A stretch of 64,000 nt of DNA, from contig SDZD01000021.1 of assembly GCA_004172935.1 (NCBI GenBank), positions 1 through 64,000 on the forward strand, in the 5' to 3' direction. The stretch comes from a bacterium. GTDB taxonomy: Bacteria > Armatimonadota > Abditibacteriia > Abditibacteriales > Abditibacteriaceae. Positions 1 to 64,000 of the stretch are shown here, piece after piece (position 1 is the stretch's first letter; every line of letters starts with the position of its first letter). Below the pieces are notes generated by a model, which was given only the letters and a program-made list of their open reading frames with translations, made no database searches and was not told the origin of the DNA. The position numbers were made by a program, and so were the translations under genes.

Positions 1-232
1 CACACCCAATGTTCCAGAGCGTGGATGCTGTGGGCCATGATTCATAAGATGCTAGCCACCCTTCATCCCAAACCCAAAAAGCATCCTTTCGCTTATCAAT
101 CTCTTTGAGTACAGACTCTTAGACCTTTGAATTGTTTATGGTGCTGGGTTACTGAGCGCAGATTCTGCTCTTTAAAAGAATCCTCTGCTCAAAAATAACG
201 ATTACTGTGATTCGCCGCCTACACTTCCAGGC

Positions 233-1975
<1,743 letters not shown>

Positions 1976-1981
1976 CCTCCC

Positions 1982-2039
1982 CCTATATAAACCAAAAGCG
2001 CCATCATGAGAATTTGATGGCGCTTTTGGTTTATATAGG
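1982..2039. terminator. Bidirectional terminator, perfect 25-bp inverted repeat
   Basis: Arms 1982-2006 and 2015-2039 are perfect reverse complements around an 8-nt loop. A-rich and T-rich segments within the arms let it act in both directions, between ilvD and the convergent DUF4272 gene. The core of each arm reads CCAAAAGCGCCATCA or its complement. Confidence 0.9.
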
Positions 2040-2053
2040 ATTTGCCTTCGTGA

Positions 2054-2647
2054 TTATTGCCAGTTCTCTTCTTCGCGTGTTAACCAATCCAACGTGGCAC
2101 TCCATTGCTCCACAATTTCCTCGCTGATTTTATCCGTTCCATTGCGCTCGTCAACTACGCTTTGATGCAGGCGAAACACCCAGTCCGCTGCATCCAGAAG
2201 CTGTTGGTTAGAGCGGAGTAGGGCACCTTCAATAAAGCCCGTCGGCCCCAATTCGCGCAGAAATTCGAGTTCTTTTCCCACGTCGCTCTCGGCATCGGGA
2301 AAGCTGAGTTCGATGACATACCCTAATGCCCACAGCAACACATGCAATGCCTCGAATTGCCACACCCACTCACCATCTTCATCTGATGGTTTTTGCCCCA
2401 GAAACTTCTTCTCGGCGCGTGTGAGATACGCTTCAATCGCGTGTTCGCGTTTGAATTCGTTCACTTCATCGCCGGTCATTCCCTCTGCTTTGAGAGTAAC
2501 CAGCGTGAGGCACATCGCGCGCCGCGCGATTTCCTCGACCGTGCGCGACCTAAAATCAGCCTCAATAGTCGGCAACTTCGAATCGAAGTCGATGTTTTTT
2601 GTGTGCAAAAGTTGTTCAGAGGCGAGCTTTCGCTGGAGCGGTGTCAT
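2054..2647 (-). CDS. DUF4272-like protein
   Basis: A 197-residue soluble, acidic, mostly helical protein. It resembles DUF4272 proteins, which lack a known function: it has an N-terminal basic segment, a region rich in E and R typical of the start of that family, the WQFEALHVLLWALG core around residues 95-110, and a C-terminal W-rich helix. No signal peptide or membrane segment is visible. It converges on ilvD across a shared terminator and stands alone as a transcription unit. The family call is from memory of the motif pattern and is moderately sure; no activity should be inferred from it. Confidence 0.65.
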   Translation of the reverse strand: MTPLQRKLASEQLLHTKNIDFDSKLPTIEADFRSRTVEEIARRAMCLTLVTLKAEGMTGDEVNEFKREHAIEAYLTRAEKKFLGQKPSDEDGEWVWQFEALHVLLWALGYVIELSFPDAESDVGKELEFLRELGPTGFIEGALLRSNQQLLDAADWVFRLHQSVVDERNGTDKISEEIVEQWSATLDWLTREEENWQ

Positions 2648-2781
2648 CTAGCCCTTTTATATTAGCGGATTGTGGCGAGTCCAAAGCAGCAGATAATTCG
2701 AAGAATATGGATTTTTGGCGCCTCAATTTCCAAAAAGCAGCCTCAAAATACCGATAACCAAACACATTTCGACTTAAAAAC

Positions 2782-3879
2782 ATGCAACGAACCTGTTCTT
2801 CTCAACTCGGAAAGGTAATCGGGCTAATGGCGCTCGCACTTTTCGCTGCCAACGCTCGCCCAGTCTTGGCCTTTCCTGCCGATGCCCCTGATACGTCTAT
2901 TAACGCTTATCTAAAAGCTTTTGTCCGCTCGGAAGGCGAGGACTCCTTCATCAAGGGGAAACAGGACGGCGGCAGGACTGGCTTCTGGCAGGAAATCGAG
3001 CAGGTCGAAGGTGTTGAAGACGCCAATGACCGCACCAATGGTGCCTACAAAACTCAGGTCATCGCTTTGCTGAATGGGTTCGTCAAAGCTCATGGCAACA
3101 ACTGGGCGAACAACGATTTCAACGATGACATCGCGTGGGCGGTCATCGCCTATGTGCGCGGCTATCAGGCGACGGGAGACAAAAAGTTCCTCAAAATCGC
3201 GCAAAGCAACTACGATATGATGTTCGCTCGCGCCTGGGACCCGGTTAAAGGCGCTCTTTTTTGGAAGACCAACAACGCCAGCTACAACTCCTGCATCGAG
3301 TGCCCGGCGGGCATCGCCGCCTGTTTGTTGAGCAAGGAACTCAAAGACTCCAGTTATGAAACCAGAGCGCGCAACCTCTATAACTGGAACAAAGCTAACC
3401 TCTTCGACGCTAAAACCGGCGCCGTGCTGGATTCGATAAATGTTGACGGCAAGATGAACAAATGGTCCAGCACCTACAATCAGGGAACTTTTGTCGCTCT
3501 GGCTAATTTTCTCGGTGAAACCGCCACCGCGAAACTGGCGGCGGACTACACCATGAACCAGATGGGCGACCGCAACGCGAGCGGGTTCAAAATCATGCCG
3601 CAATACGGTGCAGGCGGTGGCGACTTAGCGGGCTTTCACTCCATCGGTTTGCGTTGGATTTCCCGGTTTATGAAGGAACACAAGTTGGAAGCGACCTACC
3701 TGCCTTGGTTGCAAGCCAACGCGGATGCTGCCTGGAATATGCGGCGCACTGCCGACAACCTATCGTGGTGCCGCTGGCTCGAACCCACCCCCGATGGAGT
3801 GCTACATTCGTGGGATTGCATTAGCTCCGTGGTGGCTCTACAGGTCGTCCCTGCTACTGATGAAAAACCAAAAGTCTGA
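2782..3879 (+). CDS. Secreted glycoside hydrolase family 76-like enzyme (alpha-1,6-mannanase type)
   Basis: The 365-residue protein begins with a signal peptide ending near VLAFPADA (about residue 30) and continues with an (alpha/alpha)6-barrel-like sequence. The motif NDDIAWAVIAY holds an Asp-Asp pair (residues 115-116) that corresponds to the GH76 catalytic pair; NNASYNSCIECPAG and KWSSTYNQGTFV also match the family pattern. GH76 enzymes cut alpha-1,6-mannan backbones such as those of fungal cell walls or mannan-type glycans. A second mannanase-type enzyme, GH26, lies 5 kb away. It is a single-gene unit ended by the hairpin downstream. The exact substrate is not determined by the sequence. 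Confidence 0.82.
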   Translation: MQRTCSSQLGKVIGLMALALFAANARPVLAFPADAPDTSINAYLKAFVRSEGEDSFIKGKQDGGRTGFWQEIEQVEGVEDANDRTNGAYKTQVIALLNGFVKAHGNNWANNDFNDDIAWAVIAYVRGYQATGDKKFLKIAQSNYDMMFARAWDPVKGALFWKTNNASYNSCIECPAGIAACLLSKELKDSSYETRARNLYNWNKANLFDAKTGAVLDSINVDGKMNKWSSTYNQGTFVALANFLGETATAKLAADYTMNQMGDRNASGFKIMPQYGAGGGDLAGFHSIGLRWISRFMKEHKLEATYLPWLQANADAAWNMRRTADNLSWCRWLEPTPDGVLHSWDCISSVVALQVVPATDEKPKV

Positions 3880-3945
3880 AGCGTGGTTTAAATCAGTCCA
3901 ATGTTACAACCAATGAAGATAAATCTCCTTCATTAACCAAAACAA

Positions 3946-3978
3946 AAAACCGCATCGAGAATATCTCGATGCGGTTTT
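3946..3978. terminator. Bidirectional terminator between GH76 and cysteine synthase genes
   Basis: Arms 3946-3960 and 3964-3978 form a 15-bp perfect stem (AAAACCGCATCGAGA and its complement) around a 3-nt loop, with A-tract and T-tract on either side. It separates two convergent genes. Confidence 0.88.
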
Positions 3979-3994
3979 CGTTTGATTGAACAGA

Positions 3995-4960
3995 CTACAA
4001 ATTCATCTGCGCGAGCTGCGTTAGATAGCGGTCGCCCCGGTCGCACAGGATAGTCACGACGACGGCTTTCTTGCCTTCCTTCTCCAAACGCTCGGCGAGT
4101 TTGATTGCGGTGTGAACCGCCGCGCCTGCGCTAAAGCCAACGAAAATGCCCTCTTCTTCGGCCAAACGCGCTTGCATGTCGTAAGCATCTTCGGTGGCAG
4201 CCCCGATATTCTCATCCTCGATGCCCGGATTATAAATGCCGGGTTTGATGCTCGTCTCCATGTGCTTCAAGCCCTCGATACCGTGCATCGCGTTGTCCGG
4301 CTCGACGCCGATAATTTTGATGTCGGGGTTGGCTTCCTTGAGGAAGCGCGCCGTGCCCATCAGAGTGCCCGAAGTGCCCAGAGTCGCGAGAAAGTGCGTT
4401 ACTCTCCCATCTGTCTGGCGCCAAATTTCGGGGCCAGTGCCCTTGTAATGGGCTTCGGGGTTGGCCTCATTGTTATATTGGTCGGGCTTAAAATATTTGT
4501 CGGGTTCAGCCTCGTAAATCTCGCGAGCCTTCAAGATAGCGCCGTCCGAACCATCGAATGATGAGGAAAGCACGGTTTCTGCGCCATACATTTTCACGAT
4601 GGCGCGGCGCTCCGTCGAAACGTTGCCCGGCATAACCAACTTGACTTTGTAACCCAGTGCCGCGCCAATCATGGCGTAGGCGATTCCGGTGTTGCCCGAA
4701 GTTGAATCGAGGATGGTTTTGTCTTTGGTCAGTTCACCCGATTCGATGCCGCGCAGAATCATGTTGAGCGCGGGGCGGTCTTTCACCGAACCCGCAGGAT
4801 TCATGTATTCGGCTTTGGCATAAACCTCGACGTTTTTGAGGTGTGCGGTGATTTTCTTGAACTGAATCAGGGGCGTGTTGCCCACTAAATCTAAAATAGA
4901 AGCGGAACCCTTCAGGCGATCAAAATTGCCGTCGCGTCCGAGAATTTGGTTGGATGTCAT
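3995..4960 (-). CDS. Cysteine synthase (PLP-dependent, CysK/CysM type)
   Basis: Forms cysteine from an activated serine (O-acetylserine or O-phosphoserine) and a sulfur donor. The 321-residue protein has the PLP lysine in NPAGSVKDRPA, the substrate loop TSGNTG, the phosphate-binding GTSGT and a C-terminal GFSAGAA. It begins 3 nt after the stop of a JAMM metallopeptidase gene and is the last gene of the sat-JAMM-cysteine synthase operon. That neighbour recalls the mycobacterial CysM-Mec pair, where the donor is a protein-bound thiocarboxylate, so a CysM-like role is possible. Sequence alone does not settle whether free sulfide or a carrier protein is used. Confidence 0.93.
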   Translation of the reverse strand: MTSNQILGRDGNFDRLKGSASILDLVGNTPLIQFKKITAHLKNVEVYAKAEYMNPAGSVKDRPALNMILRGIESGELTKDKTILDSTSGNTGIAYAMIGAALGYKVKLVMPGNVSTERRAIVKMYGAETVLSSSFDGSDGAILKAREIYEAEPDKYFKPDQYNNEANPEAHYKGTGPEIWRQTDGRVTHFLATLGTSGTLMGTARFLKEANPDIKIIGVEPDNAMHGIEGLKHMETSIKPGIYNPGIEDENIGAATEDAYDMQARLAEEEGIFVGFSAGAAVHTAIKLAERLEKEGKKAVVVTILCDRGDRYLTQLAQMNL

Positions 4961-4963
4961 GTC

Positions 4964-5413
4964 TTACTGCGCGATGTTGATGGATTCTTCGCGCACGTCT
5001 TCGGGGCGGCGCTTTCCTTCCAATTTGTAGCTGCGTGGTTCGGGGTTTTCCGGGTCGCGTAGCGAAACGATGAGATACGAATAGCCGGGAAACAGCAAAT
5101 CTTCGGTGCCCTCCCAATGCGCGCGTTCCATATCGGTCGGGCTGGGGTAGGGTTCTGTTGCCGGGTGGGTGTGGTAAATACCGACGATTTTCAATCCGCG
5201 CTTTTGAACGTCCGTATCGATCTTCATATATTTGAGCGCGTCCATGTTGTAGGTTTTCTCGCTCAAATCTTTGGAATCGACTTCGTGGACTTCGGACACA
5301 ATGGTATCGGTTTCGGTTTGATGGCCGACGAGCAATCCACAGATTTCGAGCGGTTTGCCGCGCAATCCGTGGGCGACAATTTTTTGATAATCAGAAGAAT
5401 TCAGTTGAAGCAT
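4964..5413 (-). CDS. JAMM/Mov34 metallopeptidase (Mec-like)
   Basis: Zn-dependent peptidase of about 149 residues. The full JAMM signature is visible: Glu23, His81 and His83 in YHTHPAT, Ser91 and Asp94 in PSPTD, plus the ICGLLVG strand. Prokaryotic JAMM proteins of this class remove residues from the C-terminus of small ubiquitin-like sulfur carriers; Mec of mycobacteria releases cysteine from CysO. The ATG at MLQLNSSDYQ is preferred because the upstream in-frame extension lacks family features. It lies directly upstream of a cysteine synthase gene, supporting a role in sulfur-carrier-dependent cysteine formation. No ThiS/MoaD-like carrier gene is found in the operon. Confidence 0.85.
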   Translation of the reverse strand: MLQLNSSDYQKIVAHGLRGKPLEICGLLVGHQTETDTIVSEVHEVDSKDLSEKTYNMDALKYMKIDTDVQKRGLKIVGIYHTHPATEPYPSPTDMERAHWEGTEDLLFPGYSYLIVSLRDPENPEPRSYKLEGKRRPEDVREESINIAQ

Positions 5414-5623
5414 GGCCTGTGTTGTTTGGTTTTCTGCCTTTGGTCGTGAGGTGTCTGACGCATTGTGACGCGACTTTACAGACGCCCTTGTTAGTAACAG
5501 GGCAAGATTAAATTTGGAGTTGTCTTCGATATGTTGTGGTGGAACTTCCGCCAAAAGAGGATGAGGCGGCCCAGCTATGCCCGAAGTCGAAGAACTCCTG
5601 CTAGCTGCACGACCGACATCGAA

Positions 5624-5647
5624 GCATAGGGAGGGGGTTCCCTATGC
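5624..5647. other. Stem-loop between sat and the JAMM gene
   Basis: A 9-bp perfect inverted repeat (GCATAGGGA, 5624-5632, with 5639-5647) and a 6-nt loop. It has no T-tract on the minus strand, so it may be an mRNA processing or stability element within the operon rather than a terminator. The rest of the 5414-5698 gap shows no gene. Confidence 0.4.
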
Positions 5648-5698
5648 ACTGATAACAACGCAAGTAACGACTATTTCGTGAATTGGCTTCGTCGGACA

Positions 5699-6862
5699 TT
5701 ATTTTCTTTCGCGCATGGCCGCAATGAGCACTTTTGCGACTTCTGGACGAGTGAACTCCGCTGGCGGAATCTGTCCATCCATCAACATTTGGCGCACTTT
5801 GGTTCCGCTCAGCGCGATTTTCTGAGCGCCTTCGGGGATGGTTTTGTCTGTTCCCATCGTGCCTACTGTGGGCGAATAGTAGGCGTGGTCGAAGGTCATC
5901 GGCACGATCCCCAACTCCGCTGGCTCGAACTCATCGAAGATGTACTGCGCATCGAAAGTTCCGTAGTAGTTACCAACACCAGCATGGTCGCGCCCGACCA
6001 CGAAATGAGTACAGCCGTAATTCTTGCGAATCAGGGCATGGAAAATTGCCTCACGTGGCCCTGCAAAGCGGCTTGCGGCGGGCAAAACTGCCAGCATCAC
6101 GCGGTCTTGTGGGTAATAGTTTTCTAGCAGTACGCGATAGCACTCCATCCGAACGGGAGCGGGAATTTCGTCTTTTTCCGTGGCCGAATAGATGGGGTGA
6201 ACCAGCAAACCATCCATAGTTTCGAGCGCCGACTTAGTGATGTATTCGTGGGCGCGATGGATGGGGTTGCGGGTGTGAAAGCCAACAATCTTGCGCCAAC
6301 CGCGCTGAGCGAAGGCGCGCCGCACCTGAAGAGGTGTCAGGCGCAAATCGGTGAAGGCTTTGTCGCCACGATCTTGCAGAACGCGGATGCGCCCGCCGAG
6401 GTGAATGTCGCCGCGCCGAAACAGGTTGCGCACGCCGGGGTGGGCATCTTCCAACGTGCGATACACTAGTCGTGCCTCGCGCTCTTTGTCGTAGCGATAG
6501 ATTTCTTCGAGTTCCAGAACGGCCAGAATATTCTCGAATTTATCGACCAGTGCGATTTCCTGATCAATGCTTAGCCCTTCCGCTTCGTCCTCGCTGACGG
6601 CGAGGGTGACGGGAATCGTCCAGGGCAACCCACTCGAAAGGCGTTGGTTGATGATGCAGTTCTCGTAGTCGGCGCGCCCCATGAAGCCTTCCAACGGCGA
6701 AAATGCGCCATTAGCAATGAGTTCGAGGTCGGACAGGCGTCGGTCGGCGAGCGCAATTTGCGTGAGTGATTTGGCGCGCTCACGCAGTTCATCGGCTTCG
6801 GCGCCGGATACAAAGCGGTTGATGAGGCGCCCACCGTGCGGCGCGATTTCGGTTCGGAACAT
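5699..6862 (-). CDS. sat: Sulfate adenylyltransferase (ATP sulfurylase)
   Basis: Catalyses ATP + sulfate to APS + pyrophosphate, the first step of sulfate assimilation. From the ATG at MFRTEIAPHGG the product is 387 residues, normal for the single-subunit Sat family; a longer in-frame reading exists but its first 37 residues look non-coding. Diagnostic motifs are FHTRNPIHRAHEY (nucleotide-binding HxxH), VGRDHAGVGNYYG and ALSGTKVRQML. It is the second gene of a minus-strand operon (Rrf2 regulator, sat, JAMM peptidase, cysteine synthase). No APS kinase domain is fused and no APS/PAPS reductase gene is in the window. Confidence 0.95.
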   Translation of the reverse strand: MFRTEIAPHGGRLINRFVSGAEADELRERAKSLTQIALADRRLSDLELIANGAFSPLEGFMGRADYENCIINQRLSSGLPWTIPVTLAVSEDEAEGLSIDQEIALVDKFENILAVLELEEIYRYDKEREARLVYRTLEDAHPGVRNLFRRGDIHLGGRIRVLQDRGDKAFTDLRLTPLQVRRAFAQRGWRKIVGFHTRNPIHRAHEYITKSALETMDGLLVHPIYSATEKDEIPAPVRMECYRVLLENYYPQDRVMLAVLPAASRFAGPREAIFHALIRKNYGCTHFVVGRDHAGVGNYYGTFDAQYIFDEFEPAELGIVPMTFDHAYYSPTVGTMGTDKTIPEGAQKIALSGTKVRQMLMDGQIPPAEFTRPEVAKVLIAAMRERK

Positions 6863-6964
6863 GGAAGTGGCGCAAAGGTTAGCGCAAGCGGGGGGCCATG
6901 TGGAGCGAGATATTAGCTCTTGGCTATCAGCTTTAGGTATTTTCTGGTGATTGCCATCATTTAA

Positions 6965-7001
6965 TTTGGGCAACTCGCTTCAGTTCGAGTGAGTGCCCAA
7001 A
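6965..7001. other. Stem-loop between the Rrf2 gene and sat
   Basis: TTTGGGCA (6965-6972) pairs with 6994-7001, and ACTCG (6973-6977) with CGAGT (6986-6990), leaving a 3-nt bulge. It follows the regulator stop codon and precedes sat; without a T-tract it may be an attenuating or processing structure. Function not established. Confidence 0.4.
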
Positions 7002-7027
7002 CGCTGACAGCCAGCAGCTAATGGCTT

Positions 7028-7528
7028 CTAACTCAACAATGGAATTGGTAAGATGGAGCGTTCGCGATAGGTGCGAATTGGCACACCGAACTGCTCCTCC
7101 TGGCGGCGCAATAGTTCGGCGAGGGTCAGTTTTTGCAAAACCGCTTCAACGGCCAGTTGCAATTCGCGCCATACCTCTTGAACGGCACAAGAACCGCTCG
7201 CCCCACAGCTCGAATTTTTTGTGGAGGAAATCGAACTTTTAGTCCCATCACTCAAACAAATCATCGGCTCGAAGGGGCCTTCCAATGCCCGCAGCGCTTC
7301 CAGAACTGTGATGTCGGCGGGTTCCTTGGCGAGCTGATAGCCGCCTTGTGCCCCGCGTTTGGCTTTGACCAAACCGCTCGATTTCAGAGCGGGTACGATC
7401 TGCTCCAAATAATCGAGAGAGATGTTCTGCCGCGTCGCGATGTCGCGCAACGACAGACCTTTGCCGGGTTCAAGTCCCAGTTCCATGAGGGCGCGCAGCC
7501 CATATTCTCCGCGCGTCGAAATTTTCAT
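7028..7528 (-). CDS. Rrf2-family transcriptional regulator (IscR/CymR-like)
   Basis: A 166-residue DNA-binding protein. The N-terminus MKISTRGEYGLRALMEL and the winged-helix region SLRDIATRQNISLDYLEQI...GLVKAKRGAQGGYQLAK are classic Rrf2. Three cysteines follow in the region where IscR binds an Fe-S cluster, but the spacing here is C-x16-C-x5-C, longer than the usual compact arrangement. The ATG at 7528 is chosen over a far longer in-frame reading that merely runs antisense through clpS and rsmG. Heading the sat/cysteine synthase operon, it is probably an autoregulated sensor of sulfur or Fe-S status, as CymR is in Bacillus. Confidence 0.9.
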   Translation of the reverse strand: MKISTRGEYGLRALMELGLEPGKGLSLRDIATRQNISLDYLEQIVPALKSSGLVKAKRGAQGGYQLAKEPADITVLEALRALEGPFEPMICLSDGTKSSISSTKNSSCGASGSCAVQEVWRELQLAVEAVLQKLTLAELLRRQEEQFGVPIRTYRERSILPIPLLS

Positions 7529-7597
7529 AATGCCCAAGAAGGAACGGCCCACACCATAAATTCGTTCCAATTGCCGCTTTAAAACAGCATTTATTCG

Positions 7598-7924
7598 ATG
7601 ATTACTCGCATTATTCCTATTCTCCAGTCCCCAGAGCGCCAAGAAGAAGGTGATGTACTCACCGTTGTAAAGCCCGATGAGCCTGGTTCTGGTGGCACCA
7701 ATTACCGCGTCATTTTGTACAACGATGATGTTCACACCGTGGACGAGGTCATCGTGCAGCTCATGAAGGCAACTGAGTGCGATTTGGAGCGGGCCGTAAA
7801 TATTACTCTTGAAGTAGACAACAAAGGACGCGCTGTGTGTTTTCGTGGCGAACGCGCCAAATGTCACAAAGTGACGCGCGTGTTGCGCGAAATCAATTTG
7901 CAGTGCGAAGTGGACTGCGACTAA
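7598..7924 (+). CDS. clpS: ClpS adaptor protein
   Basis: A 108-residue adaptor that hands N-degron substrates to ClpAP/ClpCP proteases. The core YRVILYNDDVHTVDEVI and VDNKGRAVC align with the family after a disordered N-terminal tail of about 30 residues. The Asn-Asp pair that holds the substrate amino group is present, but by eye the conserved histidine of the VHxxG motif is Asp here (EVDNKG), and the gate methionine after the NDD motif is replaced. Substrate choice may therefore differ from the classic Leu/Phe/Tyr/Trp set. It is followed 13 nt later by rsmG in the same direction. Confidence 0.86.
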   Translation: MITRIIPILQSPERQEEGDVLTVVKPDEPGSGGTNYRVILYNDDVHTVDEVIVQLMKATECDLERAVNITLEVDNKGRAVCFRGERAKCHKVTRVLREINLQCEVDCD

Positions 7925-7937
7925 GCCAGAATCCGAT

Positions 7938-8606
7938 ATGAATCCCGAACTAGAAACCCGTTTGCGTGCGCTTGTCGCCCATTTGCTCGAAGAAAACCAA
8001 AAATTCAATCTGACAGGCATCAAAGACCCCAACGATGCCTGGACAAAGCATGTCTTGGACTCGCTCGAAGGCCTGGATACCGAACTGTTCGATGAAAGCC
8101 AGTCTGTAGTCGATGTCGGAACCGGAGCGGGCTTCCCCGGCCTTGTGTTGGCCTTGGCTCGTCCGCAACTCAGCGTCTCGTTTTTGGAAGCGACCCGCAA
8201 AAAATGCACGTTCATCGAGGCAACGGCGGCCAAATTTGAAATCAAGCGCGCCCGCATCATCAACGAACGCGCCGAAGATGCCGGGCAAAGCGACCGTTAC
8301 CGCGCCTCCTTCGATGTCGCCACCGCACGCGCAGTCGGCTCGTTCGCCGAAGTTGCCGAGCTTTGTTTGCCGCTCGTTCGTGTTGGCGGTAGCGTGGCAT
8401 TATGGCGTGGCGAAAACGCCGAAGCCGAAGCACAAAACGCCGAGGAAGCCCTCGACGACCTCGGTGGATTTTTGCGCGATGTGCGCCCTTATGAATTGCC
8501 GGGACTCCCGACGCGCTACCACATGGTAACCATCGAGAAAGTCAACGATACGCCGCGCGATTTCCCTCGTCGTTCGGGCATTCCCAAACAAAAGCCCCTC
8601 GCCTAG
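7938..8606 (+). CDS. rsmG: 16S rRNA (guanine-N7) methyltransferase RsmG
   Basis: Class I SAM-dependent methyltransferase that modifies G527 of 16S rRNA. The 222-residue protein has ENQKFNLTGIKDPNDAWTKH near the N-terminus, the SAM-binding VVDVGTGAGFPGLVLA, and RAVGSFAEVAELCLPLV, all typical of RsmG (GidB). It lies 13 nt after clpS and is likely cotranscribed with it. Its stop codon overlaps that of the convergent GH26 gene by 4 nt, so no separate terminator fits between them. Confidence 0.95.
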   Translation: MNPELETRLRALVAHLLEENQKFNLTGIKDPNDAWTKHVLDSLEGLDTELFDESQSVVDVGTGAGFPGLVLALARPQLSVSFLEATRKKCTFIEATAAKFEIKRARIINERAEDAGQSDRYRASFDVATARAVGSFAEVAELCLPLVRVGGSVALWRGENAEAEAQNAEEALDDLGGFLRDVRPYELPGLPTRYHMVTIEKVNDTPRDFPRRSGIPKQKPLA

Positions 8607-9985
8607 CGAATCGTGAATCTCACTTCGTCGGAGTGCATTTCACCCACATTCGTTAGCACCGTAACCGAAGCGGTGTGAGGCCCTTCGACGAAGCGTGCAA
8701 AAGGAATATTGCGCCGCATATCGCGTGTATTGCTGAGTGCGACAGTGAGGCCATCTACCTTCCACAACACGCCATGTGCCTCGACGCCCTGCGGGAGTTG
8801 AACGCGCAGTTGCAAATCGTCCGAAACGATTTCACCGTTCTTGATGCCGCGCAAGAACGGGCGATCAATGGTGGTCGCTACTGCTGCCGAGTCGAGTAGC
8901 ATCTCATCCGAGGAATCGCCGTAGGAAAGCGCTTTGGCGTCAACTGTTGTGCCCGCCTTCACAGGACGATTCCACTTGCCTGGGTTGAAATATACCTGGC
9001 TCAAAAAGTGGTCGTCGGAAATGAGTTGGCGGTAGGTCGCCAACATCTGACCATTGGAGAGTAGGGAATAGTCGTTGTTAGCCAACCCTGTGCTGATGGT
9101 ATCCAGGCAGAACCAGTTCACCGATTTGACGCGAGGGAAATCGGTGCGAAGCGCGCTATAAAAGCGGCGGGTCTTGGCTATTGCAAAATCGACCGTCTGG
9201 GCACCAGTGCCCCGGCACTCGACCGTCGCCGCAAATTCGGAGATGTGAACCGGTTTGCGCGTCGCGTAACTATCGTAGATGAAGCGCAAGAAATCGACGG
9301 GGTCTTCATCGGCTGCGGCACGCTTGGGGTCACCATCATGAACGAACACCGAATAAATGTTCATGCCCACCCAGTCAACCCACTCATCGCCCGGATAAAA
9401 TGAGTCGATGTTGAGCGTCGGCTTGGCGAAAGGAGTCCACACCATCGCCACGTTGGGCGCCTCCTCCTTCATGATTTTCGAGACGAGGGCAAATTTCTCT
9501 CGGTATTGTTCCGGCCCCTTCATACCGTATTTCTTTACGGCCCAAAAACCATTCATCTCACTGGCCCAACGCAAGAAGATGGGCATTTTGGTGCGCGCGG
9601 CATCTCTGGCCCAGTTGCGCAAATAAGGCGAGTCAATGACGTATTCGAGTCCGTCGTTAGGCTCGAATGCGATGTGAGGAGCGCCGCCTGAACGCGCGAT
9701 TTTGTTCACCCATCCCTGCGGAAATGGGCGGCCATAGCCTACATACGTAAAGTAGGAGGCGTGCTTTTTGGCCGTCATTTCTTCAAACGCCGGAATCGAA
9801 CCTTTGACGTGAGAGTCGCGTTCGATGAACGCGCCGATGTAGCAACCAGTGGGAGGCTCGAACAAGGCTAATCCCGCTGTATTGGCTTTGGGTACGCTCG
9901 CGGGGGCTATTCCTGCGGCGCGGGCAATTTGTGCTGCTCCCAGAAGGGAGGCGCTGGCTGTCAAAAACTCACGGCGTGTGGACAT
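8603..9985 (-). CDS. Tat-exported glycoside hydrolase family 26-like protein (beta-mannanase type)
   Basis: The 460-residue protein starts with a twin-arginine signal (TRREFLTASASLLGAA), indicating export in folded form. The catalytic domain matches GH26: acid/base Glu143 in FLRWASEMNGFW and nucleophile Glu250 in VHISEFAA, with VDWVGMNIYSV between them. GH26 members are mainly beta-mannanases, some acting on other beta-glycans. A C-terminal beta-rich region of about 130 residues (after YFNPGKWNRPV) resembles an immunoglobulin-like accessory module. Together with the GH76 gene it suggests mannan breakdown outside the cytoplasm. Exact substrate is uncertain. Confidence 0.8.
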   Translation of the reverse strand: MSTRREFLTASASLLGAAQIARAAGIAPASVPKANTAGLALFEPPTGCYIGAFIERDSHVKGSIPAFEEMTAKKHASYFTYVGYGRPFPQGWVNKIARSGGAPHIAFEPNDGLEYVIDSPYLRNWARDAARTKMPIFLRWASEMNGFWAVKKYGMKGPEQYREKFALVSKIMKEEAPNVAMVWTPFAKPTLNIDSFYPGDEWVDWVGMNIYSVFVHDGDPKRAAADEDPVDFLRFIYDSYATRKPVHISEFAATVECRGTGAQTVDFAIAKTRRFYSALRTDFPRVKSVNWFCLDTISTGLANNDYSLLSNGQMLATYRQLISDDHFLSQVYFNPGKWNRPVKAGTTVDAKALSYGDSSDEMLLDSAAVATTIDRPFLRGIKNGEIVSDDLQLRVQLPQGVEAHGVLWKVDGLTVALSNTRDMRRNIPFARFVEGPHTASVTVLTNVGEMHSDEVRFTIR

Positions 9986-10084
9986 GGGTACGAGAAAAAT
10001 GGCCGTTAGTGGTGGAACTGGGCGCTAATCAGAAAGTTTTGCCGCTGTGAAGTTCCTGTCAAGACCAAGAAACACACATTGGCA

Positions 10085-10099
10085 CAATTCTACGAATTG
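10085..10099. promoter_or_regulatory. Short palindrome upstream of the DUF6785 gene
   Basis: CAATTC-TAC-GAATTG (6-bp arms, 3-nt spacer) in the 182-bp region between the divergent GH26 and DUF6785 genes. It could be an operator; nothing else supports this. Confidence 0.3.
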
Positions 10100-10167
10100 C
10101 TAAAATAACGGCTTCCCGTATTTATTTTCCGTTTTCGCTTTGGCGAGGACGACTGAAATCCATCGGC

Positions 10168-12453
10168 ATGAATGCCCCAATATCGCCCTCGGCAACGCAA
10201 TCCGCGTCGCTGTCTCCCGATGCCATCGAGCAACAAGCGCTCAAACCTGCTGGCCTCACCTTACGTGCGGCTGTTCTGAGCCTCGGACTCGCTTTCTTCT
10301 TCGGATACATGATTCCCGTAGTGGACATGAAAATGCGAAACACCTTTCTAGGTGCCACGCACTTCCCACCGGGAGCTATCGCTGTGCTGTTGGTTCTCCT
10401 GCTCAGCATCAACCCACTGTTGAAGATCATGGCGCGCGACTTCAAAAAAGTCGCCACCGTCGGAGCTGCCATGTTATTGTGCGCAGGAATATCGGCGCTT
10501 TGCTTTGCCCGCGCTGGCTCGCCGTTTTCCCTTCCCAGCCAATCGCCGCTACTGGAATGGATTCCGCTTTCCCTCGCTTCGTTGTTGTCATGGGCCTTGG
10601 GGACGGCTGCCGCCCTCATGCTACTGACTTTGGGGTTAGGTCGCAGGCCATTGGCGCGTAACGAGATGTTGACGGTCTACATCTCGTGCTTGTTTTCCGC
10701 GCTCGCTCCCGGTCATGGTGCCGAGAACGTCTTCGTCGTCAACCTCATTGGTCCCTTCTACTACGCGACCCGCGAAAACAAATGGCTCGAATGGCTCGAA
10801 CCCAGCATTCGCCCCTGGATGACTCCCGCCATGTCGCAAAATGGCCGCTTCGACGAGGCGGCGCGCGGCACCATCTCCGGTTGGTTCACCAACACACCGA
10901 GCGGCGAAATCCCCTGGAGCGCATGGCTGGTGCCTGTGTTGGCTTGGGGTGGGGCGATCTTCCTCATGTACATCATGATGGGCTGCCTATGCGTCATGCT
11001 CCGTAAACAGTGGGCCGAGCGCGAGGCGCTGGCCTTTCCTCTGTTGCGCTTTCCTCTCCAACTCACCGAGGATGTCGATAATCCGCAGGCCGGGCTTTTT
11101 GACCGCTTTTTCAGCAATCAATTGATGTGGATTGGCGTTGGCATCGCTGTCTTCATCCAAATGCTGCGCGGGCTTAATCTCTATTTCTCAGACATCCCCT
11201 CTTTTCCCCTCGAAATCCCTACTGGTCCTCTTTTCACCGAAGCACCCTGGAACCAGATTGGCTGGACACCGATGATGATTTGGCCCATCGCCGTGGGCAT
11301 CACCTACTTCCTTACCTCCGAAGTCAGTTTTTCGCTGTGGTTCTTCTACCTCTTCGTGCGATTGCAGTTCGTGGTGGCCTATCTGTTGGGCTTTGCTCCT
11401 AACACCATCCCTCAACCCGTTGGCCTTTTCGGTGGCCCCGCCAAGGCGTGGACGTTCTATCAATCGTTCGGCTGTTTGCTCGCTTATGTCTTTCTGGTGC
11501 TATGGACGGGCCGCGAACATATTCGCCACATCGTCCTACGTGCCACAGGACGGCGTCGCGCGGGTTCCAGCGAGAGTGAGGAAGCCCTTTCCTATCCGCT
11601 CGCGTTCTGGGGCTTTACAGGCTCGTTTGGCCTACTCGTGGTGTGGAGCCATGCCGCCGGAATCAACTGGGCGCTTGCTTTCACCATCTGGGCTTTCTAC
11701 TGCGCCGTCATCATCGGCCTCAGCCGCATCATCTCAGAAGCTGGGCTTCTCTTCGTGCAACCGAACTGGACTCCACTTGGCACGCTCGGCGAAATTTTCG
11801 GCACCGGGCCGGGGCACGCTCTCATCTCATCATCGAGCCTACCACCTGCCTCCATGATTCAAGGCGCCCTCATGAGCGACCTTCGCGGTTTTCTGATGCC
11901 ATCCTTCATTCAGGGCTTCAAGTTGGCTCACGACCGCAAAATTGCCTTGAAACCGCTATTCGCCTTGGTCATGGCCTGTTCGCTCATCACCTTCGCGATG
12001 GGCACCTACTTCAACATCAAATTCGGCTATCAAATCGGCGGCTCCTCGCTCGACCCCTGGTACGCAGGAGATGCCTCGAAACAGCCCGCATTTACTTCTG
12101 CTGCTCTTATCAAGGGCGTAACAACTGCCAGTTGGCTTAACCTGCTGTGGATTGCAGTTGGTGGTGCCATGACCGTCGCGTTCATGGCGGCGCGTTCGCA
12201 TTTCGCCTGGTTTCCTCTGCACCCCATTGGCTTCATCCTATCGCAGACCTATCCGCTCAATACGCTGTGGTTTTCGATCTTTCTGGGCTGGCTCGCCAAA
12301 GTCACCATCACCCGTTTTGGTGGCAGTGATTCCTATCGCAAAACTACGCCGCTCTTCCTCGGTTTGGCCTTGGGCGATGTGGCGATGATGCTGTTCTGGC
12401 TGGTCATTGATGGTTGGCAAGGGCGCGTCGGACACAAGCTCATGCCAGGGTAA
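10168..12453 (+). CDS. DUF6785/DUF6784-type multi-pass membrane protein
   Basis: A 761-residue integral membrane protein with about 14 hydrophobic segments, the first at residues 30-50 and a last one near 735. The sequence pattern (VVDMKMRN after TM1, HFPPGAIAVLL, LAPGHGAENVF, WAEREALAFPLLRFPLQL, ISEAGLLFVQPNW) is that of the large DUF6785/DUF6784 proteins, which look distantly like oligopeptide transporters and are common in Armatimonadota, Planctomycetota and Verrucomicrobiota. Substrate unknown. The start ATG lacks a clear ribosome binding site. It may be cotranscribed with the PpiC gene 98 nt downstream. Confidence 0.75.
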   Translation: MNAPISPSATQSASLSPDAIEQQALKPAGLTLRAAVLSLGLAFFFGYMIPVVDMKMRNTFLGATHFPPGAIAVLLVLLLSINPLLKIMARDFKKVATVGAAMLLCAGISALCFARAGSPFSLPSQSPLLEWIPLSLASLLSWALGTAAALMLLTLGLGRRPLARNEMLTVYISCLFSALAPGHGAENVFVVNLIGPFYYATRENKWLEWLEPSIRPWMTPAMSQNGRFDEAARGTISGWFTNTPSGEIPWSAWLVPVLAWGGAIFLMYIMMGCLCVMLRKQWAEREALAFPLLRFPLQLTEDVDNPQAGLFDRFFSNQLMWIGVGIAVFIQMLRGLNLYFSDIPSFPLEIPTGPLFTEAPWNQIGWTPMMIWPIAVGITYFLTSEVSFSLWFFYLFVRLQFVVAYLLGFAPNTIPQPVGLFGGPAKAWTFYQSFGCLLAYVFLVLWTGREHIRHIVLRATGRRRAGSSESEEALSYPLAFWGFTGSFGLLVVWSHAAGINWALAFTIWAFYCAVIIGLSRIISEAGLLFVQPNWTPLGTLGEIFGTGPGHALISSSSLPPASMIQGALMSDLRGFLMPSFIQGFKLAHDRKIALKPLFALVMACSLITFAMGTYFNIKFGYQIGGSSLDPWYAGDASKQPAFTSAALIKGVTTASWLNLLWIAVGGAMTVAFMAARSHFAWFPLHPIGFILSQTYPLNTLWFSIFLGWLAKVTITRFGGSDSYRKTTPLFLGLALGDVAMMLFWLVIDGWQGRVGHKLMPG

Positions 12454-12551
12454 TTCTTAAAGATTAACTTTCCTTGTCGCGATAAAAAGAACCAAACGTA
12501 CTAAATATCCGTCTTGCGGCCCGCTTGCGCGTTTTACAACTTAGAATTCCG

Positions 12552-13610
12552 ATGATGAACCGACTCTTGCTGGCCCTCGCTTTAGCGGGCGTCTCTTCCC
12601 CTGCGTGGGCACAAAACAAACCCGCCGCTGCACCCGCGAAACCTGCCGCCCCGGCTCCGGCTGCTCCGGCAGCAGCTCCCGCTGCGAATCCCAAACCAGC
12701 GGCACCCGTTGCGGGCGTTGCTGCGGATGTAAACGGCGATAAAATCCCGTTGAACGACCTCAACCGCATGGTTGATACCATTAAATCGAGCGATCCGGGC
12801 CTACAGACCGATTCGCCGACTGCTCAAAAAGCTCTCGCCGACATCAAAGTCCAGATGCTCGACCAGCTCATTTCTACGCGCCTTCTGGCACAGGAAGCGA
12901 AGCGCTTGAAAATTGTCACCGCCACCGCTACAGTCGATGATGCTGTTGGCAAACTCAAGACGAACTTCAAGAGCGACGCCGAGTTCCAGAAATGGCTACA
13001 AGCCGATGGCAAAACATTAGCTGACGTGAGACGAGCCATCGCCGATGAACTCTCTATCCGTGAGTTATCAACTCGTTTGACTGCAGACATCACCATCTCC
13101 GCCGACGATGTCGCCAAGTACTACCGCGACAATCCTGAAGTTTTTAAGATTCCCGAAACCGTTTCGGCCAGCCACATCATGCTGGCACTTAATCCGAACG
13201 CCTCTCAGGCCGACAAGGACGCCGTTACCAAGCGCGCCCAGAATTTGTTGACTCAGGCCAAAAAGAAGGGTGCCGATTTCGCTGCGCTCGCCAAAGCCAA
13301 TTCGGACGATACCACCAGCAAGGACAATGGCGGAGATATGGGAACTTTCCCGCGTGGCGAAATGATCGAAGCCATCGAAACAGCTTGTTTCGCTGCCAAA
13401 GCAGGCGATATTGTCGGGCCAATCACCACCGAATTCGGCCTTCACATCGTTCGTATCAACGCGAAGAAGCCGGAATCTACGATTGCGCTCAAAGACATCC
13501 AGAATGACCCACAACTCAAGGCGCTTTTGCTCAAGGAAAAAGTGCAAGATCGCCTCGATAAACGCATCGCCGAACTACGCGATGGAGCCAAAATTCAGAA
13601 GTACGTTTAG
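12552..13610 (+). CDS. Secreted PpiC-type peptidyl-prolyl isomerase (SurA/PrsA-like)
   Basis: A foldase for exported proteins. The ATG at MMNRLLLALALAG gives a clean signal peptide ending at PAWAQ; an upstream TTG reading is less likely. An Ala/Pro-rich linker (residues about 25-60) precedes a SurA-N-like helical domain and a parvulin domain (SASHIMLALNPNA...GGDMGTFPRGEM...GDIVGPITTEFGLHIVRI). About 352 residues in total. The linker suggests that the chaperone core is held away from the membrane or wall. A terminator follows directly. Confidence 0.88.
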   Translation: MMNRLLLALALAGVSSPAWAQNKPAAAPAKPAAPAPAAPAAAPAANPKPAAPVAGVAADVNGDKIPLNDLNRMVDTIKSSDPGLQTDSPTAQKALADIKVQMLDQLISTRLLAQEAKRLKIVTATATVDDAVGKLKTNFKSDAEFQKWLQADGKTLADVRRAIADELSIRELSTRLTADITISADDVAKYYRDNPEVFKIPETVSASHIMLALNPNASQADKDAVTKRAQNLLTQAKKKGADFAALAKANSDDTTSKDNGGDMGTFPRGEMIEAIETACFAAKAGDIVGPITTEFGLHIVRINAKKPESTIALKDIQNDPQLKALLLKEKVQDRLDKRIAELRDGAKIQKYV

Positions 13611-13621
13611 GGCCTGATAAA

Positions 13622-13658
13622 AAAAAATGGGCAAAATTTAAAATTTTGCCCATTTTTT
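13622..13658. terminator. Terminator after the PpiC gene
   Basis: Arms AAAAAATGGGCAAAATTT (13622-13639) and its perfect complement (13641-13658), with terminal T-tract. It closes the PpiC unit immediately before the tRNA promoter. Confidence 0.85.
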
Positions 13659-13660
13659 CG

Positions 13661-13689
13661 TTGACAGACAGGCAAAGTGGGGTTAGAAT
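13661..13689 (+). promoter_or_regulatory. Near-consensus sigma-70 type promoter of the tRNA cluster
   Basis: TTGACA at 13661-13666 and TAGAAT at 13684-13689 with a 17-bp spacer, 31 bp before the first tRNA and right after a terminator. It is the best promoter match noticed in the window and fits the need for strong stable-RNA transcription. Confidence 0.85.
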
Positions 13690-13720
13690 TTCTTCTTGCC
13701 TCTTTTGGGGGGGTCAGTTT

Positions 13721-13792
13721 GCCGATGTAGCTCAGGGGTAGAGCAGCTGTTTTGTAAACAGCCGGTCGGGGGTTCGAATCCGTCCATCGGCT
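13721..13792 (+). tRNA. tRNA-Thr (anticodon TGT)
   Basis: Seven-bp acceptor GCCGATG/CATCGGC, D-arm GCTCAGGGGTAGAGC, anticodon stem GCTGT/ACAGC with loop TTTGTAA (anticodon TGT), and a T-arm with GTTCGAATC. The CCA end is not encoded. First of four tRNAs read from the promoter at 13661. Confidence 0.95.
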
Positions 13793-13836
13793 TGCCGAAA
13801 CTGAAGAGTTGCGGCAGTGGTCTTTGATAAAAATTA

Positions 13837-13919
13837 GCAAGGGTGGCCGAGCGGTTAATGGCAGCAGACTGTAAATCTGCCGAGGTGACTCTACGGCGGT
13901 TCGAATCCGTCCCCTTGCA
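13837..13919 (+). tRNA. tRNA-Tyr (anticodon GTA)
   Basis: Class II tRNA of 83 nt with acceptor GCAAGGG/CCCTTGC, anticodon loop CTGTAAA (GTA) on stem CAGA/TCTG, a long variable arm and T-loop TTCGAAT. CCA is not encoded. The discriminator is A. The 140 bp to the next tRNA hold no further tRNA; a tRNA-Gly often sits here in other bacteria. Confidence 0.95.
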
Positions 13920-14060
13920 TAGTTAGTGCAGTGTATGAAATTCAGGTGTAACTTATTAAACTAAGCTTACCCCCAACCATTCGGTTGTTTCAATACGAAG
14001 TGCTGACGAAGATGTAGTCGCGAAAGACGTTTATTTGGCGGTACACTACATTGGAGTAAT

Positions 14061-14132
14061 GCCGATATGGCGCAGTGGCAGCGCACATTCTTGGTAAGAA
14101 TGAGGTCGTCGGTTCGATCCCGACTATCGGCT
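14061..14132 (+). tRNA. tRNA-Thr (anticodon GGT)
   Basis: Acceptor GCCGATA/TATCGGC, anticodon stem CATTC/GAATG with loop TTGGTAA (GGT), T-loop TTCGATC. CCA is not encoded. In many bacteria the next gene is tuf; here it is tRNA-Trp. Confidence 0.95.
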
Positions 14133-14158
14133 TTTAAGTTGGAAACAACTTGAGTAAT

Positions 14159-14231
14159 ACGGGCATAGCTCAGTTGGTAGAGCAATGGTCTCCAAAACCA
14201 TGTGTCGTGGGTTCGATTCCTACTGCCCGTG
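14159..14231 (+). tRNA. tRNA-Trp (anticodon CCA)
   Basis: Acceptor ACGGGCA/TGCCCGT with discriminator G, anticodon stem ATGGT/ACCAT with loop CTCCAAA (CCA), T-loop TTCGATT. CCA end not encoded. It directly precedes secE, the usual place for tRNA-Trp. Confidence 0.95.
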
Positions 14232-14239
14232 TCCTCGCT

Positions 14240-14301
14240 AATACGGCTTTTGTGATGAAGCGGCTTCGCAATGCGGAGCCGTTTCGCTTGATAGTCGTAT
14301 T
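14240..14301 (+). other. Structured leader between tRNA-Trp and secE
   Basis: An inner hairpin (CGGCTTCGC, 14261-14269, with GCGGAGCCG, 14273-14281, one G-T pair) is enclosed by an outer 6-bp stem (AATACG 14240-14245 with CGTATT 14296-14301). It may be a processing signal or partial terminator between stable RNA and mRNA. Confidence 0.45.
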
Positions 14302-14325
14302 GCGTGTGGGAGAGGCAATTATTTC

Positions 14326-14721
14326 ATGGCCATCGTTAGAACCACACCCAGGGAAACTGGAAACGGCGAAAATTCGGGCGAAAGCCCGTCGCAGGGTATT
14401 TCTCGTCCTGTTGATCGCACCAAATCGGTCGTCAATCAGGGCGGGCGTCCTCAGGCGCGCCCCGCACGTGTTCCGGGTCAAATGGCCCGGCCAGTTTCCG
14501 CACAGCAGCAAATCGCGCAGGGTGGCCCTCGCAATTTCTGGAACGATACGCTTGTCGAACTCAAGCGCGTTGATTGGCCGACCAAAGAAGAGCGTGCCGC
14601 TGGCACTATCGTGACCATCGGAATGTTGGTCTTCTTTGCTCTGTTCATCACTGGCCTTGAGTACGCCGTGAGCCACCTGTTCCAGGCTGCTCACATCCTA
14701 CCTCCTATCACGCCCAAATAA
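14326..14721 (+). CDS. secE: Protein translocase subunit SecE
   Basis: Small integral subunit of the SecYEG channel. The conserved part is residues 70-131: FWNDTLVELKRVDWPTKEE, the amphipathic helix that precedes one transmembrane segment (GTIVTIGMLVFFALFITGLEYA). About 70 residues of polar, Arg/Gln/Pro-rich, probably disordered sequence come first, making it longer than minimal SecE (about 60 residues). It lies between tRNA-Trp and nusG, the standard position. Confidence 0.95.
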   Translation: MAIVRTTPRETGNGENSGESPSQGISRPVDRTKSVVNQGGRPQARPARVPGQMARPVSAQQQIAQGGPRNFWNDTLVELKRVDWPTKEERAAGTIVTIGMLVFFALFITGLEYAVSHLFQAAHILPPITPK

Positions 14722-14809
14722 GAGCGAGTTGCTTAAGCAATAGCTTCGGTTAGAGCTTTAGCGCGACAATAGCGTCGCGCCAACCATTCCGCGCGGGCGG
14801 GAGGAGACT

Positions 14810-15346
14810 ATGGCAAAACAATGGTATGCCGTGCACACCTACGCCGGCCAGGAAGACAAGGTTAAGCAGAACATCGAGAAGCGCTCGGAGGCTGTCGGTC
14901 TGCGAACACGCATTTCGCGTGTCGTTGTTCCCACCGAAGACGAGAAACGTATGCGCGGTCAAAAGACCGTCATAGTGAAGAAGAAAATCTTCCCTGGCTA
15001 CGTTCTGGTCGAAATGGATATGGACGACGAGACATGGCACTTCATCCGCCAGACCGTCGGTGTAACCGGCTTTTTGGGACAGGTGACGGGCACGGCTACG
15101 CGCCCCACACCGCTTCGTCCCGAAGAAGTGGATGCGCTTTTGGGCGAGACGCTTGGACTTCCAAAAACCACGACCATCTTCCACAAAGGCGAACAGGTTT
15201 CCGTTACTGGTGGCCCGTTCACTGGCTCGGAAGGACGCATCGAAGAGATCAATACCGAAACCGAGAAACTCACGGTTTCCATCACCCTCTTTGGTCGGGA
15301 ACAGCGAGTGCCTCTCGATTTCGCTAACGTGGAGAAAGTCGTTTAA
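14810..15346 (+). CDS. nusG: Transcription elongation/antitermination factor NusG
   Basis: Binds RNA polymerase and links it to the ribosome or Rho. The 178-residue protein shows the NGN domain (WYAVHTYAGQEDKVKQNI, FPGYVLVEMDMDDETWHFIR) and a C-terminal KOW domain (GEQVSVTGGPFTGSEGRI). A GGAGGA ribosome binding site precedes the ATG. Gene order secE-nusG-rplK matches the conserved cluster. Confidence 0.97.
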   Translation: MAKQWYAVHTYAGQEDKVKQNIEKRSEAVGLRTRISRVVVPTEDEKRMRGQKTVIVKKKIFPGYVLVEMDMDDETWHFIRQTVGVTGFLGQVTGTATRPTPLRPEEVDALLGETLGLPKTTTIFHKGEQVSVTGGPFTGSEGRIEEINTETEKLTVSITLFGREQRVPLDFANVEKVV

Positions 15347-15365
15347 AAAACTACTACGCCATCGC

Positions 15366-15379
15366 CGGAACTAGTTCCG
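15366..15379 (+). promoter_or_regulatory. Hairpin in the rplK leader, possible L1 control site
   Basis: CGGAACTAGTTCCG is a perfect 14-bp palindrome in the 66-nt gap before rplK, flanked by further GC pairing. L1 represses rplK-rplA translation by binding such a leader in other bacteria. The detailed L1-binding loop cannot be confirmed here. Confidence 0.35.
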
Positions 15380-15412
15380 CTTGCGGTGGGGTAGGACATG
15401 AGTTGAAAAATC

Positions 15413-15838
15413 ATGGCAAAAAAAGTTACTGGATTCATCAAGTTGCAGTTGCCCGCTGGCGCTGCAACTCCCGCGCCTCCTGTCGGTCCGGCGTTGGGTC
15501 AGCATGGTGTCAACATCATGCAGTTCGTCAAATCGTATAACGAACAGACGGCAGCACAATCGGGGCAAATCATCCCTGTGGAAATCACCGTTTATCAGGA
15601 TCGTTCCTTCACGTTCATCCTGAAGACGCCTCCCGCAGCTGACTTGCTCAAAAAAGCAGCAGGCATCAAATCGGGCGCTAAAAACCCGCTCAAAGATCGC
15701 GCTGGTGCCATCACCGAAGCGAAATTGCAGGAATTAGCCGAGCTTAAGATGAAAGACTTGAACGCCAAAGACATCGAAGGCGCAAAGAAAATCTTGGCCG
15801 GAACTGCCCGCTCTATGGGCATCAAGATCGAAGGTTAA
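15413..15838 (+). CDS. rplK: 50S ribosomal protein L11
   Basis: L11 of the GTPase-associated centre, 141 residues. Family sequence throughout: [32 protein letters not shown] at the N-terminal domain and the C-terminal rRNA-binding domain with GTARSMGI. A 16-nt gap separates it from rplA, consistent with a bicistronic L11-L1 unit. Confidence 0.97.
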
Positions 15839-15854
15839 TCGACAGAGCAAAATC

Positions 15855-16547
15855 ATGGCGAACAAAAATGGAAAACGGTTTCGCGCTCTGAGCGAAACCT
15901 TCGACCCAAAAGTACAGTACCCCTTGAATGAAGCAATCGAATTGGTCAAAAAGACCGCGAATGCCAAATTCGATGAAACCGTTGACGTAACTGTCGTCCT
16001 CGGTATCGACCCCAAAAAGGGCGACCAGCAGGTGCGTGGCACCATCACATTGCCACACGGCACCGGCAAAAACCCCCGTGTTGTGGCTGTGGCTCGTGGT
16101 GAAGCCGCTAGCGCTGCAGAAGCCGCAGGCGCCGATCTGGTTGGTGCTGAAGACATCATCGAGCAGATCAGAAACGACTCGCTTCAGTTCGACGTTCTCG
16201 TGGCAACCCCCGATATGATGCGCTTGCTTTCGAGCCTGGGCAAAAAGCTCGGACCACGTATGCCAAACGCTAAGTCGGGTACTGTTGGCCCAAACATCGG
16301 CCAAATTGTTAGCGACCGCAAAAAAGGTCAGATCGAATACCGCAACGAGCCTAAAGCCGCTGTTGTTCACTCGATCATCGGCAAGTCTTCCTTCGAAGGC
16401 AACGCTCTGACTGAAAATGCCAACGCTCTCATCGGCGCTCTCAACCGCGCCAAACCGAGCGCTGCCAAAGGCACTTACCTGAAATCTGTCACCCTGTCGA
16501 GCACGATGGGACCTGGCGTGAAAGTAGACGTTTCGAGCTTGCGCTAA
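15855..16547 (+). CDS. rplA: 50S ribosomal protein L1
   Basis: L1 of the ribosomal stalk near the E site, 230 residues. Characteristic segments: [37 protein letters not shown], and [16 protein letters not shown]1 usually also represses its own operon. The gene follows rplK and precedes rplJ by 16 nt, so no room remains for a separate L10 leader upstream of rplJ. Confidence 0.97.
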
Positions 16548-16563
16548 AGGAGACGAGAACCAA

Positions 16564-17094
16564 ATGGTCGCAAAAAAATATAAAGACAAAGAAGCTCTCG
16601 TTGCCGAGTTGCGCGAGAAATTGGGAGAGGCGACGGCTATCGTCGTCACCGAATATCGTGGCCTGAAAGCAGGCGACCTTGTGACCCTACGCAATGAATT
16701 GCGTGGCTCCAATGTCGAACTGCGAGTCGTGAAAAACACCTTGCTCCGTCGCGCTAGCGAAGGAATGCCGGTTCACGATCTGGCTCTTCAATTGAAAGGC
16801 CCCTCCGCCGTCGCTCTCGCTTTTGGCGAGCCGACCGAAGCGGCCAAAAAACTCGATGAGAGCGCCAAAAAGTTGGACAAGTTCAACTTGCAGGGCGGCG
16901 TCATCGAATCCTTGGTCGTCACTGGCGATCAGGTCATGGCGATTGCGAAATTGCCTTCTAAACTCGAGTTGCAAGCCAAAGTCGTTGGTGGCTTCCAGGC
17001 TCCTCTCGCAGGATTGGTTTTCACATTGCAAGGTGTGTTGTCGAATTTTGTCGGCACTCTGCAAGCGAAGATAGACGCCGAATCCGCGTCGTAA
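16564..17094 (+). CDS. rplJ: 50S ribosomal protein L10
   Basis: Stalk base protein, 176 residues, which binds L7/L12 dimers through its C-terminal helix. The N-terminal part ATAIVVTEYRGLKAGDLVTL and VVKNTLLRRA is typical. A GGAG ribosome binding site lies upstream. The 75-nt gap to rplL is short. Confidence 0.96.
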   Translation: MVAKKYKDKEALVAELREKLGEATAIVVTEYRGLKAGDLVTLRNELRGSNVELRVVKNTLLRRASEGMPVHDLALQLKGPSAVALAFGEPTEAAKKLDESAKKLDKFNLQGGVIESLVVTGDQVMAIAKLPSKLELQAKVVGGFQAPLAGLVFTLQGVLSNFVGTLQAKIDAESAS

Positions 17095-17169
17095 AACAAG
17101 ATTCAACTTGCTTAATCTGGCCGTACGGAGCATTATGCTCAATCTAACGTCCGTCCTGCAAAAAACATC

Positions 17170-17553
17170 ATGGCATCCGAAAAAATCCAAGGCATCCTTG
17201 ACACCGTTGGCGGTCTGTCCGTCCTCGAATTGAACGAACTCGTAAAAGAGTTGCAAGAGCAGTGGGGCGTAACCGCCGCTGTTGCTGCTGCACCAGCCGC
17301 TGCTGGCCCAGCCGCTGAAGCTGTTGTCGTCGAAGAGCAGACCGAATTCTCGGTTATCCTCAAAGACGCTGGCGCTCAGAAAATCCAGGTTATCAAAGCC
17401 GTCCGCGAAGTTGTTCCAGCTCTCGGCCTCAAAGAAGCCAAAGACGTTGTCGACAGCGCTCCCAAAGCCGTTGTCGAAGGCGTGTCGAAAGAAGACGCTC
17501 AGAAGGCCAAAGACAAGCTCGAAGCCGCTGGCGCCTCCGTCGAAATCAAATAA
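17170..17553 (+). CDS. rplL: 50S ribosomal protein L7/L12
   Basis: Stalk protein recruiting translation GTPases, 127 residues: N-terminal dimerisation domain ([18 protein letters not shown]), Ala-rich hinge (about residues 35-55), and a C-terminal domain with [25 protein letters not shown]. It is followed by a terminator, and rpoB does not follow, unlike the classic rplKAJL-rpoBC order. Confidence 0.97.
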
Positions 17554-17575
17554 GAACGCCCCGGCGTTTAATTTA

Positions 17576-17605
17576 AAAACCCGCTCTGGAAACAGGGCGG
17601 GTTTT
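17576..17605 (+). terminator. Terminator after rplL
   Basis: AAAACCCGCTCTG (17576-17588) pairs with CAGGGCGGGTTTT (17593-17605) with one G-T pair and a GAAA loop, ending in a T-tract. It closes the ribosomal protein operon. Confidence 0.88.
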
Positions 17606-17617
17606 ATTCATTTCCCC

Positions 17618-18238
17618 ATGCCACGCCGACCATTACACAAACGCCTCCTCAACTCCATTCACCGCGCGCGCTGGAAAGAGCAGCACGCGCTTGTCGTCGA
17701 ACTCTCGCGCGACTATCTGCAGAAACACCCCGAAGACGCAACCGTGTGGATATGCCTGGGGCACGCCCTCACAAACTTATCCCGCTACCCCGAAGCCGAA
17801 CACGCGCTCTCTATTGAATTGGCGCCGGGTTTTGAAGCGCTCCAGTACATCTTCTACCGCGAACGCGCCGAACTCGAACGCCGTCGAGGAAAACTACAAG
17901 AAGCCCAGGAATGGTTCCAACGCGCCCTCGAAGCCGATATAGAAGGCGGCGACCTCTACTTGCGAGTCGATTTGGGCCTCACCGCTCTAAAACTGGGTAA
18001 TTTGGAAGAAGCCGAAGCACATCTGCGTCTCACCCTCGAAGATGGTGACTTTGAAAGCAAAGGCGCCGACTACTTTCGTTTGGCACAGGTACTACGCGCC
18101 CAAAACCGCATCGAAGAGTCGCTCAACTATTTCCGACAAGCCGCAGCCTTCAATCCCAAATCCAAAGTCGCCAAAGAAGAAGTCAACGAACTCGAACAAG
18201 TTCTCCTCCTGCGCCTAATCAACGGCAACGGCCCCTGA
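17618..18238 (+). CDS. Tetratricopeptide repeat protein
   Basis: A 206-residue cytoplasmic protein made of about five TPR-like helical pairs (for example WICLGHALTNLSRYPEAEHAL, LERRRGKLQEAQEWFQRALE, ADYFRLAQVLRAQNRIEESL). TPR proteins act as protein-binding scaffolds; no partner is evident. The ATG at 17618 is chosen because an open frame further upstream runs through rplL in another frame. It lies 12 nt after the rplL terminator. Confidence 0.8.
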   Translation: MPRRPLHKRLLNSIHRARWKEQHALVVELSRDYLQKHPEDATVWICLGHALTNLSRYPEAEHALSIELAPGFEALQYIFYRERAELERRRGKLQEAQEWFQRALEADIEGGDLYLRVDLGLTALKLGNLEEAEAHLRLTLEDGDFESKGADYFRLAQVLRAQNRIEESLNYFRQAAAFNPKSKVAKEEVNELEQVLLLRLINGNGP

Positions 18239-18397
18239 ATCGAGTTTTTAATACTCACTTCGTAAACAAATCTACGGTCATTGCTACTCGACCCCGACTT
18301 CGAACCTGCCCACGCCCGCCTAAAGGATGTCGAGCGAGCGCTAGAAATTCAACGTACCCTCTTGCGAAACCATAGAGATGCATCGTAAACGTTGGAT

Positions 18398-18931
18398 ATG
18401 AACCCCACCAACAATGAAGCCCGCGATTACTTGATTCGGCAGTTCGACACGGCATGGCAACTCGCCAGTTATCACCTGGAAGGGCTTACCACAGAAGAGT
18501 GTTTATGGCGCCCCGCCGACGAAGGTTTGCACGTTTATCAAAACCCCGACGCAATTTGGATCGCCGATTGGCCCATCCACGAGGGCTATGATCTTGGTCC
18601 CCCCAGCATCGCATGGCTCACATGGCACCTCGGCTTCTGGTGGTCGATGACGCTCAACTACTCCTCTGGCGATGCCACACTAACGCGCGAAGACATAATA
18701 TGGCCCGGCACTGCTGAGGCCGTGCGCGACTGGATAGGCGAATTACGCGCTCAATGGCAGGCGCAACTAGAACAACTGACCGACGCCGACCTGAGTTCAA
18801 CACAGCGAACCCACTGGCCCCTCCAAGACCGCCCCTTCGGCGATATAATCGCCTGGGCCAACGTCGAACTCACCAAAAACGCCGCAGAAATCGGCTATGC
18901 ACGCTTCCTCTACGCCCGCCGCCAACCCTAA
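18398..18931 (+). CDS. DinB-like/DUF664 family protein
   Basis: A 177-residue protein of the DinB/YfiT four-helix-bundle fold type. Features are an N-terminal helix ending in ASYHLEGLTTEECLWRPADEG, a central SIAWLTWHLGFWW with the His expected to bind metal, and a C-terminal LTKNAAEIGYARFLY helix. Members include metal-dependent thiol transferases; the specific reaction here is unknown. The ATG is preferred over a TTG 6 nt upstream. The preceding 160 bp hold no recognisable gene. Confidence 0.72.
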   Translation: MNPTNNEARDYLIRQFDTAWQLASYHLEGLTTEECLWRPADEGLHVYQNPDAIWIADWPIHEGYDLGPPSIAWLTWHLGFWWSMTLNYSSGDATLTREDIIWPGTAEAVRDWIGELRAQWQAQLEQLTDADLSSTQRTHWPLQDRPFGDIIAWANVELTKNAAEIGYARFLYARRQP

Positions 18932-19130
18932 GTCCCCAATTCGCTTCCCCCAGATAAACCTACGCAACTCCGATTAGATGTATCGAATACATGAAATTGA
19001 AGTCGCCGGTGGTGAATTTCTCAATAAGCCCCCAAACATTGAAAAACACCCCAAAAATATTGATTTCACAGGCATATTCAATTCTCGATAAGAAGCTACC
19101 AACAGGAACACAGCTTTTACACTCTCTATC

Positions 19131-20006
19131 GTGAATACCTCCCTATTAGCCGAACAGCGGCGCATCTTCACCTGTCGGGCAGGAAGCCATGCCTATGGCC
19201 TCAATACCGAAACCAGCGACGAGGATACTCGTGGCGTGTTTGTCGGCTTGCCCTCCAATGTCTGCGGACTCTTCCCCATCGAACACGTCGAGTACCACGG
19301 CGACTACATGGTCTACGAACTAAAAAAGTTCGTCTCGCTTGCCAAAGACTGCAACCCCAATATCATCGAGTTGCTCTACATCCATCCCGACGACATCTTG
19401 CTTTCCCATCCATTGTGGGAGCGCCTGCGCGAAAACCGCGATCTGTTTCTAACCAAGCGTGCCAAACACACCTTTTCGGGCTATGCCGTCGCGCAACTCA
19501 AAAAGATTCGCGGCCACAAAACTTGGGTGATGAACCCCCAGCCCGAAGAACCGCCTTCTCCAGCCAAGTTCGTGAAGCGCAAATACATCGAAGGTTTGGG
19601 ACAAATCGATGTTTTCGACCAGACTGCCTATGACGGCGCCTTGAAGCACTGGAAGCAATATTGGGAGTGGAAGGAGAACCGTAACCCCAAACGTGCTGCG
19701 ATGGAGGAGCAATCGGGATACGACCTCAAACACGCGATGCACCTCATCCGCTTGTTGCTGATGGGGCACGAAATCCTGCGTGGCGAGGGTGTTTTGGTAA
19801 AACGTCCCGACCGCGATTATCTGCTCTCCATCCGTAATGGAGCCTTTGCCTACGAAGACATCGTGGAAAAATCCGACAAATTAGTAGCTGAACTAGAGAT
19901 GCTATACGAAACATCAACTTTGCCCAAAGCGCCCGATGTCGAAAAAATCGACGCGCTATTGGTATCTATTTATCGTGACTTTTGGCGGGAAAGGAGTGAG
20001 ATTTGA
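19131..20006 (+). CDS. RlaP-family nucleotidyltransferase (RNA-repair-associated, pol-beta superfamily)
   Basis: A 291-residue protein with the pol-beta nucleotidyltransferase core: GSHAYG (residues 18-23) followed by SDEDTRGVFV, where Asp30 and Asp32 are the expected metal ligands. The C-terminal helical part (KHAMHLIRLLLMGHEIL, DRDYLLSIRNG) is typical of the RlaP (YcgL) family. The family was named for genomic links with RNA ligases and RNA-repair genes and is thought to modify RNA ends; the reaction is unproven. The GTG start fits family alignment. It is coupled to the GNAT and macrodomain genes downstream. Confidence 0.83.
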   Translation: MNTSLLAEQRRIFTCRAGSHAYGLNTETSDEDTRGVFVGLPSNVCGLFPIEHVEYHGDYMVYELKKFVSLAKDCNPNIIELLYIHPDDILLSHPLWERLRENRDLFLTKRAKHTFSGYAVAQLKKIRGHKTWVMNPQPEEPPSPAKFVKRKYIEGLGQIDVFDQTAYDGALKHWKQYWEWKENRNPKRAAMEEQSGYDLKHAMHLIRLLLMGHEILRGEGVLVKRPDRDYLLSIRNGAFAYEDIVEKSDKLVAELEMLYETSTLPKAPDVEKIDALLVSIYRDFWRERSEI

Positions 20007-20458
20007 GTTCATCATTTGAGGTGCGTGAAGTCACTTCCGCGCAAACACTGCCACTGCGGACGAAAGTTCTACGCCCTGGCTGTGAGCCGGACGAAGCCCT
20101 CTTCGCCGGACCAATGCCCCCCGATGCTCGCCATTTCGCCGCCTTCGATGGCGACGAAATCGTTGGTGTTGGCTTTATTGTCCGCGTTAAGGCTCCCTTC
20201 GATGACGAGCCAAACGCCTGGATGCTGCGCGGCATGGCCGTCGATCCCGATAAGCAAGGGCAGGGCATAGGTACCGCCGTAGTGCGCTACACCGTTGAAG
20301 AAGCCAATCTCGAAGGCGTCAAATTGTTCTGGTTCAATGCCCGCCGTCAAGCTGTCGGTTTCTATCGGCGCTTAGGCTTCGAATCCATCGGTGAAGAGTT
20401 CGAAATTGTAGGCGTTGGCCCCCACCTCCGCATGTTCCGTTGGCTACAGAATCCATGA
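20003..20458 (+). CDS. GNAT-family N-acetyltransferase
   Basis: A 151-residue acetyltransferase. The acetyl-CoA loop is MAVDPDKQGQGIGTAVV, and FWFNARRQAVGFYRRLGFE is the usual C-terminal half. The substrate is unknown. The TTG start overlaps the RlaP stop codon and is supported by AAGGAG at 19991-19996; its own stop overlaps the macrodomain start (ATGA). The three genes are therefore likely translated in a coupled manner. Confidence 0.85.
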   Translation: MSSSFEVREVTSAQTLPLRTKVLRPGCEPDEALFAGPMPPDARHFAAFDGDEIVGVGFIVRVKAPFDDEPNAWMLRGMAVDPDKQGQGIGTAVVRYTVEEANLEGVKLFWFNARRQAVGFYRRLGFESIGEEFEIVGVGPHLRMFRWLQNP

Positions 20459-20937
20459 TTCCAATTACTTACCTCAAGGGCGACGCGACAGCCCCCTCAG
20501 TCAAAGGCCCGCAAATTATCGCCCACGTATCTAACGACTTGGGCGGCTGGGGCAAAGGCTTCGTGCTGGCTCTTTCAAAGCGTTTCCCCGAACCAGAACG
20601 CGCTTATCGGGCATGGCATCGCGACCGCGCTAACAACGATTTCGGGCTGGGCGCCGCTCAACTCGTGAATGTTGGTCGCGATCTATGGGTTGCCAACATG
20701 ATAGGTCAACACGGTAAAACCTACAAAAGTTATACAGGGCCACCTCCTGTCCGTTATGAAGCCAGCGAAAGCGCCTTAGGCAAAGTTGGTGACTGGGCAC
20801 TCGAATACAGTGCTAGTGTCCACATGCCTCTTATCGGCGCTGGCCTTGCGGGCGGTAAGTGGGAGAAAATTGAACCCCTAATCATGGCGACACTATCTGA
20901 GCGAGATGTGGCCGTCTGGGTCTATGACTTTGAGTAA
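20455..20937 (+). CDS. Macrodomain protein (TARG1/ALC1-like class)
   Basis: A 160-residue single macrodomain. IIAHVSNDLGGWGKGFVLAL, the following KRFPEPERAYRAW and MPLIGAGLAGGKWEKIEPLI align by eye with TARG1-type macrodomains, which bind or remove ADP-ribose. The Lys of the catalytic pair appears present (SKRFP), but the position of the catalytic Asp (after GxGL) is Ala, so it may be an ADP-ribose reader or use another mechanism. Start chosen at the ATG overlapping the GNAT stop rather than a TTG 15 nt upstream. Confidence 0.82.
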   Translation: MIPITYLKGDATAPSVKGPQIIAHVSNDLGGWGKGFVLALSKRFPEPERAYRAWHRDRANNDFGLGAAQLVNVGRDLWVANMIGQHGKTYKSYTGPPPVRYEASESALGKVGDWALEYSASVHMPLIGAGLAGGKWEKIEPLIMATLSERDVAVWVYDFE

Positions 20938-21099
20938 ATGCCGCCAAAAACAGTCTCGTGCCAACGAAAACCTCTCCGTGAAGGATTGGCAAAAACTGCG
21001 CGGATAGCTTGCTTAATGAACTCTTAGCCACAAGTCGCGTCGAAACGATCAACCGAGGACGGGCAGGGCATTTGCTTTTCCCTTTTCTTGTAAACGATC

Positions 21100-21669
21100 A
21101 TGAAACGCTTCAACTTCAAACAAATCGGGCTTCTTGCCTTAACATTAGGAACGATGGCTGGCGCCGCAAGCGCTCAGGACAATGTGCGTGTCCGCATCAA
21201 CGGAACACCATTCCGTACACAGGTTGCCCCTGTCACCGAGAATGGCCGTGTGCTTGTCCCCATGCGCGCCATCTTCGAGGAACTGGGTGCCCGCGTCGAT
21301 TACAACAGCTACGACCGTAGTATTGTCGCACGCCGCGACGGTACCGTCGTCCGCATGACGCTTGGACGCGAGCGTGCTTTCGTTGGCAGCGATTCGGTGC
21401 GTCTCGATGTTCCGGCCCGCTCCTTCGATGGCCGCACCATGGTGCCCCTGCGCTTTGTGTCTGAGGCACTGGGCGCTAACGTCGACTACGATTCGTATCG
21501 CCAGTTGGTTTCTATCGAAGATGGCAGTGGACGCGACGCCAATCGCCCCCCTCGCGACCGTGACCGTCCTGACCGCCCTTGGCGCGAAGGTGATGCACCC
21601 CGCCGCGACCATGATGGCGATGGGGTCCCCAACAATCGAGATCGCTTCCCGAATAACGGCAATCGCTAA
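21100..21669 (+). CDS. Secreted copper-amine-oxidase N-terminal-domain protein
   Basis: A 189-residue exported protein: signal peptide to about residue 25 (GAASAQ), then a tandem-strand domain (VRVRINGTPF, VLVPMRAIFEELGARVDYN, TMVPLRFVSEALGANVDYD) matching the copper amine oxidase N-terminal domain, which is common on envelope proteins of several phyla and is not itself an oxidase. The C-terminal 45 residues are Arg/Asp-rich and end with DHDGDGVPNNRDRFPNN, a calcium-binding thrombospondin type 3-like motif. Probably an envelope or extracellular structural protein. Confidence 0.83.
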   Translation: MKRFNFKQIGLLALTLGTMAGAASAQDNVRVRINGTPFRTQVAPVTENGRVLVPMRAIFEELGARVDYNSYDRSIVARRDGTVVRMTLGRERAFVGSDSVRLDVPARSFDGRTMVPLRFVSEALGANVDYDSYRQLVSIEDGSGRDANRPPRDRDRPDRPWREGDAPRRDHDGDGVPNNRDRFPNNGNR

Positions 21670-21685
21670 AACTTAATTCAAAACG

Positions 21686-21716
21686 AAACCACAGAGACTC
21701 AAACTCTCTGTGGTTT
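21686..21716 (+). terminator. Terminator before folP
   Basis: AAACCACAGAGA (21686-21697) and its perfect complement (21705-21716) with a 7-nt loop and following T-rich tract. It ends the copper-amine-oxidase-domain gene. Confidence 0.85.
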
Positions 21717-21731
21717 TGTTTTTGAAGGCAG

Positions 21732-22592
21732 ATGAATGTTTCGATGAAAAAGTGGCACTGTGGACGCTATCAGCTCGATTTGGGGCGCAAAACTTATGTT
21801 ATGGGTATCGTCAACGCGACGCCTGACTCCTTTTCAGGTGATGGTATTTCCCCCATCAAAGCCATCGAGCGTGGACTGAGGATGATTGACAACGGCGCCC
21901 ACATCCTCGACATCGGTGGCGAATCGACTCGCCCCGGCTCAGAGCCTGTTCCTCTCGAAGAAGAATTAAAGCGCGTTCTCCCCGTCGTCGAAGGTTTGCT
22001 CGCTGCTGGTGCCGATGTTCCTCTCAGTATCGACACTACAAAAAGCGAAGTTGCTCGCCTCGCTGTCGAAGCGGGCGCCACCATCATCAACGACATCTCC
22101 GGCGCGACCTTTGACCCGAAAATGTTAGAAATCTGCGCACAGTCCAAGTGCGGAGTCGCGCTTATGCATCTGCGTGGCACACCGCAAACTATGGGGTGGA
22201 GTCGCCAGACTGACGATGCCCAGCACGATGTCGTTTCTGAAGTCCTTCACTTCTGGACGCAATGCCTTGCGGCGGCGCGTGCCGCCGGAATCGAGGACGA
22301 AAGATTATGTTTTGATGCCGGATTCGGCTTTGGAAAGTCGGTTGAAGAAAATTTGGAATTAATCCGACGCGGGCGCAAACTTGCGGCTTTCGGATTTCCC
22401 ACACTCAGTGGCACAAGTCGCAAATCGACTGTTGGCCGAATTTTAGATGGTGCCCCCGTCGAAGAGCGCCTGTTTGGAACCGCCTCCCTGGTCGCTCTCG
22501 CCATTCAAAATGGCGCTGACATCGTTCGCGTCCATGATGTCAAAGAAATATCGCAAGTCGCGCGCGTCGCTGATGCTGTATGTCGCAATTAA
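21732..22592 (+). CDS. folP: Dihydropteroate synthase
   Basis: Condenses p-aminobenzoate with 6-hydroxymethyl-dihydropterin pyrophosphate in folate synthesis. The 286-residue protein carries MGIVNATPDSFSGDG, DIGGESTRPG, LSIDTTKSEVA, the GTSRKS loop and the DIVRVHDV end. folK and folB lie 9 kb away on the minus strand. It overlaps the following PARG-like gene by 13 nt, a coupling with no obvious pathway meaning. Confidence 0.96.
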   Translation: MNVSMKKWHCGRYQLDLGRKTYVMGIVNATPDSFSGDGISPIKAIERGLRMIDNGAHILDIGGESTRPGSEPVPLEEELKRVLPVVEGLLAAGADVPLSIDTTKSEVARLAVEAGATIINDISGATFDPKMLEICAQSKCGVALMHLRGTPQTMGWSRQTDDAQHDVVSEVLHFWTQCLAAARAAGIEDERLCFDAGFGFGKSVEENLELIRRGRKLAAFGFPTLSGTSRKSTVGRILDGAPVEERLFGTASLVALAIQNGADIVRVHDVKEISQVARVADAVCRN

Positions 22593-23506
22593 ACCTTTTT
22601 GATGCCGATGAACCCATCGAGCCAGCTGCACTCGATGATAAGGCCGATGGCCAATTAAATCTTTTCGAGGCCAATGAACCCCCTCCTGTTATGTCTCTTT
22701 CTCGCTCCCGTGCCCGATTAATCGCGGCAGAAACTGTCGCTATTCTTGAACGCGGCTCTTACATTACCCCATCGGGCCAAACCATCAACATCGGAGCGGC
22801 TGTCAACGACGCCGTTCAAAATACTATCCACTATACCGAAGGCATTGTCCCAGAAATTGCTGCCTTCGAGCCGCGCCCGACTGTCATCGAAGTTCGTAAC
22901 GAAACCACATTCGCTGCCGCTCATCGGCTGGAATCTGCTGGGCTTCGCACTCTTGCGCTCAACTTCGCCTCTGCCAAAAGCATCGGCGGCGGTTGGAAAA
23001 ACGGCGCCCGCGCTCAGGAAGAATGCCTCTGTCGTGGCTCAGGACTCTCTTCGTGTTTAGAGGCGAACTTCGATTTCTACCAGTTTCACCTTGAACGCGG
23101 CGGCGGTCTCTACTCTGATTGGATGATGATGTCGCCCGGCGTCCCCGTTTTTCGCGGCGATGAACCCGAAGAAGCCCTTCTCGATACCTCTTGGACGACA
23201 TCGTTTCTGACAGCCGCCGCGCCCAATCGCAAAGCTATTCACTGGAACACCGAGCGCATCCTACCTGTGTTCGAGGCGCGTATCCACAAAGTTCTGGCTA
23301 TCGCTCTCGAACACAAATACGACGCCGTTGTTCTAGGCGCATGGGGATGTGGCGCTTTCGGCAACGACCCAAACGAAATCGCGCCCCTTTTCGCTAAAGT
23401 CCTCAATGGCCCCTTCGAGGGAGCCTTCGCCCATGCCGCCTTCGCAGTGCTGGATTATTCGCGAGACGATGCTATGATCGGTCCCTTCTATGGCGCTTTG
23501 ACTTAA
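22580..23506 (+). CDS. Microbial PARG-like protein (TIGR02452 family) with tandem clamp-binding-like motifs
   Basis: A 308-residue protein with the poly(ADP-ribose) glycohydrolase-type signature GGGWKNGARAQEECLCR (GGG 136-138, QEE 146-148), as in the TIGR02452/DUF2263 family of macrodomain hydrolases. The first 35 residues are a low-complexity tail with two near-identical copies of QLNLF (residues 3-7 and 25-29), each followed by an acidic EP stretch. QLNLF matches the consensus of bacterial sliding-clamp ligands. ATG start overlaps folP. The stop overlaps the convergent macrodomain gene. Confidence 0.85.
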   Translation: MSQLNLFDADEPIEPAALDDKADGQLNLFEANEPPPVMSLSRSRARLIAAETVAILERGSYITPSGQTINIGAAVNDAVQNTIHYTEGIVPEIAAFEPRPTVIEVRNETTFAAAHRLESAGLRTLALNFASAKSIGGGWKNGARAQEECLCRGSGLSSCLEANFDFYQFHLERGGGLYSDWMMMSPGVPVFRGDEPEEALLDTSWTTSFLTAAAPNRKAIHWNTERILPVFEARIHKVLAIALEHKYDAVVLGAWGCGAFGNDPNEIAPLFAKVLNGPFEGAFAHAAFAVLDYSRDDAMIGPFYGALT

Positions 23507-24141
23507 TAATGTCTCTGTAAATCGCGCGCTCTGTCGGTGTAAAGTTGCTGATGCCGCGAAGAAGCCTCTCCCCATGTGCGCGGAAATTCGTTGGTTTCCA
23601 GTAACACTTCGTCGATGGCAGCCCGTACCTGATGGGCGCACACATCGAAACCAACCTGTCCGACACCCGTTCCCAAACCAGGAAACGCGATAGCCTTTAC
23701 CTCATCCCGAATGGGTGTCCCGTCGGGGAAATTGCCTGTCTTCCACAGGCGTAGCACCGCTCTCGCCGCCAGATAGGGATTTACGGAGTCGCGTAAAATC
23801 ATCGGCACTCGCATGGTGGGGGCCGAAATTACATAGGGAATCTGCGCATCGTTGGTCGGCACTATCGCGGCGTTTCCCACGAGAAGTTCACCACCATGTT
23901 CTTCGCGAATGATTTCTTGTAGGCGCTTTTGTACGCCCCAACCAAAATGGCGCGAGTAGAGCATGTCGATGCCGCCATCCATGAAGCCAAACGAGTTGGC
24001 AGGAGATACGACTGCCTGACATTCAACGTCAAAAATCGACCCCATATGGGTTTGAACAAATGGTAACTCGCCGCAAAAGCGTATCCATGCTTCAAACAGG
24101 GGGCGTTCGACGGCAGTTAAATAGAGGGTGGGTGGTGTCAT
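23503..24141 (-). CDS. Macrodomain protein
   Basis: A 212-residue protein whose core is an ADP-ribose-binding macrodomain: AVVSPANSFGFMDGGID, the central VGNAAIVPTND, and KAIAFPGLGTGVGQV. The N-terminal 30 residues are unlike standard macrodomains. Such proteins bind or hydrolyse ADP-ribose derivatives, including ADP-ribose-1''-phosphate from tRNA-type splicing by KptA/Tpt1; a kptA gene occurs at 60.6 kb. Its stop codon overlaps that of the PARG-like gene by 4 nt, so the pair is convergent. Confidence 0.83.
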   Translation of the reverse strand: MTPPTLYLTAVERPLFEAWIRFCGELPFVQTHMGSIFDVECQAVVSPANSFGFMDGGIDMLYSRHFGWGVQKRLQEIIREEHGGELLVGNAAIVPTNDAQIPYVISAPTMRVPMILRDSVNPYLAARAVLRLWKTGNFPDGTPIRDEVKAIAFPGLGTGVGQVGFDVCAHQVRAAIDEVLLETNEFPRTWGEASSRHQQLYTDRARDLQRHY

Positions 24142-24218
24142 AACAGAGGAGAGTATGTTCCCCTGTTGAATTGTTTGACCAGCGGGGCCGAAAGGGCAAC
24201 CGCTGGTCGATGACTAAG

Positions 24219-25649
24219 TCAGCCCAATGGAAGGCGAATACAGAATTGGGTTCCTGTGCTGCCGGATTCGACTTTGATGTCGCCGCCATGACGGCCAACT
24301 ATAATGCGGTGCGCTATATCCAGCCCTAAACCTGTTCCCGATCCAACACCTTTCGTCGTGAAAAACGGCTCGAAGATTCGCTTTTGAATGTCTGCGGGGA
24401 TGCCAGGGCCATTGTCGCGAATTTTGATAAGCACATTGTTGGAGTCGTGGTGTGTGGCAATGGAAATCTGGGCGCCTTTTTTGGCATCATCGCCCGTTTT
24501 CAGAGCGTCTGCAGCGTTATCCAGAATGTTGGTCCACACCTGATTGAGTTCCGAACCATGCGCCATAAATTCGGGAATATCGCAGTCGTAGTCAGTTTTG
24601 ACTTCGATGCCACGTAGCTTATATTTGAGCATCGTCAGCGTTGAATCAATACCCTCGTGGATGTTAATTCTCTGCTGAGGTGCTTCATCCAAATGTGAGT
24701 ACGATTTAACCGCTCCCACCAGATGTGAGATAGAGTTGGAAGCCCGCTCGATTTCCAAAGCTAACCCGTCCGCTCGCAAACTCGCTTCCAACCATTCGAC
24801 TACGGCTCCCAATGCTTTGCAGGTTACTTGCTCCGACAACAACTCGAACGACTTCAGATTCACTCCCGATGCCACAAAAGTTGGGGCCAATTTGTAGCCG
24901 TCCTTCACCTCATGGTCGTCCAGCCAGTCGGCCAGTTCGTCTTCCATATCGGCGCGTTGCATGGCGCTTATTTTGTCGGCGGGACGGTTTTCGGCGTGGT
25001 CATAGGCTGCCTCGCGCATCGACTTCAACAGGCTGCACTGTGATGGTTCAAAGCCCAAGCCATGCATGGCAATGGCGCACATCTCCACTTCGCGCATCGC
25101 GCCGCGCAGTTGGGACGCGGCCCGTTTGGTCGCGGCTGCCGGATTATTGAGTTCGTGCGCCAAGCCCGCTGCGAGCGTGCCAAGCGAAATCAATTTTTCG
25201 CGTGTTTGGCTCAGCGATTCAAGGTGTTGCATCCGCATCGCCATCGTGCGTGTCACTTCGCGCGCAATGCCGGGGCACGAGGCGAACAGCGCCCAAAACG
25301 CTGGTGCATCCAACCGATAAGCGACGACATTGCCCGCTGCCTGTCCACCCGCAACAAAGACGTTGTCGGTCATCAGCGGAATTTCTCCGAAGAACACGCC
25401 TGGTTTGTGTGTGGTGAGCAACATCTCCGCGTTGTTCGCCTTGCCCACTTTCTTCATGACCCGAAGCTCGCCTTCGAGGACCAGATAGAAGGCTGCGGGA
25501 TCGCCCTCATGACACAGCCATTCGCCCGACTTTAAGCGAACTTCTTCGCCGCGCGAGAGGTGTTCCAGGCAAGTCGTGTCGCCCGAATCGAGCCATGCCG
25601 CGAAGACGGGCACACGGCGCAATATCTCTAATTTGTCGCAGTCGATCAT
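24219..25649 (-). CDS. Sensor histidine kinase with N-terminal cyclic-nucleotide-binding-like domain
   Basis: A 476-residue kinase: a cNMP-binding-fold domain (residues 10-130, with GVFFGEIPLMTDN at the phosphate cassette but no clear cassette Arg), a DHp helix with His165 in LAAGLAHELNNPAAA, and a HATPase domain (NILDNAADAL, DNGPGI, GTGLGLDIAHRI). No transmembrane segment is present, so it senses inside the cell. The ATG at MIDCDKLEIL is preceded by AAGGAA at good spacing; the longer reading overlaps the upstream gene. It lies 34 nt after the response-regulator/reductase fusion, its probable partner. Confidence 0.92.
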   Translation of the reverse strand: MIDCDKLEILRRVPVFAAWLDSGDTTCLEHLSRGEEVRLKSGEWLCHEGDPAAFYLVLEGELRVMKKVGKANNAEMLLTTHKPGVFFGEIPLMTDNVFVAGGQAAGNVVAYRLDAPAFWALFASCPGIAREVTRTMAMRMQHLESLSQTREKLISLGTLAAGLAHELNNPAAATKRAASQLRGAMREVEMCAIAMHGLGFEPSQCSLLKSMREAAYDHAENRPADKISAMQRADMEDELADWLDDHEVKDGYKLAPTFVASGVNLKSFELLSEQVTCKALGAVVEWLEASLRADGLALEIERASNSISHLVGAVKSYSHLDEAPQQRINIHEGIDSTLTMLKYKLRGIEVKTDYDCDIPEFMAHGSELNQVWTNILDNAADALKTGDDAKKGAQISIATHHDSNNVLIKIRDNGPGIPADIQKRIFEPFFTTKGVGSGTGLGLDIAHRIIVGRHGGDIKVESGSTGTQFCIRLPLG

Positions 25650-25683
25650 GTAATTTCCTTGTGCTAGGATAGGCGCCTGAGTC

Positions 25684-27342
25684 CTATCGGACGTTCCGTA
25701 GGTATTGATGCACCAGAGAAATGGAGGTCGAGCCTTCGCCAACTCCGCTGGCAACGCGCTTCATCGAGCCATGACGCACATCGCCCGCAACGAATACACC
25801 GGGAACACTGGTTTCCAGCGCCATTGGGTCGCGGTCGAGCGGCCAATCTTTGGCGACTTTGCCACCTTCGAGCAAATCGACTCCGCTCAAAATGAAGCCC
25901 TTCTCATCGCGCTTGACGGTGCCTGATACGAAGTCGGTGAACGGTTCGGCGCCGATGAATATAAATAATCCCGTTGTTTCAACGCGCCGTTGTTCGCCTG
26001 TTTCGACGTGTTCGAGGGTCAACGCTTCCAACTGCTCTTCGCCGTGTGCCTCCACGACTTTGGTGAAAGACACGACTTCGATGTTGGGAGCCTTTTCGAT
26101 GCGCTCCATCAGATAGTCGCTCATACCAGCGCCCAATTCCTTGGCGCGGATGACCATCTTGACTTCTTTGGCGAAGGCTGAGAAATGCATCGCTGCCTGT
26201 CCTGCCGAGTTGGCGCCGCCCACGATATACACCGTCTCGTCTTTGAACAGAGAAGCCTCTTGCATGGTGGCGCCATAGTACACGCCTTTGCCTTGCAGGG
26301 GGACTAGTCCCGGTGCGTCCAGTTGGCGCCAGCGCACACCCGTCGCGATGAGTACGACATGGCCCGCGATTTTCGTCCCGTCAACCAAACGAACCACGCG
26401 GAATGGCCCGTTAACCTCGATACCGCAAACCTCTTGAGGTGCCAGAATTTCGACGCCAAATTTGCTGGCCTGAGTGACGGCGCGGCGCGATAGTTCCGCG
26501 CCCGATACGCCACCTGGAAAGCCGAGATAGTTTTCGATGAGCGAACTCGAACCTGCCTGACCACCGGGAGCTGTACGCTCGATCATCACAGTTTTAAGCC
26601 CCTCTGAGGAGCCGTATACCGCTGCCGCCAGACCTGCTGGCCCGCCACCGATGATGATGAGGTCGTAGAAATCGAGTGTTGCCTGTGTGCGCAAGCCAAC
26701 CCGCTGGGCCAACGAAGGATGGTCGGGGTTCTCCAGGCGAGTGCCATCGGGCAAGACCACAATCGGCAAACGGGCGTTCGGCGATTGTGTCGCCAGACGG
26801 GACGCTTCATCGTCAGCGCTCAAATCGAGCCACTGGAAGGGAATCTGGTTGCGCCCCAGGAAATCTTTGAGCGCGTGAGAATCGGGCGACCAACGATGAC
26901 CAATGACTTGAATGCCGTCAAATTTCGGACGGTAGCCCACTTGCCATTCTTCCAGCAAATCGTCGAGCGTTGGATACAACTTGACTTCGGGCGGATCCCA
27001 CGGCTTGAGCAGATAATAGTCGAGCCGCACAGCGTTGATTGCCTTAATCGCTGCTTCGGTATCGGCGTAAGCCGTCAACAGAACGCGGCGCGCATCGGGG
27101 AACAACTCTTTGGCCTGTTCGAGCAATTCAACGCCGCTCATGTCTGGCATCCGTTGGTCGGATAGGATGAGGGCGACTGAGTCGCCGCGCGATTGAATTT
27201 CGCGTAGTGCTTCCAGCGCGGAAGTGCCACCATCGGCGCGCACGATGCGGTAGCGGTCAGCGAAGCGGCGGCGTAAATCGGAGTAGACCGCGTTGAGAAC
27301 TTGCGGGTCGTCGTCAACAGCTAAAATCGTGGGCTTGGCCAT
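25684..27342 (-). CDS. Response regulator fused to glutaredoxin-like and thioredoxin-reductase-like domains
   Basis: A 552-residue three-part protein. Receiver domain, residues 1-125, with VDDDPQVL, phosphoacceptor Asp62 in LSDQRMPDMSG and KPW. A glutaredoxin-like fold, about 140-215, where the active-site CxxC is replaced by SPDS. A thioredoxin-reductase-like flavoprotein, about 225-552, with GGGPAGLAAAVYG, GGANSAGQAAMHF and VFVAGDVR. The reductase CxxC site is missing (YYGATMQEA). It may reduce another acceptor or act as a redox or NAD(P)H sensor controlled by phosphorylation by the kinase downstream. Confidence 0.9.
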   Translation of the reverse strand: MAKPTILAVDDDPQVLNAVYSDLRRRFADRYRIVRADGGTSALEALREIQSRGDSVALILSDQRMPDMSGVELLEQAKELFPDARRVLLTAYADTEAAIKAINAVRLDYYLLKPWDPPEVKLYPTLDDLLEEWQVGYRPKFDGIQVIGHRWSPDSHALKDFLGRNQIPFQWLDLSADDEASRLATQSPNARLPIVVLPDGTRLENPDHPSLAQRVGLRTQATLDFYDLIIIGGGPAGLAAAVYGSSEGLKTVMIERTAPGGQAGSSSLIENYLGFPGGVSGAELSRRAVTQASKFGVEILAPQEVCGIEVNGPFRVVRLVDGTKIAGHVVLIATGVRWRQLDAPGLVPLQGKGVYYGATMQEASLFKDETVYIVGGANSAGQAAMHFSAFAKEVKMVIRAKELGAGMSDYLMERIEKAPNIEVVSFTKVVEAHGEEQLEALTLEHVETGEQRRVETTGLFIFIGAEPFTDFVSGTVKRDEKGFILSGVDLLEGGKVAKDWPLDRDPMALETSVPGVFVAGDVRHGSMKRVASGVGEGSTSISLVHQYLRNVR

Positions 27343-27419
27343 AAATTATTGGTTTAACGTGCCTATGAAGACATGCATATGGAAAAGCACGTCGTATATA
27401 TGTAATTTTAAGCGGACGT

Positions 27420-28442
27420 TCATGTACGTGGTGAAATACCGTCGAGTAATTCGGTTTTTCCGCCCAATACACGCGATTGTACAAAATCGCTGTGAAGGAA
27501 GTTATGTGGGAAGCCGAGGTCAATTTTCGAGGCTTCGTCCAACACTTGCATTGTCTCCGCTGAAATCTGCACGTCCAAGCAGCCCAGATTATCTTTGAAT
27601 TGGTCTGTTTTGCGCGCTCCGAGAATTGGAATCGTGTTTTTGGCAAGCAGCCAGGCCAGAGAAAGTTGCGAGGGCGTACAGCCCGTTTTTTCAGCTTCTT
27701 CGCCAACGACCTTGGCAATTTGGAGCGAACGTTCGGGTACGTCCATGCCGCGATTGGTTTGCTCGCCTCCCGAATATTTGCCCGATAATATGCCACCAGC
27801 CAATGGACTCCACGGCGCGACACTCATGCCCAGCGCGTTCGCCATCGGAATGAGATCGCGCTCTACGGTGCGCTCGACCAATGAATATTCGATTTGCAGC
27901 ACCGAAAAAGGCGTCCAACCGCGCAGTTGGGCGGTCGTCTGAGCGCGTGCCACAATCCATGCCGGTGTGTCGGACATGCCCAGATAAAGCACCTTGCCAC
28001 TCGTGACCAAATCGTCGAGCGTCCGCATTATCTCGTCGGTTGGTGTCGTGAAGTCCCAAATGTGTAAATAAAGAACGTCTATATGGTCCGTGTTCAGGCG
28101 GCGAAGTGAACCTTCGACGCTGCGGCGCAGGTTTTTGCGCGCGTTACCCACTTTGGTCGCTGGTTGAGTGACCTCGAATTGGTCGGGGAGCGTGAATTTT
28201 GTAGCGACCACAAAGGCATCTCTGTCGCTTGCCACGAACTCCCCGACAAACTTTTCGCTTGTCCCGTTGGTATAGGGGGAGGCTGTGTCGATAAAATTGC
28301 CGCCCGCTTCGACGTAAGCATCGAAGATTTCGCGCGAAACTTCCTTCGATGCTCCCCAGCCCCAATCCTCGCCAAAGGTCATTGTGCCCAGACATAATTG
28401 CGACACGCGCAAACCGCTGTCGCCCAGAAGTTGCATTTTCAT
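27420..28442 (-). CDS. Aldo/keto reductase
   Basis: NAD(P)H-dependent oxidoreductase with the TIM-barrel family pattern: FIDTASPYTNGTSE holds Asp and Tyr of the catalytic tetrad, VATKFTLP the Lys and VLYLHIWD the His. About 340 residues from the ATG at MKMQLLGDSG; a GTG ten codons upstream is an alternative. C-terminal LAWLLAKNTIPILGARK is also typical. It lies 77 nt upstream of the redox regulator fusion on the same strand. Substrate unknown. Confidence 0.92.
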   Translation of the reverse strand: MKMQLLGDSGLRVSQLCLGTMTFGEDWGWGASKEVSREIFDAYVEAGGNFIDTASPYTNGTSEKFVGEFVASDRDAFVVATKFTLPDQFEVTQPATKVGNARKNLRRSVEGSLRRLNTDHIDVLYLHIWDFTTPTDEIMRTLDDLVTSGKVLYLGMSDTPAWIVARAQTTAQLRGWTPFSVLQIEYSLVERTVERDLIPMANALGMSVAPWSPLAGGILSGKYSGGEQTNRGMDVPERSLQIAKVVGEEAEKTGCTPSQLSLAWLLAKNTIPILGARKTDQFKDNLGCLDVQISAETMQVLDEASKIDLGFPHNFLHSDFVQSRVLGGKTELLDGISPRT

Positions 28443-28506
28443 CGCTGGGCGGGTTTGCGAGATGAAGGCCACCTAGGCCAGATTTAATCTAAAAGTTACA
28501 AAGGGG

Positions 28507-29565
28507 CTATAGTTTCCAGTCGATGGCCTCGCGCCCATTGCGTTCGAGGGCTGCATTGATTTGCGTGAATGGCTCGGAGCCGAAAAAGCCCACATGTGCC
28601 GACAGCGGTGACGGGTGAGCTGATTTGACGATAGTGTGCTTGCTCGTGTCGATGAACTTTTCTTTCTTTTGGGCGTAAGCACCCCACAACACGAATACGA
28701 CGCCTTCTTCCTTGTCCGAAATCGCTTTAATCACTGCATCGGTGAATTTCTCCCAGCCCTTCGATTTATGCGAGTTGGGTTCGCTGCGGCGCACCGTCAA
28801 GACAGCATTGAGTAGTAGCACTCCCTGTTTGGCCCACGGCATTAGATAGCCGGTTTTGGGCATAGGAAGCCCTAACTCTTCGCTCATTTCGAGGTAGATA
28901 TTGTGGAGCGAAGGAGGAACTGTGACTCCAGGTTGAACCGAGAACGCCATGCCATGCGCTTGCTTTGGGCCATGATAGGGGTCTTGCCCCAAGATGAGCA
29001 CTTTCACTTCATCGGGGGCAACAGTGGCGAGAGCCGCGAACTCCTGGCCCGATGGTGGATAAACCGTGTGATTTTGCCGCTGTTCTTCGACGAACTCAAC
29101 CAATTTCGGCCAATAGGCTTTTTGGGTTTCGTCTTCCAGAAGTGGGCGCCACGGAATCGGGATTTCGAGGGGCACGATAGTTTCGTTCGATGGGCCGGAG
29201 GTGCTGTTGTTTTCTGCTTCTACTTTATCCGCGAAGGCGGGTTTGGGGATTTCATCATTCGTGACCCACGCCGGAGGGGAGTCGCGGAATACCGAGGCAT
29301 CGTTTGCGCGCAAAACGCCAAGAGCCAGAGAATGTTTGCAGGGGCGCTGGCGCGAGGGGCAGGAGCAGCGAAAAGAGAAATCGTCGACACCGACGCGCGT
29401 ATGATAGGTCTCGCCTTTAGAACCTTTGAGTTCGCCCCATACCACTTCGCCCTCGTCACCATCATAGGCACCGACATGTTCCCATTTCTCGCGCTTGGCG
29501 AGCGCGAGGGCATTTTTTGAGGAGGCTTCGTTGGGGGCGAAAGAAAGGATTTTGTCCTGAGTCAT
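28507..29565 (-). CDS. SWIM zinc finger fused to family-1 uracil-DNA glycosylase
   Basis: A 352-residue fusion. Residues 1-90 hold a SWIM zinc finger with FRCSCPSRQRPCKHSLAL, ligands Cys67, Cys69, Cys76, His78. A polar linker (91-130) leads to a full UNG domain: the water-activating Asp195 in GQDPYHG, KQGVLLLNAVLTV, and His317 in SAHPSPLSAH. UNG removes uracil from DNA formed by cytosine deamination. A standard bacterial UNG is about 220-230 residues and lacks the SWIM part, so the finger probably adds DNA or protein contacts. One uninterrupted reading frame, no sign of frameshift. Confidence 0.93.
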   Translation of the reverse strand: MTQDKILSFAPNEASSKNALALAKREKWEHVGAYDGDEGEVVWGELKGSKGETYHTRVGVDDFSFRCSCPSRQRPCKHSLALGVLRANDASVFRDSPPAWVTNDEIPKPAFADKVEAENNSTSGPSNETIVPLEIPIPWRPLLEDETQKAYWPKLVEFVEEQRQNHTVYPPSGQEFAALATVAPDEVKVLILGQDPYHGPKQAHGMAFSVQPGVTVPPSLHNIYLEMSEELGLPMPKTGYLMPWAKQGVLLLNAVLTVRRSEPNSHKSKGWEKFTDAVIKAISDKEEGVVFVLWGAYAQKKEKFIDTSKHTIVKSAHPSPLSAHVGFFGSEPFTQINAALERNGREAIDWKL

Positions 29566-29650
29566 TGGGTTTTAGAGGCGGGCAAATGGTTTGCCGTGGT
29601 CGATGAGAAAAGAGTGGCGAAGCGCGAAAATAAATTCTCTGGCGAAGAGG

Positions 29651-30343
29651 TTAATTGAGCGAGACGAATCCGCTCATCGGGCCAAGCGATGAATCGCCCG
29701 TTGTCGTCGCTTCTCCGTTCGCGGTGCGTTTCGCGAAGGCGAGTTGAATAATTGTCGCCCGTTGCAACAGGAAATCCTCGATTTCCAGGCGCGCGCGTGT
29801 GTCGGTCATTTCGAGCAGTTCCTGTTTCTGTTGTAACGGTAACTGCAATATCGCCGCGATGAACATAGAGAGCGATTGCGGGTCTTGAGGGATGTCTGAA
29901 TCGGCGCCTTCGACCGCAGCGTCGCTGTTGAGTGCGAGCGCATCGAAATAGCGGCTGAGTGCCCGCCGGGTGCCCATCGCGAGACGAATGAGGCCGTCCT
30001 GAGCGTCGTCATCGTCCAACCACTCGCATTGGGCGATGATGTACTCGTCTTCCTCGCGCACCGAAAGGATGCGAAAGCGGCGTACACCAATGGTTTGCAC
30101 GTTCATGCGACCATCGGCGAAAGGCGTCACTTCGAGGATTTCGGCGGTTGTTCCCACCGAAGCGGGCCAGGTATTTTCTGTGCCTTCCTGCCCTTCGACG
30201 ATTTGTGCGACACCAAAAGTTTTGTCGCCCTGTAGTGCGCGCCCAATCATTAAACGATAGCGCGATTCAAAGATGTGAAGAGGTAACGGCATGCCTGGAA
30301 AAAGCACGACGCCCAGTGGAAATATCGGCAACTCGAACGGCAT
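29651..30343 (-). CDS. Stand-alone LON substrate-binding-domain protein
   Basis: A 230-residue protein consisting of the N-terminal substrate-binding domain of Lon protease without ATPase or protease parts. The start LPIFPLGVVLFPGMPLPLHIFESRYR is diagnostic, followed by helices with LSMFIAAILQLPLQQKQELLE. Such stand-alone proteins are common but poorly understood. It is the last gene of folB-folK-panD-LON, 14 nt after panD. Confidence 0.88.
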   Translation of the reverse strand: MPFELPIFPLGVVLFPGMPLPLHIFESRYRLMIGRALQGDKTFGVAQIVEGQEGTENTWPASVGTTAEILEVTPFADGRMNVQTIGVRRFRILSVREEDEYIIAQCEWLDDDDAQDGLIRLAMGTRRALSRYFDALALNSDAAVEGADSDIPQDPQSLSMFIAAILQLPLQQKQELLEMTDTRARLEIEDFLLQRATIIQLAFAKRTANGEATTTGDSSLGPMSGFVSLN

Positions 30344-30357
30344 AAACAGTATTTTAG

Positions 30358-30747
30358 TTAGCGCCGCGTTACGATGGCGCCATGTTTTTCACTGAGTTTT
30401 TCTACAGGACGATTTTCTTCGTCCACAACCACAATTTGGGGCTGCCACGCACGCGCTTCTTCGTTCGAAAAATGCCCGAACGTCATCACGATAATAATAT
30501 CGCCTTTTTGTCCGTGGCGTGCGGCGGCACCATTTAAACACATAACGCCCGACCCGCGTTCTCCCTCAATTGCATACGTCACCATACGGTGCCCATTGGT
30601 CACGTTGACTATGTGAACCTGTTCGTTAGGCAAGATGTCGCACATCTCCATTAAGTCGAGGTCAATGGTCAAGCTGCCGACATAGTTCAAGTCGGCTTGA
30701 GTAACGGTAGCGCGATGAATTTTAGCTTTGACGAGTGTGCGGAGCAT
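30358..30747 (-). CDS. panD: Aspartate 1-decarboxylase
   Basis: Pyruvoyl-dependent enzyme making beta-alanine for pantothenate and CoA. The 129-residue zymogen cleaves itself between Gly24 and Ser25 (YVGSLTID), and Ser25 becomes the pyruvoyl group. [20 protein letters not shown] and [21 protein letters not shown]-type core are family typical. It is placed between folK and the LON-domain gene with 12 to 14 nt gaps, a cofactor-synthesis operon. Confidence 0.96.
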
Positions 30748-30759
30748 AAAAAGTAGTGT

Positions 30760-31206
30760 TCACCATCCGAGGTCTGTGACAAGGACGCCCGTACAATCTA
30801 ATACGTCTAGCAAAGGTCGGAGCACGAAGGGCCGTTCCAACGCTCGTGGATGAGGCAGTTGGAGGACAGAAGTATTGGAAATTTCCTCGCCAAACATCAG
30901 AATGTCGATGTCAAGCGCCCGTTCGCCTTCGCGCTTGGCGCCCTCAAATGTGGGCTTCGAGCGTCCGGCTCGTTCTTCGATTTGCTGGCAAACAGCCAAT
31001 AGCTCTAATGCAGAAAGATTGGTAGTGCCGCGAAGCACGGCGTTGAAAAATTCGCCCTCGCCGCCACTGCCGACGCTTTCGCTGCGGTAGATGGTTGATT
31101 TTGCTTCGATTGTCAAACCTCGACGTTCGAGTTCATTGGCTGCAAAGCGCAAATGAGCCAGTCGGTCGCCGAGGTTTGAGCCAAGTGCCAGAAAAACCGG
31201 AGTCAT
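30760..31206 (-). CDS. folK: HPPK (6-hydroxymethyl-7,8-dihydropterin pyrophosphokinase)
   Basis: Transfers pyrophosphate from ATP to 6-hydroxymethyl-dihydropterin, giving the FolP substrate. 148 residues, with FLALGSNLGDR at the N-terminus, SESVGSGGEGEFFNAV, and the metal-binding RALDIDILMFG followed by LPHPRALERPFVL. It overlaps folB by 4 nt. Confidence 0.95.
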   Translation of the reverse strand: MTPVFLALGSNLGDRLAHLRFAANELERRGLTIEAKSTIYRSESVGSGGEGEFFNAVLRGTTNLSALELLAVCQQIEERAGRSKPTFEGAKREGERALDIDILMFGEEISNTSVLQLPHPRALERPFVLRPLLDVLDCTGVLVTDLGW

Positions 31207-31559
31207 CGCTTGCGTTCGATTTCGACGCCCAGATAGTTGAGGACGCCCCCGACTGCCACATGCGGTTTTTTGATGCGAACCCGCGCCGCCACGACACGCT
31301 CGTCTTGTAAAGCAAAGTCGCCGATTTGGGCCGCGAGGTGTTCGAGCAGTGCCGCGCGCGGCCCCTCAATGATTTCTTTGGCCTTCTGGTAAATCTCGAC
31401 GTAGTTCACTGTGTCGTTCAAGTCGTCGCTGTTCGCCGCTTTTTGAAGGTCGGCGTCAAGTTCGATGTCGAGTACGAACATCTGACCAAGATCGTGTTCA
31501 GCAGGGTGGCAGCCATGTGTGCCGAAAAATTGAAGACCTGCCAGCAGAATTTTATCCAC
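31203..31559 (-). CDS. folB: Dihydroneopterin aldolase
   Basis: Converts dihydroneopterin to 6-hydroxymethyl-dihydropterin and glycolaldehyde. The 118-residue protein has the family opening MDKILLAGLQFFGTHGCHPAE, then FVLDIELDADLQ, VNYVEIYQ, LLEHLAAQI and the C-terminal KPHVAVGGVL. First gene of the folB-folK-panD-LON operon. Confidence 0.94.
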   Translation of the reverse strand: MDKILLAGLQFFGTHGCHPAEHDLGQMFVLDIELDADLQKAANSDDLNDTVNYVEIYQKAKEIIEGPRAALLEHLAAQIGDFALQDERVVAARVRIKKPHVAVGGVLNYLGVEIERKR

Positions 31560-31635
31560 CCTTTCAATTTACGCATTCTGCCGACTGTGGCGAATGCAAC
31601 ACATGCTGCCGACTATGCGGAGTTGCCGAAAACCC

Positions 31636-32127
31636 CTACACAACAGCCGCTTTTTCCAGTTGCTTCGACCACTTCCAGCATAGCCATAGTGGGGGGAAAC
31701 CAACGACACCAAAGGCACAGTCGATGATGGTCCAGCCAATTGGGATGCTGCGTATTGGCCCCATGATGAAAGCCAGAGGGAGTACGCATACACAGCAAAT
31801 CATCGCCCATTCGAGAATCCAACGATTGCGGACCGGGTCGCGGAGCGGCCCGATAAAGGCGATAGCGATCATCAGGTGCGCGAATGCCAACCAGTCGTAG
31901 CCGTAGGCCAAAAAGGGGAATTTTGTGTCTGTTTCAACAAGGGCATTACGCACACGGAATATCCATTCGTTCAGCGCGGGGATTTGAAAGGTTGCGTTGG
32001 CTAACACACCGGACAGCCATTTGAGTTCGGCTGTGAGTGGGAACGCGGTGCTTCCACTCAGTACCAAGCCGATGATAAAGCCGCACAACAAAATCCGGTA
32101 GCGAACGAGCAGGGGTATGTTCTTCAT
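31636..32127 (-). CDS. Four-helix integral membrane protein, unknown function
   Basis: About 163 residues with four predicted transmembrane segments (near RILLCGFIIGLVLSG, YGYDWLAFAHLMIAIAFIG, ILEWAMICCVCVLPLAFI and IIDCAFGVVGFPPLWLCW). I do not recognise the family. The ATG at MKNIPLLVRY is chosen, as the ten codons before it look non-membrane and unlike a start. It is divergent from the RNA ligase gene. Confidence 0.7.
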   Translation of the reverse strand: MKNIPLLVRYRILLCGFIIGLVLSGSTAFPLTAELKWLSGVLANATFQIPALNEWIFRVRNALVETDTKFPFLAYGYDWLAFAHLMIAIAFIGPLRDPVRNRWILEWAMICCVCVLPLAFIMGPIRSIPIGWTIIDCAFGVVGFPPLWLCWKWSKQLEKAAVV

Positions 32128-32201
32128 AAAACAGATTTTCCCGCTTTGCTGTTCCAATACTGCACACTCAAGTGCTTCTATTCAAGGGGTTTTAGAAATA
32201 A

Positions 32202-32879
32202 ATGAACGTAACCGAACCCAGCGTGAAATATCCACGCACCCTCCACCTCCCCTGGAGCGATACCATCGGCGATGATGGCGATCACGTCCTCGAATCACTG
32301 CATGGTTTTCTGGGGCAGGAAGTTGTCGTTACTGAAAAACTCGATGGCGAAAATACGACTCTGTATCGAACCCATTTGCACGCGCGTTCGCTTGATTCCG
32401 GCCATCATCCGTCGAGGGGCTGGATTAAGAATTTTCACGCACGATTGGCGCCACATATTTCGTCCGGTATTCGTATCAACGGCGAGAGCATGTTCGCTTT
32501 GCACTCAATTTTTTATGAGTCGTTGCCATCGTACTTTCTGGTTTTTGGCATCTGGCGCGGCGATGTTTTGCTTGGGTGGGACGAAACCGCCCAGCTGTGC
32601 GCTGAATTGGAAGAGTTGAGTGGGGAGATTTTGCCTGTGGTGCCAGTGCTTTATCGTGGCGTCTGGAATGAAAAGACCGTTCGCGCGCTTTATCCGCGCG
32701 AATCGCAGTTCGGGCCGACCAGTGAAGGCTATGTTGTGCGGTTGGCCCACGCGATTCCGCGCGATGAGTGGAACCGGAGCATCGCTAAATATGTGCGCCC
32801 TCGCCATGTTCAAACTGGGCCTCATTGGATGCTGAAACCTGTGGAGAAAAATGGACTCCGTCCCTCTGAAATGGCGTGA
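32202..32879 (+). CDS. RNA ligase (Rnl2-like nucleotidyltransferase)
   Basis: ATP-dependent RNA ligase, 225 residues. Motif I is EKLDGENTT with the adenylated Lys46, followed by GESMFALHSI, FLVFGIWRG (motif III area), SEGYVVR with Glu175 (motif IV) and AKYVR with Lys196 (motif V). It is a compact catalytic domain without the extra C-terminal domain of T4 Rnl2. It overlaps the next gene, a PIN nuclease, by 29 nt. RlaP and KptA elsewhere in the window suggest an RNA-repair role. Confidence 0.9.
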   Translation: MNVTEPSVKYPRTLHLPWSDTIGDDGDHVLESLHGFLGQEVVVTEKLDGENTTLYRTHLHARSLDSGHHPSRGWIKNFHARLAPHISSGIRINGESMFALHSIFYESLPSYFLVFGIWRGDVLLGWDETAQLCAELEELSGEILPVVPVLYRGVWNEKTVRALYPRESQFGPTSEGYVVRLAHAIPRDEWNRSIAKYVRPRHVQTGPHWMLKPVEKNGLRPSEMA

Positions 32880-33306
32880 TCTGCGTGGTGGGCGCATTTA
32901 TGTTGACACCAATGCGTGGATTTATGCGCGTGATATGGAAGCGAAATGGGAGGAGTTACGGTGCTTCTTTGACTTCGCCCACGCTGGCGCCTGGAAGTTG
33001 GTGACAAGCGAACTAACTTTGGCTGAGACGTTGGTATGGCCCATACAAAACCGTGATCGGCGTGCCCAGAGCGAGTTTCAAGAGGCGTTGCAAAACGCCT
33101 CTCATCTCGTCGTTATCCCTGTATCGCGGCCTATTCTCATTGAGGCGGCAACTTTGAAGGCTACGCGCGCCCTCGAACTGCCTGATGCTATCCATGCTGC
33201 CACTGCGAAATTATCGCGTTGCTCGTATTTTCTTACGGGTGATGAGGAGTTAGCGCGCGCCGTTCATTTGCCTCATTTGCGCACAAGCGACATCGCTATT
33301 CCGTGA
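32851..33306 (+). CDS. PIN-domain ribonuclease (VapC-like)
   Basis: A 151-residue PIN protein with the four acidic active-site residues: Asp19 in YVDTNAWIYA, Glu59 in LTLAETLVW, Asp112 in LPDAIHAATA and Asp131 in LTGDEEL. Such proteins are metal-dependent ribonucleases, many being VapC toxins. No antitoxin gene lies upstream; instead it overlaps the RNA ligase reading frame by 29 nt and has a GGAG ribosome binding site within that gene. It converges on the SGNH gene 8 nt away. Confidence 0.86.
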   Translation: MDSVPLKWRDLRGGRIYVDTNAWIYARDMEAKWEELRCFFDFAHAGAWKLVTSELTLAETLVWPIQNRDRRAQSEFQEALQNASHLVVIPVSRPILIEAATLKATRALELPDAIHAATAKLSRCSYFLTGDEELARAVHLPHLRTSDIAIP

Positions 33307-33314
33307 AGCCGCGA

Positions 33315-34076
33315 TTATTTAGGAGCTGGCTCTGGCAGACGCTTAACTCCAGCGCTATCGGCCAGGGCCAGAATCTGTGGGCGGACAATTCCTACCCAGA
33401 CTTTGTATCCATCGGCATTAAGGTGGAGCTTATCTTTGCGTAGCAAGTCGGCCTGTGGTTGACCGTCAGCTCCGAGTAGTCCCGCATGAGAGTCGATGTA
33501 GGCTAATTTGTGTGTTGGCGAGTTGGTGTCGCGGATGTATTTTTCGATCAGGCTATTGACCTTCAGAATCTTTTCTTCCTGCTCCCAACGAGCGAGGCTG
33601 GGGTTAATGCTGATGAAGGCGAGGCTCGTGCTGGGGAGCGCCTTGTGTACTTTATCGGCGAAGGCTTGAAAATCCTTCAATACCCGTTCGGGCGATTTGC
33701 CCGCGTTGAGGTCGTTGCCGCCCGCGTAGAAAACGATGAGTTTGGGTTTGTACGGGGTTACGATGCGGTCGGCGTAGCGCACGCTGTCTTCGATTTGCGA
33801 ACCGCCAAAACCACGATTGATGACGGGGAGTTCGGGGAAGTCCTGTGCGACTGACGTCCAGTAGCGGATGCTCGAACTGCCGATGAATAGCACTGCTTCG
33901 GTTGGCGGAAAGGCTTTCTTATCGGCTTCTTCGAACGCGGCGATTTCGGAGGCGAAGGGCAGGGGCTTTTGTGCCTCCACTGCGATGGCGCCTTCTAGGG
34001 GCGTGGCATGGGCGCAGGAACTGGTGACTGGCAGTAGCGCTATCAGGCCATAGAGGGCGATGTATATGCGTTTCAT
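33315..34076 (-). CDS. Secreted SGNH/GDSL-type hydrolase
   Basis: A 253-residue exported esterase-type hydrolase. Signal peptide to about residue 25; a SSC around residue 21 gives a weak lipobox. Family blocks: LFIGSSSIRYW (nucleophile Ser), GFGGS (Gly), YAGGNDLNAGKS (Asn) and DKLHLNADGY (Asp-His pair). Such enzymes deacylate sugars or lipids. Substrate unknown. Confidence 0.88.
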   Translation of the reverse strand: MKRIYIALYGLIALLPVTSSCAHATPLEGAIAVEAQKPLPFASEIAAFEEADKKAFPPTEAVLFIGSSSIRYWTSVAQDFPELPVINRGFGGSQIEDSVRYADRIVTPYKPKLIVFYAGGNDLNAGKSPERVLKDFQAFADKVHKALPSTSLAFISINPSLARWEQEEKILKVNSLIEKYIRDTNSPTHKLAYIDSHAGLLGADGQPQADLLRKDKLHLNADGYKVWVGIVRPQILALADSAGVKRLPEPAPK

Positions 34077-34251
34077 CGGTGTTAGTGAGAATTTTACTAT
34101 CCCATTTTCTGACTTGCTCTGAGAGTATTTTGTTGGGGAATTGTGCCTTTGGTTTTGGAACGAGATGACATTTTTTTCGCATGAGTCATCAATGATTTTC
34201 TATTTCTAGCTCCTCTCGCTTTTATGTGAAGAGGTCTTTACACTTCGCGGC

Positions 34252-34527
34252 ATGTCTCCCAAAAAAAGTGGCGCGGTGACGCTACTTTTGCTTTCGCCTT
34301 CTTTGTTGGCTCTTTCCAGTTGCTCGCGTTCTAATTGCGACTCGAATTTTTCGACTCCTCAAACCTCAGACGATTGCGGCACTGGCTCGCGAAGCAATAG
34401 CAGCACCCGTTCATATATCGCTCCGGGTGGTTTTCGTGGTAATACGGGTTCGCAGTCAGGTTCGGTTCGCGGAGGATTTGGCTCTTCGGGGCGTTCCTCT
34501 GGTGGTTTCTTCGGTGGCGGCGGTTGA
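34252..34527 (+). CDS. Small Ser/Gly-rich lipoprotein (YgiB-like)
   Basis: A 91-residue protein: signal peptide with lipobox-like LALSSC (Cys24 as lipidation site), a Ser/Asn/Cys-rich part, and a C-terminal part composed almost only of Gly, Ser, Arg and Phe (VRGGFGSSGRSSGGFFGGGG). It overlaps the glutathionylspermidine-synthase-like gene by 4 nt. This recalls the E. coli ygiB-ygiC pair (DUF1190 lipoprotein plus ATP-grasp ligase), though the similarity is compositional. Confidence 0.75.
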   Translation: MSPKKSGAVTLLLLSPSLLALSSCSRSNCDSNFSTPQTSDDCGTGSRSNSSTRSYIAPGGFRGNTGSQSGSVRGGFGSSGRSSGGFFGGGG

Positions 34528-35657
34528 AGCGCGAAGTTATTTCTCCCCGACCTAATTGGATAGAGCGCGTTGAGGAAGCGGGCTTAACATATTCCCTTGA
34601 TGATGATGGTTCGCATTTTTGGAACGAGAGCGTTTGTTACTCCTTCTCGCTGACCGAAATCGAGCGTTTGGAAGTGGCCGTCGATGATCTGAATAAGATG
34701 TGCCTGAAGGCTGTCGAGCACGTTATCACTCAGCGGCGTTTAGACCAGTTTGGTATCCCCATGACCTACTGGCCGTTCATTGAGCGTGCTTGGGAGAACG
34801 AGGAGCGCACGATTTATGGGCGCTTTGATTTGTGGTACGATGGGAGCGACATTAAGTTGCTTGAGTTCAACGCCGATACCCCGACATCGCTGGTTGAAGC
34901 GGCTGTTGCGCAGTGGCAATGGCTTCAGGATGTTTTTCCTGAAGGTGATCAGTTCAACTCCATTCATGAGCGTTTAGTGGAAGCGTGGGGGCCTGTAAAG
35001 AGCGAACTCGGTGACAAACGGGTTTATTTCACATCGCTCGATGATGGGGGCGAAGATTTTATGACCGCCAATTATTTACGCGATACGGCGCATCAGGCGG
35101 GCATCGACACCGAATATATCGCGATAGAAAATATCGGATGGCATGAACGCCGTCGTGTTTTTACCGATTTGAAGGAGCGTCCGATTGAGGCGATTTTCAA
35201 GCTTTATCCGTGGGAGTGGCTTTGGAAGGAAGCTTTTGGAGCACACATCCCTACTGCCCCAACGCGGTGGTTCGAGTCGCCCTGGAAGGCCATCCTCAGC
35301 AGTAAGGCCATTTTGCCTGTGTTGTGGGAGCTTTATCCCGACCATCCGCTGTTGCTGCGCGCTGCGTTCTCGCCGTGGGGCGATACCTATGCGCAAAAGC
35401 CGCTGTGGGGGCGTGAGGGGGCCAATACGCGCCTTGTGCGTGGGGGAAAAGAAGTCGCCTCGAATGATGGCCCTTATCCCGGCCCGTTCGTTTATCAGGA
35501 ATTGCGTGAGTTGCCCGATTTCGATGGTGCCCATCCGGTGTGCGGGGCGTGGCTGGTGAATGGTTGGGCATGTGGTCTGGGTATCCGTGAAGATGCGCGG
35601 CTTATTACCTCGAATGGGTCGCAGTTCGTTCCTCACCGTATTGCATCGTTGAGTTAG
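34524..35657 (+). CDS. Glutathionylspermidine synthase-like ATP-grasp ligase (YgiC/YjfC family)
   Basis: A 377-residue protein whose ATP-grasp features match the GspS C-terminal domain: LLEFNADTPTSLVEAA, SSKAILPVLWELYPDHPLLL, KPLWGREGANTRLV. The family joins peptide-like bonds to a polyamine or protein amine; E. coli YgiC and YjfC lack the amidase half, as does this protein. The start is TTG overlapping the stop of the lipoprotein gene (TTGA). The substrate is unknown; the neighbouring lipoprotein may be the target. Confidence 0.87.
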   Translation: MKREVISPRPNWIERVEEAGLTYSLDDDGSHFWNESVCYSFSLTEIERLEVAVDDLNKMCLKAVEHVITQRRLDQFGIPMTYWPFIERAWENEERTIYGRFDLWYDGSDIKLLEFNADTPTSLVEAAVAQWQWLQDVFPEGDQFNSIHERLVEAWGPVKSELGDKRVYFTSLDDGGEDFMTANYLRDTAHQAGIDTEYIAIENIGWHERRRVFTDLKERPIEAIFKLYPWEWLWKEAFGAHIPTAPTRWFESPWKAILSSKAILPVLWELYPDHPLLLRAAFSPWGDTYAQKPLWGREGANTRLVRGGKEVASNDGPYPGPFVYQELRELPDFDGAHPVCGAWLVNGWACGLGIREDARLITSNGSQFVPHRIASLS

Positions 35658-35697
35658 CGGGTCGCTAAAGTCGCGTGCTTTCTCAAACTGAAAAGCA

Positions 35698-36729
35698 ATG
35701 CTTATTCTGGGAATCGAAACGAGTTGCGATGAAACGTCGGTTTCACTGCTTGAACATCGCGGTGGAAACGCATTGGAGGTGCGCGCTAACCTCATTGCCT
35801 CACAGATCGAGGCACATCAACTTTTTGGTGGTGTAGTGCCCGAAATCGCCTCGCGCAAACACCTTGAGGCCGTTAACCCCCTGCTACGCCTCGTCAAAGA
35901 AGAGACAGGGCTGGACGACTGGCGCGAACTCGATTTGATCGGCGTAACGAGTGGCCCTGGTCTTTCAGGAGCCTTGTTGGTGGGGGTTGCTGCCGCTAAG
36001 GCGTTGAGTCTGGCGACGCGCGTGCCTTTGCGCGGCGTGAACCACATCAAGGGGCACATTTGCTCGACTTTTCTAGAACGGCCCGATTTGCCGCTTCCGA
36101 TGCTGTGTTTGGTGGTTTCGGGAGGGCACTCCGATTTAGTGTTAGTGCGTGACTTTCATACATTCGAGCGTCTGGGACGCACTCGTGATGATGCTGTGGG
36201 CGAAGGCTTCGACAAGGTGGCACGCGCTATCGGGTTGCCACTGCCCGGTGGCCCCAACCTCGAACGTGCGGCGGCGACCATTCAAAAGACTGCGCTGCGT
36301 TTCACTCCCTCGAATATGGAGCCGAGTTTCGACTTCTCATTCTCTGGTTTGAAGACGGCGGCGACACAGGCGTTCAAGAAGAATCAGGGGACGCCGCAGG
36401 AAGTGGCGTTCGCCTTTCAGACTTCGGCATTGGCCCAGTTAGCGAAGCAAACCAAACGGGCTATCGAGCAGTTCCAGCCAAAGACTCTAGGGCTGTGTGG
36501 TGGTGTGGCCGCTAATGGCGCGCTGAGGGCGAAGATGGCGAGTATCGCGGGAGATTTAGAGTTTGTGGTGCCCGCACCTATCCTCTGTACCGATAACGCC
36601 GCTATGATTGGGGCCGCTGCCTTTTTCGAAGCGCGCGACCACGATTTCCCTGAGTTCTCGGTTGACGATTTGGGATTCGAGGCACGTTCGGTATGGCCGA
36701 TTGATATGCCTGTGCCGCTTGCTCGATAG
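35698..36729 (+). CDS. tsaD: tRNA N6-adenosine threonylcarbamoyltransferase
   Basis: Transfers threonylcarbamoyl to A37 of ANN-decoding tRNAs, with TsaB and TsaE. 343 residues; MLILGIETSCDETSVSLL, SGPGLSGALLVGVAAAKAL, metal ligands in HIKGHICS, and VVSGGHSDLVLV are diagnostic. No tsaB, tsaE or rimI is adjacent. It precedes cdd by 31 nt. Confidence 0.97.
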   Translation: MLILGIETSCDETSVSLLEHRGGNALEVRANLIASQIEAHQLFGGVVPEIASRKHLEAVNPLLRLVKEETGLDDWRELDLIGVTSGPGLSGALLVGVAAAKALSLATRVPLRGVNHIKGHICSTFLERPDLPLPMLCLVVSGGHSDLVLVRDFHTFERLGRTRDDAVGEGFDKVARAIGLPLPGGPNLERAAATIQKTALRFTPSNMEPSFDFSFSGLKTAATQAFKKNQGTPQEVAFAFQTSALAQLAKQTKRAIEQFQPKTLGLCGGVAANGALRAKMASIAGDLEFVVPAPILCTDNAAMIGAAAFFEARDHDFPEFSVDDLGFEARSVWPIDMPVPLAR

Positions 36730-36760
36730 AGGAAGATTGGCCCTTTTAAACTCAATCGCT

Positions 36761-37162
36761 ATGACTGATTTGCTTCAACTTGCGCGTGCCGCTCAAGCTA
36801 ATGCCCATGCGCCTTACTCCGGGTTTCGAGTCGGGGCTGCCATTCGTTTGCAGGGTGGAGAAACCTTCGCGGGGTGCAACGTCGAAAACGCCTCTTATGG
36901 CGCCACTATTTGCGCCGAGCGGGGGGCTATCATGAGTGCGGTTGCGGCGCTTGGCACTGTTTCTGTGGTTGAAGTGGTGGTGGTAAGCGAAGGTAATCCA
37001 CCGTGGCCTCCGTGTGGCATGTGTCGTCAGGTACTGTCTGAATTTTGCGTGCCCGATTGTCCAGTTCACGCAGTGAACGGCGAAGGTGTGCATTTGACGT
37101 GGCGCTTCGACCAATTGCTGCCATCGGGTTTCACGCCCGAATACTTGATCGAGTCACCGTGA
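36761..37162 (+). CDS. cdd: Cytidine deaminase
   Basis: Deaminates cytidine and deoxycytidine. 133 residues, short tetrameric type. Zn ligands and catalytic Glu are in ICAERGAIMSA and WPPCGMCRQVLSEF; APYSGFRVGAAI and CNVENASYG bind the nucleoside. The ATG at 36761 is chosen, because the longer in-frame reading overlaps tsaD. A nucleoside salvage unit with the phosphorylase downstream. Confidence 0.95.
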   Translation: MTDLLQLARAAQANAHAPYSGFRVGAAIRLQGGETFAGCNVENASYGATICAERGAIMSAVAALGTVSVVEVVVVSEGNPPWPPCGMCRQVLSEFCVPDCPVHAVNGEGVHLTWRFDQLLPSGFTPEYLIESP

Positions 37163-37202
37163 GCGGTGTACGGTTCGAGTATTGCCCTAAATATTTTTGC
37201 CG

Positions 37203-38468
37203 ATGAATTTTCTGCATCTTATCGAACAGAAGCGCGATGGCGCCGCTCATAGCGAAGCGCAAATCAGAGAGATTGTTGAGGGAGTAGTGTCGGAAGAGAT
37301 TGTCGATTATCAACTTGCGGCGTGGCTGATGAGCGTGTATTTTCGCGGTTTGGATGATGCCGAAACGCGCGCCTTGACTCTTGCGATGCGCGATTCGGGG
37401 ACGGTATTGCAGTTTCCACGCGACTCATCGCGGCCTGTTGTGGATAAGCATTCGACGGGAGGGGTGGGTGATAAAGTCTCGTTGCCATTAGCGCCATTGT
37501 TGGCGAGTCTGGGGTTTCGAGTGCCGATGATTTCGGGGCGTGGTTTGGGCATTACTGGAGGGACACTGGACAAATTGGACTCCATCCCCGGTTTTAGCAC
37601 CAATCAACCCGAAGACAAAATTGCCGACATCGTTGAGCGTGTTGGGTGCTGCATGATGGGGCAGACCAGCAACATGGTGCCCGCTGATAAGCGCCTTTAT
37701 GCGCTGCGTGATGTGACGGCGACTGTGCCCTCTATCAATCTCATTACTGCGTCTATCCTTTCGAAAAAGTTGGCTGAGGGGTTAGAGGCTTTGGTTCTTG
37801 ATGTGAAGTTTGGCTCTGCGGCGTTTATGCAGACGCGCGAGAAGGCGCAGGCTTTGGCCGATGCGATGGAGACTTTGGGCAACTCGTGTGGTGTTAAAGT
37901 TGAGGCGTTTCTGAACGACATGAATACTCCTCTGGGACGTAGCGCCGGCAACTGGCTGGAAGTGCTGGAATCGGTTGAGTGCCTGGAAAATCGCGGCCCT
38001 GACGATTTGCGCGATTTGGTGCTGCAGTGCGCCGCGCGATTATTGGTTTTGACTGAGCGGGAGCCAAATTTGGAGGCGGGAATGGCGACGGCTGCTGCCT
38101 GTCTTGAATCGGGGAAGCCACTCGCTAAGTGGGATGAATTGCTCGAAGCACAGGGATCTGACATGATCGCCTACGAGAAGAAGTTGAAGGCTCCTGTTGA
38201 TGCCTATGCTTTGCCGATAGAATCTTTAACTTCTGGAGTGGTAGCGCAGTGCGAGGCCAAAACCATTGCGGAGGTTGTGCGCGATTTAGGAGGAGGGCGG
38301 GCGACGAAAGATTCGGTGTTGGATTTAAGTGTTGGTATCGCCGATATGAAAAAGCCCGGTGAGCGAGTGGAGCAGGGTGAGCAACTGTGTGTGCTTTATG
38401 CTCGTAATGAAGTTGAGGCCAAGGAGAACGCTGAGCGGGTGCGTTCGGCTTGGAGAATGGAGGCTTAA
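37203..38468 (+). CDS. Pyrimidine-nucleoside/thymidine phosphorylase
   Basis: Splits thymidine, deoxyuridine or uridine with phosphate. 421 residues from the ATG at MNFLHLIEQKRDG; a TTG two codons upstream is possible. Diagnostic: VDKHSTGGVGDKVSLPLAPLLASLGF, GRGLGITGGTLDKLDSIPG, KKLAEGLEALVLDVKFGSAAFM. Together with cdd and NupC it recovers pyrimidine bases and sugar phosphate. The sequence does not decide between DeoA and Pdp. Confidence 0.95.
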   Translation: MNFLHLIEQKRDGAAHSEAQIREIVEGVVSEEIVDYQLAAWLMSVYFRGLDDAETRALTLAMRDSGTVLQFPRDSSRPVVDKHSTGGVGDKVSLPLAPLLASLGFRVPMISGRGLGITGGTLDKLDSIPGFSTNQPEDKIADIVERVGCCMMGQTSNMVPADKRLYALRDVTATVPSINLITASILSKKLAEGLEALVLDVKFGSAAFMQTREKAQALADAMETLGNSCGVKVEAFLNDMNTPLGRSAGNWLEVLESVECLENRGPDDLRDLVLQCAARLLVLTEREPNLEAGMATAAACLESGKPLAKWDELLEAQGSDMIAYEKKLKAPVDAYALPIESLTSGVVAQCEAKTIAEVVRDLGGGRATKDSVLDLSVGIADMKKPGERVEQGEQLCVLYARNEVEAKENAERVRSAWRMEA

Positions 38469-38948
38469 TGAGAATTGAATTCGAGTTATTAGTGGTTGGT
38501 TATTAGTGGTTAGTTTTGAGTTATGAACTCGAAGTTTTGAGCGTGGATTCATTGTTTTTTGAGGGGAATCGTACCAGATAGTTGGAAATTGATTATTTGG
38601 TACGCTCAATCATTTTTGATTGATTAAATGGCGTATTTGTGTAGGTTTAGATGTTTAAAATTAGACAAGATTGATTAATCAATCTTTATTCAATCTTTTG
38701 GGGGCTTATTGAGAAATTCACCACAGAGATACGGAGGGATTTTGAGAAGAGTTTTGGGGACTCGCGAAGGCGTGAAAGAGGGGAATAAGACGCAGAGGGG
38801 ACTTTTGAAGAGGAGTGGAAGTGCATGAGGGGAATGGGGAGAGACGATGGCCTCTTTTTCTTCAGTGAGACGAGTTAAAACTGTGGTGAGTTCATAATTT
38901 TTTTTGTGGGGAACTAGGTTTAATGAATTGAGGGGGGAGGTGGGTTGT
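38469..38948. other. 480-bp non-coding, AT-rich intergenic region
   Basis: No gene is visible. It contains degenerate runs (variants of TTAGTGGTTAGTTTTGAG near 38490-38520 and of CACCACAGAGATACGGAGG near 38719-38737), which look like decayed repeat sequence. It also holds three inverted repeats: CGTACCA (38570-38576) with TGGTACG (38598-38604), TCAATCA (38606-38612) with TGATTGA (38617-38623), and a 20-bp palindrome at 38667-38686. It separates convergent phosphorylase genes. Confidence 0.7.
38667..38686. promoter_or_regulatory. 20-bp perfect palindrome AAGATTGATTAATCAATCTT
   Basis: Perfect dyad in the phosphorylase/MTAP intergenic region. Its core TGATTAATCA recurs just upstream of the allC-like start at 48720-48729. 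It could be a regulator-binding site; it lies between the 3' ends of convergent genes, which argues for caution. Confidence 0.35.
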
Positions 38949-39785
38949 TTAGATGATTTCGTTAGTTGGGTCGTAGCCTTCTACTGCGAAGTCGCGGGTG
39001 GCGCGGCGGGTTAGTAGGGTTGGGTCGTCTTCGTAGCGACGAGCGGCTTCCAGAAAGAGTTTGCCGACGTTAGGAAGGGCTGGTTTCATGGCGGCGAGGA
39101 CTTCTTCATGGGAAAGTGGGGTTTCGGAGATTCCGGCTGCGGCATTGGTGATGATGGAGACCGAGGCGTAGGAGATTTCGGCTTCGCGGGCCAGAGTGCA
39201 TTCGGGGACGCCCGTCATGCCAACTACATCGGCGCCCCAGCGCGAGTAGGTGCGAATTTCTGCTGCTGTCTCGAAACGGGGGCCATCGGCGCACAGGTAG
39301 GTGCCGCCGTCCTGGAGGGTGAGGCCGATGTCGGACGCGACATCGAGTAGCAATTTGCGGAGGTGCCCGCAGTAGGGGTGAGTGACATCGGTGTGGACTG
39401 CACGGGTGTCGAAGAAGGTTTTGTTACGGTTGGTGGTTACGTCGAGGAATTGGTCGAGCAACACGAGTGTTCCTGGCGCCCATTCGGGGCGAAGTCCTCC
39501 GACGGCGGTTGAAGCCAGAATGCCCGTTACGCCCAACTTTTTGAGGGCCGCGATGTTGGCGCGGTAGTTGATTTTATGCGGGGGCACGGTTTTCTGGCTG
39601 GCGTCGTCGGGCTGGGCATGGCGGTGCAAAAAGACCACGTGTTTTTCGCCCAATGCGGCGCGTGTTACGTGAGCTGGGCCGAATTTCGTGTCGACTTGCT
39701 CGTCAACAGGGTTTTGAAATGGCGAGTCGGGGCCACGCAAATCGAAGCCGGTGCCGCCGATGAAGGCAATCAATGTATCGGACAT
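38949..39785 (-). CDS. MTAP/PNP-family purine nucleoside phosphorylase
   Basis: A 278-residue nucleoside phosphorylase of the MTAP/PNP-2 family: FIGGTGFDL, phosphate-binding HRHA, ASTAVGGLRP, CADGPRFETAAEI, GMTGVPECTLARE. Where MTAP proper has an Asp pair for adenine, the sequence reads SIITNAAAGISE, with Asn as in 6-oxopurine enzymes, so methylthioinosine, inosine or guanosine may be favoured over methylthioadenosine. ATG at MSDTLIAF chosen over a TTG two codons upstream. Its genomic context is nucleoside salvage. Confidence 0.88.
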   Translation of the reverse strand: MSDTLIAFIGGTGFDLRGPDSPFQNPVDEQVDTKFGPAHVTRAALGEKHVVFLHRHAQPDDASQKTVPPHKINYRANIAALKKLGVTGILASTAVGGLRPEWAPGTLVLLDQFLDVTTNRNKTFFDTRAVHTDVTHPYCGHLRKLLLDVASDIGLTLQDGGTYLCADGPRFETAAEIRTYSRWGADVVGMTGVPECTLAREAEISYASVSIITNAAAGISETPLSHEEVLAAMKPALPNVGKLFLEAARRYEDDPTLLTRRATRDFAVEGYDPTNEII

Positions 39786-40153
39786 AATCAATAATTCAGT
39801 TTCGCTTACTGCGCAGCGAGTCCCTGCGCGCGGTGCAACAATCTCTCCGAAGTACGATAGTAGGGTTAACGAGTGGGGATGGTGGGAAAAGAAGCTCTCA
39901 GTGTTTTTCTCAGTAGATAACTTCGATGATGAAAATGTTATGTGGGCGATAATTGACGTTTCTGAGAAAAGGAAGAGATTAAATATATTGTCTCGACATT
40001 AAGGAACTATTGCGGCAAAGTAAATTTTGCGGTGGCTATTCTAAAACACCCTCTGGGCCGTTGTGCGTGAGAAGGGGAGATGCTAATAAATAATGCGCTA
40101 CCTCAAATAAGCTCTACATCCCCATGTTTACAAGGTTTATTTAGAACTTCTTC
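39786..40153. promoter_or_regulatory. 368-bp region between divergent phosphorylase and nupC genes
   Basis: No gene is supported here; a short open frame that starts antisense to the phosphorylase gene has no coding character. The region must carry the promoters of both divergent genes, but I see no near-consensus promoter or strong hairpin. Confidence 0.5.
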
Positions 40154-41668
40154 ATGATTTCTTTGTTTCGTTCTGTTTTTCCCCGTCAGATTTTTCTGGG
40201 ATGTCTGCTGTTGTTGCTGGCCGTTGTTGTTCCTGCTTTTTCTCAGACAGCTCAACCGACGCCTTCGGCAACCAGCATTACTGCCACTGTGACGCCCGCC
40301 GCGACGCCCGCGACTGTGGAAGCCGCACCTGTTGTTGAGCGCGATCATAAAGGGACTCTGGCGCAAAAAGGTCAATCTTTATTGGGGTTGCTTACCCTGA
40401 CGGCGTTATGTTTTGGCATTGGACAATTGCGTCGTCCACGCCTTAAGCCGCTACTTCGTACTGTTGTTTGGGGTTTAGCCCTTCAGTTCGTGTTCGCGGT
40501 ATTGGTGCTTAATACTCCGGGATTTTTTGGGGCCATCAATAGTGCTGTGGATGGCTTACTGGGGTTCTCACGCGAAGGCGGGAAATTTTTATTCGGTAAC
40601 CTCGTCGATAATAATGTGCCCGTGGGGTTGCCTCTGGGCAGTAAGGCCATGGGGCCGATTCCTTCGCCGACGGCTTATGCAAACGTCGGAGCCTACTTCG
40701 CATTCAGTGTTCTTCCCACCATCATCTTCTTTTCAGCGCTTTCGACGCTGATGTACTTTTTGGGCATCTTGCAGCCCATTGTGCGCGGATTATCGTGGGT
40801 TATGCAGGGCACTATGGGGACTTCGGGGAGCGAGACATTGTCGGGTGTTGCCAACATCTTTCTTGGCCAGACAGAAGCTCCACTTTTTGTCCGCCCTTTC
40901 ATCGCAAAAGCGACTAAAAGCGAACTGATGGCGATTATGACGGGCGGATTTTCTAATATCGCTTCGGGAGTATTAGCTGCCTATGTTTCGATGCTGAGTG
41001 GGTTTGAACCTCAGATCGCTGGGCACCTGCTGTCGGCCTCCATCATTTCGGCTCCGGCTTCGTTGGTTGTCGCAAAGTTGCTTGTCCCTGAGTCGGAAGT
41101 TTCCGAGACGATGGGGAACACCCCTTTACATGTTGAAAAAGAAGACGCCAACGTTATCGACTCGGCGGCGCGCGGCGCCATCGAAGGTTTGCAGTTGGCC
41201 CTTAACGTGGGCGCGATGTTGCTCGTGTTCGTGGCACTCGTCGCTATGCTCAACGCGCTTTTGGGGTGGATAGGATTGAAGGCTGGTATGCCCGATTTGT
41301 CGTTGCAATTGTTGTTGGGATGGCTTCTTGCCCCGGTGGCGTGGCTAATTGGTGTGCCCTGGGAAGAATGTTCCAAAGTGGGGGCGCTGATTGGAGTCAA
41401 GACGGTCATCAACGAGTTCGTCGCCTATTTGCAACTGGCTACCGAAATGGGCAAGGATGGTAATTACCTCAATGCCCGTTCCTTCATCATCGCCGCATAT
41501 GCTTTGTGCGGCTTCGCGAACTTTTCTTCCATCGCGATTCAGATTGGTGGTATCGGTTCGATGGCTCCCGAACGACGCCATGACTTGTCGAAGTTGGGTA
41601 TGATCTCGATGATTGGCGGCGGCATCGCGTCGTGCATGACGGCGTGTGTCGTTGGAATTTTGCTTTGA
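40154..41668 (+). CDS. nupC: Concentrative nucleoside transporter NupC family
   Basis: Cation-coupled nucleoside uptake permease of the inner membrane. 504 residues, longer than the usual 400-430 because of the N-terminus: a signal-peptide-like segment (FLGCLLLLLAVVVPAFSQ) and a Thr/Ala/Pro-rich linker to about residue 60. The CNT core has QTEAPLFVRPFI, GTSGSETLSGVANIFLG, GFSNIASGVLAAY and KTVINEFVAYLQL. It fits with cdd, the phosphorylases, deoB and deoC as nucleoside use genes. Confidence 0.93.
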   Translation: MISLFRSVFPRQIFLGCLLLLLAVVVPAFSQTAQPTPSATSITATVTPAATPATVEAAPVVERDHKGTLAQKGQSLLGLLTLTALCFGIGQLRRPRLKPLLRTVVWGLALQFVFAVLVLNTPGFFGAINSAVDGLLGFSREGGKFLFGNLVDNNVPVGLPLGSKAMGPIPSPTAYANVGAYFAFSVLPTIIFFSALSTLMYFLGILQPIVRGLSWVMQGTMGTSGSETLSGVANIFLGQTEAPLFVRPFIAKATKSELMAIMTGGFSNIASGVLAAYVSMLSGFEPQIAGHLLSASIISAPASLVVAKLLVPESEVSETMGNTPLHVEKEDANVIDSAARGAIEGLQLALNVGAMLLVFVALVAMLNALLGWIGLKAGMPDLSLQLLLGWLLAPVAWLIGVPWEECSKVGALIGVKTVINEFVAYLQLATEMGKDGNYLNARSFIIAAYALCGFANFSSIAIQIGGIGSMAPERRHDLSKLGMISMIGGGIASCMTACVVGILL

Positions 41669-41785
41669 GGAAGCAGGTTTAGGGGGCAGCCACAGCCAAC
41701 ATAACTGGCCTGACGAAGTCGGGCATCCCCCCCTCATTGACCGGCGCCAGTTATTGCCGCGCATTAAATTAGAGAGGTTGGTAAC

Positions 41786-41816
41786 TGTAGGGGCGAACAC
41801 GAGGTTCGCCCCTACA
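41786..41816. repeat. 13-bp perfect palindromic repeat element, possible terminator
   Basis: TGTAGGGGCGAAC (41786-41798) and its complement (41804-41816) around ACGAG. The same type of sequence, a GTAGGGGCGA-like arm, occurs as a dispersed palindromic repeat in many unrelated bacterial genomes. It lies between the convergent nupC and HIU hydrolase genes and could fold as a terminator, although no T-tract follows. Confidence 0.65.
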
Positions 41817-41862
41817 GGGGGCTACGGCAACTCAAACGGGTAGGATGGCTGCGACCAGAAAG

Positions 41863-42198
41863 TTATGTGCCACGATATGTTGAGTAGCCAAAAGGGCTGA
41901 GTAGGAGGGGGACGTGGTAGTGGCGCTCGTCTTGGACTTTGAACACAACTTCTACTACTGGGTAGAACGTGCTGGTTTGAATTGATTCGAAATAGGCTTC
42001 GACTTCAAAGGTCAACTGGTAAATGCCCTTACCGAAGCCATCGGTGGGAGAGAGTAGGCGCGCGCGACCATCTTCATCGGTGGTGGATTGGGAGAGAGGG
42101 TGCCAGACATTATCGACTTGGAGTGCGACGCGGACGACAACGCCTGTCGCGGGGAGGCCGCGCGCTACGTCGAGAATGTGGGTTGTCAGGCCGTTCAT
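41863..42198 (-). CDS. 5-hydroxyisourate hydrolase (transthyretin-like)
   Basis: Hydrolyses 5-hydroxyisourate to OHCU after urate oxidation. The 111-residue protein has the defining ends: LTTHILDVARGLPA at the N-terminus and a C-terminal YRGT (most members end YRGS), plus the central HYHVPLLLSPFGYSTY. Last gene of the minus-strand purine operon, overlapping the OHCU decarboxylase gene by 4 nt. Confidence 0.95.
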   Translation of the reverse strand: MNGLTTHILDVARGLPATGVVVRVALQVDNVWHPLSQSTTDEDGRARLLSPTDGFGKGIYQLTFEVEAYFESIQTSTFYPVVEVVFKVQDERHYHVPLLLSPFGYSTYRGT

Positions 42199-42716
42199 AA
42201 TTCCAGTAGTTTGCCAAGGCGTAAGCGGGTAATTTGCTTCTGCTGTTCGGCGGCATTTTGGAGTTCGGTTTCCTTGTCGTTATTGAGGCGGGTTTGTAGG
42301 ACAGCCAACATCTCGTCGGCGCTTTTGCCTGTGGCGCAGATGATGAAGATGAAGCCGAACTTGTCCTCGTAGTCGGTGTTACCTTGTGCTAATGCCTGTA
42401 AGGTTGCTTCGGAGGCGGCATTTGTGCCTGCTTGTTCGTTGCCAGCCCAGGTGCTTGTTGTGGCGAATTTGGAGCGCAGCGAGTCGATGTCGCCAATTTT
42501 GGGGTGATGGGCGAAGGCTTCCAACCAGTCAGTGTGGTCGAGTTTGTTTAAGGCTTCTTCGCTGCGTGTGTAAAGCGTCTCTACATTGGCGAATGGGCGA
42601 CCGTTCATCACTATCAAGACCCACTTGGAAGCACCGCAGCAACGCAACAGCTCGTCCCATGCCGCACCTTCGGTGGCGGCATTCAGTTTTTGCAAGGCTG
42701 AATTATCAGTCATCAT
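42195..42716 (-). CDS. uraD: OHCU decarboxylase
   Basis: Decarboxylates 2-oxo-4-hydroxy-4-carboxy-5-ureidoimidazoline to S-allantoin. A 173-residue helical protein with the catalytic His in AFAHHPKIGD, then STWAGNEQAGTNAASE, YEDKFGFIFIICATGKSADEML and a C-terminal ITRLRLGKLLEL. It overlaps both neighbours by 4 nt. Placed between the HIU hydrolase and allantoinase genes, matching pathway order. Confidence 0.95.
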   Translation of the reverse strand: MMTDNSALQKLNAATEGAAWDELLRCCGASKWVLIVMNGRPFANVETLYTRSEEALNKLDHTDWLEAFAHHPKIGDIDSLRSKFATTSTWAGNEQAGTNAASEATLQALAQGNTDYEDKFGFIFIICATGKSADEMLAVLQTRLNNDKETELQNAAEQQKQITRLRLGKLLEL

Positions 42717-44071
42717 TTCCCTACTATTTGTCCTGTGGGTTGTGCGGCGAATTCGCCATCTTCGTAGACCTTCGTGCCGCGTAGAAATGTGGCGCGAGTG
42801 ACTCCTTTCAGTTCAACGCCATCGTAGGGGGTTACTTTATGGCGATGGTAATTGTTTTCGGTGCTTACGGTGAAACTGGTTTCTGGATGCCACACGACGA
42901 AATCGGCATCGTGCCCGACTGCAATTGCGCCTTTACGGGCTTGTAGGCCAAGCATGTTTGCCGGGGCGGTGCTTGTCCAACGGGCGATGTCTTGTAGCGA
43001 GAAGTCGCGTTGTTGGGCACCGCTCCACACGATGGGGAGCAGCCATTGGAGCGAGGCTATTCCACCCCATGCGCCCGCGAAGTTGCCGCTATCGAGGTTT
43101 TTCATGGCGGGTGGGCACGGCGAATGGTCGGAGGCGACGAAGTCAATGGTGCCATCGCGCAGTCCTTGCCACAGTCCTTCGCGGTTGGTGGCGTCGCGGA
43201 TTGGCGGGGCGCATTTTAATTGTGTCGCGCCATCGGGGATGGCTTCCGCTTCGAAGAATAGGTAGTGCGGCGAAGTTTCGACGGTGAGGGGCAAGCCCTC
43301 ATTGCGGGCCGCTTTTAGTTCGGGGAGTGCTTGAGCTGTTGCCAGATGGACGATGTGAACCGGGCACTTGAACTCTCGGCAAAGTTCGATCATCAAGCGA
43401 ATGGCGCGCAGTTCCCACTGTGGCGGACGCGAGGCCAAATAGTCGGCGTAGTTTCGCGATGGGGCGGCGGGAGGCGTTATGCCAGCTTCGTCTTCGATTT
43501 CGGCGTGAACTAGTAGTGGGACGCCGCGCCGCGCCAGAATGGGCATTGCGGCGCGTAACTCGATCTCGCCCGCAGCGGGGAATTCATCTAAGCCGGAATG
43601 GACTAGAAAGGCTTTGATACCCAATGCGCCCGCGTCGAGCATTGGCTCGATTTCATTGAGGTTGCCTGGGATTAGGCCGCCATAGAATCCACAATCGACG
43701 CGCAGTTTGCCCTGTGTTGCCGCGACTTTTTGGTGCCATGCGGCGAGGGTTGTCACGACGGGCGAAGCGTTGAGGGGCATTTCGGCCAACATGGTTAGCC
43801 CGCCCGCTGCTGCTGCGCGAGTGGCTGTTTCGAAGCCTTCCCAGTCGGCGCGTCCCGGCTCGTTGATGTGGACGTGGGCGTCGATGACGCCGGGCGAAAT
43901 GACAGCGTCGCCGAAATCTTCCAACACACCGTCTGGCGGGGTTTCTTCATAGGCGGTGACGCGCTCGATTCGCCCGTTAGTGAGCCAGAGCGTTGCGGGT
44001 TGCACTGTTTCGGGAGTCACGACGCGCTGTGAGCGGATGGCGCGTGGGGTGTCAGAAGTCCTCGGTGTCAT
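42713..44071 (-). CDS. allB: Allantoinase
   Basis: Opens the hydantoin ring of allantoin to give allantoate. The 452-residue amidohydrolase has metal ligands in DAHVHINEPGR, the carboxylated Lys in GIKAFLVHSG, His in LLVHAEIED and VHIVHLATA, and Asp in VASDHSPCP. Its start lies inside the flavoprotein gene (20-nt overlap) and its stop overlaps uraD, so it is tightly coupled. Confidence 0.96.
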   Translation of the reverse strand: MTPRTSDTPRAIRSQRVVTPETVQPATLWLTNGRIERVTAYEETPPDGVLEDFGDAVISPGVIDAHVHINEPGRADWEGFETATRAAAAGGLTMLAEMPLNASPVVTTLAAWHQKVAATQGKLRVDCGFYGGLIPGNLNEIEPMLDAGALGIKAFLVHSGLDEFPAAGEIELRAAMPILARRGVPLLVHAEIEDEAGITPPAAPSRNYADYLASRPPQWELRAIRLMIELCREFKCPVHIVHLATAQALPELKAARNEGLPLTVETSPHYLFFEAEAIPDGATQLKCAPPIRDATNREGLWQGLRDGTIDFVASDHSPCPPAMKNLDSGNFAGAWGGIASLQWLLPIVWSGAQQRDFSLQDIARWTSTAPANMLGLQARKGAIAVGHDADFVVWHPETSFTVSTENNYHRHKVTPYDGVELKGVTRATFLRGTKVYEDGEFAAQPTGQIVGK

Positions 44072-45458
44072 AGGCTTTCAAACTGTCGAAGAAAAGGTCT
44101 TTATCTCCCAGATAAAGCTGTTTGGTCACGCCCGCGACGACGCGCGGCAGCGAATATTTCATGCCCGAAATGCTGGCGCCGCCAAAGCCCATACTCGGCA
44201 AACAGCCGAAGGTGTAGTTGAAGATGGCGCTTAAATAGGGAGCCTCTCCCGCTGTTTTCTCGGTGAATTCGAAGTTGGCACCAAGGTAGGGGTGGCGTGA
44301 TAAATCGGCGTTGCGTTCGCTTTCTGGTGGTGTGTAGCGGTCACGCCATAGGGCGATATGGGGCAATAGATTTGGCAGTTCGGGGCGAACGCCCAGATCG
44401 GTTTGGAATCCGGTTCCGACGATGAGGAAGTCGCTTTCGAATTTGCCGAGCGGGGTTTGGAGATGGACTGTATCGCCGACGTTACTTAGCTGAGTTAATG
44501 GGCTGTTGGCGTGGAGCGCGAAGTTATCGAAGCGGATGGCGCGTTTGTAGGTGCTGGCAGGGGGGAGTTGCCCCATGCGGATTAGTTGCAGAATGAACTT
44601 CCACTTGTCGGCATCGGGCAAGTCGGCGTGATGCTTCAGGAAGCCGGTGAATTCTCCCCAGCGATAGGGATTGACTCGCACCAGTTCGTTGCGCCTGAAG
44701 AAGAGATTGACTTCTTTGGCGCCGTGTTCGAGTGCGACTGCCGCGTTATCGAAGGCACAGGCTCCGGCGCCCAGTACAGCGACTCGCTTGCCCGCGAGAT
44801 CGGGGAATCCTATTTCGGTGTGGGTGTGGGCATACAAATGCGAGGGCAACGCCTCGCTTATCTGGGGGGGCGTGTGCCATGCGCCGGAACCTTCGATGCC
44901 TGTTGCCAGGACAATGGTGCGCGCCCAGACGATGCGGATGCCGTTTGGCCCCGAAAGCGGGATGGAGAAGCAATTTTCCAATTCGCTCCATTGGATGGCT
45001 GCGGCGCGGGTGTCGTTTTCGACTGGTAAGCCCAGGGTTTTGCGGAGCCAGAAAAGGTAGTCGGCCCACATCTCTTTCGGGAATTGATTGAGGTTTTCCC
45101 ATGCGCCTTCGCCGTGTTGCGCTTCGTACCATGCACGAATGGTGAGGGAGGGGATGCCGCCGTCTGGCCCCGTCAGGTATTTTGGGGTGCGTAGCGTAAT
45201 CATGCGTCCAAAGGTGCGCCACGGGCCTTCAGAGCCTTCGGGATTGGCATCAACGACGAGAATGTTTTTCACTCTCTCGCGTAGCAGCGCCCCAGCCACA
45301 GCCAAGCCGCCTTGCCCGCCGCCGATGATGAGGCAGTCGAGGATATTTTCTCCGGTCGAGGTCTGGCGGGGCGGCACCCAGTCGCGGCGTGGGTAATCGA
45401 GAAATTCGAGATCGCGGTGAACTCGCGCCTCGTGTTTTTCTAATGCGTGAGAATCCAT
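44052..45458 (-). CDS. Class-B-like FAD/NAD(P)-binding oxidoreductase; candidate urate hydroxylase
   Basis: A 468-residue flavoprotein: first Rossmann motif LIIGGGQGGLAVAGALL (FAD), ATG motif IVLATGIEGSG, a second Rossmann motif VAVLGAGACAFDNAAVA (NAD(P)H), and FLIVGTGFQTD near the end. This layout resembles flavin monooxygenases, not HpxO-type urate hydroxylases. It sits in a seven-gene coupled operon for urate-to-glyoxylate conversion that lacks a uricase, so it is a good candidate for that oxidation. It overlaps allB by 20 nt and follows the amidohydrolase after 2 nt. The substrate is an inference. Confidence 0.85.
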   Translation of the reverse strand: MDSHALEKHEARVHRDLEFLDYPRRDWVPPRQTSTGENILDCLIIGGGQGGLAVAGALLRERVKNILVVDANPEGSEGPWRTFGRMITLRTPKYLTGPDGGIPSLTIRAWYEAQHGEGAWENLNQFPKEMWADYLFWLRKTLGLPVENDTRAAAIQWSELENCFSIPLSGPNGIRIVWARTIVLATGIEGSGAWHTPPQISEALPSHLYAHTHTEIGFPDLAGKRVAVLGAGACAFDNAAVALEHGAKEVNLFFRRNELVRVNPYRWGEFTGFLKHHADLPDADKWKFILQLIRMGQLPPASTYKRAIRFDNFALHANSPLTQLSNVGDTVHLQTPLGKFESDFLIVGTGFQTDLGVRPELPNLLPHIALWRDRYTPPESERNADLSRHPYLGANFEFTEKTAGEAPYLSAIFNYTFGCLPSMGFGGASISGMKYSLPRVVAGVTKQLYLGDKDLFFDSLKAYDTEDF

Positions 45459-45460
45459 GA

Positions 45461-46699
45461 TTAGGACGCCAATTCTGCCAGCGAAAGCGCTAACACCTCC
45501 ACTCCGCGTTGGATTTCTTCGGGCGATGAATATTCATCGGGGCGGTGGCTTATGCCAGCTTTGGAGGGGATGAATATCATTCCTGTTGGGCAGAGTCTCG
45601 CCATGAAGAGGGCATCATGATAGGCGCGCGACACCATGTTATGGAACGGTAAGTCCAGCGCCGCCGCCGCTTTTTGGCTGGCCTGGATGATGGAGGGGGC
45701 GCAGGTTGCGGGCGGGTCGGCGTTGAGCGTTTCGAGCGTCCCCGACACATTGCGCCTTGCCGCGATTTCGGCCCATGCGTCGCGGATTTGGGAGACGACG
45801 GCATCGCGGCGCTCCAGTTCGATGTCGCGCACATCAATTTCGATTTGGGTGCGGCTGGGGATTGAGTTGACGGCTCCAGGATGGATTTGGAAGAAGCCAG
45901 TTGTCGCAACGGTGTCGATGGCGCCTGTCGAAAGGGCGGCGTTTTCGACGGCTAACGCGAGTTCGGAACCCGCCAGTAGTGCATCGCGGCGCCCCGGCAT
46001 CAGGCGCGCTCCGGCGTGACCTCCTTCGCCTTCGATGGTGAGTTTTACGGTGGCGGGGGCGGCGATAGCGCTGACTATGCCCAGCGGCAAACCTGCTGCT
46101 TCCAGCAACGGGCCTTGCTCGATGTGAAGTTCGACGAATGCGTGATAGCAGCCTTCAGGAAGTCGAACTGATTCTAGTTCGCCTGTGTAGCCGCCTTCGT
46201 GGCGCGCAGTTTCGAAGTCGATGCCATCGCCGTCTTTCAGTGAGCGGAGTTTTTCGGGCGAAAGCACGCCCGACATGGTGCGACTGCCCAAGCAGCCGAG
46301 GCCGAAGCGAGTCGGCTCTTCGGAGGTGAACATGATGAGTTCGAGTGAGCGGCGCGGTGTGAAGCCCGCGCTTTTGAGGGCACGTAGCGCTTCGAGTCCG
46401 CCTAAAACCCCAACGCAGCCATCGAAGCGCCCCGAATGGGGGATGGCGTCGGTGTGGGAGCCTGTGGCGACAGCTGTGAGTTCCGGTTCGCTGCCCTCGA
46501 AGCGCGCGAAGATGTTGCCCAGTGCGTCTTCGCGTACGTCTAACTCGGCTTCGGCGCACAGTGATTTGAAGTAGGCGCGCGCTTGCAAATCGCGCGCTGT
46601 CCACAGTACCCTTGTCACGGCGGGGGCGGGCGCATCGGAGAAGGTTGCCAATTCCTCCAATTCGGCGTTCAGGCGTTGCTGATTGACGGGAATGTTCAA
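45461..46699 (-). CDS. M20 amidohydrolase, probable ureidoglycolate amidohydrolase
   Basis: A 412-residue metal-dependent amidase of the allantoate/N-carbamoyl amidohydrolase family: HTDAIPHSGRFDG (ligands His, Asp), TSEEPTRFG (Glu), VELHIEQGP (His) and AGISHRPDEYSS (His). The TTG start overlaps the stop of the aminohydrolase gene (TTGA); a much longer in-frame reading upstream runs antisense or out of phase over that gene. Since a separate AllC-like gene is present, this paralogue best fits the last step, ureidoglycolate to glyoxylate, ammonia and CO2. Confidence 0.85.
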   Translation of the reverse strand: MNIPVNQQRLNAELEELATFSDAPAPAVTRVLWTARDLQARAYFKSLCAEAELDVREDALGNIFARFEGSEPELTAVATGSHTDAIPHSGRFDGCVGVLGGLEALRALKSAGFTPRRSLELIMFTSEEPTRFGLGCLGSRTMSGVLSPEKLRSLKDGDGIDFETARHEGGYTGELESVRLPEGCYHAFVELHIEQGPLLEAAGLPLGIVSAIAAPATVKLTIEGEGGHAGARLMPGRRDALLAGSELALAVENAALSTGAIDTVATTGFFQIHPGAVNSIPSRTQIEIDVRDIELERRDAVVSQIRDAWAEIAARRNVSGTLETLNADPPATCAPSIIQASQKAAAALDLPFHNMVSRAYHDALFMARLCPTGMIFIPSKAGISHRPDEYSSPEEIQRGVEVLALSLAELAS

Positions 46700-47451
46700 A
46701 GGGCCTCCATTGCATCGCGGTTGACGTCTTTGTAGTAGATGTAGCGCGAGGGGACTTTTCCTGTGGCCGCGAACCATTGCGGGCAGTAGGGCGCCATCCA
46801 GATGCAATCCCCCGCCGCGACTGGATACCACGACTCGTTTAATCGGTAGATGCCTTCTCCGTCCAGCATCAGCAGACCATGTTCCATGATGTGGGTTTCG
46901 ACGAAGGGAAGAGTCGCGCCGGGTTGGTAGGAGAATACGTTGACGGCCATATCGAAGTCGGGGGTTTCGGGGAGCAGCACTTGTAGCACGGCATCGGGGT
47001 CGCCCATGAATGGTTTGCCCTCGATATTTTCGGCGTGTCCGATGAACAATTCGGGAGATTGGGTGTTGGCGTTGGGCGTGTAGCGCTTCTCGAAAAGTAC
47101 CAACCGCGATGAAGTCTTCACCTGGAGTTCGAGCCGTTCTCCGGCGGGTAAGAAAAGGTAACTTCCGTGGCTTAGAGCCTCTTTCCCCACTTCCAGTTCG
47201 CCTTCTAGCACGTAGAAACATGCTTCGATACCCTCTGAGGGCTGGAAGGTTGTGGTTTCGAGACTGGGTTCGAGCGACACGAGGGTTTGCGCCAGTCGCG
47301 CGCCAATGGCGGGCGAAATTAGCACTACGCCACTGGCGCTATCCCAGTTGGGCAGGGCGGTGACGACGTGACCATCGGGGGCGATGAGGGCATGGTCGCG
47401 CGTTAGTACAGTTCGAGATTGTCCGATGCGGCTAAAGAGTTGGGGATTCAA
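46696..47451 (-). CDS. allE: (S)-ureidoglycine aminohydrolase
   Basis: A bicupin of 251 residues that releases ammonia from ureidoglycine and yields S-ureidoglycolate. The C-terminal cupin carries Mn ligands in ETHIMEHGLLMLDGEGIYRL and the family segment GDCIWMAPYCPQWF, then YIYYKDVNRD. It lies between the two M20 amidohydrolases, overlapping the AllC-like gene by 20 nt and the second by 4 nt, which mirrors the reaction order. Confidence 0.94.
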   Translation of the reverse strand: MNPQLFSRIGQSRTVLTRDHALIAPDGHVVTALPNWDSASGVVLISPAIGARLAQTLVSLEPSLETTTFQPSEGIEACFYVLEGELEVGKEALSHGSYLFLPAGERLELQVKTSSRLVLFEKRYTPNANTQSPELFIGHAENIEGKPFMGDPDAVLQVLLPETPDFDMAVNVFSYQPGATLPFVETHIMEHGLLMLDGEGIYRLNESWYPVAAGDCIWMAPYCPQWFAATGKVPSRYIYYKDVNRDAMEAL

Positions 47452-48715
47452 AGTGTTCTCCTGTTTCGCGCGCTATTGAGAGCAAAAATGAGTGCATCGC
47501 TTCGAGGGCGAGGGCGACATCATCAACGAGTACGGCTTCTTCAGGGCAGTGACTTGCACCACCGGGAGTGCGTAAAAATAGCATGGCGCAAGGGCATAGA
47601 GTCGCCATAACCGCCGCATCGTGGCCCGCGCCGCTGACCATTTCAGGGGCGTGAACACCCGTTTTATCGCACGCGCGTTGAAGCAGGGAGCGCAAACGCG
47701 AGTCCATTGGAACCGCGTTTTGGTTGGAGCGGGCGAGAACTTCGAAACCGATGCCTCGCTGCGCTGCAATGCGACTCGCCATAGCAAGCAAGCCATCGAC
47801 GGCGGTTTCGCGCACGGCATCGTTGGCGTGCCGAACATCAAGGCTGCAAATCGTTTCGCCAGGAACGACGTTAGATGTGTTGGGGCCGACATTGATGGTG
47901 CCAACTGTCGCCATCAAACCATCGGTTACATTGCCAAAACTTTCGACGGCCAGTATCCATTCGCTGGTTGCGACCAGAGCATCGCGGCGCCACTGCATCG
48001 GGAGGGTTCCGGCGTGCCCAGATTGACCCATGAAGCGAAGTTGGAGACGGCTTTGACCGACGATGTCGGTCACAATACCCAGCGGGGCGTCGAGCGCTTC
48101 GAGAAGTGGCCCTTGTTCGATATGGGCTTCCAGATAGCCAATGATACCAGCGCTGTCGTAGCGCGCGTTTTGCCATGCTTCGGGGGGTAAACCAAATTGG
48201 TGCAGGGCTTGGCTCATCGAAATTCCGTTTGAGTCGAGTAGGCCTAAAAGATATGAATCGAAAGTGCCCGCGATGGCGCGGCTACCTAAATAGGGGGTCT
48301 TGTAGCGCACACCTTCCTCTTCGGAAAAACCGATGACTTCGACGGCGAAAGGGAGATGTTGGCCTTGCAACAATGAGACAACTTCGATGGCTAGGAGGAC
48401 ACCCAGCATCCCATCGTATTTTCCGGCGTTGGGGACTGTGTCGAGGTGAGAGCCGAAGAGCAACTTCGGGGCAGTGGGGCTTTTTTCACGGGCGCCGTAA
48501 TGCCCGATGAGGTTGCCCAATTCATCGACCCTTGGCGTCATGGTGGCCTCGCTCATCCAGTTGGCAACCATTTCGTTGGCCTGAGCCATCGCGGGGGAAA
48601 GGAAGGTGCGCGTCAGGTTTGCTGGCGATTCGCTGCACTTCGCCAACTGGTCGCAGCGAGCGAGGACTCGCGCAGCGCTTTGGCTCCAAATCGGGTGATT
48701 GCTTAAAACATCCAT
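47432..48715 (-). CDS. allC: Allantoate amidohydrolase
   Basis: Hydrolyses allantoate to ureidoglycine, ammonia and CO2. About 427 residues, M20 family: GSHLDTVPNAGKYDG, SEEEGVRYKTPYLGS, LEAHIEQGPLLE, GGASHCPEE. The ATG at MDVLSNHPIW is chosen over a TTG five codons earlier; neither has a clear ribosome binding site. It is first of the seven-gene minus-strand operon and divergent from guanine deaminase. Assignment as the allantoate enzyme, with the other paralogue as ureidoglycolate enzyme, is by order and could be reversed. Confidence 0.85.
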   Translation of the reverse strand: MDVLSNHPIWSQSAARVLARCDQLAKCSESPANLTRTFLSPAMAQANEMVANWMSEATMTPRVDELGNLIGHYGAREKSPTAPKLLFGSHLDTVPNAGKYDGMLGVLLAIEVVSLLQGQHLPFAVEVIGFSEEEGVRYKTPYLGSRAIAGTFDSYLLGLLDSNGISMSQALHQFGLPPEAWQNARYDSAGIIGYLEAHIEQGPLLEALDAPLGIVTDIVGQSRLQLRFMGQSGHAGTLPMQWRRDALVATSEWILAVESFGNVTDGLMATVGTINVGPNTSNVVPGETICSLDVRHANDAVRETAVDGLLAMASRIAAQRGIGFEVLARSNQNAVPMDSRLRSLLQRACDKTGVHAPEMVSGAGHDAAVMATLCPCAMLFLRTPGGASHCPEEAVLVDDVALALEAMHSFLLSIARETGEHFESPTL

Positions 48716-48864
48716 CGTATGATTAATCAACTATCGAATCTTATCTGCTACTCTCGATTTCTGATGTGACATGAGCATTTGACGGATGAGAAAGCGCCCG
48801 TTATGCTTTTGCCAACTGCTTCGTCGAGCATTGGATGCCACGAAGGTCAAGGAAAATTTCGCTT
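48716..48864. promoter_or_regulatory. Divergent promoter region of the purine catabolic locus
   Basis: The 149 bp between allC (minus) and guaD (plus) must carry both promoters. It contains the palindrome TGATTAATCA at 48720-48729, just in front of the allC start, whose core also occurs at 38672-38681. No near-consensus promoter is evident. Confidence 0.5.
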
Positions 48865-49377
48865 ATGAACACTCAATCCACTTCCGACACCGACGCTCCG
48901 CAAGGGACTCCCGAAGCGTGGATGCGAGCGGCCATCGAAGCGGCTCGTAACAGCGTTTCGCTGGGGGCGGGCGGCCCTTTTGGCGCTTGTATTGTGCGCG
49001 ATGGTCAGATTCTGTCGGTATCCAGTAACCATGTACTGCTCAACCATGACCCCACCGCTCACGCCGAGGTTATGGCTATCCGCAAAGCGTGCGCCGCGCT
49101 TGAGTATCATTTGCTCGAAGGCGCCGAAATTTACACCACCACAGAACCTTGCCCAATGTGTTTCGCTTCGCTGCATTGGGCGCGCGTTGCCAAAATTTAC
49201 TATGGTACCAATATCGCCGACGTTGCCGCTCTGGGCTTTAACGAGATGACGTTGTCGAATTTTCAAATGCGTGAACTTGGACAAAGCCCGGTTGAGATTA
49301 TTCCCGATTTCATGCGTGATGAATGTCTTGAATTGCTCGACTTTTGGAGCAACCTCGAAAGTCGCCGTACCTATTAA
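48865..49377 (+). CDS. guaD: Guanine deaminase (CDA-fold)
   Basis: Zn-dependent deaminase, 170 residues from the ATG at MNTQSTSDTD, preceded by AAGGAAA. Zn and catalytic Glu are in AHAEVMAIRKAC, and the two Cys in TTEPCPMCFASLHWA. This form resembles Bacillus GuaD (guanine to xanthine). It is next to xanthine dehydrogenase genes and divergent from the urate branch, which supports guanine over other deaminase substrates. Confidence 0.85.
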   Translation: MNTQSTSDTDAPQGTPEAWMRAAIEAARNSVSLGAGGPFGACIVRDGQILSVSSNHVLLNHDPTAHAEVMAIRKACAALEYHLLEGAEIYTTTEPCPMCFASLHWARVAKIYYGTNIADVAALGFNEMTLSNFQMRELGQSPVEIIPDFMRDECLELLDFWSNLESRRTY

Positions 49378-49502
49378 ATTGTACGGGGCGTCGTATTAAG
49401 ATGAGGGCTGAATTAAGCCCCGAAACGCTGTTTGTCTCAAGAATTTACGCCACTGTGATTTCACCGAAATGCTGTGGTTTTTTTGAGCGTTGTTTGAGGG
49501 GG

Positions 49503-49565
49503 ATGGCTCTTTAATACTGCTTCTTTCCCTTTGGCAACATGATGTAGTTGCTGTGTGGGAGCCAT
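49503..49565 (+). other. Predicted leader RNA structure before xdhA
   Basis: ATGGCTC (49503-49509) pairs with GAGCCAT (49559-49565), enclosing a small GCAAC/GTTGC hairpin, 10 nt before the xdhA start. No known riboswitch pattern can be confirmed. Confidence 0.3.
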
Positions 49566-49575
49566 TGTTGGATTG

Positions 49576-51024
49576 ATGCGCGACCATATTTTCTTCTTTC
49601 TCAACGGGCAAAAGATACAGGCGACAGGACGCGCCGTATTCGGCATGTTGGCGCCGTTTTTACGGCGTGAACGCGGCCTGACGGGAACTAAAATCGCCTG
49701 TGCGCATGGCGCCTGTGGCTCGTGTTCGGTGCTGCTTGGGCGTTCGTCGCAAAGTGGCTTCAATTATCAACCCATTAACTCTTGTATCTTGCCGCTTTTT
49801 GCCTGTGATGGTGCCCACATTATTACGGTTGAGGGGCTAAACGGCCCGGATAGCGTTGGAGGGCAAGATGATGGTGTGTTATCGCCTATTCAAAGCGCGA
49901 TGGTGGAGTGTCATGGGGCGCAGTGCGGATTTTGCACGCCTGGAATTGTTGTTACTCTCACTGCTTTTCACGAAAACCGCTCCGGTTTTACCAAAGAAGA
50001 ATTGACATCGGCGCTCGAAGGCAACCTGTGCCGTTGTACTGGTTATTCGCCGATCATTGAAGCGGGATTGAGTGTCGAAAGCGTTAAGTTGCTCCCCCTT
50101 TCGCAGCACTATCCCAGCGATCCTCTGAGCGTCGCTTTGGGCGCCGGGACGAGTGAAGCCGTCGAAATCGGTGTGCCGGAAGATGAGTTGGAAGGTGAAC
50201 AGCATCTCTTTATAGGGCGTAAAGGCGAGGAAGTGCTACGTTGGAAAGCGGCTCATCCCGAAGCCATTGTGGTTGCGGGCGGAACTGAGGTTGGCGTCGC
50301 GATGAGCGTTAAGGGATTGGCGCCGCGCGAAATCTTGAGCCTTGCTCATTTGAATGGCTGGGATGAAGTGGTTGTTGAAGGGGGCGAATTGGTTCTTGGC
50401 GCCCTCGCTACGTGGGCGCAAGTGGCCGAAAAAGCGGGTGATTTTGTGCCAGAGTTCGGCGCTTTTTTGGCGCGGTGGGGTTCGCCGCAACTCCGCAACG
50501 CCGGGACTGTGGCAGGGAATATCATTCGTGCCGCTCCAATCTCCGATTCGTTGCCATTTTTATTGGCGTGCGAGGCTGAACTTGAATTTCTTTCTGAATC
50601 GTTGGGGGCGCGGCGCGTGAAAGTCGCTGATTTTCTCGATTCAAGCCCGCGTTTACTTCCCGATGAATTGTTGCGTCGCGTGTTTGTGCCGTTACCCACA
50701 GAGGAGCAGCAGTTGCGGCTTTTTAAGGTTTCCAAACGCCGGGCTTTTGACCGCTCAATTGTTAGCGCGGCTTTCCTACTTACAGTCCGCGAGGGCCACA
50801 TCAAGGAGATCAATATCGCATTCGGGGGTGTGGCTCCGCTTGCGCTGCGTTTGCCCAACACCGAGGCTTTCTTAAAGGGCAAGGCGCTAGAGGCCGCGAC
50901 GTGGCGTGAAGCTGGCAGCGTTGCCCAAAGCGAAATTTCTCCTTATTCCGATGCGGCGGCGAGTGGCGAGTATCGCGCGCGGTTGGTTGCCAATCTGCTA
51001 CGAAAATTCGGCGCTGAACAGTGA
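49576..51024 (+). CDS. xdhA: Xanthine dehydrogenase small subunit (2Fe-2S and FAD domains)
   Basis: Electron-transfer subunit, 482 residues. The N-terminal half binds two [2Fe-2S] clusters: GTKIACAHGACGSCSV with a later C, and AQCGFCTPG...NLCRCTGY. The C-terminal half is the FAD domain (VVAGGTEVGVAMS, NAGTVAGNIIRAAPISD). The ATG at MRDHIFFFLNG is chosen over an upstream TTG. Followed by xdhB after 18 nt. Confidence 0.95.
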   Translation: MRDHIFFFLNGQKIQATGRAVFGMLAPFLRRERGLTGTKIACAHGACGSCSVLLGRSSQSGFNYQPINSCILPLFACDGAHIITVEGLNGPDSVGGQDDGVLSPIQSAMVECHGAQCGFCTPGIVVTLTAFHENRSGFTKEELTSALEGNLCRCTGYSPIIEAGLSVESVKLLPLSQHYPSDPLSVALGAGTSEAVEIGVPEDELEGEQHLFIGRKGEEVLRWKAAHPEAIVVAGGTEVGVAMSVKGLAPREILSLAHLNGWDEVVVEGGELVLGALATWAQVAEKAGDFVPEFGAFLARWGSPQLRNAGTVAGNIIRAAPISDSLPFLLACEAELEFLSESLGARRVKVADFLDSSPRLLPDELLRRVFVPLPTEEQQLRLFKVSKRRAFDRSIVSAAFLLTVREGHIKEINIAFGGVAPLALRLPNTEAFLKGKALEAATWREAGSVAQSEISPYSDAAASGEYRARLVANLLRKFGAEQ

Positions 51025-51042
51025 GCGTCGGTGTGAAAAATT

Positions 51043-53331
51043 ATGCCATCTGTTGGTCGTTCCATTCCCCATGAGTCGAGTCGCGATCATGTGCGCGGTC
51101 GCTCCATCTTTTTGGATGACATACCGCCCCATCGCAATGAACTGCTGGTCGATTTTGTCAGTAGTCCGGTTGCGCGCGGCGAAATCGTGGCGCTCGACCT
51201 CAGTGCCGCTGCCAAACTGCCTGGCGTCGTTGGCCTGTACACCTTCCGTGATGTGCCCGGTGACAACCTGTTCGGCCCCATTTTCAACGACGAGCATTTT
51301 TTGGCCGAAGACAAGGTGTGTTTTCAAGGCGAACCGATTGTTGTTATTGCTGCCGAATCGCACGCGGCTTTGAAAGCGGCTAAGGTGGCTATTCGCCTTG
51401 AGGTGCGGGCCGAAACTCCCGTCGTTTCTATCGAACAGGCTATTGAGGCGGGAGAATTCATTGGAACGCCGCGTGCCATCACGCGGGGAGATGCCGCTGA
51501 TGCTGTGGGCAAAGCCCTGCACCGACTAGAGGGCACCATTTACATCGGGGGGCAGGAGCATTTTTATATGGAAACGCAGTGTGCCCTCGCTATTCCCGGC
51601 GAAAACGGGCATCTGACTTTCCACTCTTCGACGCAGAACCCTACCGAGACGCAGGTGATGGCAGCGCGGGTTTTAGGTTTGGGAATGCATCAGGTGGTTT
51701 GCCTGTGCAAGCGCATGGGAGGGGGCTTTGGCGGCAAAGAAACACAGGCTACGCCGCCTGCGCTTATGGCTGGATTGGTGGCGCTTAAAACCGGACGCCC
51801 CGCGCGCTGCATTTACGCCCGTGAGGCCGATGGCCGTGTCACGGGAAAGCGCCATCCTTTCGAGGTGCGTTATCAAGTTGGCTTCGATGACGATGGGCAT
51901 CTGCTGGGGGCGCGGCTCGAATTTTATTCCAATGCAGGCTCCTCAGCGGATTTATCGACTTCCGTTTTCGACCGCGCTCTGTATCACGCCGATAATGCCT
52001 ATTTCATTCCCGACATCGAATTGATTGGCCGTGTCTGTCGCACTAATCTTCCTTCGAATACTGCGTTTCGTGGCTTCGGGGGCGGTCAGGGGATTATGGC
52101 TATTGAGAGTGTCATCGAGGACATTGCTGAGTTTCTTGGGAAAGATGCTGCCGAGATTCGCCTTATCAACTGTTATGGCGCCGATGGGCGCAACCAGACA
52201 CCTTATGGGCAAATCGTGCAGGACGACACATTGCCGCTGCTTTTTGAGCGACTTGTGGAGCGGGCTAACTACTGGGAGCGGCGCCGGGCCATCGACGAAT
52301 TTAATGCCACAAGTCAAAGCCATTTGCGCGGGTTATCGCTCACGACGGTTAAATTCGGTATCTCCTTCACTACCAAGTTTTTGAATCAAGCGAACGCGCT
52401 GGTTAACGTGTACACCGATGGTACCATTCAGGTTTCGACAGGGGGAACTGAAATGGGGCAGGGATTAAACACCAAAATCCGCCAGCTTGTCGCTGATGAG
52501 TTTGCCGTTGACCCGGCAAATATCAGCGTGATGTCGACCTCGACCGAGAAAAACAACAATACCCCGCCTACTGCTGCCTCGGCTGGAACCGATTTGAATG
52601 GTAGCGCTGCCGTCAATGCCTGCCGCCTCATTCGCGAACGCTTGACCGAGTTTGCGGCTTCTCGGCTTAGCGAAGGGGAGCCGATCCCGATAGAGCGCGT
52701 GGTGTGGGAGAATGGCTGTGTTTTCGACAGCGACAAGCCGGAGCAAAGCATTGAGTTCGGCAAACTCGTCCATGCCGCCCATCGCGAACGTATTAGTCTT
52801 GGTGAGCGTGGGCATTACATCACGCCGGGGCTTGGGCCGAGTCGCCCGTTCTTTTATTACACCACGGGATGTGCGCTGGCCGAAGTTGAGATTGATCGGT
52901 TCACTGGTGAGATGCGGGTGACGCGCGCCGACGTTTTAATGGATATTGGACAGTCCATTAATCCCGCTATCGACCTGGGGCAAATTGGCGGTGGTTTCGT
53001 GCAGGGTATGGGATGGGCGACTTGCGAAGAACTCAAGTTTTCTGATGAGGGCGAGTTGCTAACGGCCTCACCCTCAACGTACAAAATCCCCGGTGTTCGC
53101 GATATTCCCGAAGATTTTCGCATCGAGTTCGTGGAAGACAGCCGCTTTCCAGAAAATGTGCGTTCTAGCAAAGCTGTTGGCGAACCGCCGTTGTTACTTG
53201 GGCTTTGTGTCTGGACAGCTATTAAAAACGCGCTTTCGTATGCGGGAAGCAAAGGGCAGAGCGCTCCCCTGAACCTGCCCGCAACGGGAGAAGAAATTTT
53301 GCGCTGCTTAAGCGAAATGGAGGAGGTGTGA
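51043..53331 (+). CDS. xdhB: Xanthine dehydrogenase molybdopterin-binding subunit
   Basis: Catalytic subunit, 762 residues, oxidising hypoxanthine or xanthine to urate. Features: GQEHFYMETQCALA, GGGFGGKETQ, the substrate Arg in NTAFRGFGGGQG, TEMGQGLNTKIRQL and the catalytic Glu in AVGEPPLLLG near the C-terminus. It overlaps xdhC by 4 nt. Confidence 0.96.
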   Translation: MPSVGRSIPHESSRDHVRGRSIFLDDIPPHRNELLVDFVSSPVARGEIVALDLSAAAKLPGVVGLYTFRDVPGDNLFGPIFNDEHFLAEDKVCFQGEPIVVIAAESHAALKAAKVAIRLEVRAETPVVSIEQAIEAGEFIGTPRAITRGDAADAVGKALHRLEGTIYIGGQEHFYMETQCALAIPGENGHLTFHSSTQNPTETQVMAARVLGLGMHQVVCLCKRMGGGFGGKETQATPPALMAGLVALKTGRPARCIYAREADGRVTGKRHPFEVRYQVGFDDDGHLLGARLEFYSNAGSSADLSTSVFDRALYHADNAYFIPDIELIGRVCRTNLPSNTAFRGFGGGQGIMAIESVIEDIAEFLGKDAAEIRLINCYGADGRNQTPYGQIVQDDTLPLLFERLVERANYWERRRAIDEFNATSQSHLRGLSLTTVKFGISFTTKFLNQANALVNVYTDGTIQVSTGGTEMGQGLNTKIRQLVADEFAVDPANISVMSTSTEKNNNTPPTAASAGTDLNGSAAVNACRLIRERLTEFAASRLSEGEPIPIERVVWENGCVFDSDKPEQSIEFGKLVHAAHRERISLGERGHYITPGLGPSRPFFYYTTGCALAEVEIDRFTGEMRVTRADVLMDIGQSINPAIDLGQIGGGFVQGMGWATCEELKFSDEGELLTASPSTYKIPGVRDIPEDFRIEFVEDSRFPENVRSSKAVGEPPLLLGLCVWTAIKNALSYAGSKGQSAPLNLPATGEEILRCLSEMEEV

Positions 53332-54098
53332 TGCAACCATTTTGGCCGACATTCGCGGGACTTCAGAGTAGTGGCGCGCCGTTTTGCGTGGTTACGTTGG
53401 TTGACTCGGTGGGCAGTGCCCCTGCTGATCGGGGGGCGAAGATGCTGGTGACTCGCGCGGGGCTACTGACTGGCACCGTTGGCGGAGGGAAGGTCGAGGC
53501 GCGCGCCCTGCTTGAAGCGCAGACGATGCTCGATACCTCGATAACTGAGCCGAAGTTCGAGCAGTGGAACTTGCAGACTGATCTCGGCATGACATGTGGC
53601 GGCGTGGTACGTTTATTTTTCGAGCCTTTCAATATCGCGCGTTGGCCCATCGCTGTTTTCGGGGCTGGGCACGTGGCGCAAGCTCTAATCCCAGTTTTAT
53701 TGCCCCTCGATTGTGGGCTGACCTGCCTCGATACGCGGCCCGAATGGTTGGAACGTTTGCCAGATGAACCAAAACTGCGTCGTGTTCAATCCGACGATTT
53801 GGCGGCAGAAGTTGACCATTTGCCGACTAATACCTTCATCGTGTTGATGACAATGGGGCACTCCACCGATTTGCCGATTCTGCGCAAGGTGTTGGCTCGT
53901 CCCTTTCCTTATGTTGGCGTCATAGGTTCTAAAGCGAAAGCGGGCGCGTTGCGTCACACACTGCTCAAAGAAGGTTTCGCACCCGAAGAGTGTGCGCGTT
54001 TTTTCTGTCCGATTGGTCTTCCCCTCGGTACTAATCATACCCACGAAATTGCTATCAGCATCGCTGCTCAGATGATTCAACACCGTGACCGTGTGTAA
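53328..54098 (+). CDS. xdhC: XdhC, molybdenum cofactor sulfuration/insertion chaperone
   Basis: A 256-residue chaperone that binds Moco and helps mature xanthine dehydrogenase. N-terminal LVDSVGSAPADRGAKMLVT and GTVGGGKVEA, then a Rossmann domain with AVFGAGHVAQALIPVL, TMGHSTD and YVGVIGSKAK. It overlaps xdhB by 4 nt and is followed by a terminator. Confidence 0.94.
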   Translation: MMQPFWPTFAGLQSSGAPFCVVTLVDSVGSAPADRGAKMLVTRAGLLTGTVGGGKVEARALLEAQTMLDTSITEPKFEQWNLQTDLGMTCGGVVRLFFEPFNIARWPIAVFGAGHVAQALIPVLLPLDCGLTCLDTRPEWLERLPDEPKLRRVQSDDLAAEVDHLPTNTFIVLMTMGHSTDLPILRKVLARPFPYVGVIGSKAKAGALRHTLLKEGFAPEECARFFCPIGLPLGTNHTHEIAISIAAQMIQHRDRV

Positions 54099-54108
54099 TT
54101 AGGTAGAA

Positions 54109-54145
54109 AAAAGGCTGCTCACAAAGTTTTTGTGCGCAGCCTTTT
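54109..54145. terminator. Bidirectional terminator after xdhC
   Basis: AAAAGGCTGC (54109-54118) pairs with GCAGCCTTTT (54136-54145); the inner part continues with CACAAA/TTTGTG and one mismatch. It separates xdhC from the convergent dehydrogenase gene. Confidence 0.85.
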
Positions 54146-54147
54146 GG

Positions 54148-55125
54148 CTAAGAAACCACGTTTTGTGGGGTTCCGGCCATAAATGCCTTCAAATTTTTTA
54201 CGTTGGCTTCCATGAGTCGGGTCCGGCTTTCGGTTGTGCCCCACGCGATATGCGGTGTGATGATGCAACGAGGTGCCGAGAGTAACGGATTATCGGCGGG
54301 AGGTGGTTCAACACTCAGTACATCGGCGGCGAAGCCCGCCAGCTTACCGTCCTGCAATGCCTGAGCAGCATCGGCTTCATTTACGACCACACCTCGCGCG
54401 GTGTTAACCAAAAACGCTGTAGGCTTCATTTTCGCGAGGAAGGCGCTATCGACCATGCCGCGTGTTTCGGGAGTGGCTGGGCAATGCAACGAAACTACAT
54501 CGGCCATTGGTAGCGCCTCGTCGAGAGTTAGACGCGGATAGCGCGACTCGCTCTTTGGCGCGCGTCCCGGCAACTGTGCCGACAGCACTTTCATGCCAAG
54601 TGCCTCACAAATGATGCCGACTCGTGTGCCGATTGAGCCAGTGCCGACCAGTAGCAGGGTTTTGCCGTCTAGTTCGGCGAGTGGGAATTTCCAGTAGGAG
54701 AAAGCTGGGCTTTTCGTCCACTCGCCGGCTTTCACACTGGCGTTATGGGCGCCGACATGCTGGGTTAGTTCCAATAGCAATGCAATGGTGGTTTGGGCTG
54801 TCGAGGCTGTGCTGTAGGCGGGCACGTTGCAAACAGTGACGCCCGCTTTACGCGCAGCTTCCAAGTCGATGCCATCATAACCCGTCGCTAACATTGAAAC
54901 CAATTTCAATTTGGGCGCCGCTTCAAAAGCTGCTGCGGGTAACTTGACTTTGTTGGTGTAGACGATGTCGGCATCGGCGATGCGCTCCGCAACTTGTTCG
55001 GGAGGTGTGGTCGGATAGAGAGTGACTTCGCCCAGTTCTTGAAGCCCGCTCCAATCCATGTCGCCGACATCGGTCGGAAATGCATCAAGGACAACGATTT
55101 TGAGTTGCGATTTTTCTTCGGCCAT
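54148..55125 (-). CDS. D-2-hydroxyacid dehydrogenase, possible glyoxylate/hydroxypyruvate reductase
   Basis: A 325-residue NAD(P)H-dependent reductase: GTGSIGTRVGIICEALGM for cofactor, catalytic Arg in NTARGVVVNEADA, Glu in the DVLSVEPPP area and His in IITPHIAWGT. The pattern with LATGYDGIDLEAARKAGV is that of glycerate/glyoxylate reductases. Its place beside a glyoxylate-producing purine locus suggests that it reduces glyoxylate to glycolate. The substrate is an inference. Confidence 0.88.
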   Translation of the reverse strand: MAEEKSQLKIVVLDAFPTDVGDMDWSGLQELGEVTLYPTTPPEQVAERIADADIVYTNKVKLPAAAFEAAPKLKLVSMLATGYDGIDLEAARKAGVTVCNVPAYSTASTAQTTIALLLELTQHVGAHNASVKAGEWTKSPAFSYWKFPLAELDGKTLLLVGTGSIGTRVGIICEALGMKVLSAQLPGRAPKSESRYPRLTLDEALPMADVVSLHCPATPETRGMVDSAFLAKMKPTAFLVNTARGVVVNEADAAQALQDGKLAGFAADVLSVEPPPADNPLLSAPRCIITPHIAWGTTESRTRLMEANVKNLKAFMAGTPQNVVS

Positions 55126-55347
55126 ATCTTTTTTCCTTCGATTTTGAAGGGATTGCGGCGGGGAGTGAAATTAAGCGGGGAAAAGCGATTCCCGGCTTTT
55201 TATTGGCACTGACAGAAGAGTACGTCTGTGAAATGACAATATGGGCCAGAACAAACGTTTGGCCCCAGAAGAGTATCACCTCATGTATAAATGCGTCAAT
55301 GAACTATCGGACAAGACTCTGTTGAATACAATGGAAAAAGGTTTTCT

Positions 55348-56466
55348 ATGCCACGTGCTTTAGTGATTGTTCTCGATTCCGTCGGCTGCGGGGCCGCGCC
55401 CGATTCCGAAAATTATGGTGATGTCGGCGCGGACACTCTGGGGCATATTTTGCGAGATGTGCCCAGCCTGAAAATTCCCACTTTGCGTCGTCTCGGTTGG
55501 GGACAAATCCTTGGTGGTGATGAGCCTAACACGGCATCGTTCGCCCGCTTATGTCCCCGCAGCGTGGGAAAAGATACCACCAGCGGTCACTGGGAGTTGA
55601 TGGGAGCTATTCTCGATAAGCCATTCGCGACCTTCGAGAAATTCCCCGATGAGTTGGTTCATGCCATCGAAAAGCAGGCGGGAGTGCAATTCATTGGCAA
55701 CGTGGTGGCGTCGGGAACTCAGATTCTGGAATTGCTCGGTGAGCAAAGCATCGTGACGGGGCGACCGATTCTATACACCTCCGCCGATTCGGTGCTACAA
55801 ATCGCTGCGCATGAAGTGCATTTTGGCCTTGAACGGTTGCTTTCCGTGTGCGAAGCCGCTCGTCGCGTAGCTGATGAGTGGAGCATTGGGCGTGTTATCG
55901 CTCGTCCCTTTATTGGCGAAGAGAACTCGTTTTCTCGCACTACCAACCGCCGCGATTACTCGATTTTGCCGCCGCGTACTGTTCTTGATGCTTTGAAAGA
56001 AGCGGGAGTTACGGTTACGGGCATAGGTAAAATCAACGATATTTTTGCCGGAAGCGGCATTTCGCACAGCTTTCCCACTAAATCGAATGCGGCGGGTATG
56101 GCAACCATCGACTCGCAGTGGAAGTCGGGGAATGGTGGGCTGTTCTTCGCTAATCTGGTCGACTTTGACACATTATATGGGCACCGCCGCGATGTGAAGG
56201 GATACGCGGACGCTCTGGAAGAATTTGATGTCTGGCTTGATGGTTTCGTGCCCGAAATCCAAAGTGAGGACTTGGTTCTCATCACTGCTGACCACGGCAA
56301 CGACCCTACGTTTCCCGGCACCGATCACACCCGCGAAGAGGTGCCTTTGCTGATGTTTCGCGGTCATGAGCGCGATAATTTGGGAGTGCGGGGCACTTTC
56401 GCTGATGCCGCTGCCACTCTTGGCACCTTCTTTGGAGTGGCGTGGCCGACTGGCACCGCCTTGTAA
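55348..56466 (+). CDS. deoB: Phosphopentomutase
   Basis: Interconverts (deoxy)ribose-1- and 5-phosphate. 372 residues of the alkaline phosphatase superfamily: LVIVLDSVGCGAAPDS, the phosphoacceptor Thr in GKDTTSGHWELMG, and ITADHGNDPTFPGTDHTREEVPLL at the C-terminus. RBS AAAAAGG precedes the ATG. It links nucleoside phosphorylases and DeoC. The 222 bp upstream contain a short GGGCCA/TGGCCC hairpin and no gene. Confidence 0.96.
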   Translation: MPRALVIVLDSVGCGAAPDSENYGDVGADTLGHILRDVPSLKIPTLRRLGWGQILGGDEPNTASFARLCPRSVGKDTTSGHWELMGAILDKPFATFEKFPDELVHAIEKQAGVQFIGNVVASGTQILELLGEQSIVTGRPILYTSADSVLQIAAHEVHFGLERLLSVCEAARRVADEWSIGRVIARPFIGEENSFSRTTNRRDYSILPPRTVLDALKEAGVTVTGIGKINDIFAGSGISHSFPTKSNAAGMATIDSQWKSGNGGLFFANLVDFDTLYGHRRDVKGYADALEEFDVWLDGFVPEIQSEDLVLITADHGNDPTFPGTDHTREEVPLLMFRGHERDNLGVRGTFADAAATLGTFFGVAWPTGTAL

Positions 56467-56485
56467 GTGGTTTTACTGTTCAATC

Positions 56486-57148
56486 ATGACTCGTTCTGAA
56501 CTTGCGTCGTTCATCGACCATACCGTCCTTAAACCCGATACGCGCGCTGCCGCCATCGAAAAACTGTGCGAAGAGGCGCGGGAATACAACTTCGCCGCCG
56601 TCTGTGTTCCGGCGCGTTGGGTTTCGCTTTCTACCAGTTTGCTTAAAGATAGCGGCGTACTTGTCGCGACTGTGGTCGGTTTCCCGCATGGCGACACGCT
56701 TTCGCGCGCCAAAGCCGACGAGACACGCGCCGCTATCGAAGCGGGGGCTGATGAAGTCGATATGGTGATTTCTGTTGGCGCCGCACTTGATAGCGACTGG
56801 AATTACGTGCGTGAGGACATCGCCGCTGTTGTCGAAGCCGCTGGGGGGAAAGCGGTGGTTAAGGTTATTTTTGAGAACGCCTACCTCGACCAATCGCAGA
56901 TCGTGCTGGCTTGCCGTGCCTCGATGGATGCGGGCGCCGACTATGTCAAGACCTCGACGGGCTTTGCTGCCAGTGGCGCCAAAGTGGAGGAAGTTGCTCT
57001 TATGCGTCAGACGGTGGGCCAGGCTTTGGGCGTCAAGGCGGCGGGGGGGATTCGCGACCTATCGACGGCTTTGGCAATGATCGAAGCGGGTGCCTCGCGT
57101 TTGGGTTGCTCTGCTTCGATTGCTATCGTCAACTCGCTGCAAGATTAA
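56486..57148 (+). CDS. deoC: Deoxyribose-phosphate aldolase
   Basis: Cleaves deoxyribose-5-phosphate to glyceraldehyde-3-phosphate and acetaldehyde. 220 residues from the ATG at MTRSELASFIDHTVLKPD; the upstream in-frame extension overlaps deoB. The Schiff-base Lys is in DYVKTSTGFAASGA, and VIFENAYLDQSQIV and GVKAAGGIRD are typical. It overlaps the convergent SpoU gene by 20 nt. Confidence 0.96.
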   Translation: MTRSELASFIDHTVLKPDTRAAAIEKLCEEAREYNFAAVCVPARWVSLSTSLLKDSGVLVATVVGFPHGDTLSRAKADETRAAIEAGADEVDMVISVGAALDSDWNYVREDIAAVVEAAGGKAVVKVIFENAYLDQSQIVLACRASMDAGADYVKTSTGFAASGAKVEEVALMRQTVGQALGVKAAGGIRDLSTALAMIEAGASRLGCSASIAIVNSLQD

Positions 57149-57920
57149 CCGTCGCTCTCGCCCATTCCCATAAGAAGATAGTTCCAGCCATAGCGACATT
57201 GAGTGACTCCGCCTGGCCGGGTAGGGGGATGGTTACGCTGACTCCCTCGAACTCCGCGCTCACACCGCGTCGCTCGTGGCCTAAAATCACGGCGGCGCGG
57301 CGCGGCCACGCGAAGGTATTGAGCGTGGTCTCGCCGTGAGCATCGGCGCGCACAATGGCGACGCCTTGTTCTTGAAGCAGACGCGCTAGATGTGCGGGTG
57401 AATCGTCGCGCAGTGAAACGGGCGGTAGAGCGAACAGACTCCCCGCCGCACCCCGCACCACTTTTGGGTTCCAAACGTCTGCTGTGCCTTGTGTGCAAAC
57501 CATCGTCGTCGCTCCCAGAGCGTGTGAGGCACGCCAGATGGTGCCGACATTACCCGGATCGGAGATTCCATCCAGCACGACTGTTAGTCCATCTCTAAAA
57601 GTGGGGCGGGCGTGATTTTGGGGAATTTCGCCCCAGGCGACGATAGGGGGCGGCGTTTGCAAATCGCACATCGCGCCTAGCCATTCGCGTGTGGCGCGAT
57701 GGACTTTCAATCCACGCTGTTGGGCGCGAGTCGACCATTCGCGTTCGCCTTCCAACGCGAATATCTCGCGTAACGGCCACTTCGATTCGAACGCTGCACC
57801 AAAAGCATTGGTGCCCTCGATGAGAAACAAGCCCTGTTCGCGTCGCCCTTTCGTTTCATGGAGCGAACGGCCAACTTTCAATAGCGGATGCGCCCGCGAA
57901 CTCAACACAACTTCTGGCAT
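57129..57920 (-). CDS. SpoU-family RNA 2'-O-methyltransferase
   Basis: A 263-residue TrmH/RlmB-type enzyme: N-terminal L30e-like substrate domain (GRREQGLFLIEGTNAFGAA), then the SPOUT knot with LDGISDPGNVGTIWRAS, ILGHERRGVSAEF and IPLPGQAESLNVAMAG. ATG at MPEVVLSSRA chosen; the upstream extension is in a region with a terminator. The target nucleotide in tRNA or rRNA is not evident. Confidence 0.9.
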   Translation of the reverse strand: MPEVVLSSRAHPLLKVGRSLHETKGRREQGLFLIEGTNAFGAAFESKWPLREIFALEGEREWSTRAQQRGLKVHRATREWLGAMCDLQTPPPIVAWGEIPQNHARPTFRDGLTVVLDGISDPGNVGTIWRASHALGATTMVCTQGTADVWNPKVVRGAAGSLFALPPVSLRDDSPAHLARLLQEQGVAIVRADAHGETTLNTFAWPRRAAVILGHERRGVSAEFEGVSVTIPLPGQAESLNVAMAGTIFLWEWARATVNLAAS

Positions 57921-57970
57921 TGGATTCAGTGTGGCTTTTATTGGCGAGAGCGAGTTTTGGTTGCTGAATA

Positions 57971-58010
57971 AACAAACACCCCGCAACCAAAAGGTTACGG
58001 GGTGTTTGTT
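57971..58010. terminator. Terminator of the small membrane-protein gene
   Basis: AACAAACACCCCG-C-AACC (57971-57988) with its complement (57993-58010) apart from one mismatch, and a 4-nt loop. On the minus strand it ends in a T-rich tract, 43 nt after the stop of the 48-codon gene. Confidence 0.8.
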
Positions 58011-58052
58011 ACTTCGGACGGTCTCGGATACTATGAAAATTGGATAACTGGC

Positions 58053-58199
58053 CTAGATTACATGGCCAAAGGTGCCTACGCTGTCCAAATGGGCGAAGGC
58101 GGCGTCCGTGTCTTTTTGAGATTTTTTTACTTTGGGAGACCACGTCATCAGGGCTACCAAAATCCCCATTCCTACAAACATCTCGATTAAAACTTTCAT
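58053..58199 (-). CDS. 48-residue single-pass membrane protein
   Basis: A short gene supported by a perfect AGGAGG (plus-strand 58209-58214) 9 nt before the ATG and by a terminator right after the stop. The product starts MKVLIEMFVGMGILVALMTW, a single membrane helix, and continues with a charged tail (SPKVKKSQKDTDAAFAHLD). An alternative ATG at 58208 abuts the ribosome binding site and is less likely. No family recognised. It would fit a small regulatory subunit or holin-like anchor, but no partner is adjacent. Confidence 0.65.
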   Translation of the reverse strand: MKVLIEMFVGMGILVALMTWSPKVKKSQKDTDAAFAHLDSVGTFGHVI

Positions 58200-58425
58200 T
58201 TGATACATCCTCCTACCGTCTATTTAATAAACGCTTGCGCTCTGTGAGTGGTTGGTTAAAAGGGCGTATAAATGACGTTAATTTGAAATGTTTTGTGGTT
58301 AAAACATGGACAGACTCTAACAATTCCAGCGAACGCTTAGATCGCAAGGCGCTTAAAAGCAGCGCTCACTTGACACAAAACGAACGCAATGGAACTTTGC
58401 CTCGCGCGGCGTTTCCTGTTTTTGT

Positions 58426-59259
58426 ATGCCCGAACTTCCCGAAGCTGAAACTGTTCGCTCTCAAGTTGAACCCCATGTTGTAGGCGCTACCATTATTGAG
58501 TCATGGGCTAAGACGCCTCATCTTACTTCGCCCTCCGTTTCTGAATTCATCGAGCGCACGCGCGGCCAGAAAATCGTCGCCGCCAAAAGGCGCGGCAAGC
58601 AAATTTATTTCCCCCTCGAAAACGGCGATAACCTTCTCGTGCATCTGGGGATGACCGGAAAACTCAGCATCGAAGATGATTCCGAGTGGAAGCCCGAAGA
58701 GTTGCACCGCCATGTTCATGGCGTATGGCGCCTTTCCAATGGCAAGCGTTGGGTTTTCACCGACCCACGCACCTTCGGCGAACTCGCTGTCTCGCGCGAC
58801 CTGCCTTTCCTGACCAAAATGGGGCCGGAACCGCTTGACGAAGATTTTCCCGTCGAAGAGTTGGTTGAGAAATTGGGGCGCAAGAACGTCAAAATCAAAG
58901 CTGCCATTCTCGACCAATCGCTGATTGCGGGGCTGGGGAACATCTACGCTGATGAGGCTTGTTTCCGTGCCCGTATCCACCCCGAAACACGCGCCAGCGC
59001 CATCTCGGAGGACAAGTTGCGCGAACTGCTGGGGCACATGCGACCCATTCTGGAAGAAGCGATTCAGGGACGCGGTTCGACATTGAAGGACGGTGGCTAT
59101 CAAGATGCCAACGGTGATTATGGCACCTTCCGCCCGCAAATGTACGGTCGCACTGGATTGCCCTGTGTCATTTGCGAAACACCAGTTCAACGCGGAGTCC
59201 TAGGCGCCAGTAAGTCGGCGCGCTCGTTTCACTTCTGCCCTTCGTGTCAGAAACTCTGA
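58426..59259 (+). CDS. mutM: Formamidopyrimidine-DNA glycosylase
   Basis: Removes 8-oxoguanine and Fapy lesions from DNA. 277 residues with N-terminal catalytic PELPEAETVR (Pro after Met removal), HLGMTGKL, Asn/Lys-rich LIAGLGNIYADEA helix-turn-helix and a C-terminal zinc finger (CVICETP and FCPSC). TTGACA lies at 58370-58375, but no good -10 follows, so its promoter is unclear. A strong terminator follows. Confidence 0.96.
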   Translation: MPELPEAETVRSQVEPHVVGATIIESWAKTPHLTSPSVSEFIERTRGQKIVAAKRRGKQIYFPLENGDNLLVHLGMTGKLSIEDDSEWKPEELHRHVHGVWRLSNGKRWVFTDPRTFGELAVSRDLPFLTKMGPEPLDEDFPVEELVEKLGRKNVKIKAAILDQSLIAGLGNIYADEACFRARIHPETRASAISEDKLRELLGHMRPILEEAIQGRGSTLKDGGYQDANGDYGTFRPQMYGRTGLPCVICETPVQRGVLGASKSARSFHFCPSCQKL

Positions 59260-59265
59260 GCCAGT

Positions 59266-59303
59266 AAACAGGCCCGCCGATTTGATTATCGGCGGGCCTG
59301 TTT
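59266..59303. terminator. Bidirectional terminator after the Fpg gene
   Basis: AAACAGGCCCGCCGAT (59266-59281) and its perfect 16-bp complement (59288-59303) around TTGATT. It separates mutM from the convergent NTF2-like gene. Confidence 0.92.
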
Positions 59304-59311
59304 GTTTGAAT

Positions 59312-59698
59312 TTAGGAGGCTGTGGGCATGAAGTCGATGAAGCCTGTGACGCTTTGCAGCAGACCTGTCTCGTTCAGTTGGCAGAAATCGGTGCCGCCTG
59401 CGACTGGTTGGCCACCTGCGGGAGACAAGTGCCATGAGAAGCGTACGTGGTCGCCGACTTGTTCGGCCTGGCCAGCCCGCGTAAATTGCAGTCCGGCAAA
59501 CTGCTGCTGGGCCGCTCCGATGAGGTGGGCGATTTGGCTCACGCCTTGGCCCTGCATCAAGGGATCGAGGTAGGTGCCATCGGATGTCCAGAGATTCGCG
59601 ACGAGTTCGCTGCGTTTGGAAGCGTCGGTTTCGTTCCAGGCGGCGAGGTAGTTGTCGGCTATCCGTTCGGGTGCGAATGTTTGCTTTGTGTCGTTCAT
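59312..59698 (-). CDS. NTF2/SnoaL-like protein
   Basis: A 128-residue alpha+beta-barrel protein (ERIADNYLAAWNETDASKR, LWTSDGTYLDPL, HVRFSWHLSPAGG). Such proteins bind or transform small molecules; no catalytic residues can be assigned. RBS AGGAGA precedes the ATG. It is divergent from an XRE regulator across a strong palindrome, so it is probably that regulator's target. Confidence 0.82.
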   Translation of the reverse strand: MNDTKQTFAPERIADNYLAAWNETDASKRSELVANLWTSDGTYLDPLMQGQGVSQIAHLIGAAQQQFAGLQFTRAGQAEQVGDHVRFSWHLSPAGGQPVAGGTDFCQLNETGLLQSVTGFIDFMPTAS

Positions 59699-59775
59699 GA
59701 TTTTCTCCTGGTGGTATCGTGCGGCGCTCCATTGGCGTCGCTGAGAATCATTTTCTGGGAGGCGGCGAGGCGAAT

Positions 59776-59796
59776 CCATTACCTGAAAGGTAATGG
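59776..59796. promoter_or_regulatory. Operator-like palindrome between NTF2-like and XRE genes
   Basis: CCATTACCT (59776-59784), GAA, AGGTAATGG (59788-59796): a perfect 9-bp dyad in the 131-bp divergent intergenic region, 34 bp before the regulator start. Position and symmetry fit an autoregulatory XRE binding site. Confidence 0.7.
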
Positions 59797-59829
59797 CCCG
59801 CATTCTTTTTCGGGCTTAAACCGGTATTT

Positions 59830-60630
59830 ATGAAAGCTGCAACTGTGGGAGGATTGCTTCGTGAGTGGCGCGAACGGCGGCGTCTGAGCCAGTTCGAATT
59901 GGCGGGCGAGGTCGAGATTTCGACGCGGCATTTAAGCTTTTTAGAAACTGGACGTTCGCAACCGAGCCGCGAAATGTTGCTGCGCCTTGCCGAGCATTTA
60001 AATGTGCCGTTGCGCGAACGCAATGTGCTGTTGATAGCGGCTGGACTTGCTCCCGCGTTCGGCGCCCACTCGCTTAGCGAACCGACGTTGGAACGGGCGA
60101 GGTGTGCTGTTGAGATGGTACTGCGGGCGCAAGAACCCTTCCCCGCGTTGGCGCTCGACCGCTACTGGAATATGGTGGCTTCTAACCGCGCGGTTGCGCC
60201 TCTACTTGATGGTGTGGACCCCTCGCTTTTACAAGCACCCGTTAATGTGCTGCGCCTGAGCCTTCACCCGCTTGGCTTGGCGCCGCGTATCGTGAATTTG
60301 AGCGAGTGGCGTGGGCATTTGCTGGAGCGTTTACGGCGACAAATTGATTTGTGTGCCGACCCGGTTCTGATTCAACTCTTCGATGAATTGCGCCAATACC
60401 CCGGCGGCAAAAATGCGCAAAGCGTCAGTGACTACGCGGGAATCATCGTTCCGTTGCAGTTGCGCACCGAAGCGGGCGTGCTGTCGTTTTTCAGCACGAC
60501 CACTATATTCGGTACTGCTCTCGACATCACGCTTTCTGAGTTGGTTTTAGAGTCGTTTTTTCCTACTGACGAGTTCACGACGCGGGCGATGCTCGCTGGA
60601 CAAAAGCAGACTGTTGGCGAAGTTCAGTGA
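59830..60630 (+). CDS. XRE-family regulator with MmyB-like ligand-binding domain
   Basis: A 266-residue regulator. The N-terminal helix-turn-helix is RRLSQFELAGEVEISTRHLSFLETGRSQPS; the C-terminal part (PFPALALDRYWNMVASNRA...GVLSFFSTTTIFGTALDITLSEL) is the MmyB-like domain that binds fatty-acid-like ligands. In other bacteria such regulators are often divergent from oxidoreductase or NTF2-like genes. The next gene, kptA, begins 12 nt later. Confidence 0.9.
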   Translation: MKAATVGGLLREWRERRRLSQFELAGEVEISTRHLSFLETGRSQPSREMLLRLAEHLNVPLRERNVLLIAAGLAPAFGAHSLSEPTLERARCAVEMVLRAQEPFPALALDRYWNMVASNRAVAPLLDGVDPSLLQAPVNVLRLSLHPLGLAPRIVNLSEWRGHLLERLRRQIDLCADPVLIQLFDELRQYPGGKNAQSVSDYAGIIVPLQLRTEAGVLSFFSTTTIFGTALDITLSELVLESFFPTDEFTTRAMLAGQKQTVGEVQ

Positions 60631-60642
60631 GATACTGAACTT

Positions 60643-61194
60643 ATGACAAACGAATCCCTCGTTAAAAAATCTAAGTGGCTTAGCAAGCATTTGCGCCACT
60701 CTCCCGAACGTGTCGGGCTTACGCTTGAAGAAGGCGGCTGGGTGGCTGTCTCCGATTTGCTCGATGCGGCGCGGCGCAACAACATGGCTCTCTCGGTTGA
60801 GCAATTGGAGGAAGTTGTTGCGGATAACGACAAGCAGCGCTTTTCTTTTTCGCCCGATAAATCCAAAATTCGCGCCAATCAAGGGCACAGTGTCGAAGTC
60901 GATTTGCAATTGTTGCCTCAACAGCCGCCCGAATTTTTGCTGCATGGTACTGGTGCCCAGAATCAAGAATCGATTCTGGTTTCGGGGCTGTTGAAAGGAC
61001 GCCGCCATCACGTCCATCTTTCGCGCGACCTCGAAACCGCTCGTAAAGTTGGTGGGCGACACGGCAAACCACTAGTTTTTAAGGTCGATGCCGCCCAAAT
61101 GCACGCCGATGGAATCGAATTTTTTGTGTCTGATAACGGCGTCTGGTTGTGCGAGTTCGTTCCGGCGCGATACTTGAGCCTCCATGACGACTGA
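60643..61194 (+). CDS. kptA: RNA 2'-phosphotransferase KptA/Tpt1
   Basis: Removes an internal 2'-phosphate from RNA using NAD+, releasing ADP-ribose 1'',2''-cyclic phosphate and nicotinamide. 183 residues: KWLSKHLRHSPE (Arg18-His19), KIRANQGHS (Arg77), LHGT and RRHHVHLS (Arg121) give the Arg-His-Arg-Arg active site. Bacteria usually lack the tRNA splicing that makes the substrate, so the role is probably repair. It overlaps nadC by 11 nt. Confidence 0.93.
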   Translation: MTNESLVKKSKWLSKHLRHSPERVGLTLEEGGWVAVSDLLDAARRNNMALSVEQLEEVVADNDKQRFSFSPDKSKIRANQGHSVEVDLQLLPQQPPEFLLHGTGAQNQESILVSGLLKGRRHHVHLSRDLETARKVGGRHGKPLVFKVDAAQMHADGIEFFVSDNGVWLCEFVPARYLSLHDD

Positions 61195-62044
61195 ATCATT
61201 CGCACCATCGCTCGATCCATTCCTGATTCGACCCCTCATTGAAGCGGCTTTGCGCGAGGATTTGCGCTCCGGTGACCTGACCACCGAAGCGCTTATTCCG
61301 CCCGACCTTTCGGGAAAGGCCACCATGAACTTCCGTGTCGCGGGCACTGTGGCCGGACTTCAACTCGCGCAGACCGCCTTTGAGATGCTCGATGGACGCG
61401 CCAATGTCGAGCTACTTGCTCACGATGGCCAGAAAGTCGAGGCTAAGACCCCCGTTTTGCGAGTCGAATGCAGTGGTCGCGCTTTGCTGGGTGCTGAGCG
61501 CGTTGCCCTTAACTTTGTGCAGCGCTTATCAGGTATCGCTACGCTGACGGCCCGTTACGCGCACGAGATCGAGGGCACCAAGGCGCGTTTAGCCGATACG
61601 CGCAAGACCACGCCGCTGTTGCGTCTCGTTGAAAAATATGCTGTACGTTGTGGAGGTGGCAAAAACCACCGTTATGCCCTGGATGACCTCATTCTCATCA
61701 AGGACAACCACATTGCGCTGTGTGGTGGCGTCGAAGCCGCTATTGAAAGTGCTAAGGCTCGCATCGGTCACAGCGTTAAAATCGAGGTCGAATGCGACAC
61801 GCTCGATCAGGTTAAGCGTGCTGCCGATGCCGGGGCCGATATTCTTCTGCTTGACAATATGCCGCCCGAAGTGTTGAGGCAAGCCGTCGAAATCGTCGCT
61901 GGGCGTTCATTGTGTGAGGCATCAGGGGGCATCAACCTCGCGACCATTCGTGGGGTTGCCGAAAGCGGAGTCGATTTGATTTCTGTTGGTGCCCTGACGC
62001 ATGGTGCCACCAACCTCGACATTGGCCTCGATGTAGAACTGTAG
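61184..62044 (+). CDS. nadC: Nicotinate-nucleotide pyrophosphorylase (quinolinate phosphoribosyltransferase)
   Basis: Makes nicotinate mononucleotide from quinolinate and PRPP in NAD synthesis. 286 residues; EDLRSGDLTTEALIP, GAERVALNFVQRLSGIATLT, ADTRKTTPLLRLVEKYAVRCGGGKNHR and SGGINLATIRGVAESGVDLIS-type C-terminus are diagnostic. It starts inside kptA, whose product consumes NAD+. No nadA or nadB nearby. Confidence 0.95.
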   Translation: MTTESFAPSLDPFLIRPLIEAALREDLRSGDLTTEALIPPDLSGKATMNFRVAGTVAGLQLAQTAFEMLDGRANVELLAHDGQKVEAKTPVLRVECSGRALLGAERVALNFVQRLSGIATLTARYAHEIEGTKARLADTRKTTPLLRLVEKYAVRCGGGKNHRYALDDLILIKDNHIALCGGVEAAIESAKARIGHSVKIEVECDTLDQVKRAADAGADILLLDNMPPEVLRQAVEIVAGRSLCEASGGINLATIRGVAESGVDLISVGALTHGATNLDIGLDVEL

Positions 62045-62058
62045 GGCGATTGGTTATT

Positions 62059-62754
62059 ATGCGACTCGCTCAAACTCGTCGTCACTTCGACCAAATCGAC
62101 TCGACTAATACTTTCGCCCTCAACTGGCCGGATGCCCCCGATGGTGTACTTGTCTACGCCGATTCGCAGACACAGGGACGCGGACGGTTGGGGCGACACT
62201 GGGTGTCGCCCCCCGGCGTTGGGCTGTATTTTTCGCTGGTGTTGCGCGATTTAGCGCCCGAAACCAAAGCGCGTCTTTCGCTTCTCGTCGGTCTGGCTGT
62301 TGCTCAGGCCGTCGAGGAGTGCGCAGGTATCAGTGTCCAAATCAAATGGCCTAACGATGTTTTGGCACGCGACCAGAAAATCGGCGGCATTTTGTGCGAA
62401 GCTACCGCCGACCGAGTGGTGGCTGGAGTTGGGCTTAACCTCAATCACAGTCAACAGCAGTTGCCTGATCGCCCCGTTTTTCCGGCCTCATCTTTGCTTT
62501 TACAAACGGGCCGCTCCTTCGAACGTGACACCGTCTTAGATGCCATTGTCGCGGCGCTCGAAATTCAACTTGATTCCGCCGACTGGGCAACGCAGCGCGC
62601 CCAAATCGAGGACAAGTTGTATGGCCGTGGCGAACTCGTTCGCGCCGCAGGGGCTATGGGTTTGCTGCAAGGCATCGGCGACGATGGCGCACTTCTGGTG
62701 CGAACAGCCGACGGAATTAAAGAGGTGCGGAGCGGCGAAGTGGAGTTTTTGTAA
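62059..62754 (+). CDS. birA: Biotin-[acetyl-CoA carboxylase] ligase
   Basis: Attaches biotin to carboxylase carrier protein. 231 residues from the ATG at MRLAQTRRHF: STNTFAL, the adenylate loop QGRGRLGRHW and KWPNDVL are diagnostic, with a small C-terminal SH3-like domain. It has no N-terminal helix-turn-helix, so it lacks the repressor role of E. coli BirA. The stop lies 2 nt before the next ATG. Confidence 0.93.
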   Translation: MRLAQTRRHFDQIDSTNTFALNWPDAPDGVLVYADSQTQGRGRLGRHWVSPPGVGLYFSLVLRDLAPETKARLSLLVGLAVAQAVEECAGISVQIKWPNDVLARDQKIGGILCEATADRVVAGVGLNLNHSQQQLPDRPVFPASSLLLQTGRSFERDTVLDAIVAALEIQLDSADWATQRAQIEDKLYGRGELVRAAGAMGLLQGIGDDGALLVRTADGIKEVRSGEVEFL

Positions 62755-62756
62755 TT

Positions 62757-63716
62757 ATGCGATTGGGATTTGCGGTAAAGGTTTTAGGCAAAGAAGGCAT
62801 CAAGAGCAGTGACGCGCGCCGATGGCAGAACTCACCTCATTTGAAGTTCTCTATTCAATATGCTCACACGGTTTTCGACTATCTCGAAGCGACCGGCATA
62901 ACGATGTATCGTCTGGCGAGCGACTTTGCCCCCTATCTCACTCATCCCGATTTGCCGCAGTTTCACAATCAACTCGAAGAGGCCCACGATGAGTTGGTTG
63001 AACTGGGCCAGCGCGCACAGAAAATGAACCTGCGCCTGTCGTTTCACCCTTCGCAGTACATTTTGCTCAATTCGCCCAAAGAAGAACTCACCGAAAGTTC
63101 TATCCGCGAATTTGTGGCGGCTTCCACCATGCTTGACATGATGGGATGTGGCCCCGAAGGTGTTGTCGTGACCCATGTGGGCGGCGTGTATGGTGACAGG
63201 GAAGGCTCGATTGCTCGTTTCATCAAGAATTACAACGAGCGTTTGCCCGAAGTCGCTAAAAAGCGTGTCGTGCTCGAAAACGACGACAAATCCTATAGCG
63301 TTGCCGATACGTTGCGCATCCATGAGGCGACGGGCGTTCGGCTTATATTCGACCACCAACACCATTCGTGCATTAACGATGGCGAGATGACGCACGAAGA
63401 AGCGTGCTGTGCTAGCCTCAAGACCTGGGGGAGTAACGGGCGTCCTAAAATTCACTTCTCATCGCCGCGTCTTGAAAAGCGCACCGTCATGCGCCGTGAT
63501 AAAGAAAGCGGCAAGAAAAAAGCCTTCGAGTGCGCCCCACTCATGACACAGCACGCAGATATGGTTGATTCCGATGTGTTCATCCCCTTTGCCCGTTCGG
63601 TAAGAGAGCTTTGCGGCGTGGAGTTCGATGTGATGTGCGAAGCGAAGTCGAAAGACTTGGCTGTCATCCAACTCCGTGAAGACCTGCGTGCCGCTGGTGA
63701 CTTCGTCGTCGAGTAA
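62757..63716 (+). CDS. uvsE: UV damage endonuclease UvsE/UvdE
   Basis: Nicks DNA 5' of UV photoproducts and other distortions. The 319-residue TIM-barrel protein has MRLGFAVKVLG, RLSFHPSQYILLNSP, VTHVGGVYGD, VLENDDKSYS and IFDHQHHSC, supplying the metal-binding His/Glu/Asp set. Last gene of the xre-kptA-nadC-birA-uvsE run with gaps of 2-15 nt. Confidence 0.93.
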   Translation: MRLGFAVKVLGKEGIKSSDARRWQNSPHLKFSIQYAHTVFDYLEATGITMYRLASDFAPYLTHPDLPQFHNQLEEAHDELVELGQRAQKMNLRLSFHPSQYILLNSPKEELTESSIREFVAASTMLDMMGCGPEGVVVTHVGGVYGDREGSIARFIKNYNERLPEVAKKRVVLENDDKSYSVADTLRIHEATGVRLIFDHQHHSCINDGEMTHEEACCASLKTWGSNGRPKIHFSSPRLEKRTVMRRDKESGKKKAFECAPLMTQHADMVDSDVFIPFARSVRELCGVEFDVMCEAKSKDLAVIQLREDLRAAGDFVVE

Positions 63717-63724
63717 GCGAATTT

Positions 63725-64000
63725 TTATTCGATATGGGCGCCAATCCAGCCTGTGACGCTAATGGTTGCCACTGCGACTAGCGTCACGAAGGCATAGAGG
63801 CCCGTTTCCATGCGGTTGAGTTTGCCCTGGCGTTTCACGCGCCATGTTGCTAACGCCAAGAATATGGCTGTTGTGGCAAACGCGAAATTACGGTGCCATG
63901 TTGCTCTTTGACTTATGTCGCTGTTGCTGGTGTAGGGGTTGCCGAAGTAGCCCGCTGCCAGAGTTACCAGTAGTGCCAATGTGCCCAGCATCTGCATCCA
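63725..64000 (-). CDS. DUF2231-like membrane protein, partial at window end
   Basis: At least 91 codons remain open into the window edge, so the start is beyond 64000. Three hydrophobic segments (LGTLALLVTLAAGYFG, AFATTAIFLALATWRV, GLYAFVTLVAVATISVTGWIGAHI) match the C-terminal part of the DUF2231 family of small membrane proteins. Convergent with uvsE. Function unknown. Confidence 0.65.
   Translation of the reverse strand, partial: WMQMLGTLALLVTLAAGYFGNPYTSNSDISQRATWHRNFAFATTAIFLALATWRVKRQGKLNRMETGLYAFVTLVAVATISVTGWIGAHIE

Follow-up and report, generated by a model that had tools for sequence, protein, structure and literature searches.

A predicted RNA ligase gene overlapping a VapC-type PIN nuclease gene in one Abditibacteriaceae genome

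We analysed a window of 64,000 nt (contig SDZD01000021.1, assembly GCA_004172935.1, from a bacterium of the Abditibacteriaceae), in which the gene of a predicted ATP-dependent RNA ligase overlaps that of a predicted VapC-type PIN-domain nuclease. As far as sequence comparison reaches, the pair appears in one genome only among those surveyed, and is to be taken as a one-off and not as a proven cut-and-repair system. The explanation we favour, to which we give about an even chance, is that the two genes form a lineage-specific unit in which a mobile RNA-repair ligase would have become joined to, and be co-translated with, an antitoxin-less VapC-type PIN protein. A dedicated functional partnership between the two proteins is possible, without conservation in its support.

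Structure of the ligase–PIN locus

Both genes are real. They are open reading frames on the same strand, each starting with ATG, and each is complete to its natural ends, the ligase retaining the conserved C-terminus of its family (N217) and the PIN protein beginning where its family begins. The features of the locus are as follows.

32202–32879, + strand: predicted ATP-dependent RNA ligase of 225 aa, nucleotidyltransferase domain only, of the DRB0100 / phage RNA-ligase type (PF09414, PHROG, motifs, AlphaFold)
32851–33306, + strand: predicted VapC-type PIN-domain nuclease of 151 aa, starting within the ligase gene (PF01850; D19, E59, D112, D131)
32851–32879, + strand: 29-nt overlap of the ligase 3' end and the PIN 5' end, with the PIN ATG lying in the conserved ligase codons K-N-G (from the sequence)
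32843–32846, + strand: GGAG, a Shine-Dalgarno-like element 4 nt upstream of the PIN ATG and within ligase codons, its role suggested by its position
31636–32157, strand opposite to the pair: flanking gene, 173-aa hypothetical protein
33315–34076, strand opposite to the pair: flanking gene, GDSL hydrolase

An earlier note on this DNA had described the 29-nt overlap and held all four acidic residues of the PIN protein and ligase motifs I, III, IV and V to be intact; the reading-frame coordinates bear out the former and our alignments the latter. An overlap of this kind is by itself an ordinary arrangement in bacteria. Because the flanking genes lie on the opposite strand, the pair looks like an isolated bicistron that would be co-transcribed. 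A consensus search found no sigma-70-type promoter, and PADLOC returned no match to a known defence system. The GC and GC3 of the pair are only slightly below those of most neighbours, and this comparison was uninformative as to a recent foreign origin.

The ligase and its relatives

The ligase matches the Pfam RNA_ligase profile PF09414 over positions 2–171 of 171 (E = 6e-28; 98.6 bits against a cut-off of 27) and the PHROG family "RNA ligase" (phrog_24030, E = 1.8e-53). Its nucleotidyltransferase residues are invariant in the alignments, namely K46-x-D48-G49 of motif I, G94-E95 of motif III, E175-G176/R180 of motif IV and K196-V198 of motif V. When the AlphaFold model (pLDDT 91) was searched with Foldseek, the top PDB matches were Naegleria RNA ligase, RNA editing ligase 1 and T4 Rnl2 with E-values of about 1e-6 to 5e-5. 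Hits to most DNA ligases were weaker, and TM-scores were moderate, at about 0.5; the modelled fold is thus nearer to RNA ligases than to DNA ligases. Domain and motif matches class the protein as a predicted ATP-dependent RNA ligase of the PF09414 / DRB0100 type.

Many bacteria, as well as phages, plasmids and viral contigs, carry relatives with about 45–55% identity. Confirmed stretches numbered 505 in genome contigs and 358 in viral contigs; we examined the best 80 of the former and 80 of the latter. Within the phylum, matches are present in just 9 of 291 genomes, and the one other genome of the genus that was compared has none. The window ligase stands on a long branch of the tree, among viral or phage and scattered bacterial ligases and with no well-supported sister. 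One same-phylum relative (locus L010, genome G075, about 6850–8157) is encoded in a 432-aa frame with an N-terminal HNH-like region; HNH-Rnl2 fusions are known from jumbo phages (PMC7824862).

The company that these ligases keep differs between bacteria and viruses. Of the 80 bacterial genome loci (the best 80 of 505), 74 have an end-healing HD/polynucleotide-kinase gene in the vicinity of the ligase, against one of the 80 viral loci studied. No HD-phosphatase/polynucleotide kinase adjoins the ligase within the window, which rules out a bacterial HD-Pnk/ligase RNA-repair operon, and a search for HD-Pnk elsewhere in the host genome (92% complete) gave only a weak, partial AAA match. The window ligase resembles the stand-alone Rnl2-superfamily ligases of jumbo phages (Caulobacter phages, XacN1; 45–48% identity), and, as at nearly all viral loci, it has no neighbouring kinase; unlike it, the jumbo-phage ligases have no adjoining PIN gene.

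The relatives also include the ligase of a Deinococcus radiodurans plasmid operon consisting of a ligase, a TIGR02452 protein and an AAA ATPase, which we identified as DRB0100, the first gene of DRB0100-0099-0098 (PMC1997131, PMC11833690). The two ligases share about 47% identity, a single adenylation domain and the first position in an overlapping operon (PMC1997131, PMC11833690), K40 of DRB0100 corresponding to the catalytic K46 of the window ligase. The loci differ in the partners of the ligase: the DRB0098-0100 operon supplies a PARG-type macro protein together with an HD-phosphatase/kinase, the window a PIN nuclease and no kinase.

The PIN nuclease and its absent antitoxin

The PIN protein matches PF01850 over profile positions 1–117 of 120 (E = 4e-17). 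The alignment shows no variation at D19, E59 and D112 and next to none at D131, and this domain with its four acidic residues marks the protein as a predicted VapC-type nuclease. A structure prediction from the single sequence reached a pLDDT of 35 and the model was left unused. Relatives of the PIN protein were found neither in phages nor in viral contigs.

At 31 of the 41 loci of PIN homologues in the phylum, an antitoxin-like gene of 77–128 aa ends at or overlaps the PIN start, and its product has a C-terminal tail like EERxSWDR or ELRxEWD (e.g. EERDSWDR, ELRSEWD). At the N-terminal end these partners are unlike one another; one matches MazE/AbrB (E = 4e-13), and another gives a weak RHH match. 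In type II systems, antitoxins that share one toxin family typically differ in their N-terminal part. Loci L024, L025, L030, L214, L218, L223 and similar ones carry an antitoxin-like family of about 80 aa upstream of VapC-like PIN genes, with the consensus ALRxxTxVLPGxRIEV...EERxAWxR; the members tested have no Pfam match.

The window PIN is thus homologous to VapC-like proteins whose genes lie behind small antitoxin genes and overlap them, as in VapBC type II modules, and differs from these in being preceded by an RNA ligase gene and no antitoxin gene. This excludes membership of a VapBC module, and it confirms, from the Pfam matches and the 41 loci, what the earlier note had read from the arrangement, namely a PIN gene in the position of a VapC with an RNA ligase as its upstream partner. 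That note had also allowed for an antitoxin-like gene lying elsewhere. Just upstream of the window PIN, the other frames hold no antitoxin-like reading frame, and a search of the host genome (92% complete) for relatives of the commonest antitoxin type found none.

Since the ligase gene resembles an antitoxin gene in its position and overlap, the ligase protein or its C-terminus might bind and block the PIN protein directly, as an antitoxin does. We consider this highly improbable, as the ligase C-terminus is ordinary for its family, with N217 conserved, and has no E-E-R-x-x-W antitoxin tail.

The closest PIN gene within the genus raises a different prospect. This homologue (locus L023, genome G001, about 1414–1908; 44% identity) is solitary and has no antitoxin gene; its frame offers no ATG, GTG or TTG start ahead of the first catalytic Asp and looks 5'-truncated, so that it is probably, judging by its frame, a decaying gene. 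The window PIN could likewise be a decaying leftover toxin of little activity, retained by chance behind the ligase, and its substitutions relative to the subfamily, R66→Q and R103→K, would be in keeping with this. Its frame is, however, full-length and has all four acidic residues, and we regard such decay as improbable.

Conservation and genomic setting

The earlier note envisaged a nuclease–ligase pair and suggested looking for conserved adjacency; the comparison does not support a conserved pair. No PIN gene of the window's family was found beside the ligase at about 175 other loci in genomes, phages, plasmids and viral contigs, in a search of flanks of 1.5 to 4 kb with a PIN profile of one VapC-like subfamily; the same search of a later ligase set found none at 28 loci, about 22 of them new. 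When 88 downstream neighbours of ligase genes were scanned against all of Pfam, a PIN domain was present only in that of the window. Conversely, an RNA ligase gene lies beside none of the PIN homologues (0/41 loci). Nor does the adjacency recur in close relatives, as the same-genus genome has no ligase and the nearest PIN homologue stands alone with its first catalytic Asp seemingly lost.

The genes folB, folK and panD are syntenic with those of the two nearest genomes, one of the same genus and one of the same family. In neither genome did we find the genes from 31636 onward next to folB-folK-panD, which places the ligase–PIN pair at a break in synteny, and the neighbourhood of the pair is not kept even within the genus (one other genome).

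We therefore picture the favoured lineage-specific unit as a joining of two genes of mobile or conflict type that had been separate, namely a stand-alone ligase of the DRB0100 family (phage, plasmid and bacterial) and a VapC-type PIN RNase that would have lost the antitoxin gene formerly beside it. The two proteins would probably be translated from one mRNA, assuming co-transcription, with ribosomes entering for the PIN protein at a site within the ligase gene, as the overlap and the Shine-Dalgarno-like element suggest. Going by their families, the ligase would seal RNA breaks with 5'-phosphate and 3'-hydroxyl ends in general, and the PIN protein would cleave structured RNA as VapC toxins do.

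Several considerations speak against a joining by mere chance. That both active sites are intact, in an overlapping pair set between opposite-strand genes, suggests that the unit has been maintained. Harm is to be expected from a VapC-type RNase that is active and has no antitoxin, and this speaks for the ligase counteracting it in some way. Conservation within the genus was, moreover, judged from one other genome, and the host genome is 92% complete. If the joining was nonetheless a matter of chance, the locus shows how a toxin gene can persist behind a repair gene without an antitoxin.

Repair and maturation as possible roles of the pair

The counteracting role could be one of repair, the PIN protein cutting tRNA or rRNA so that 5'-phosphate and 3'-hydroxyl ends result, which the ligase made alongside it would reseal directly and without a kinase, in place of a protein antitoxin. 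The ligase does occupy the exact position usual for the antitoxin gene. It is the general view that PIN-fold nucleases produce 5'-phosphate/3'-hydroxyl ends, and the host genome, which yielded neither an antitoxin relative nor a clear HD-kinase, suits a nuclease whose products require no end healing. Such ends, 5'-P and 3'-OH, are those that ATP-dependent RNA ligases require (PMC7824862). The end chemistry of VapC is, however, disputed: its products are reported to carry 5'-OH (PMC6459853), and ends of that kind could not be sealed by this ligase alone. The closest family member to have been assayed, DRB0100, takes AMP from ATP and forms the adduct, yet showed no joining of DNA or RNA in vitro (PMC1997131). 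As the pair is also not conserved, we think repair by the ligase unlikely. Were it to undo the cuts of the PIN protein, repair rather than binding would neutralise the toxin, and the locus would offer a simple test of the idea, published but so far untested, of a cooperation between PIN nucleases and RNA ligases (HARP-Rnl3).

An association of PIN proteins with RNA ligases has already been published for other subfamilies. HARP, a protein-only RNase P, is a PIN-fold nuclease, and 127 of the 164 bacterial genomes that have both it and an Rnl3 ligase show the two co-localised (PMC12153264). A toxin–antitoxin reading, with an RNA ligase as the antitoxin, has been considered, and for Thermococcus kodakarensis at least it was thought improbable (PMC12153264). 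The window pair is similar in that the gene of a PIN-fold nuclease lies near that of an ATP-dependent RNA ligase (PMC12153264). It differs in that HARP belongs to PIN_5, its ligase to TIGR01209/PF18330, and their genes are rarely in tandem, whereas the window combines PF01850 with PF09414 in tandem and overlapping. Membership of both families was ruled out, the PIN protein matching, at E<=1, only PF01850 and, below its own cut-off, PIN_12, and the ligase matching neither TIGR01209 nor PF18330; the pair would accordingly be a new variant of the PIN–RNA ligase theme, if it is functional at all.

By analogy with what has been proposed for HARP and Rnl3, the pair might also serve in RNA maturation or circularisation, the PIN protein trimming or cutting a precursor RNA and the ligase joining the product. 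The two activities would be the same, but the families are not, the PIN protein matching PF01850 where HARP is PIN_5 and the ligase falling outside the Rnl3 model TIGR01209. With neither a conserved pair nor a candidate substrate, we hold a maturation module to be quite unlikely.

A further gene of the window

A separate observation concerns a gene at 28507–29565 on the − strand. Its 352-aa product combines a uracil-DNA glycosylase domain in the C-terminal part (PF03167, 1.4e-17) with an N-terminal stretch resembling a SWIM-type zinc finger (PF04434, E = 0.0017, just under the cut-off), and is possibly a SWIM-UDG fusion.

What the first reader, a model, noticed from the sequence alone, without database searches (positions are those of the whole stretch)
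44052..45458. Candidate non-homologous urate hydroxylase inside the purine operon
The locus has every step from guanine to glyoxylate except urate oxidation. No UOX, PuuD or HpxO-like gene is present. The only unassigned gene is a flavoprotein with two Rossmann motifs, coupled (2-nt gap and 20-nt overlap) between the amidohydrolase and allantoinase genes. It would be a new uricase class.
Basis: inference. Interest (0 to 1): 0.85.

Follow-up and report, generated by a model that had tools for sequence, protein, structure and literature searches.

The report
Known-type bacterial urate hydroxylase (HpyO)
The unassigned flavoprotein gene in this bacterium's purine-breakdown operon almost certainly encodes the uric-acid-oxidising enzyme, but it belongs to HpyO, a class already described from Xanthomonas in 2012, so it is a new member of a known kind rather than a new uricase class.

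Summary
An intact 468-codon gene (44052-45458, minus strand) lies 2 nt after an amidohydrolase gene and overlaps the allantoinase gene by 20 nt. The operon encodes every other step from urate onward. The held genome (91.8% complete) has no Uox, no PuuD and no true HpxO.

The functional guess is well supported, but "a new uricase class" is not. The protein is full-length homologous (43-45% identity) to a flavoprotein present in 50 Xanthomonadaceae genomes, 42 of them typed here as Xanthomonas. In all 16 of those loci read, it lies immediately before uraH, mostly right after uraD. Xanthomonas is where HpyO was characterised in 2012 as an FAD- and NAD(P)H-dependent urate hydroxylase not homologous to HpxO. 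The model has the SidA/PvdA fold. R266, E269 and Q297 occur in 59 of 60 uraD/uraH-linked homologues and are lost in several unlinked branches.

Within the family, the window protein sits in a separate, strongly supported, mostly myxobacterial clade sharing the order hpyO-allB-uraD-uraH. No protein of that clade is known to me to have been assayed. None of 60 phylum relatives has the gene or uraD, suggesting horizontal transfer.

Verdict: HpyO-family urate hydroxylase, new member of a known kind. Urate activity was not tested.

The parts
44052..45458 (-). hpyO-family flavin-dependent urate hydroxylase (468 aa)
41863..42198 (-). uraH, 5-hydroxyisourate hydrolase (111 aa)
   Evidence: PF00576 131 bits, single copy in genome
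42195..42716 (-). uraD, OHCU decarboxylase (173 aa)
   Evidence: TIGR03180 183 bits, over cut-off
42713..44071 (-). allB, allantoinase (452 aa), overlaps hpyO by 20 nt
   Evidence: TIGR03178 552 bits, over cut-off
45461..46699 (-). AllC-type amidohydrolase, probable ureidoglycolate amidohydrolase; start read as TTG overlapping the allE stop (my reading)
   Evidence: NF006771/TIGR01879 over cut-off from residue ~179 of the longer mechanical ORF; start context
46696..47451 (-). allE, (S)-ureidoglycine aminohydrolase (251 aa)
   Evidence: TIGR03214 292 bits, over cut-off
47432..48730 (-). allC, allantoate amidohydrolase (432 aa)
   Evidence: NF006775 541 bits, over cut-off
48835..49377 (+). guaD-like CDA-fold deaminase (probable guanine deaminase)
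   Evidence: PF00383 84.5 bits; substrate inferred from context
49555..51024 (+). xdhA, xanthine dehydrogenase small subunit
   Evidence: best model TIGR02963, 378 bits (cut-off 467)
51043..53331 (+). xdhB, xanthine dehydrogenase molybdopterin subunit
   Evidence: TIGR02965 889 bits, over cut-off
53328..54098 (+). xdhC, xanthine dehydrogenase accessory protein
   Evidence: TIGR02964 175.8 bits, over cut-off

Best explanation
The gene encodes an HpyO-family urate hydroxylase: a soluble class B type flavin monooxygenase that uses FAD, NAD(P)H and O2 to hydroxylate urate at C5, giving 5-hydroxyisourate and water (no H2O2). UraD and UraH, encoded two and three genes downstream, then convert this to allantoin for AllB, AllC, AllE and the second amidohydrolase. 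Shown here: intact gene, coupling, homology, fold, conserved context, absence of other uricases in the held genome. Inferred: the urate substrate (by homology to Xanthomonas HpyO and context), NAD(P)H use, and the idea that R266, E269 and Q297 bind urate.
For: 44% identity over 464 aa to the Xanthomonas protein. Homologues in 50/397 Xanthomonadaceae genomes, 42 of them typed as Xanthomonas by a phosphoglucomutase 89-100% identical to the X. citri structure 5bmn (the organism of 5bmn is from my own knowledge). In all 16 loci read, the gene lies immediately before uraH; uraD was detected immediately upstream in 11. HpyO of Xanthomonas is an FAD- and NAD(P)H-dependent urate oxidase (PMC4562309). 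Most close homologues (56-60% identity) have allB downstream, seven of them the whole allB-uraD-uraH block, and L044 repeats the window's seven-gene order. Independent uraD-hpyO-uraH linkage in Alphaproteobacteria, and in Bacillota including a Priestia plasmid. No Uox, PuuD or HpxO in the own genome. No Uox in 18 of 18 searched genomes with uraD/uraH-linked homologues. R266/E269/Q297 in 59/60 linked against 34/51 unlinked homologues. Confident model (pLDDT 93.6) with SidA/PvdA/KtzI fold, TM 0.68/0.76, E ~1e-18.
Against: No member of the window's own clade is known to me to have been assayed. In the tree the window clade and the Xanthomonas clade are each strongly supported but separated by branches holding unlinked paralogues, so strict orthology is not shown; one common branch for all signature-bearing proteins is not rejected either (p-AU 0.128). 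Two members of the window clade (L043, L045) are not next to purine genes, and the L043 genome has a Uox. The assembly is 91.8% complete. The HpyO paper itself was not readable here; the identity of the Xanthomonas gene rests on its being the uraD/uraH-linked flavoprotein.
Confidence: 0.92

Rival explanations
1. It is a genuinely new uricase class, unrelated to any described urate-oxidising enzyme.
For: No Uox, PuuD or HpxO in the genome; no NCBIfam model names it; separate clade from the Xanthomonas proteins.
Against: Full-length 44% identity and shared residue signature with the Xanthomonas uraD/uraH-linked flavoprotein, the HpyO of the literature.
Confidence: 0.03
2. It is a paralogous flavin monooxygenase acting on another compound (for example a purine degradation side product), and the real uricase lies in the unassembled ~8% of the genome.
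For: Many homologues sit away from purine genes and lack the R266/E269/Q297 signature; L043 in the window clade coexists with a Uox; assembly 91.8% complete.
Against: The window protein carries the signature; the gene is coupled between amidohydrolase and allantoinase genes and the arrangement is conserved in other phyla, none of the searched ones with a Uox.
Confidence: 0.05

Closest known systems
HpyO urate hydroxylase (Xanthomonas; Michiel et al. 2012)
   Same: Full-length homology (43-45%), two Rossmann motifs, class B flavin monooxygenase type, R266/E269/Q297 signature, location in a purine operon with uraD and uraH
   Different: Separate strongly supported clade; order hpyO-allB-uraD-uraH rather than uraD-hpyO-uraH; different host phylum; activity not measured
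HpxO urate hydroxylase (Klebsiella, Acinetobacter)
   Same: Same expected reaction and cofactors (FAD, NAD(P)H)
   Different: Different flavoprotein family: HpxO is a class A hydroxylase with one Rossmann domain (own knowledge); P0001 has no match to the HpxO model NF033623
SidA/PvdA/KtzI N-hydroxylating flavin monooxygenases
   Same: Closest solved fold (TM 0.68/0.76), FAD and NADPH domains
   Different: About 14% identity; those act on ornithine, lysine or diamines, not urate
Uox and PuuD urate oxidases
   Same: Same pathway step
   Different: Uox is a cofactor-free T-fold enzyme, PuuD a membrane cytochrome c protein; neither is in the genome

Membership tests
HpyO urate hydroxylase | Full-length sequence homology to the Xanthomonas uraD/uraH-linked flavoprotein | tested here: met
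   44% over 464 aa, 375 bits; 50 Xanthomonadaceae genomes
HpyO urate hydroxylase | Gene linked to uraD and uraH | tested here: met
   Window 41863-45458; conserved in homologues
HpyO urate hydroxylase | FAD- and NAD(P)H-binding two-Rossmann fold | tested here: met
   Motifs, Pfam, AlphaFold/Foldseek (binding itself not measured)
HpyO urate hydroxylase | Falls inside the clade of Xanthomonas HpyO | tested here: inconclusive
   Separate 12-row clade; common branch of signature-bearing proteins not rejected, p-AU 0.128
HpyO urate hydroxylase | Identity of the Xanthomonas gene used here with the published HpyO accession | not testable with these tools
   The 2012 paper is not in the library; PMC4562309 gives no accession in the passages searched
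HpyO urate hydroxylase | Urate-dependent NAD(P)H oxidation | not testable with these tools
   Needs purified enzyme
HpxO (NF033623) | Match to the curated model | tested here: not met
   No match among NCBIfam hits of P0001; best elsewhere in genome 98.8 bits, cut-off 500
Uox (PF01014) | Match to uricase model | tested here: not met
   No match in genome
PuuD (PF06181) | Match to Urate_ox_N model | tested here: not met
   No match in genome

The most novel reading that the evidence does not exclude
The window clade (mostly myxobacterial, plus this phylum) is a distinct HpyO subfamily that was recruited to purine operons independently of the Xanthomonas HpyO clade from a pool of non-urate monooxygenases, possibly with different kinetics or coupling.
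Probability: 0.15. Interest if true: 0.35.

Novelty: new member of a known kind. Interest (0 to 1): 0.22.

Why it matters
It fills a pathway gap in this genome with a known but under-annotated enzyme class. Neither family library searched here (Pfam, NCBIfam) names HpyO, and public records call its members only 'NAD(P)/FAD-dependent oxidoreductase' or hypothetical. The R266/E269/Q297 signature plus uraD/uraH linkage could help annotators separate probable urate hydroxylases from look-alike monooxygenases. A peroxide-free bacterial uricase family of this breadth (Pseudomonadota, Myxococcota, Bacillota and this phylum) is also of applied interest, since PMC4562309 notes that H2O2 from Uox is a concern in therapy.

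Tried and rejected
The search for related loci with the single sequence found nothing; an alignment of uraD/uraH-linked homologues was needed. A phage search gave no match. Papers holding 'HpyO' gave no accession or sequence. Model coordinates are not readable, so the distance of R266/E269/Q297 from the flavin was not measured. I considered that the protein could be an electron-transfer partner of XDH (glutamate-synthase-like NAD(P) motif hits); I rejected this because those hits cover little more than the second Rossmann motif and homologues link to uraD/uraH often without XDH.

Full report
Observation. The ORF at 44052-45458 on the minus strand is intact and encodes 468 residues. It starts 2 nt after the end of an AllC-type amidohydrolase gene (45461) and its last 20 nt overlap the start of the allantoinase gene (44071), exactly as stated. 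Family models identify the neighbours: allantoate amidohydrolase, (S)-ureidoglycine aminohydrolase, a second hydantoinase/carbamoylase-type amidohydrolase, allantoinase and OHCU decarboxylase on the minus strand, and XdhA, XdhB and XdhC on the plus strand. A 5-hydroxyisourate hydrolase gene lies at the end of the minus-strand operon, 41863-42198, and is the only copy in the genome. A CDA-fold deaminase at 48835-49377 is probably the guanine deaminase (inference). Every step after urate is therefore encoded, and only urate oxidation lacks a named enzyme.

Other uricases. In the window's own assembly (7.2 Mb, 91.8% complete) there is no Uox and no PuuD. The HpxO model finds only generic class A monooxygenases, best 98.8 bits against a curated cut-off of 500. 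The control searches for Uox and PuuD rang in well-known genomes, so the models work.

Known class. The literature has a fourth bacterial solution, HpyO of Xanthomonas, described as an isofunctional non-homologous counterpart of HpxO that uses FAD and NAD(P)H (Michiel et al. 2012, as summarised in PMC4562309). From memory of that paper's abstract, the X. campestris gene restored urate use in an Acinetobacter baylyi strain whose hpxO it replaced; I could not read the paper here. To test the link by sequence, I searched Xanthomonadaceae. Of 397 genomes, 50 hold a homologue, mostly full-length at 43-45% identity. I read 16 loci, 12 of them Xanthomonas. In all 16 uraH follows the homologue immediately; uraD was detected immediately upstream in 11, while in the other five the window's UraD query did not detect it. 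The window protein aligns to one of them over 464 residues at 44% identity, 375 bits. The uraD/uraH-linked flavoprotein of Xanthomonas is therefore a homologue of the window protein, and by far the best candidate for HpyO.

Context elsewhere. A genome-collection scan gave 80 named loci. Together with plasmid loci, 42 of 91 have uraH or uraD within the fetched stretch, although many stretches are short. The closest homologues (56-60%) come mainly from Myxococcota and related bins. Seven of these carry hpyO-allB-uraD-uraH in the window's order (in L080 with a gap before allB), two more have allB and then run into the contig end, and L044 repeats the full allC-allE-allC-hpyO-allB-uraD-uraH order. 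Alphaproteobacteria and Bacillota carry uraD-hpyO-uraH or close variants, including a Priestia plasmid with a nucleobase transporter. Of 30 genomes with homologues, only one has a Uox over the cut-off, and it is one whose homologue (L043) is not near purine genes; none of the 18 with uraD/uraH-linked homologues has one.

Tree and signature. In a 78-row tree the window sits in a 12-row clade (SH-aLRT 100) with these homologues. The Xanthomonas proteins sit in a separate 25-row clade (100) that is almost wholly uraD/uraH-linked, and Acetobacteraceae form a third linked group. Branches of unlinked paralogues lie between, with mixed support. Three residues, R266, E269 and Q297, are present in 59 of 60 linked homologues, including the window and Xanthomonas, and in 34 of 51 others. 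They were picked post hoc and the rows are related, so the Fisher value (4e-6) overstates the strength. Holding all signature-bearing rows on one side of a branch is not rejected (p-AU 0.128). A single origin of urate-specific members is thus possible, and so is more than one.

Fold and mechanism. AlphaFold gives a confident model (pLDDT 93.6). Its closest solved structures are the N-hydroxylating flavin monooxygenases DfoA, KtzI, PvdA and SidA (TM 0.68/0.76, E about 1e-18, ~14% identity). This supports a class B type cycle: NAD(P)H reduces FAD, O2 forms a C4a-(hydro)peroxyflavin, and urate is hydroxylated at C5 to 5-hydroxyisourate, with water as the other product. The substrate and cycle are inferred from HpyO and the fold. 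The role of R266/E269/Q297 in urate binding is a hypothesis.

Origin. None of 60 relatives sampled from the genus up to the phylum has a strong homologue or uraD. With the myxobacterial gene order and sequence affinity, this suggests the operon was acquired by horizontal transfer; its base composition is close to the surroundings (0.563 against 0.54-0.55), so the transfer is not recent or came from a donor of similar composition. The tools give the phylum no name.

Verdict. It is a new member, in a clade of its own, of the HpyO kind. Urate activity was not and could not be tested here.

Noticed in passing
L043 7001-8401 and L045 7001-8398: Members of the window's clade with the R/E/Q signature but beside hydrolase, sugar and transport genes instead of purine genes; the L043 genome also has a canonical uricase, so these may have another role.
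   Followed up: partly
L038 (record titled Comamonas sp. KCTC 72670): A 9.0 Mb genome whose homologue nests among Myxococcota next to Pyxidicoccus, with the myxobacterial gene order; the record title may be wrong, or the operon was transferred.
   Followed up: no
L030, L033, L035, L036, L096, L098, L109, L125: Homologues lacking R266/E269/Q297, some beside LysR regulators, ABC transporters or peroxidase-like genes (L033, L036): a probable non-urate monooxygenase group of unknown substrate.
   Followed up: partly
L032 5746-9428: A Priestia filamentosa plasmid carries a compact urate module: nucleobase transporter, uraD, uraH and hpyO.
   Followed up: no
window 36608-56466: The purine operon lies among nucleoside genes (cytidine-deaminase-like, thymidine-phosphorylase-like, purine nucleoside phosphorylase-like, NupC-like transporter, phosphopentomutase-like), judged by eye from the translations: a larger nucleoside salvage/degradation cluster.
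   Followed up: no
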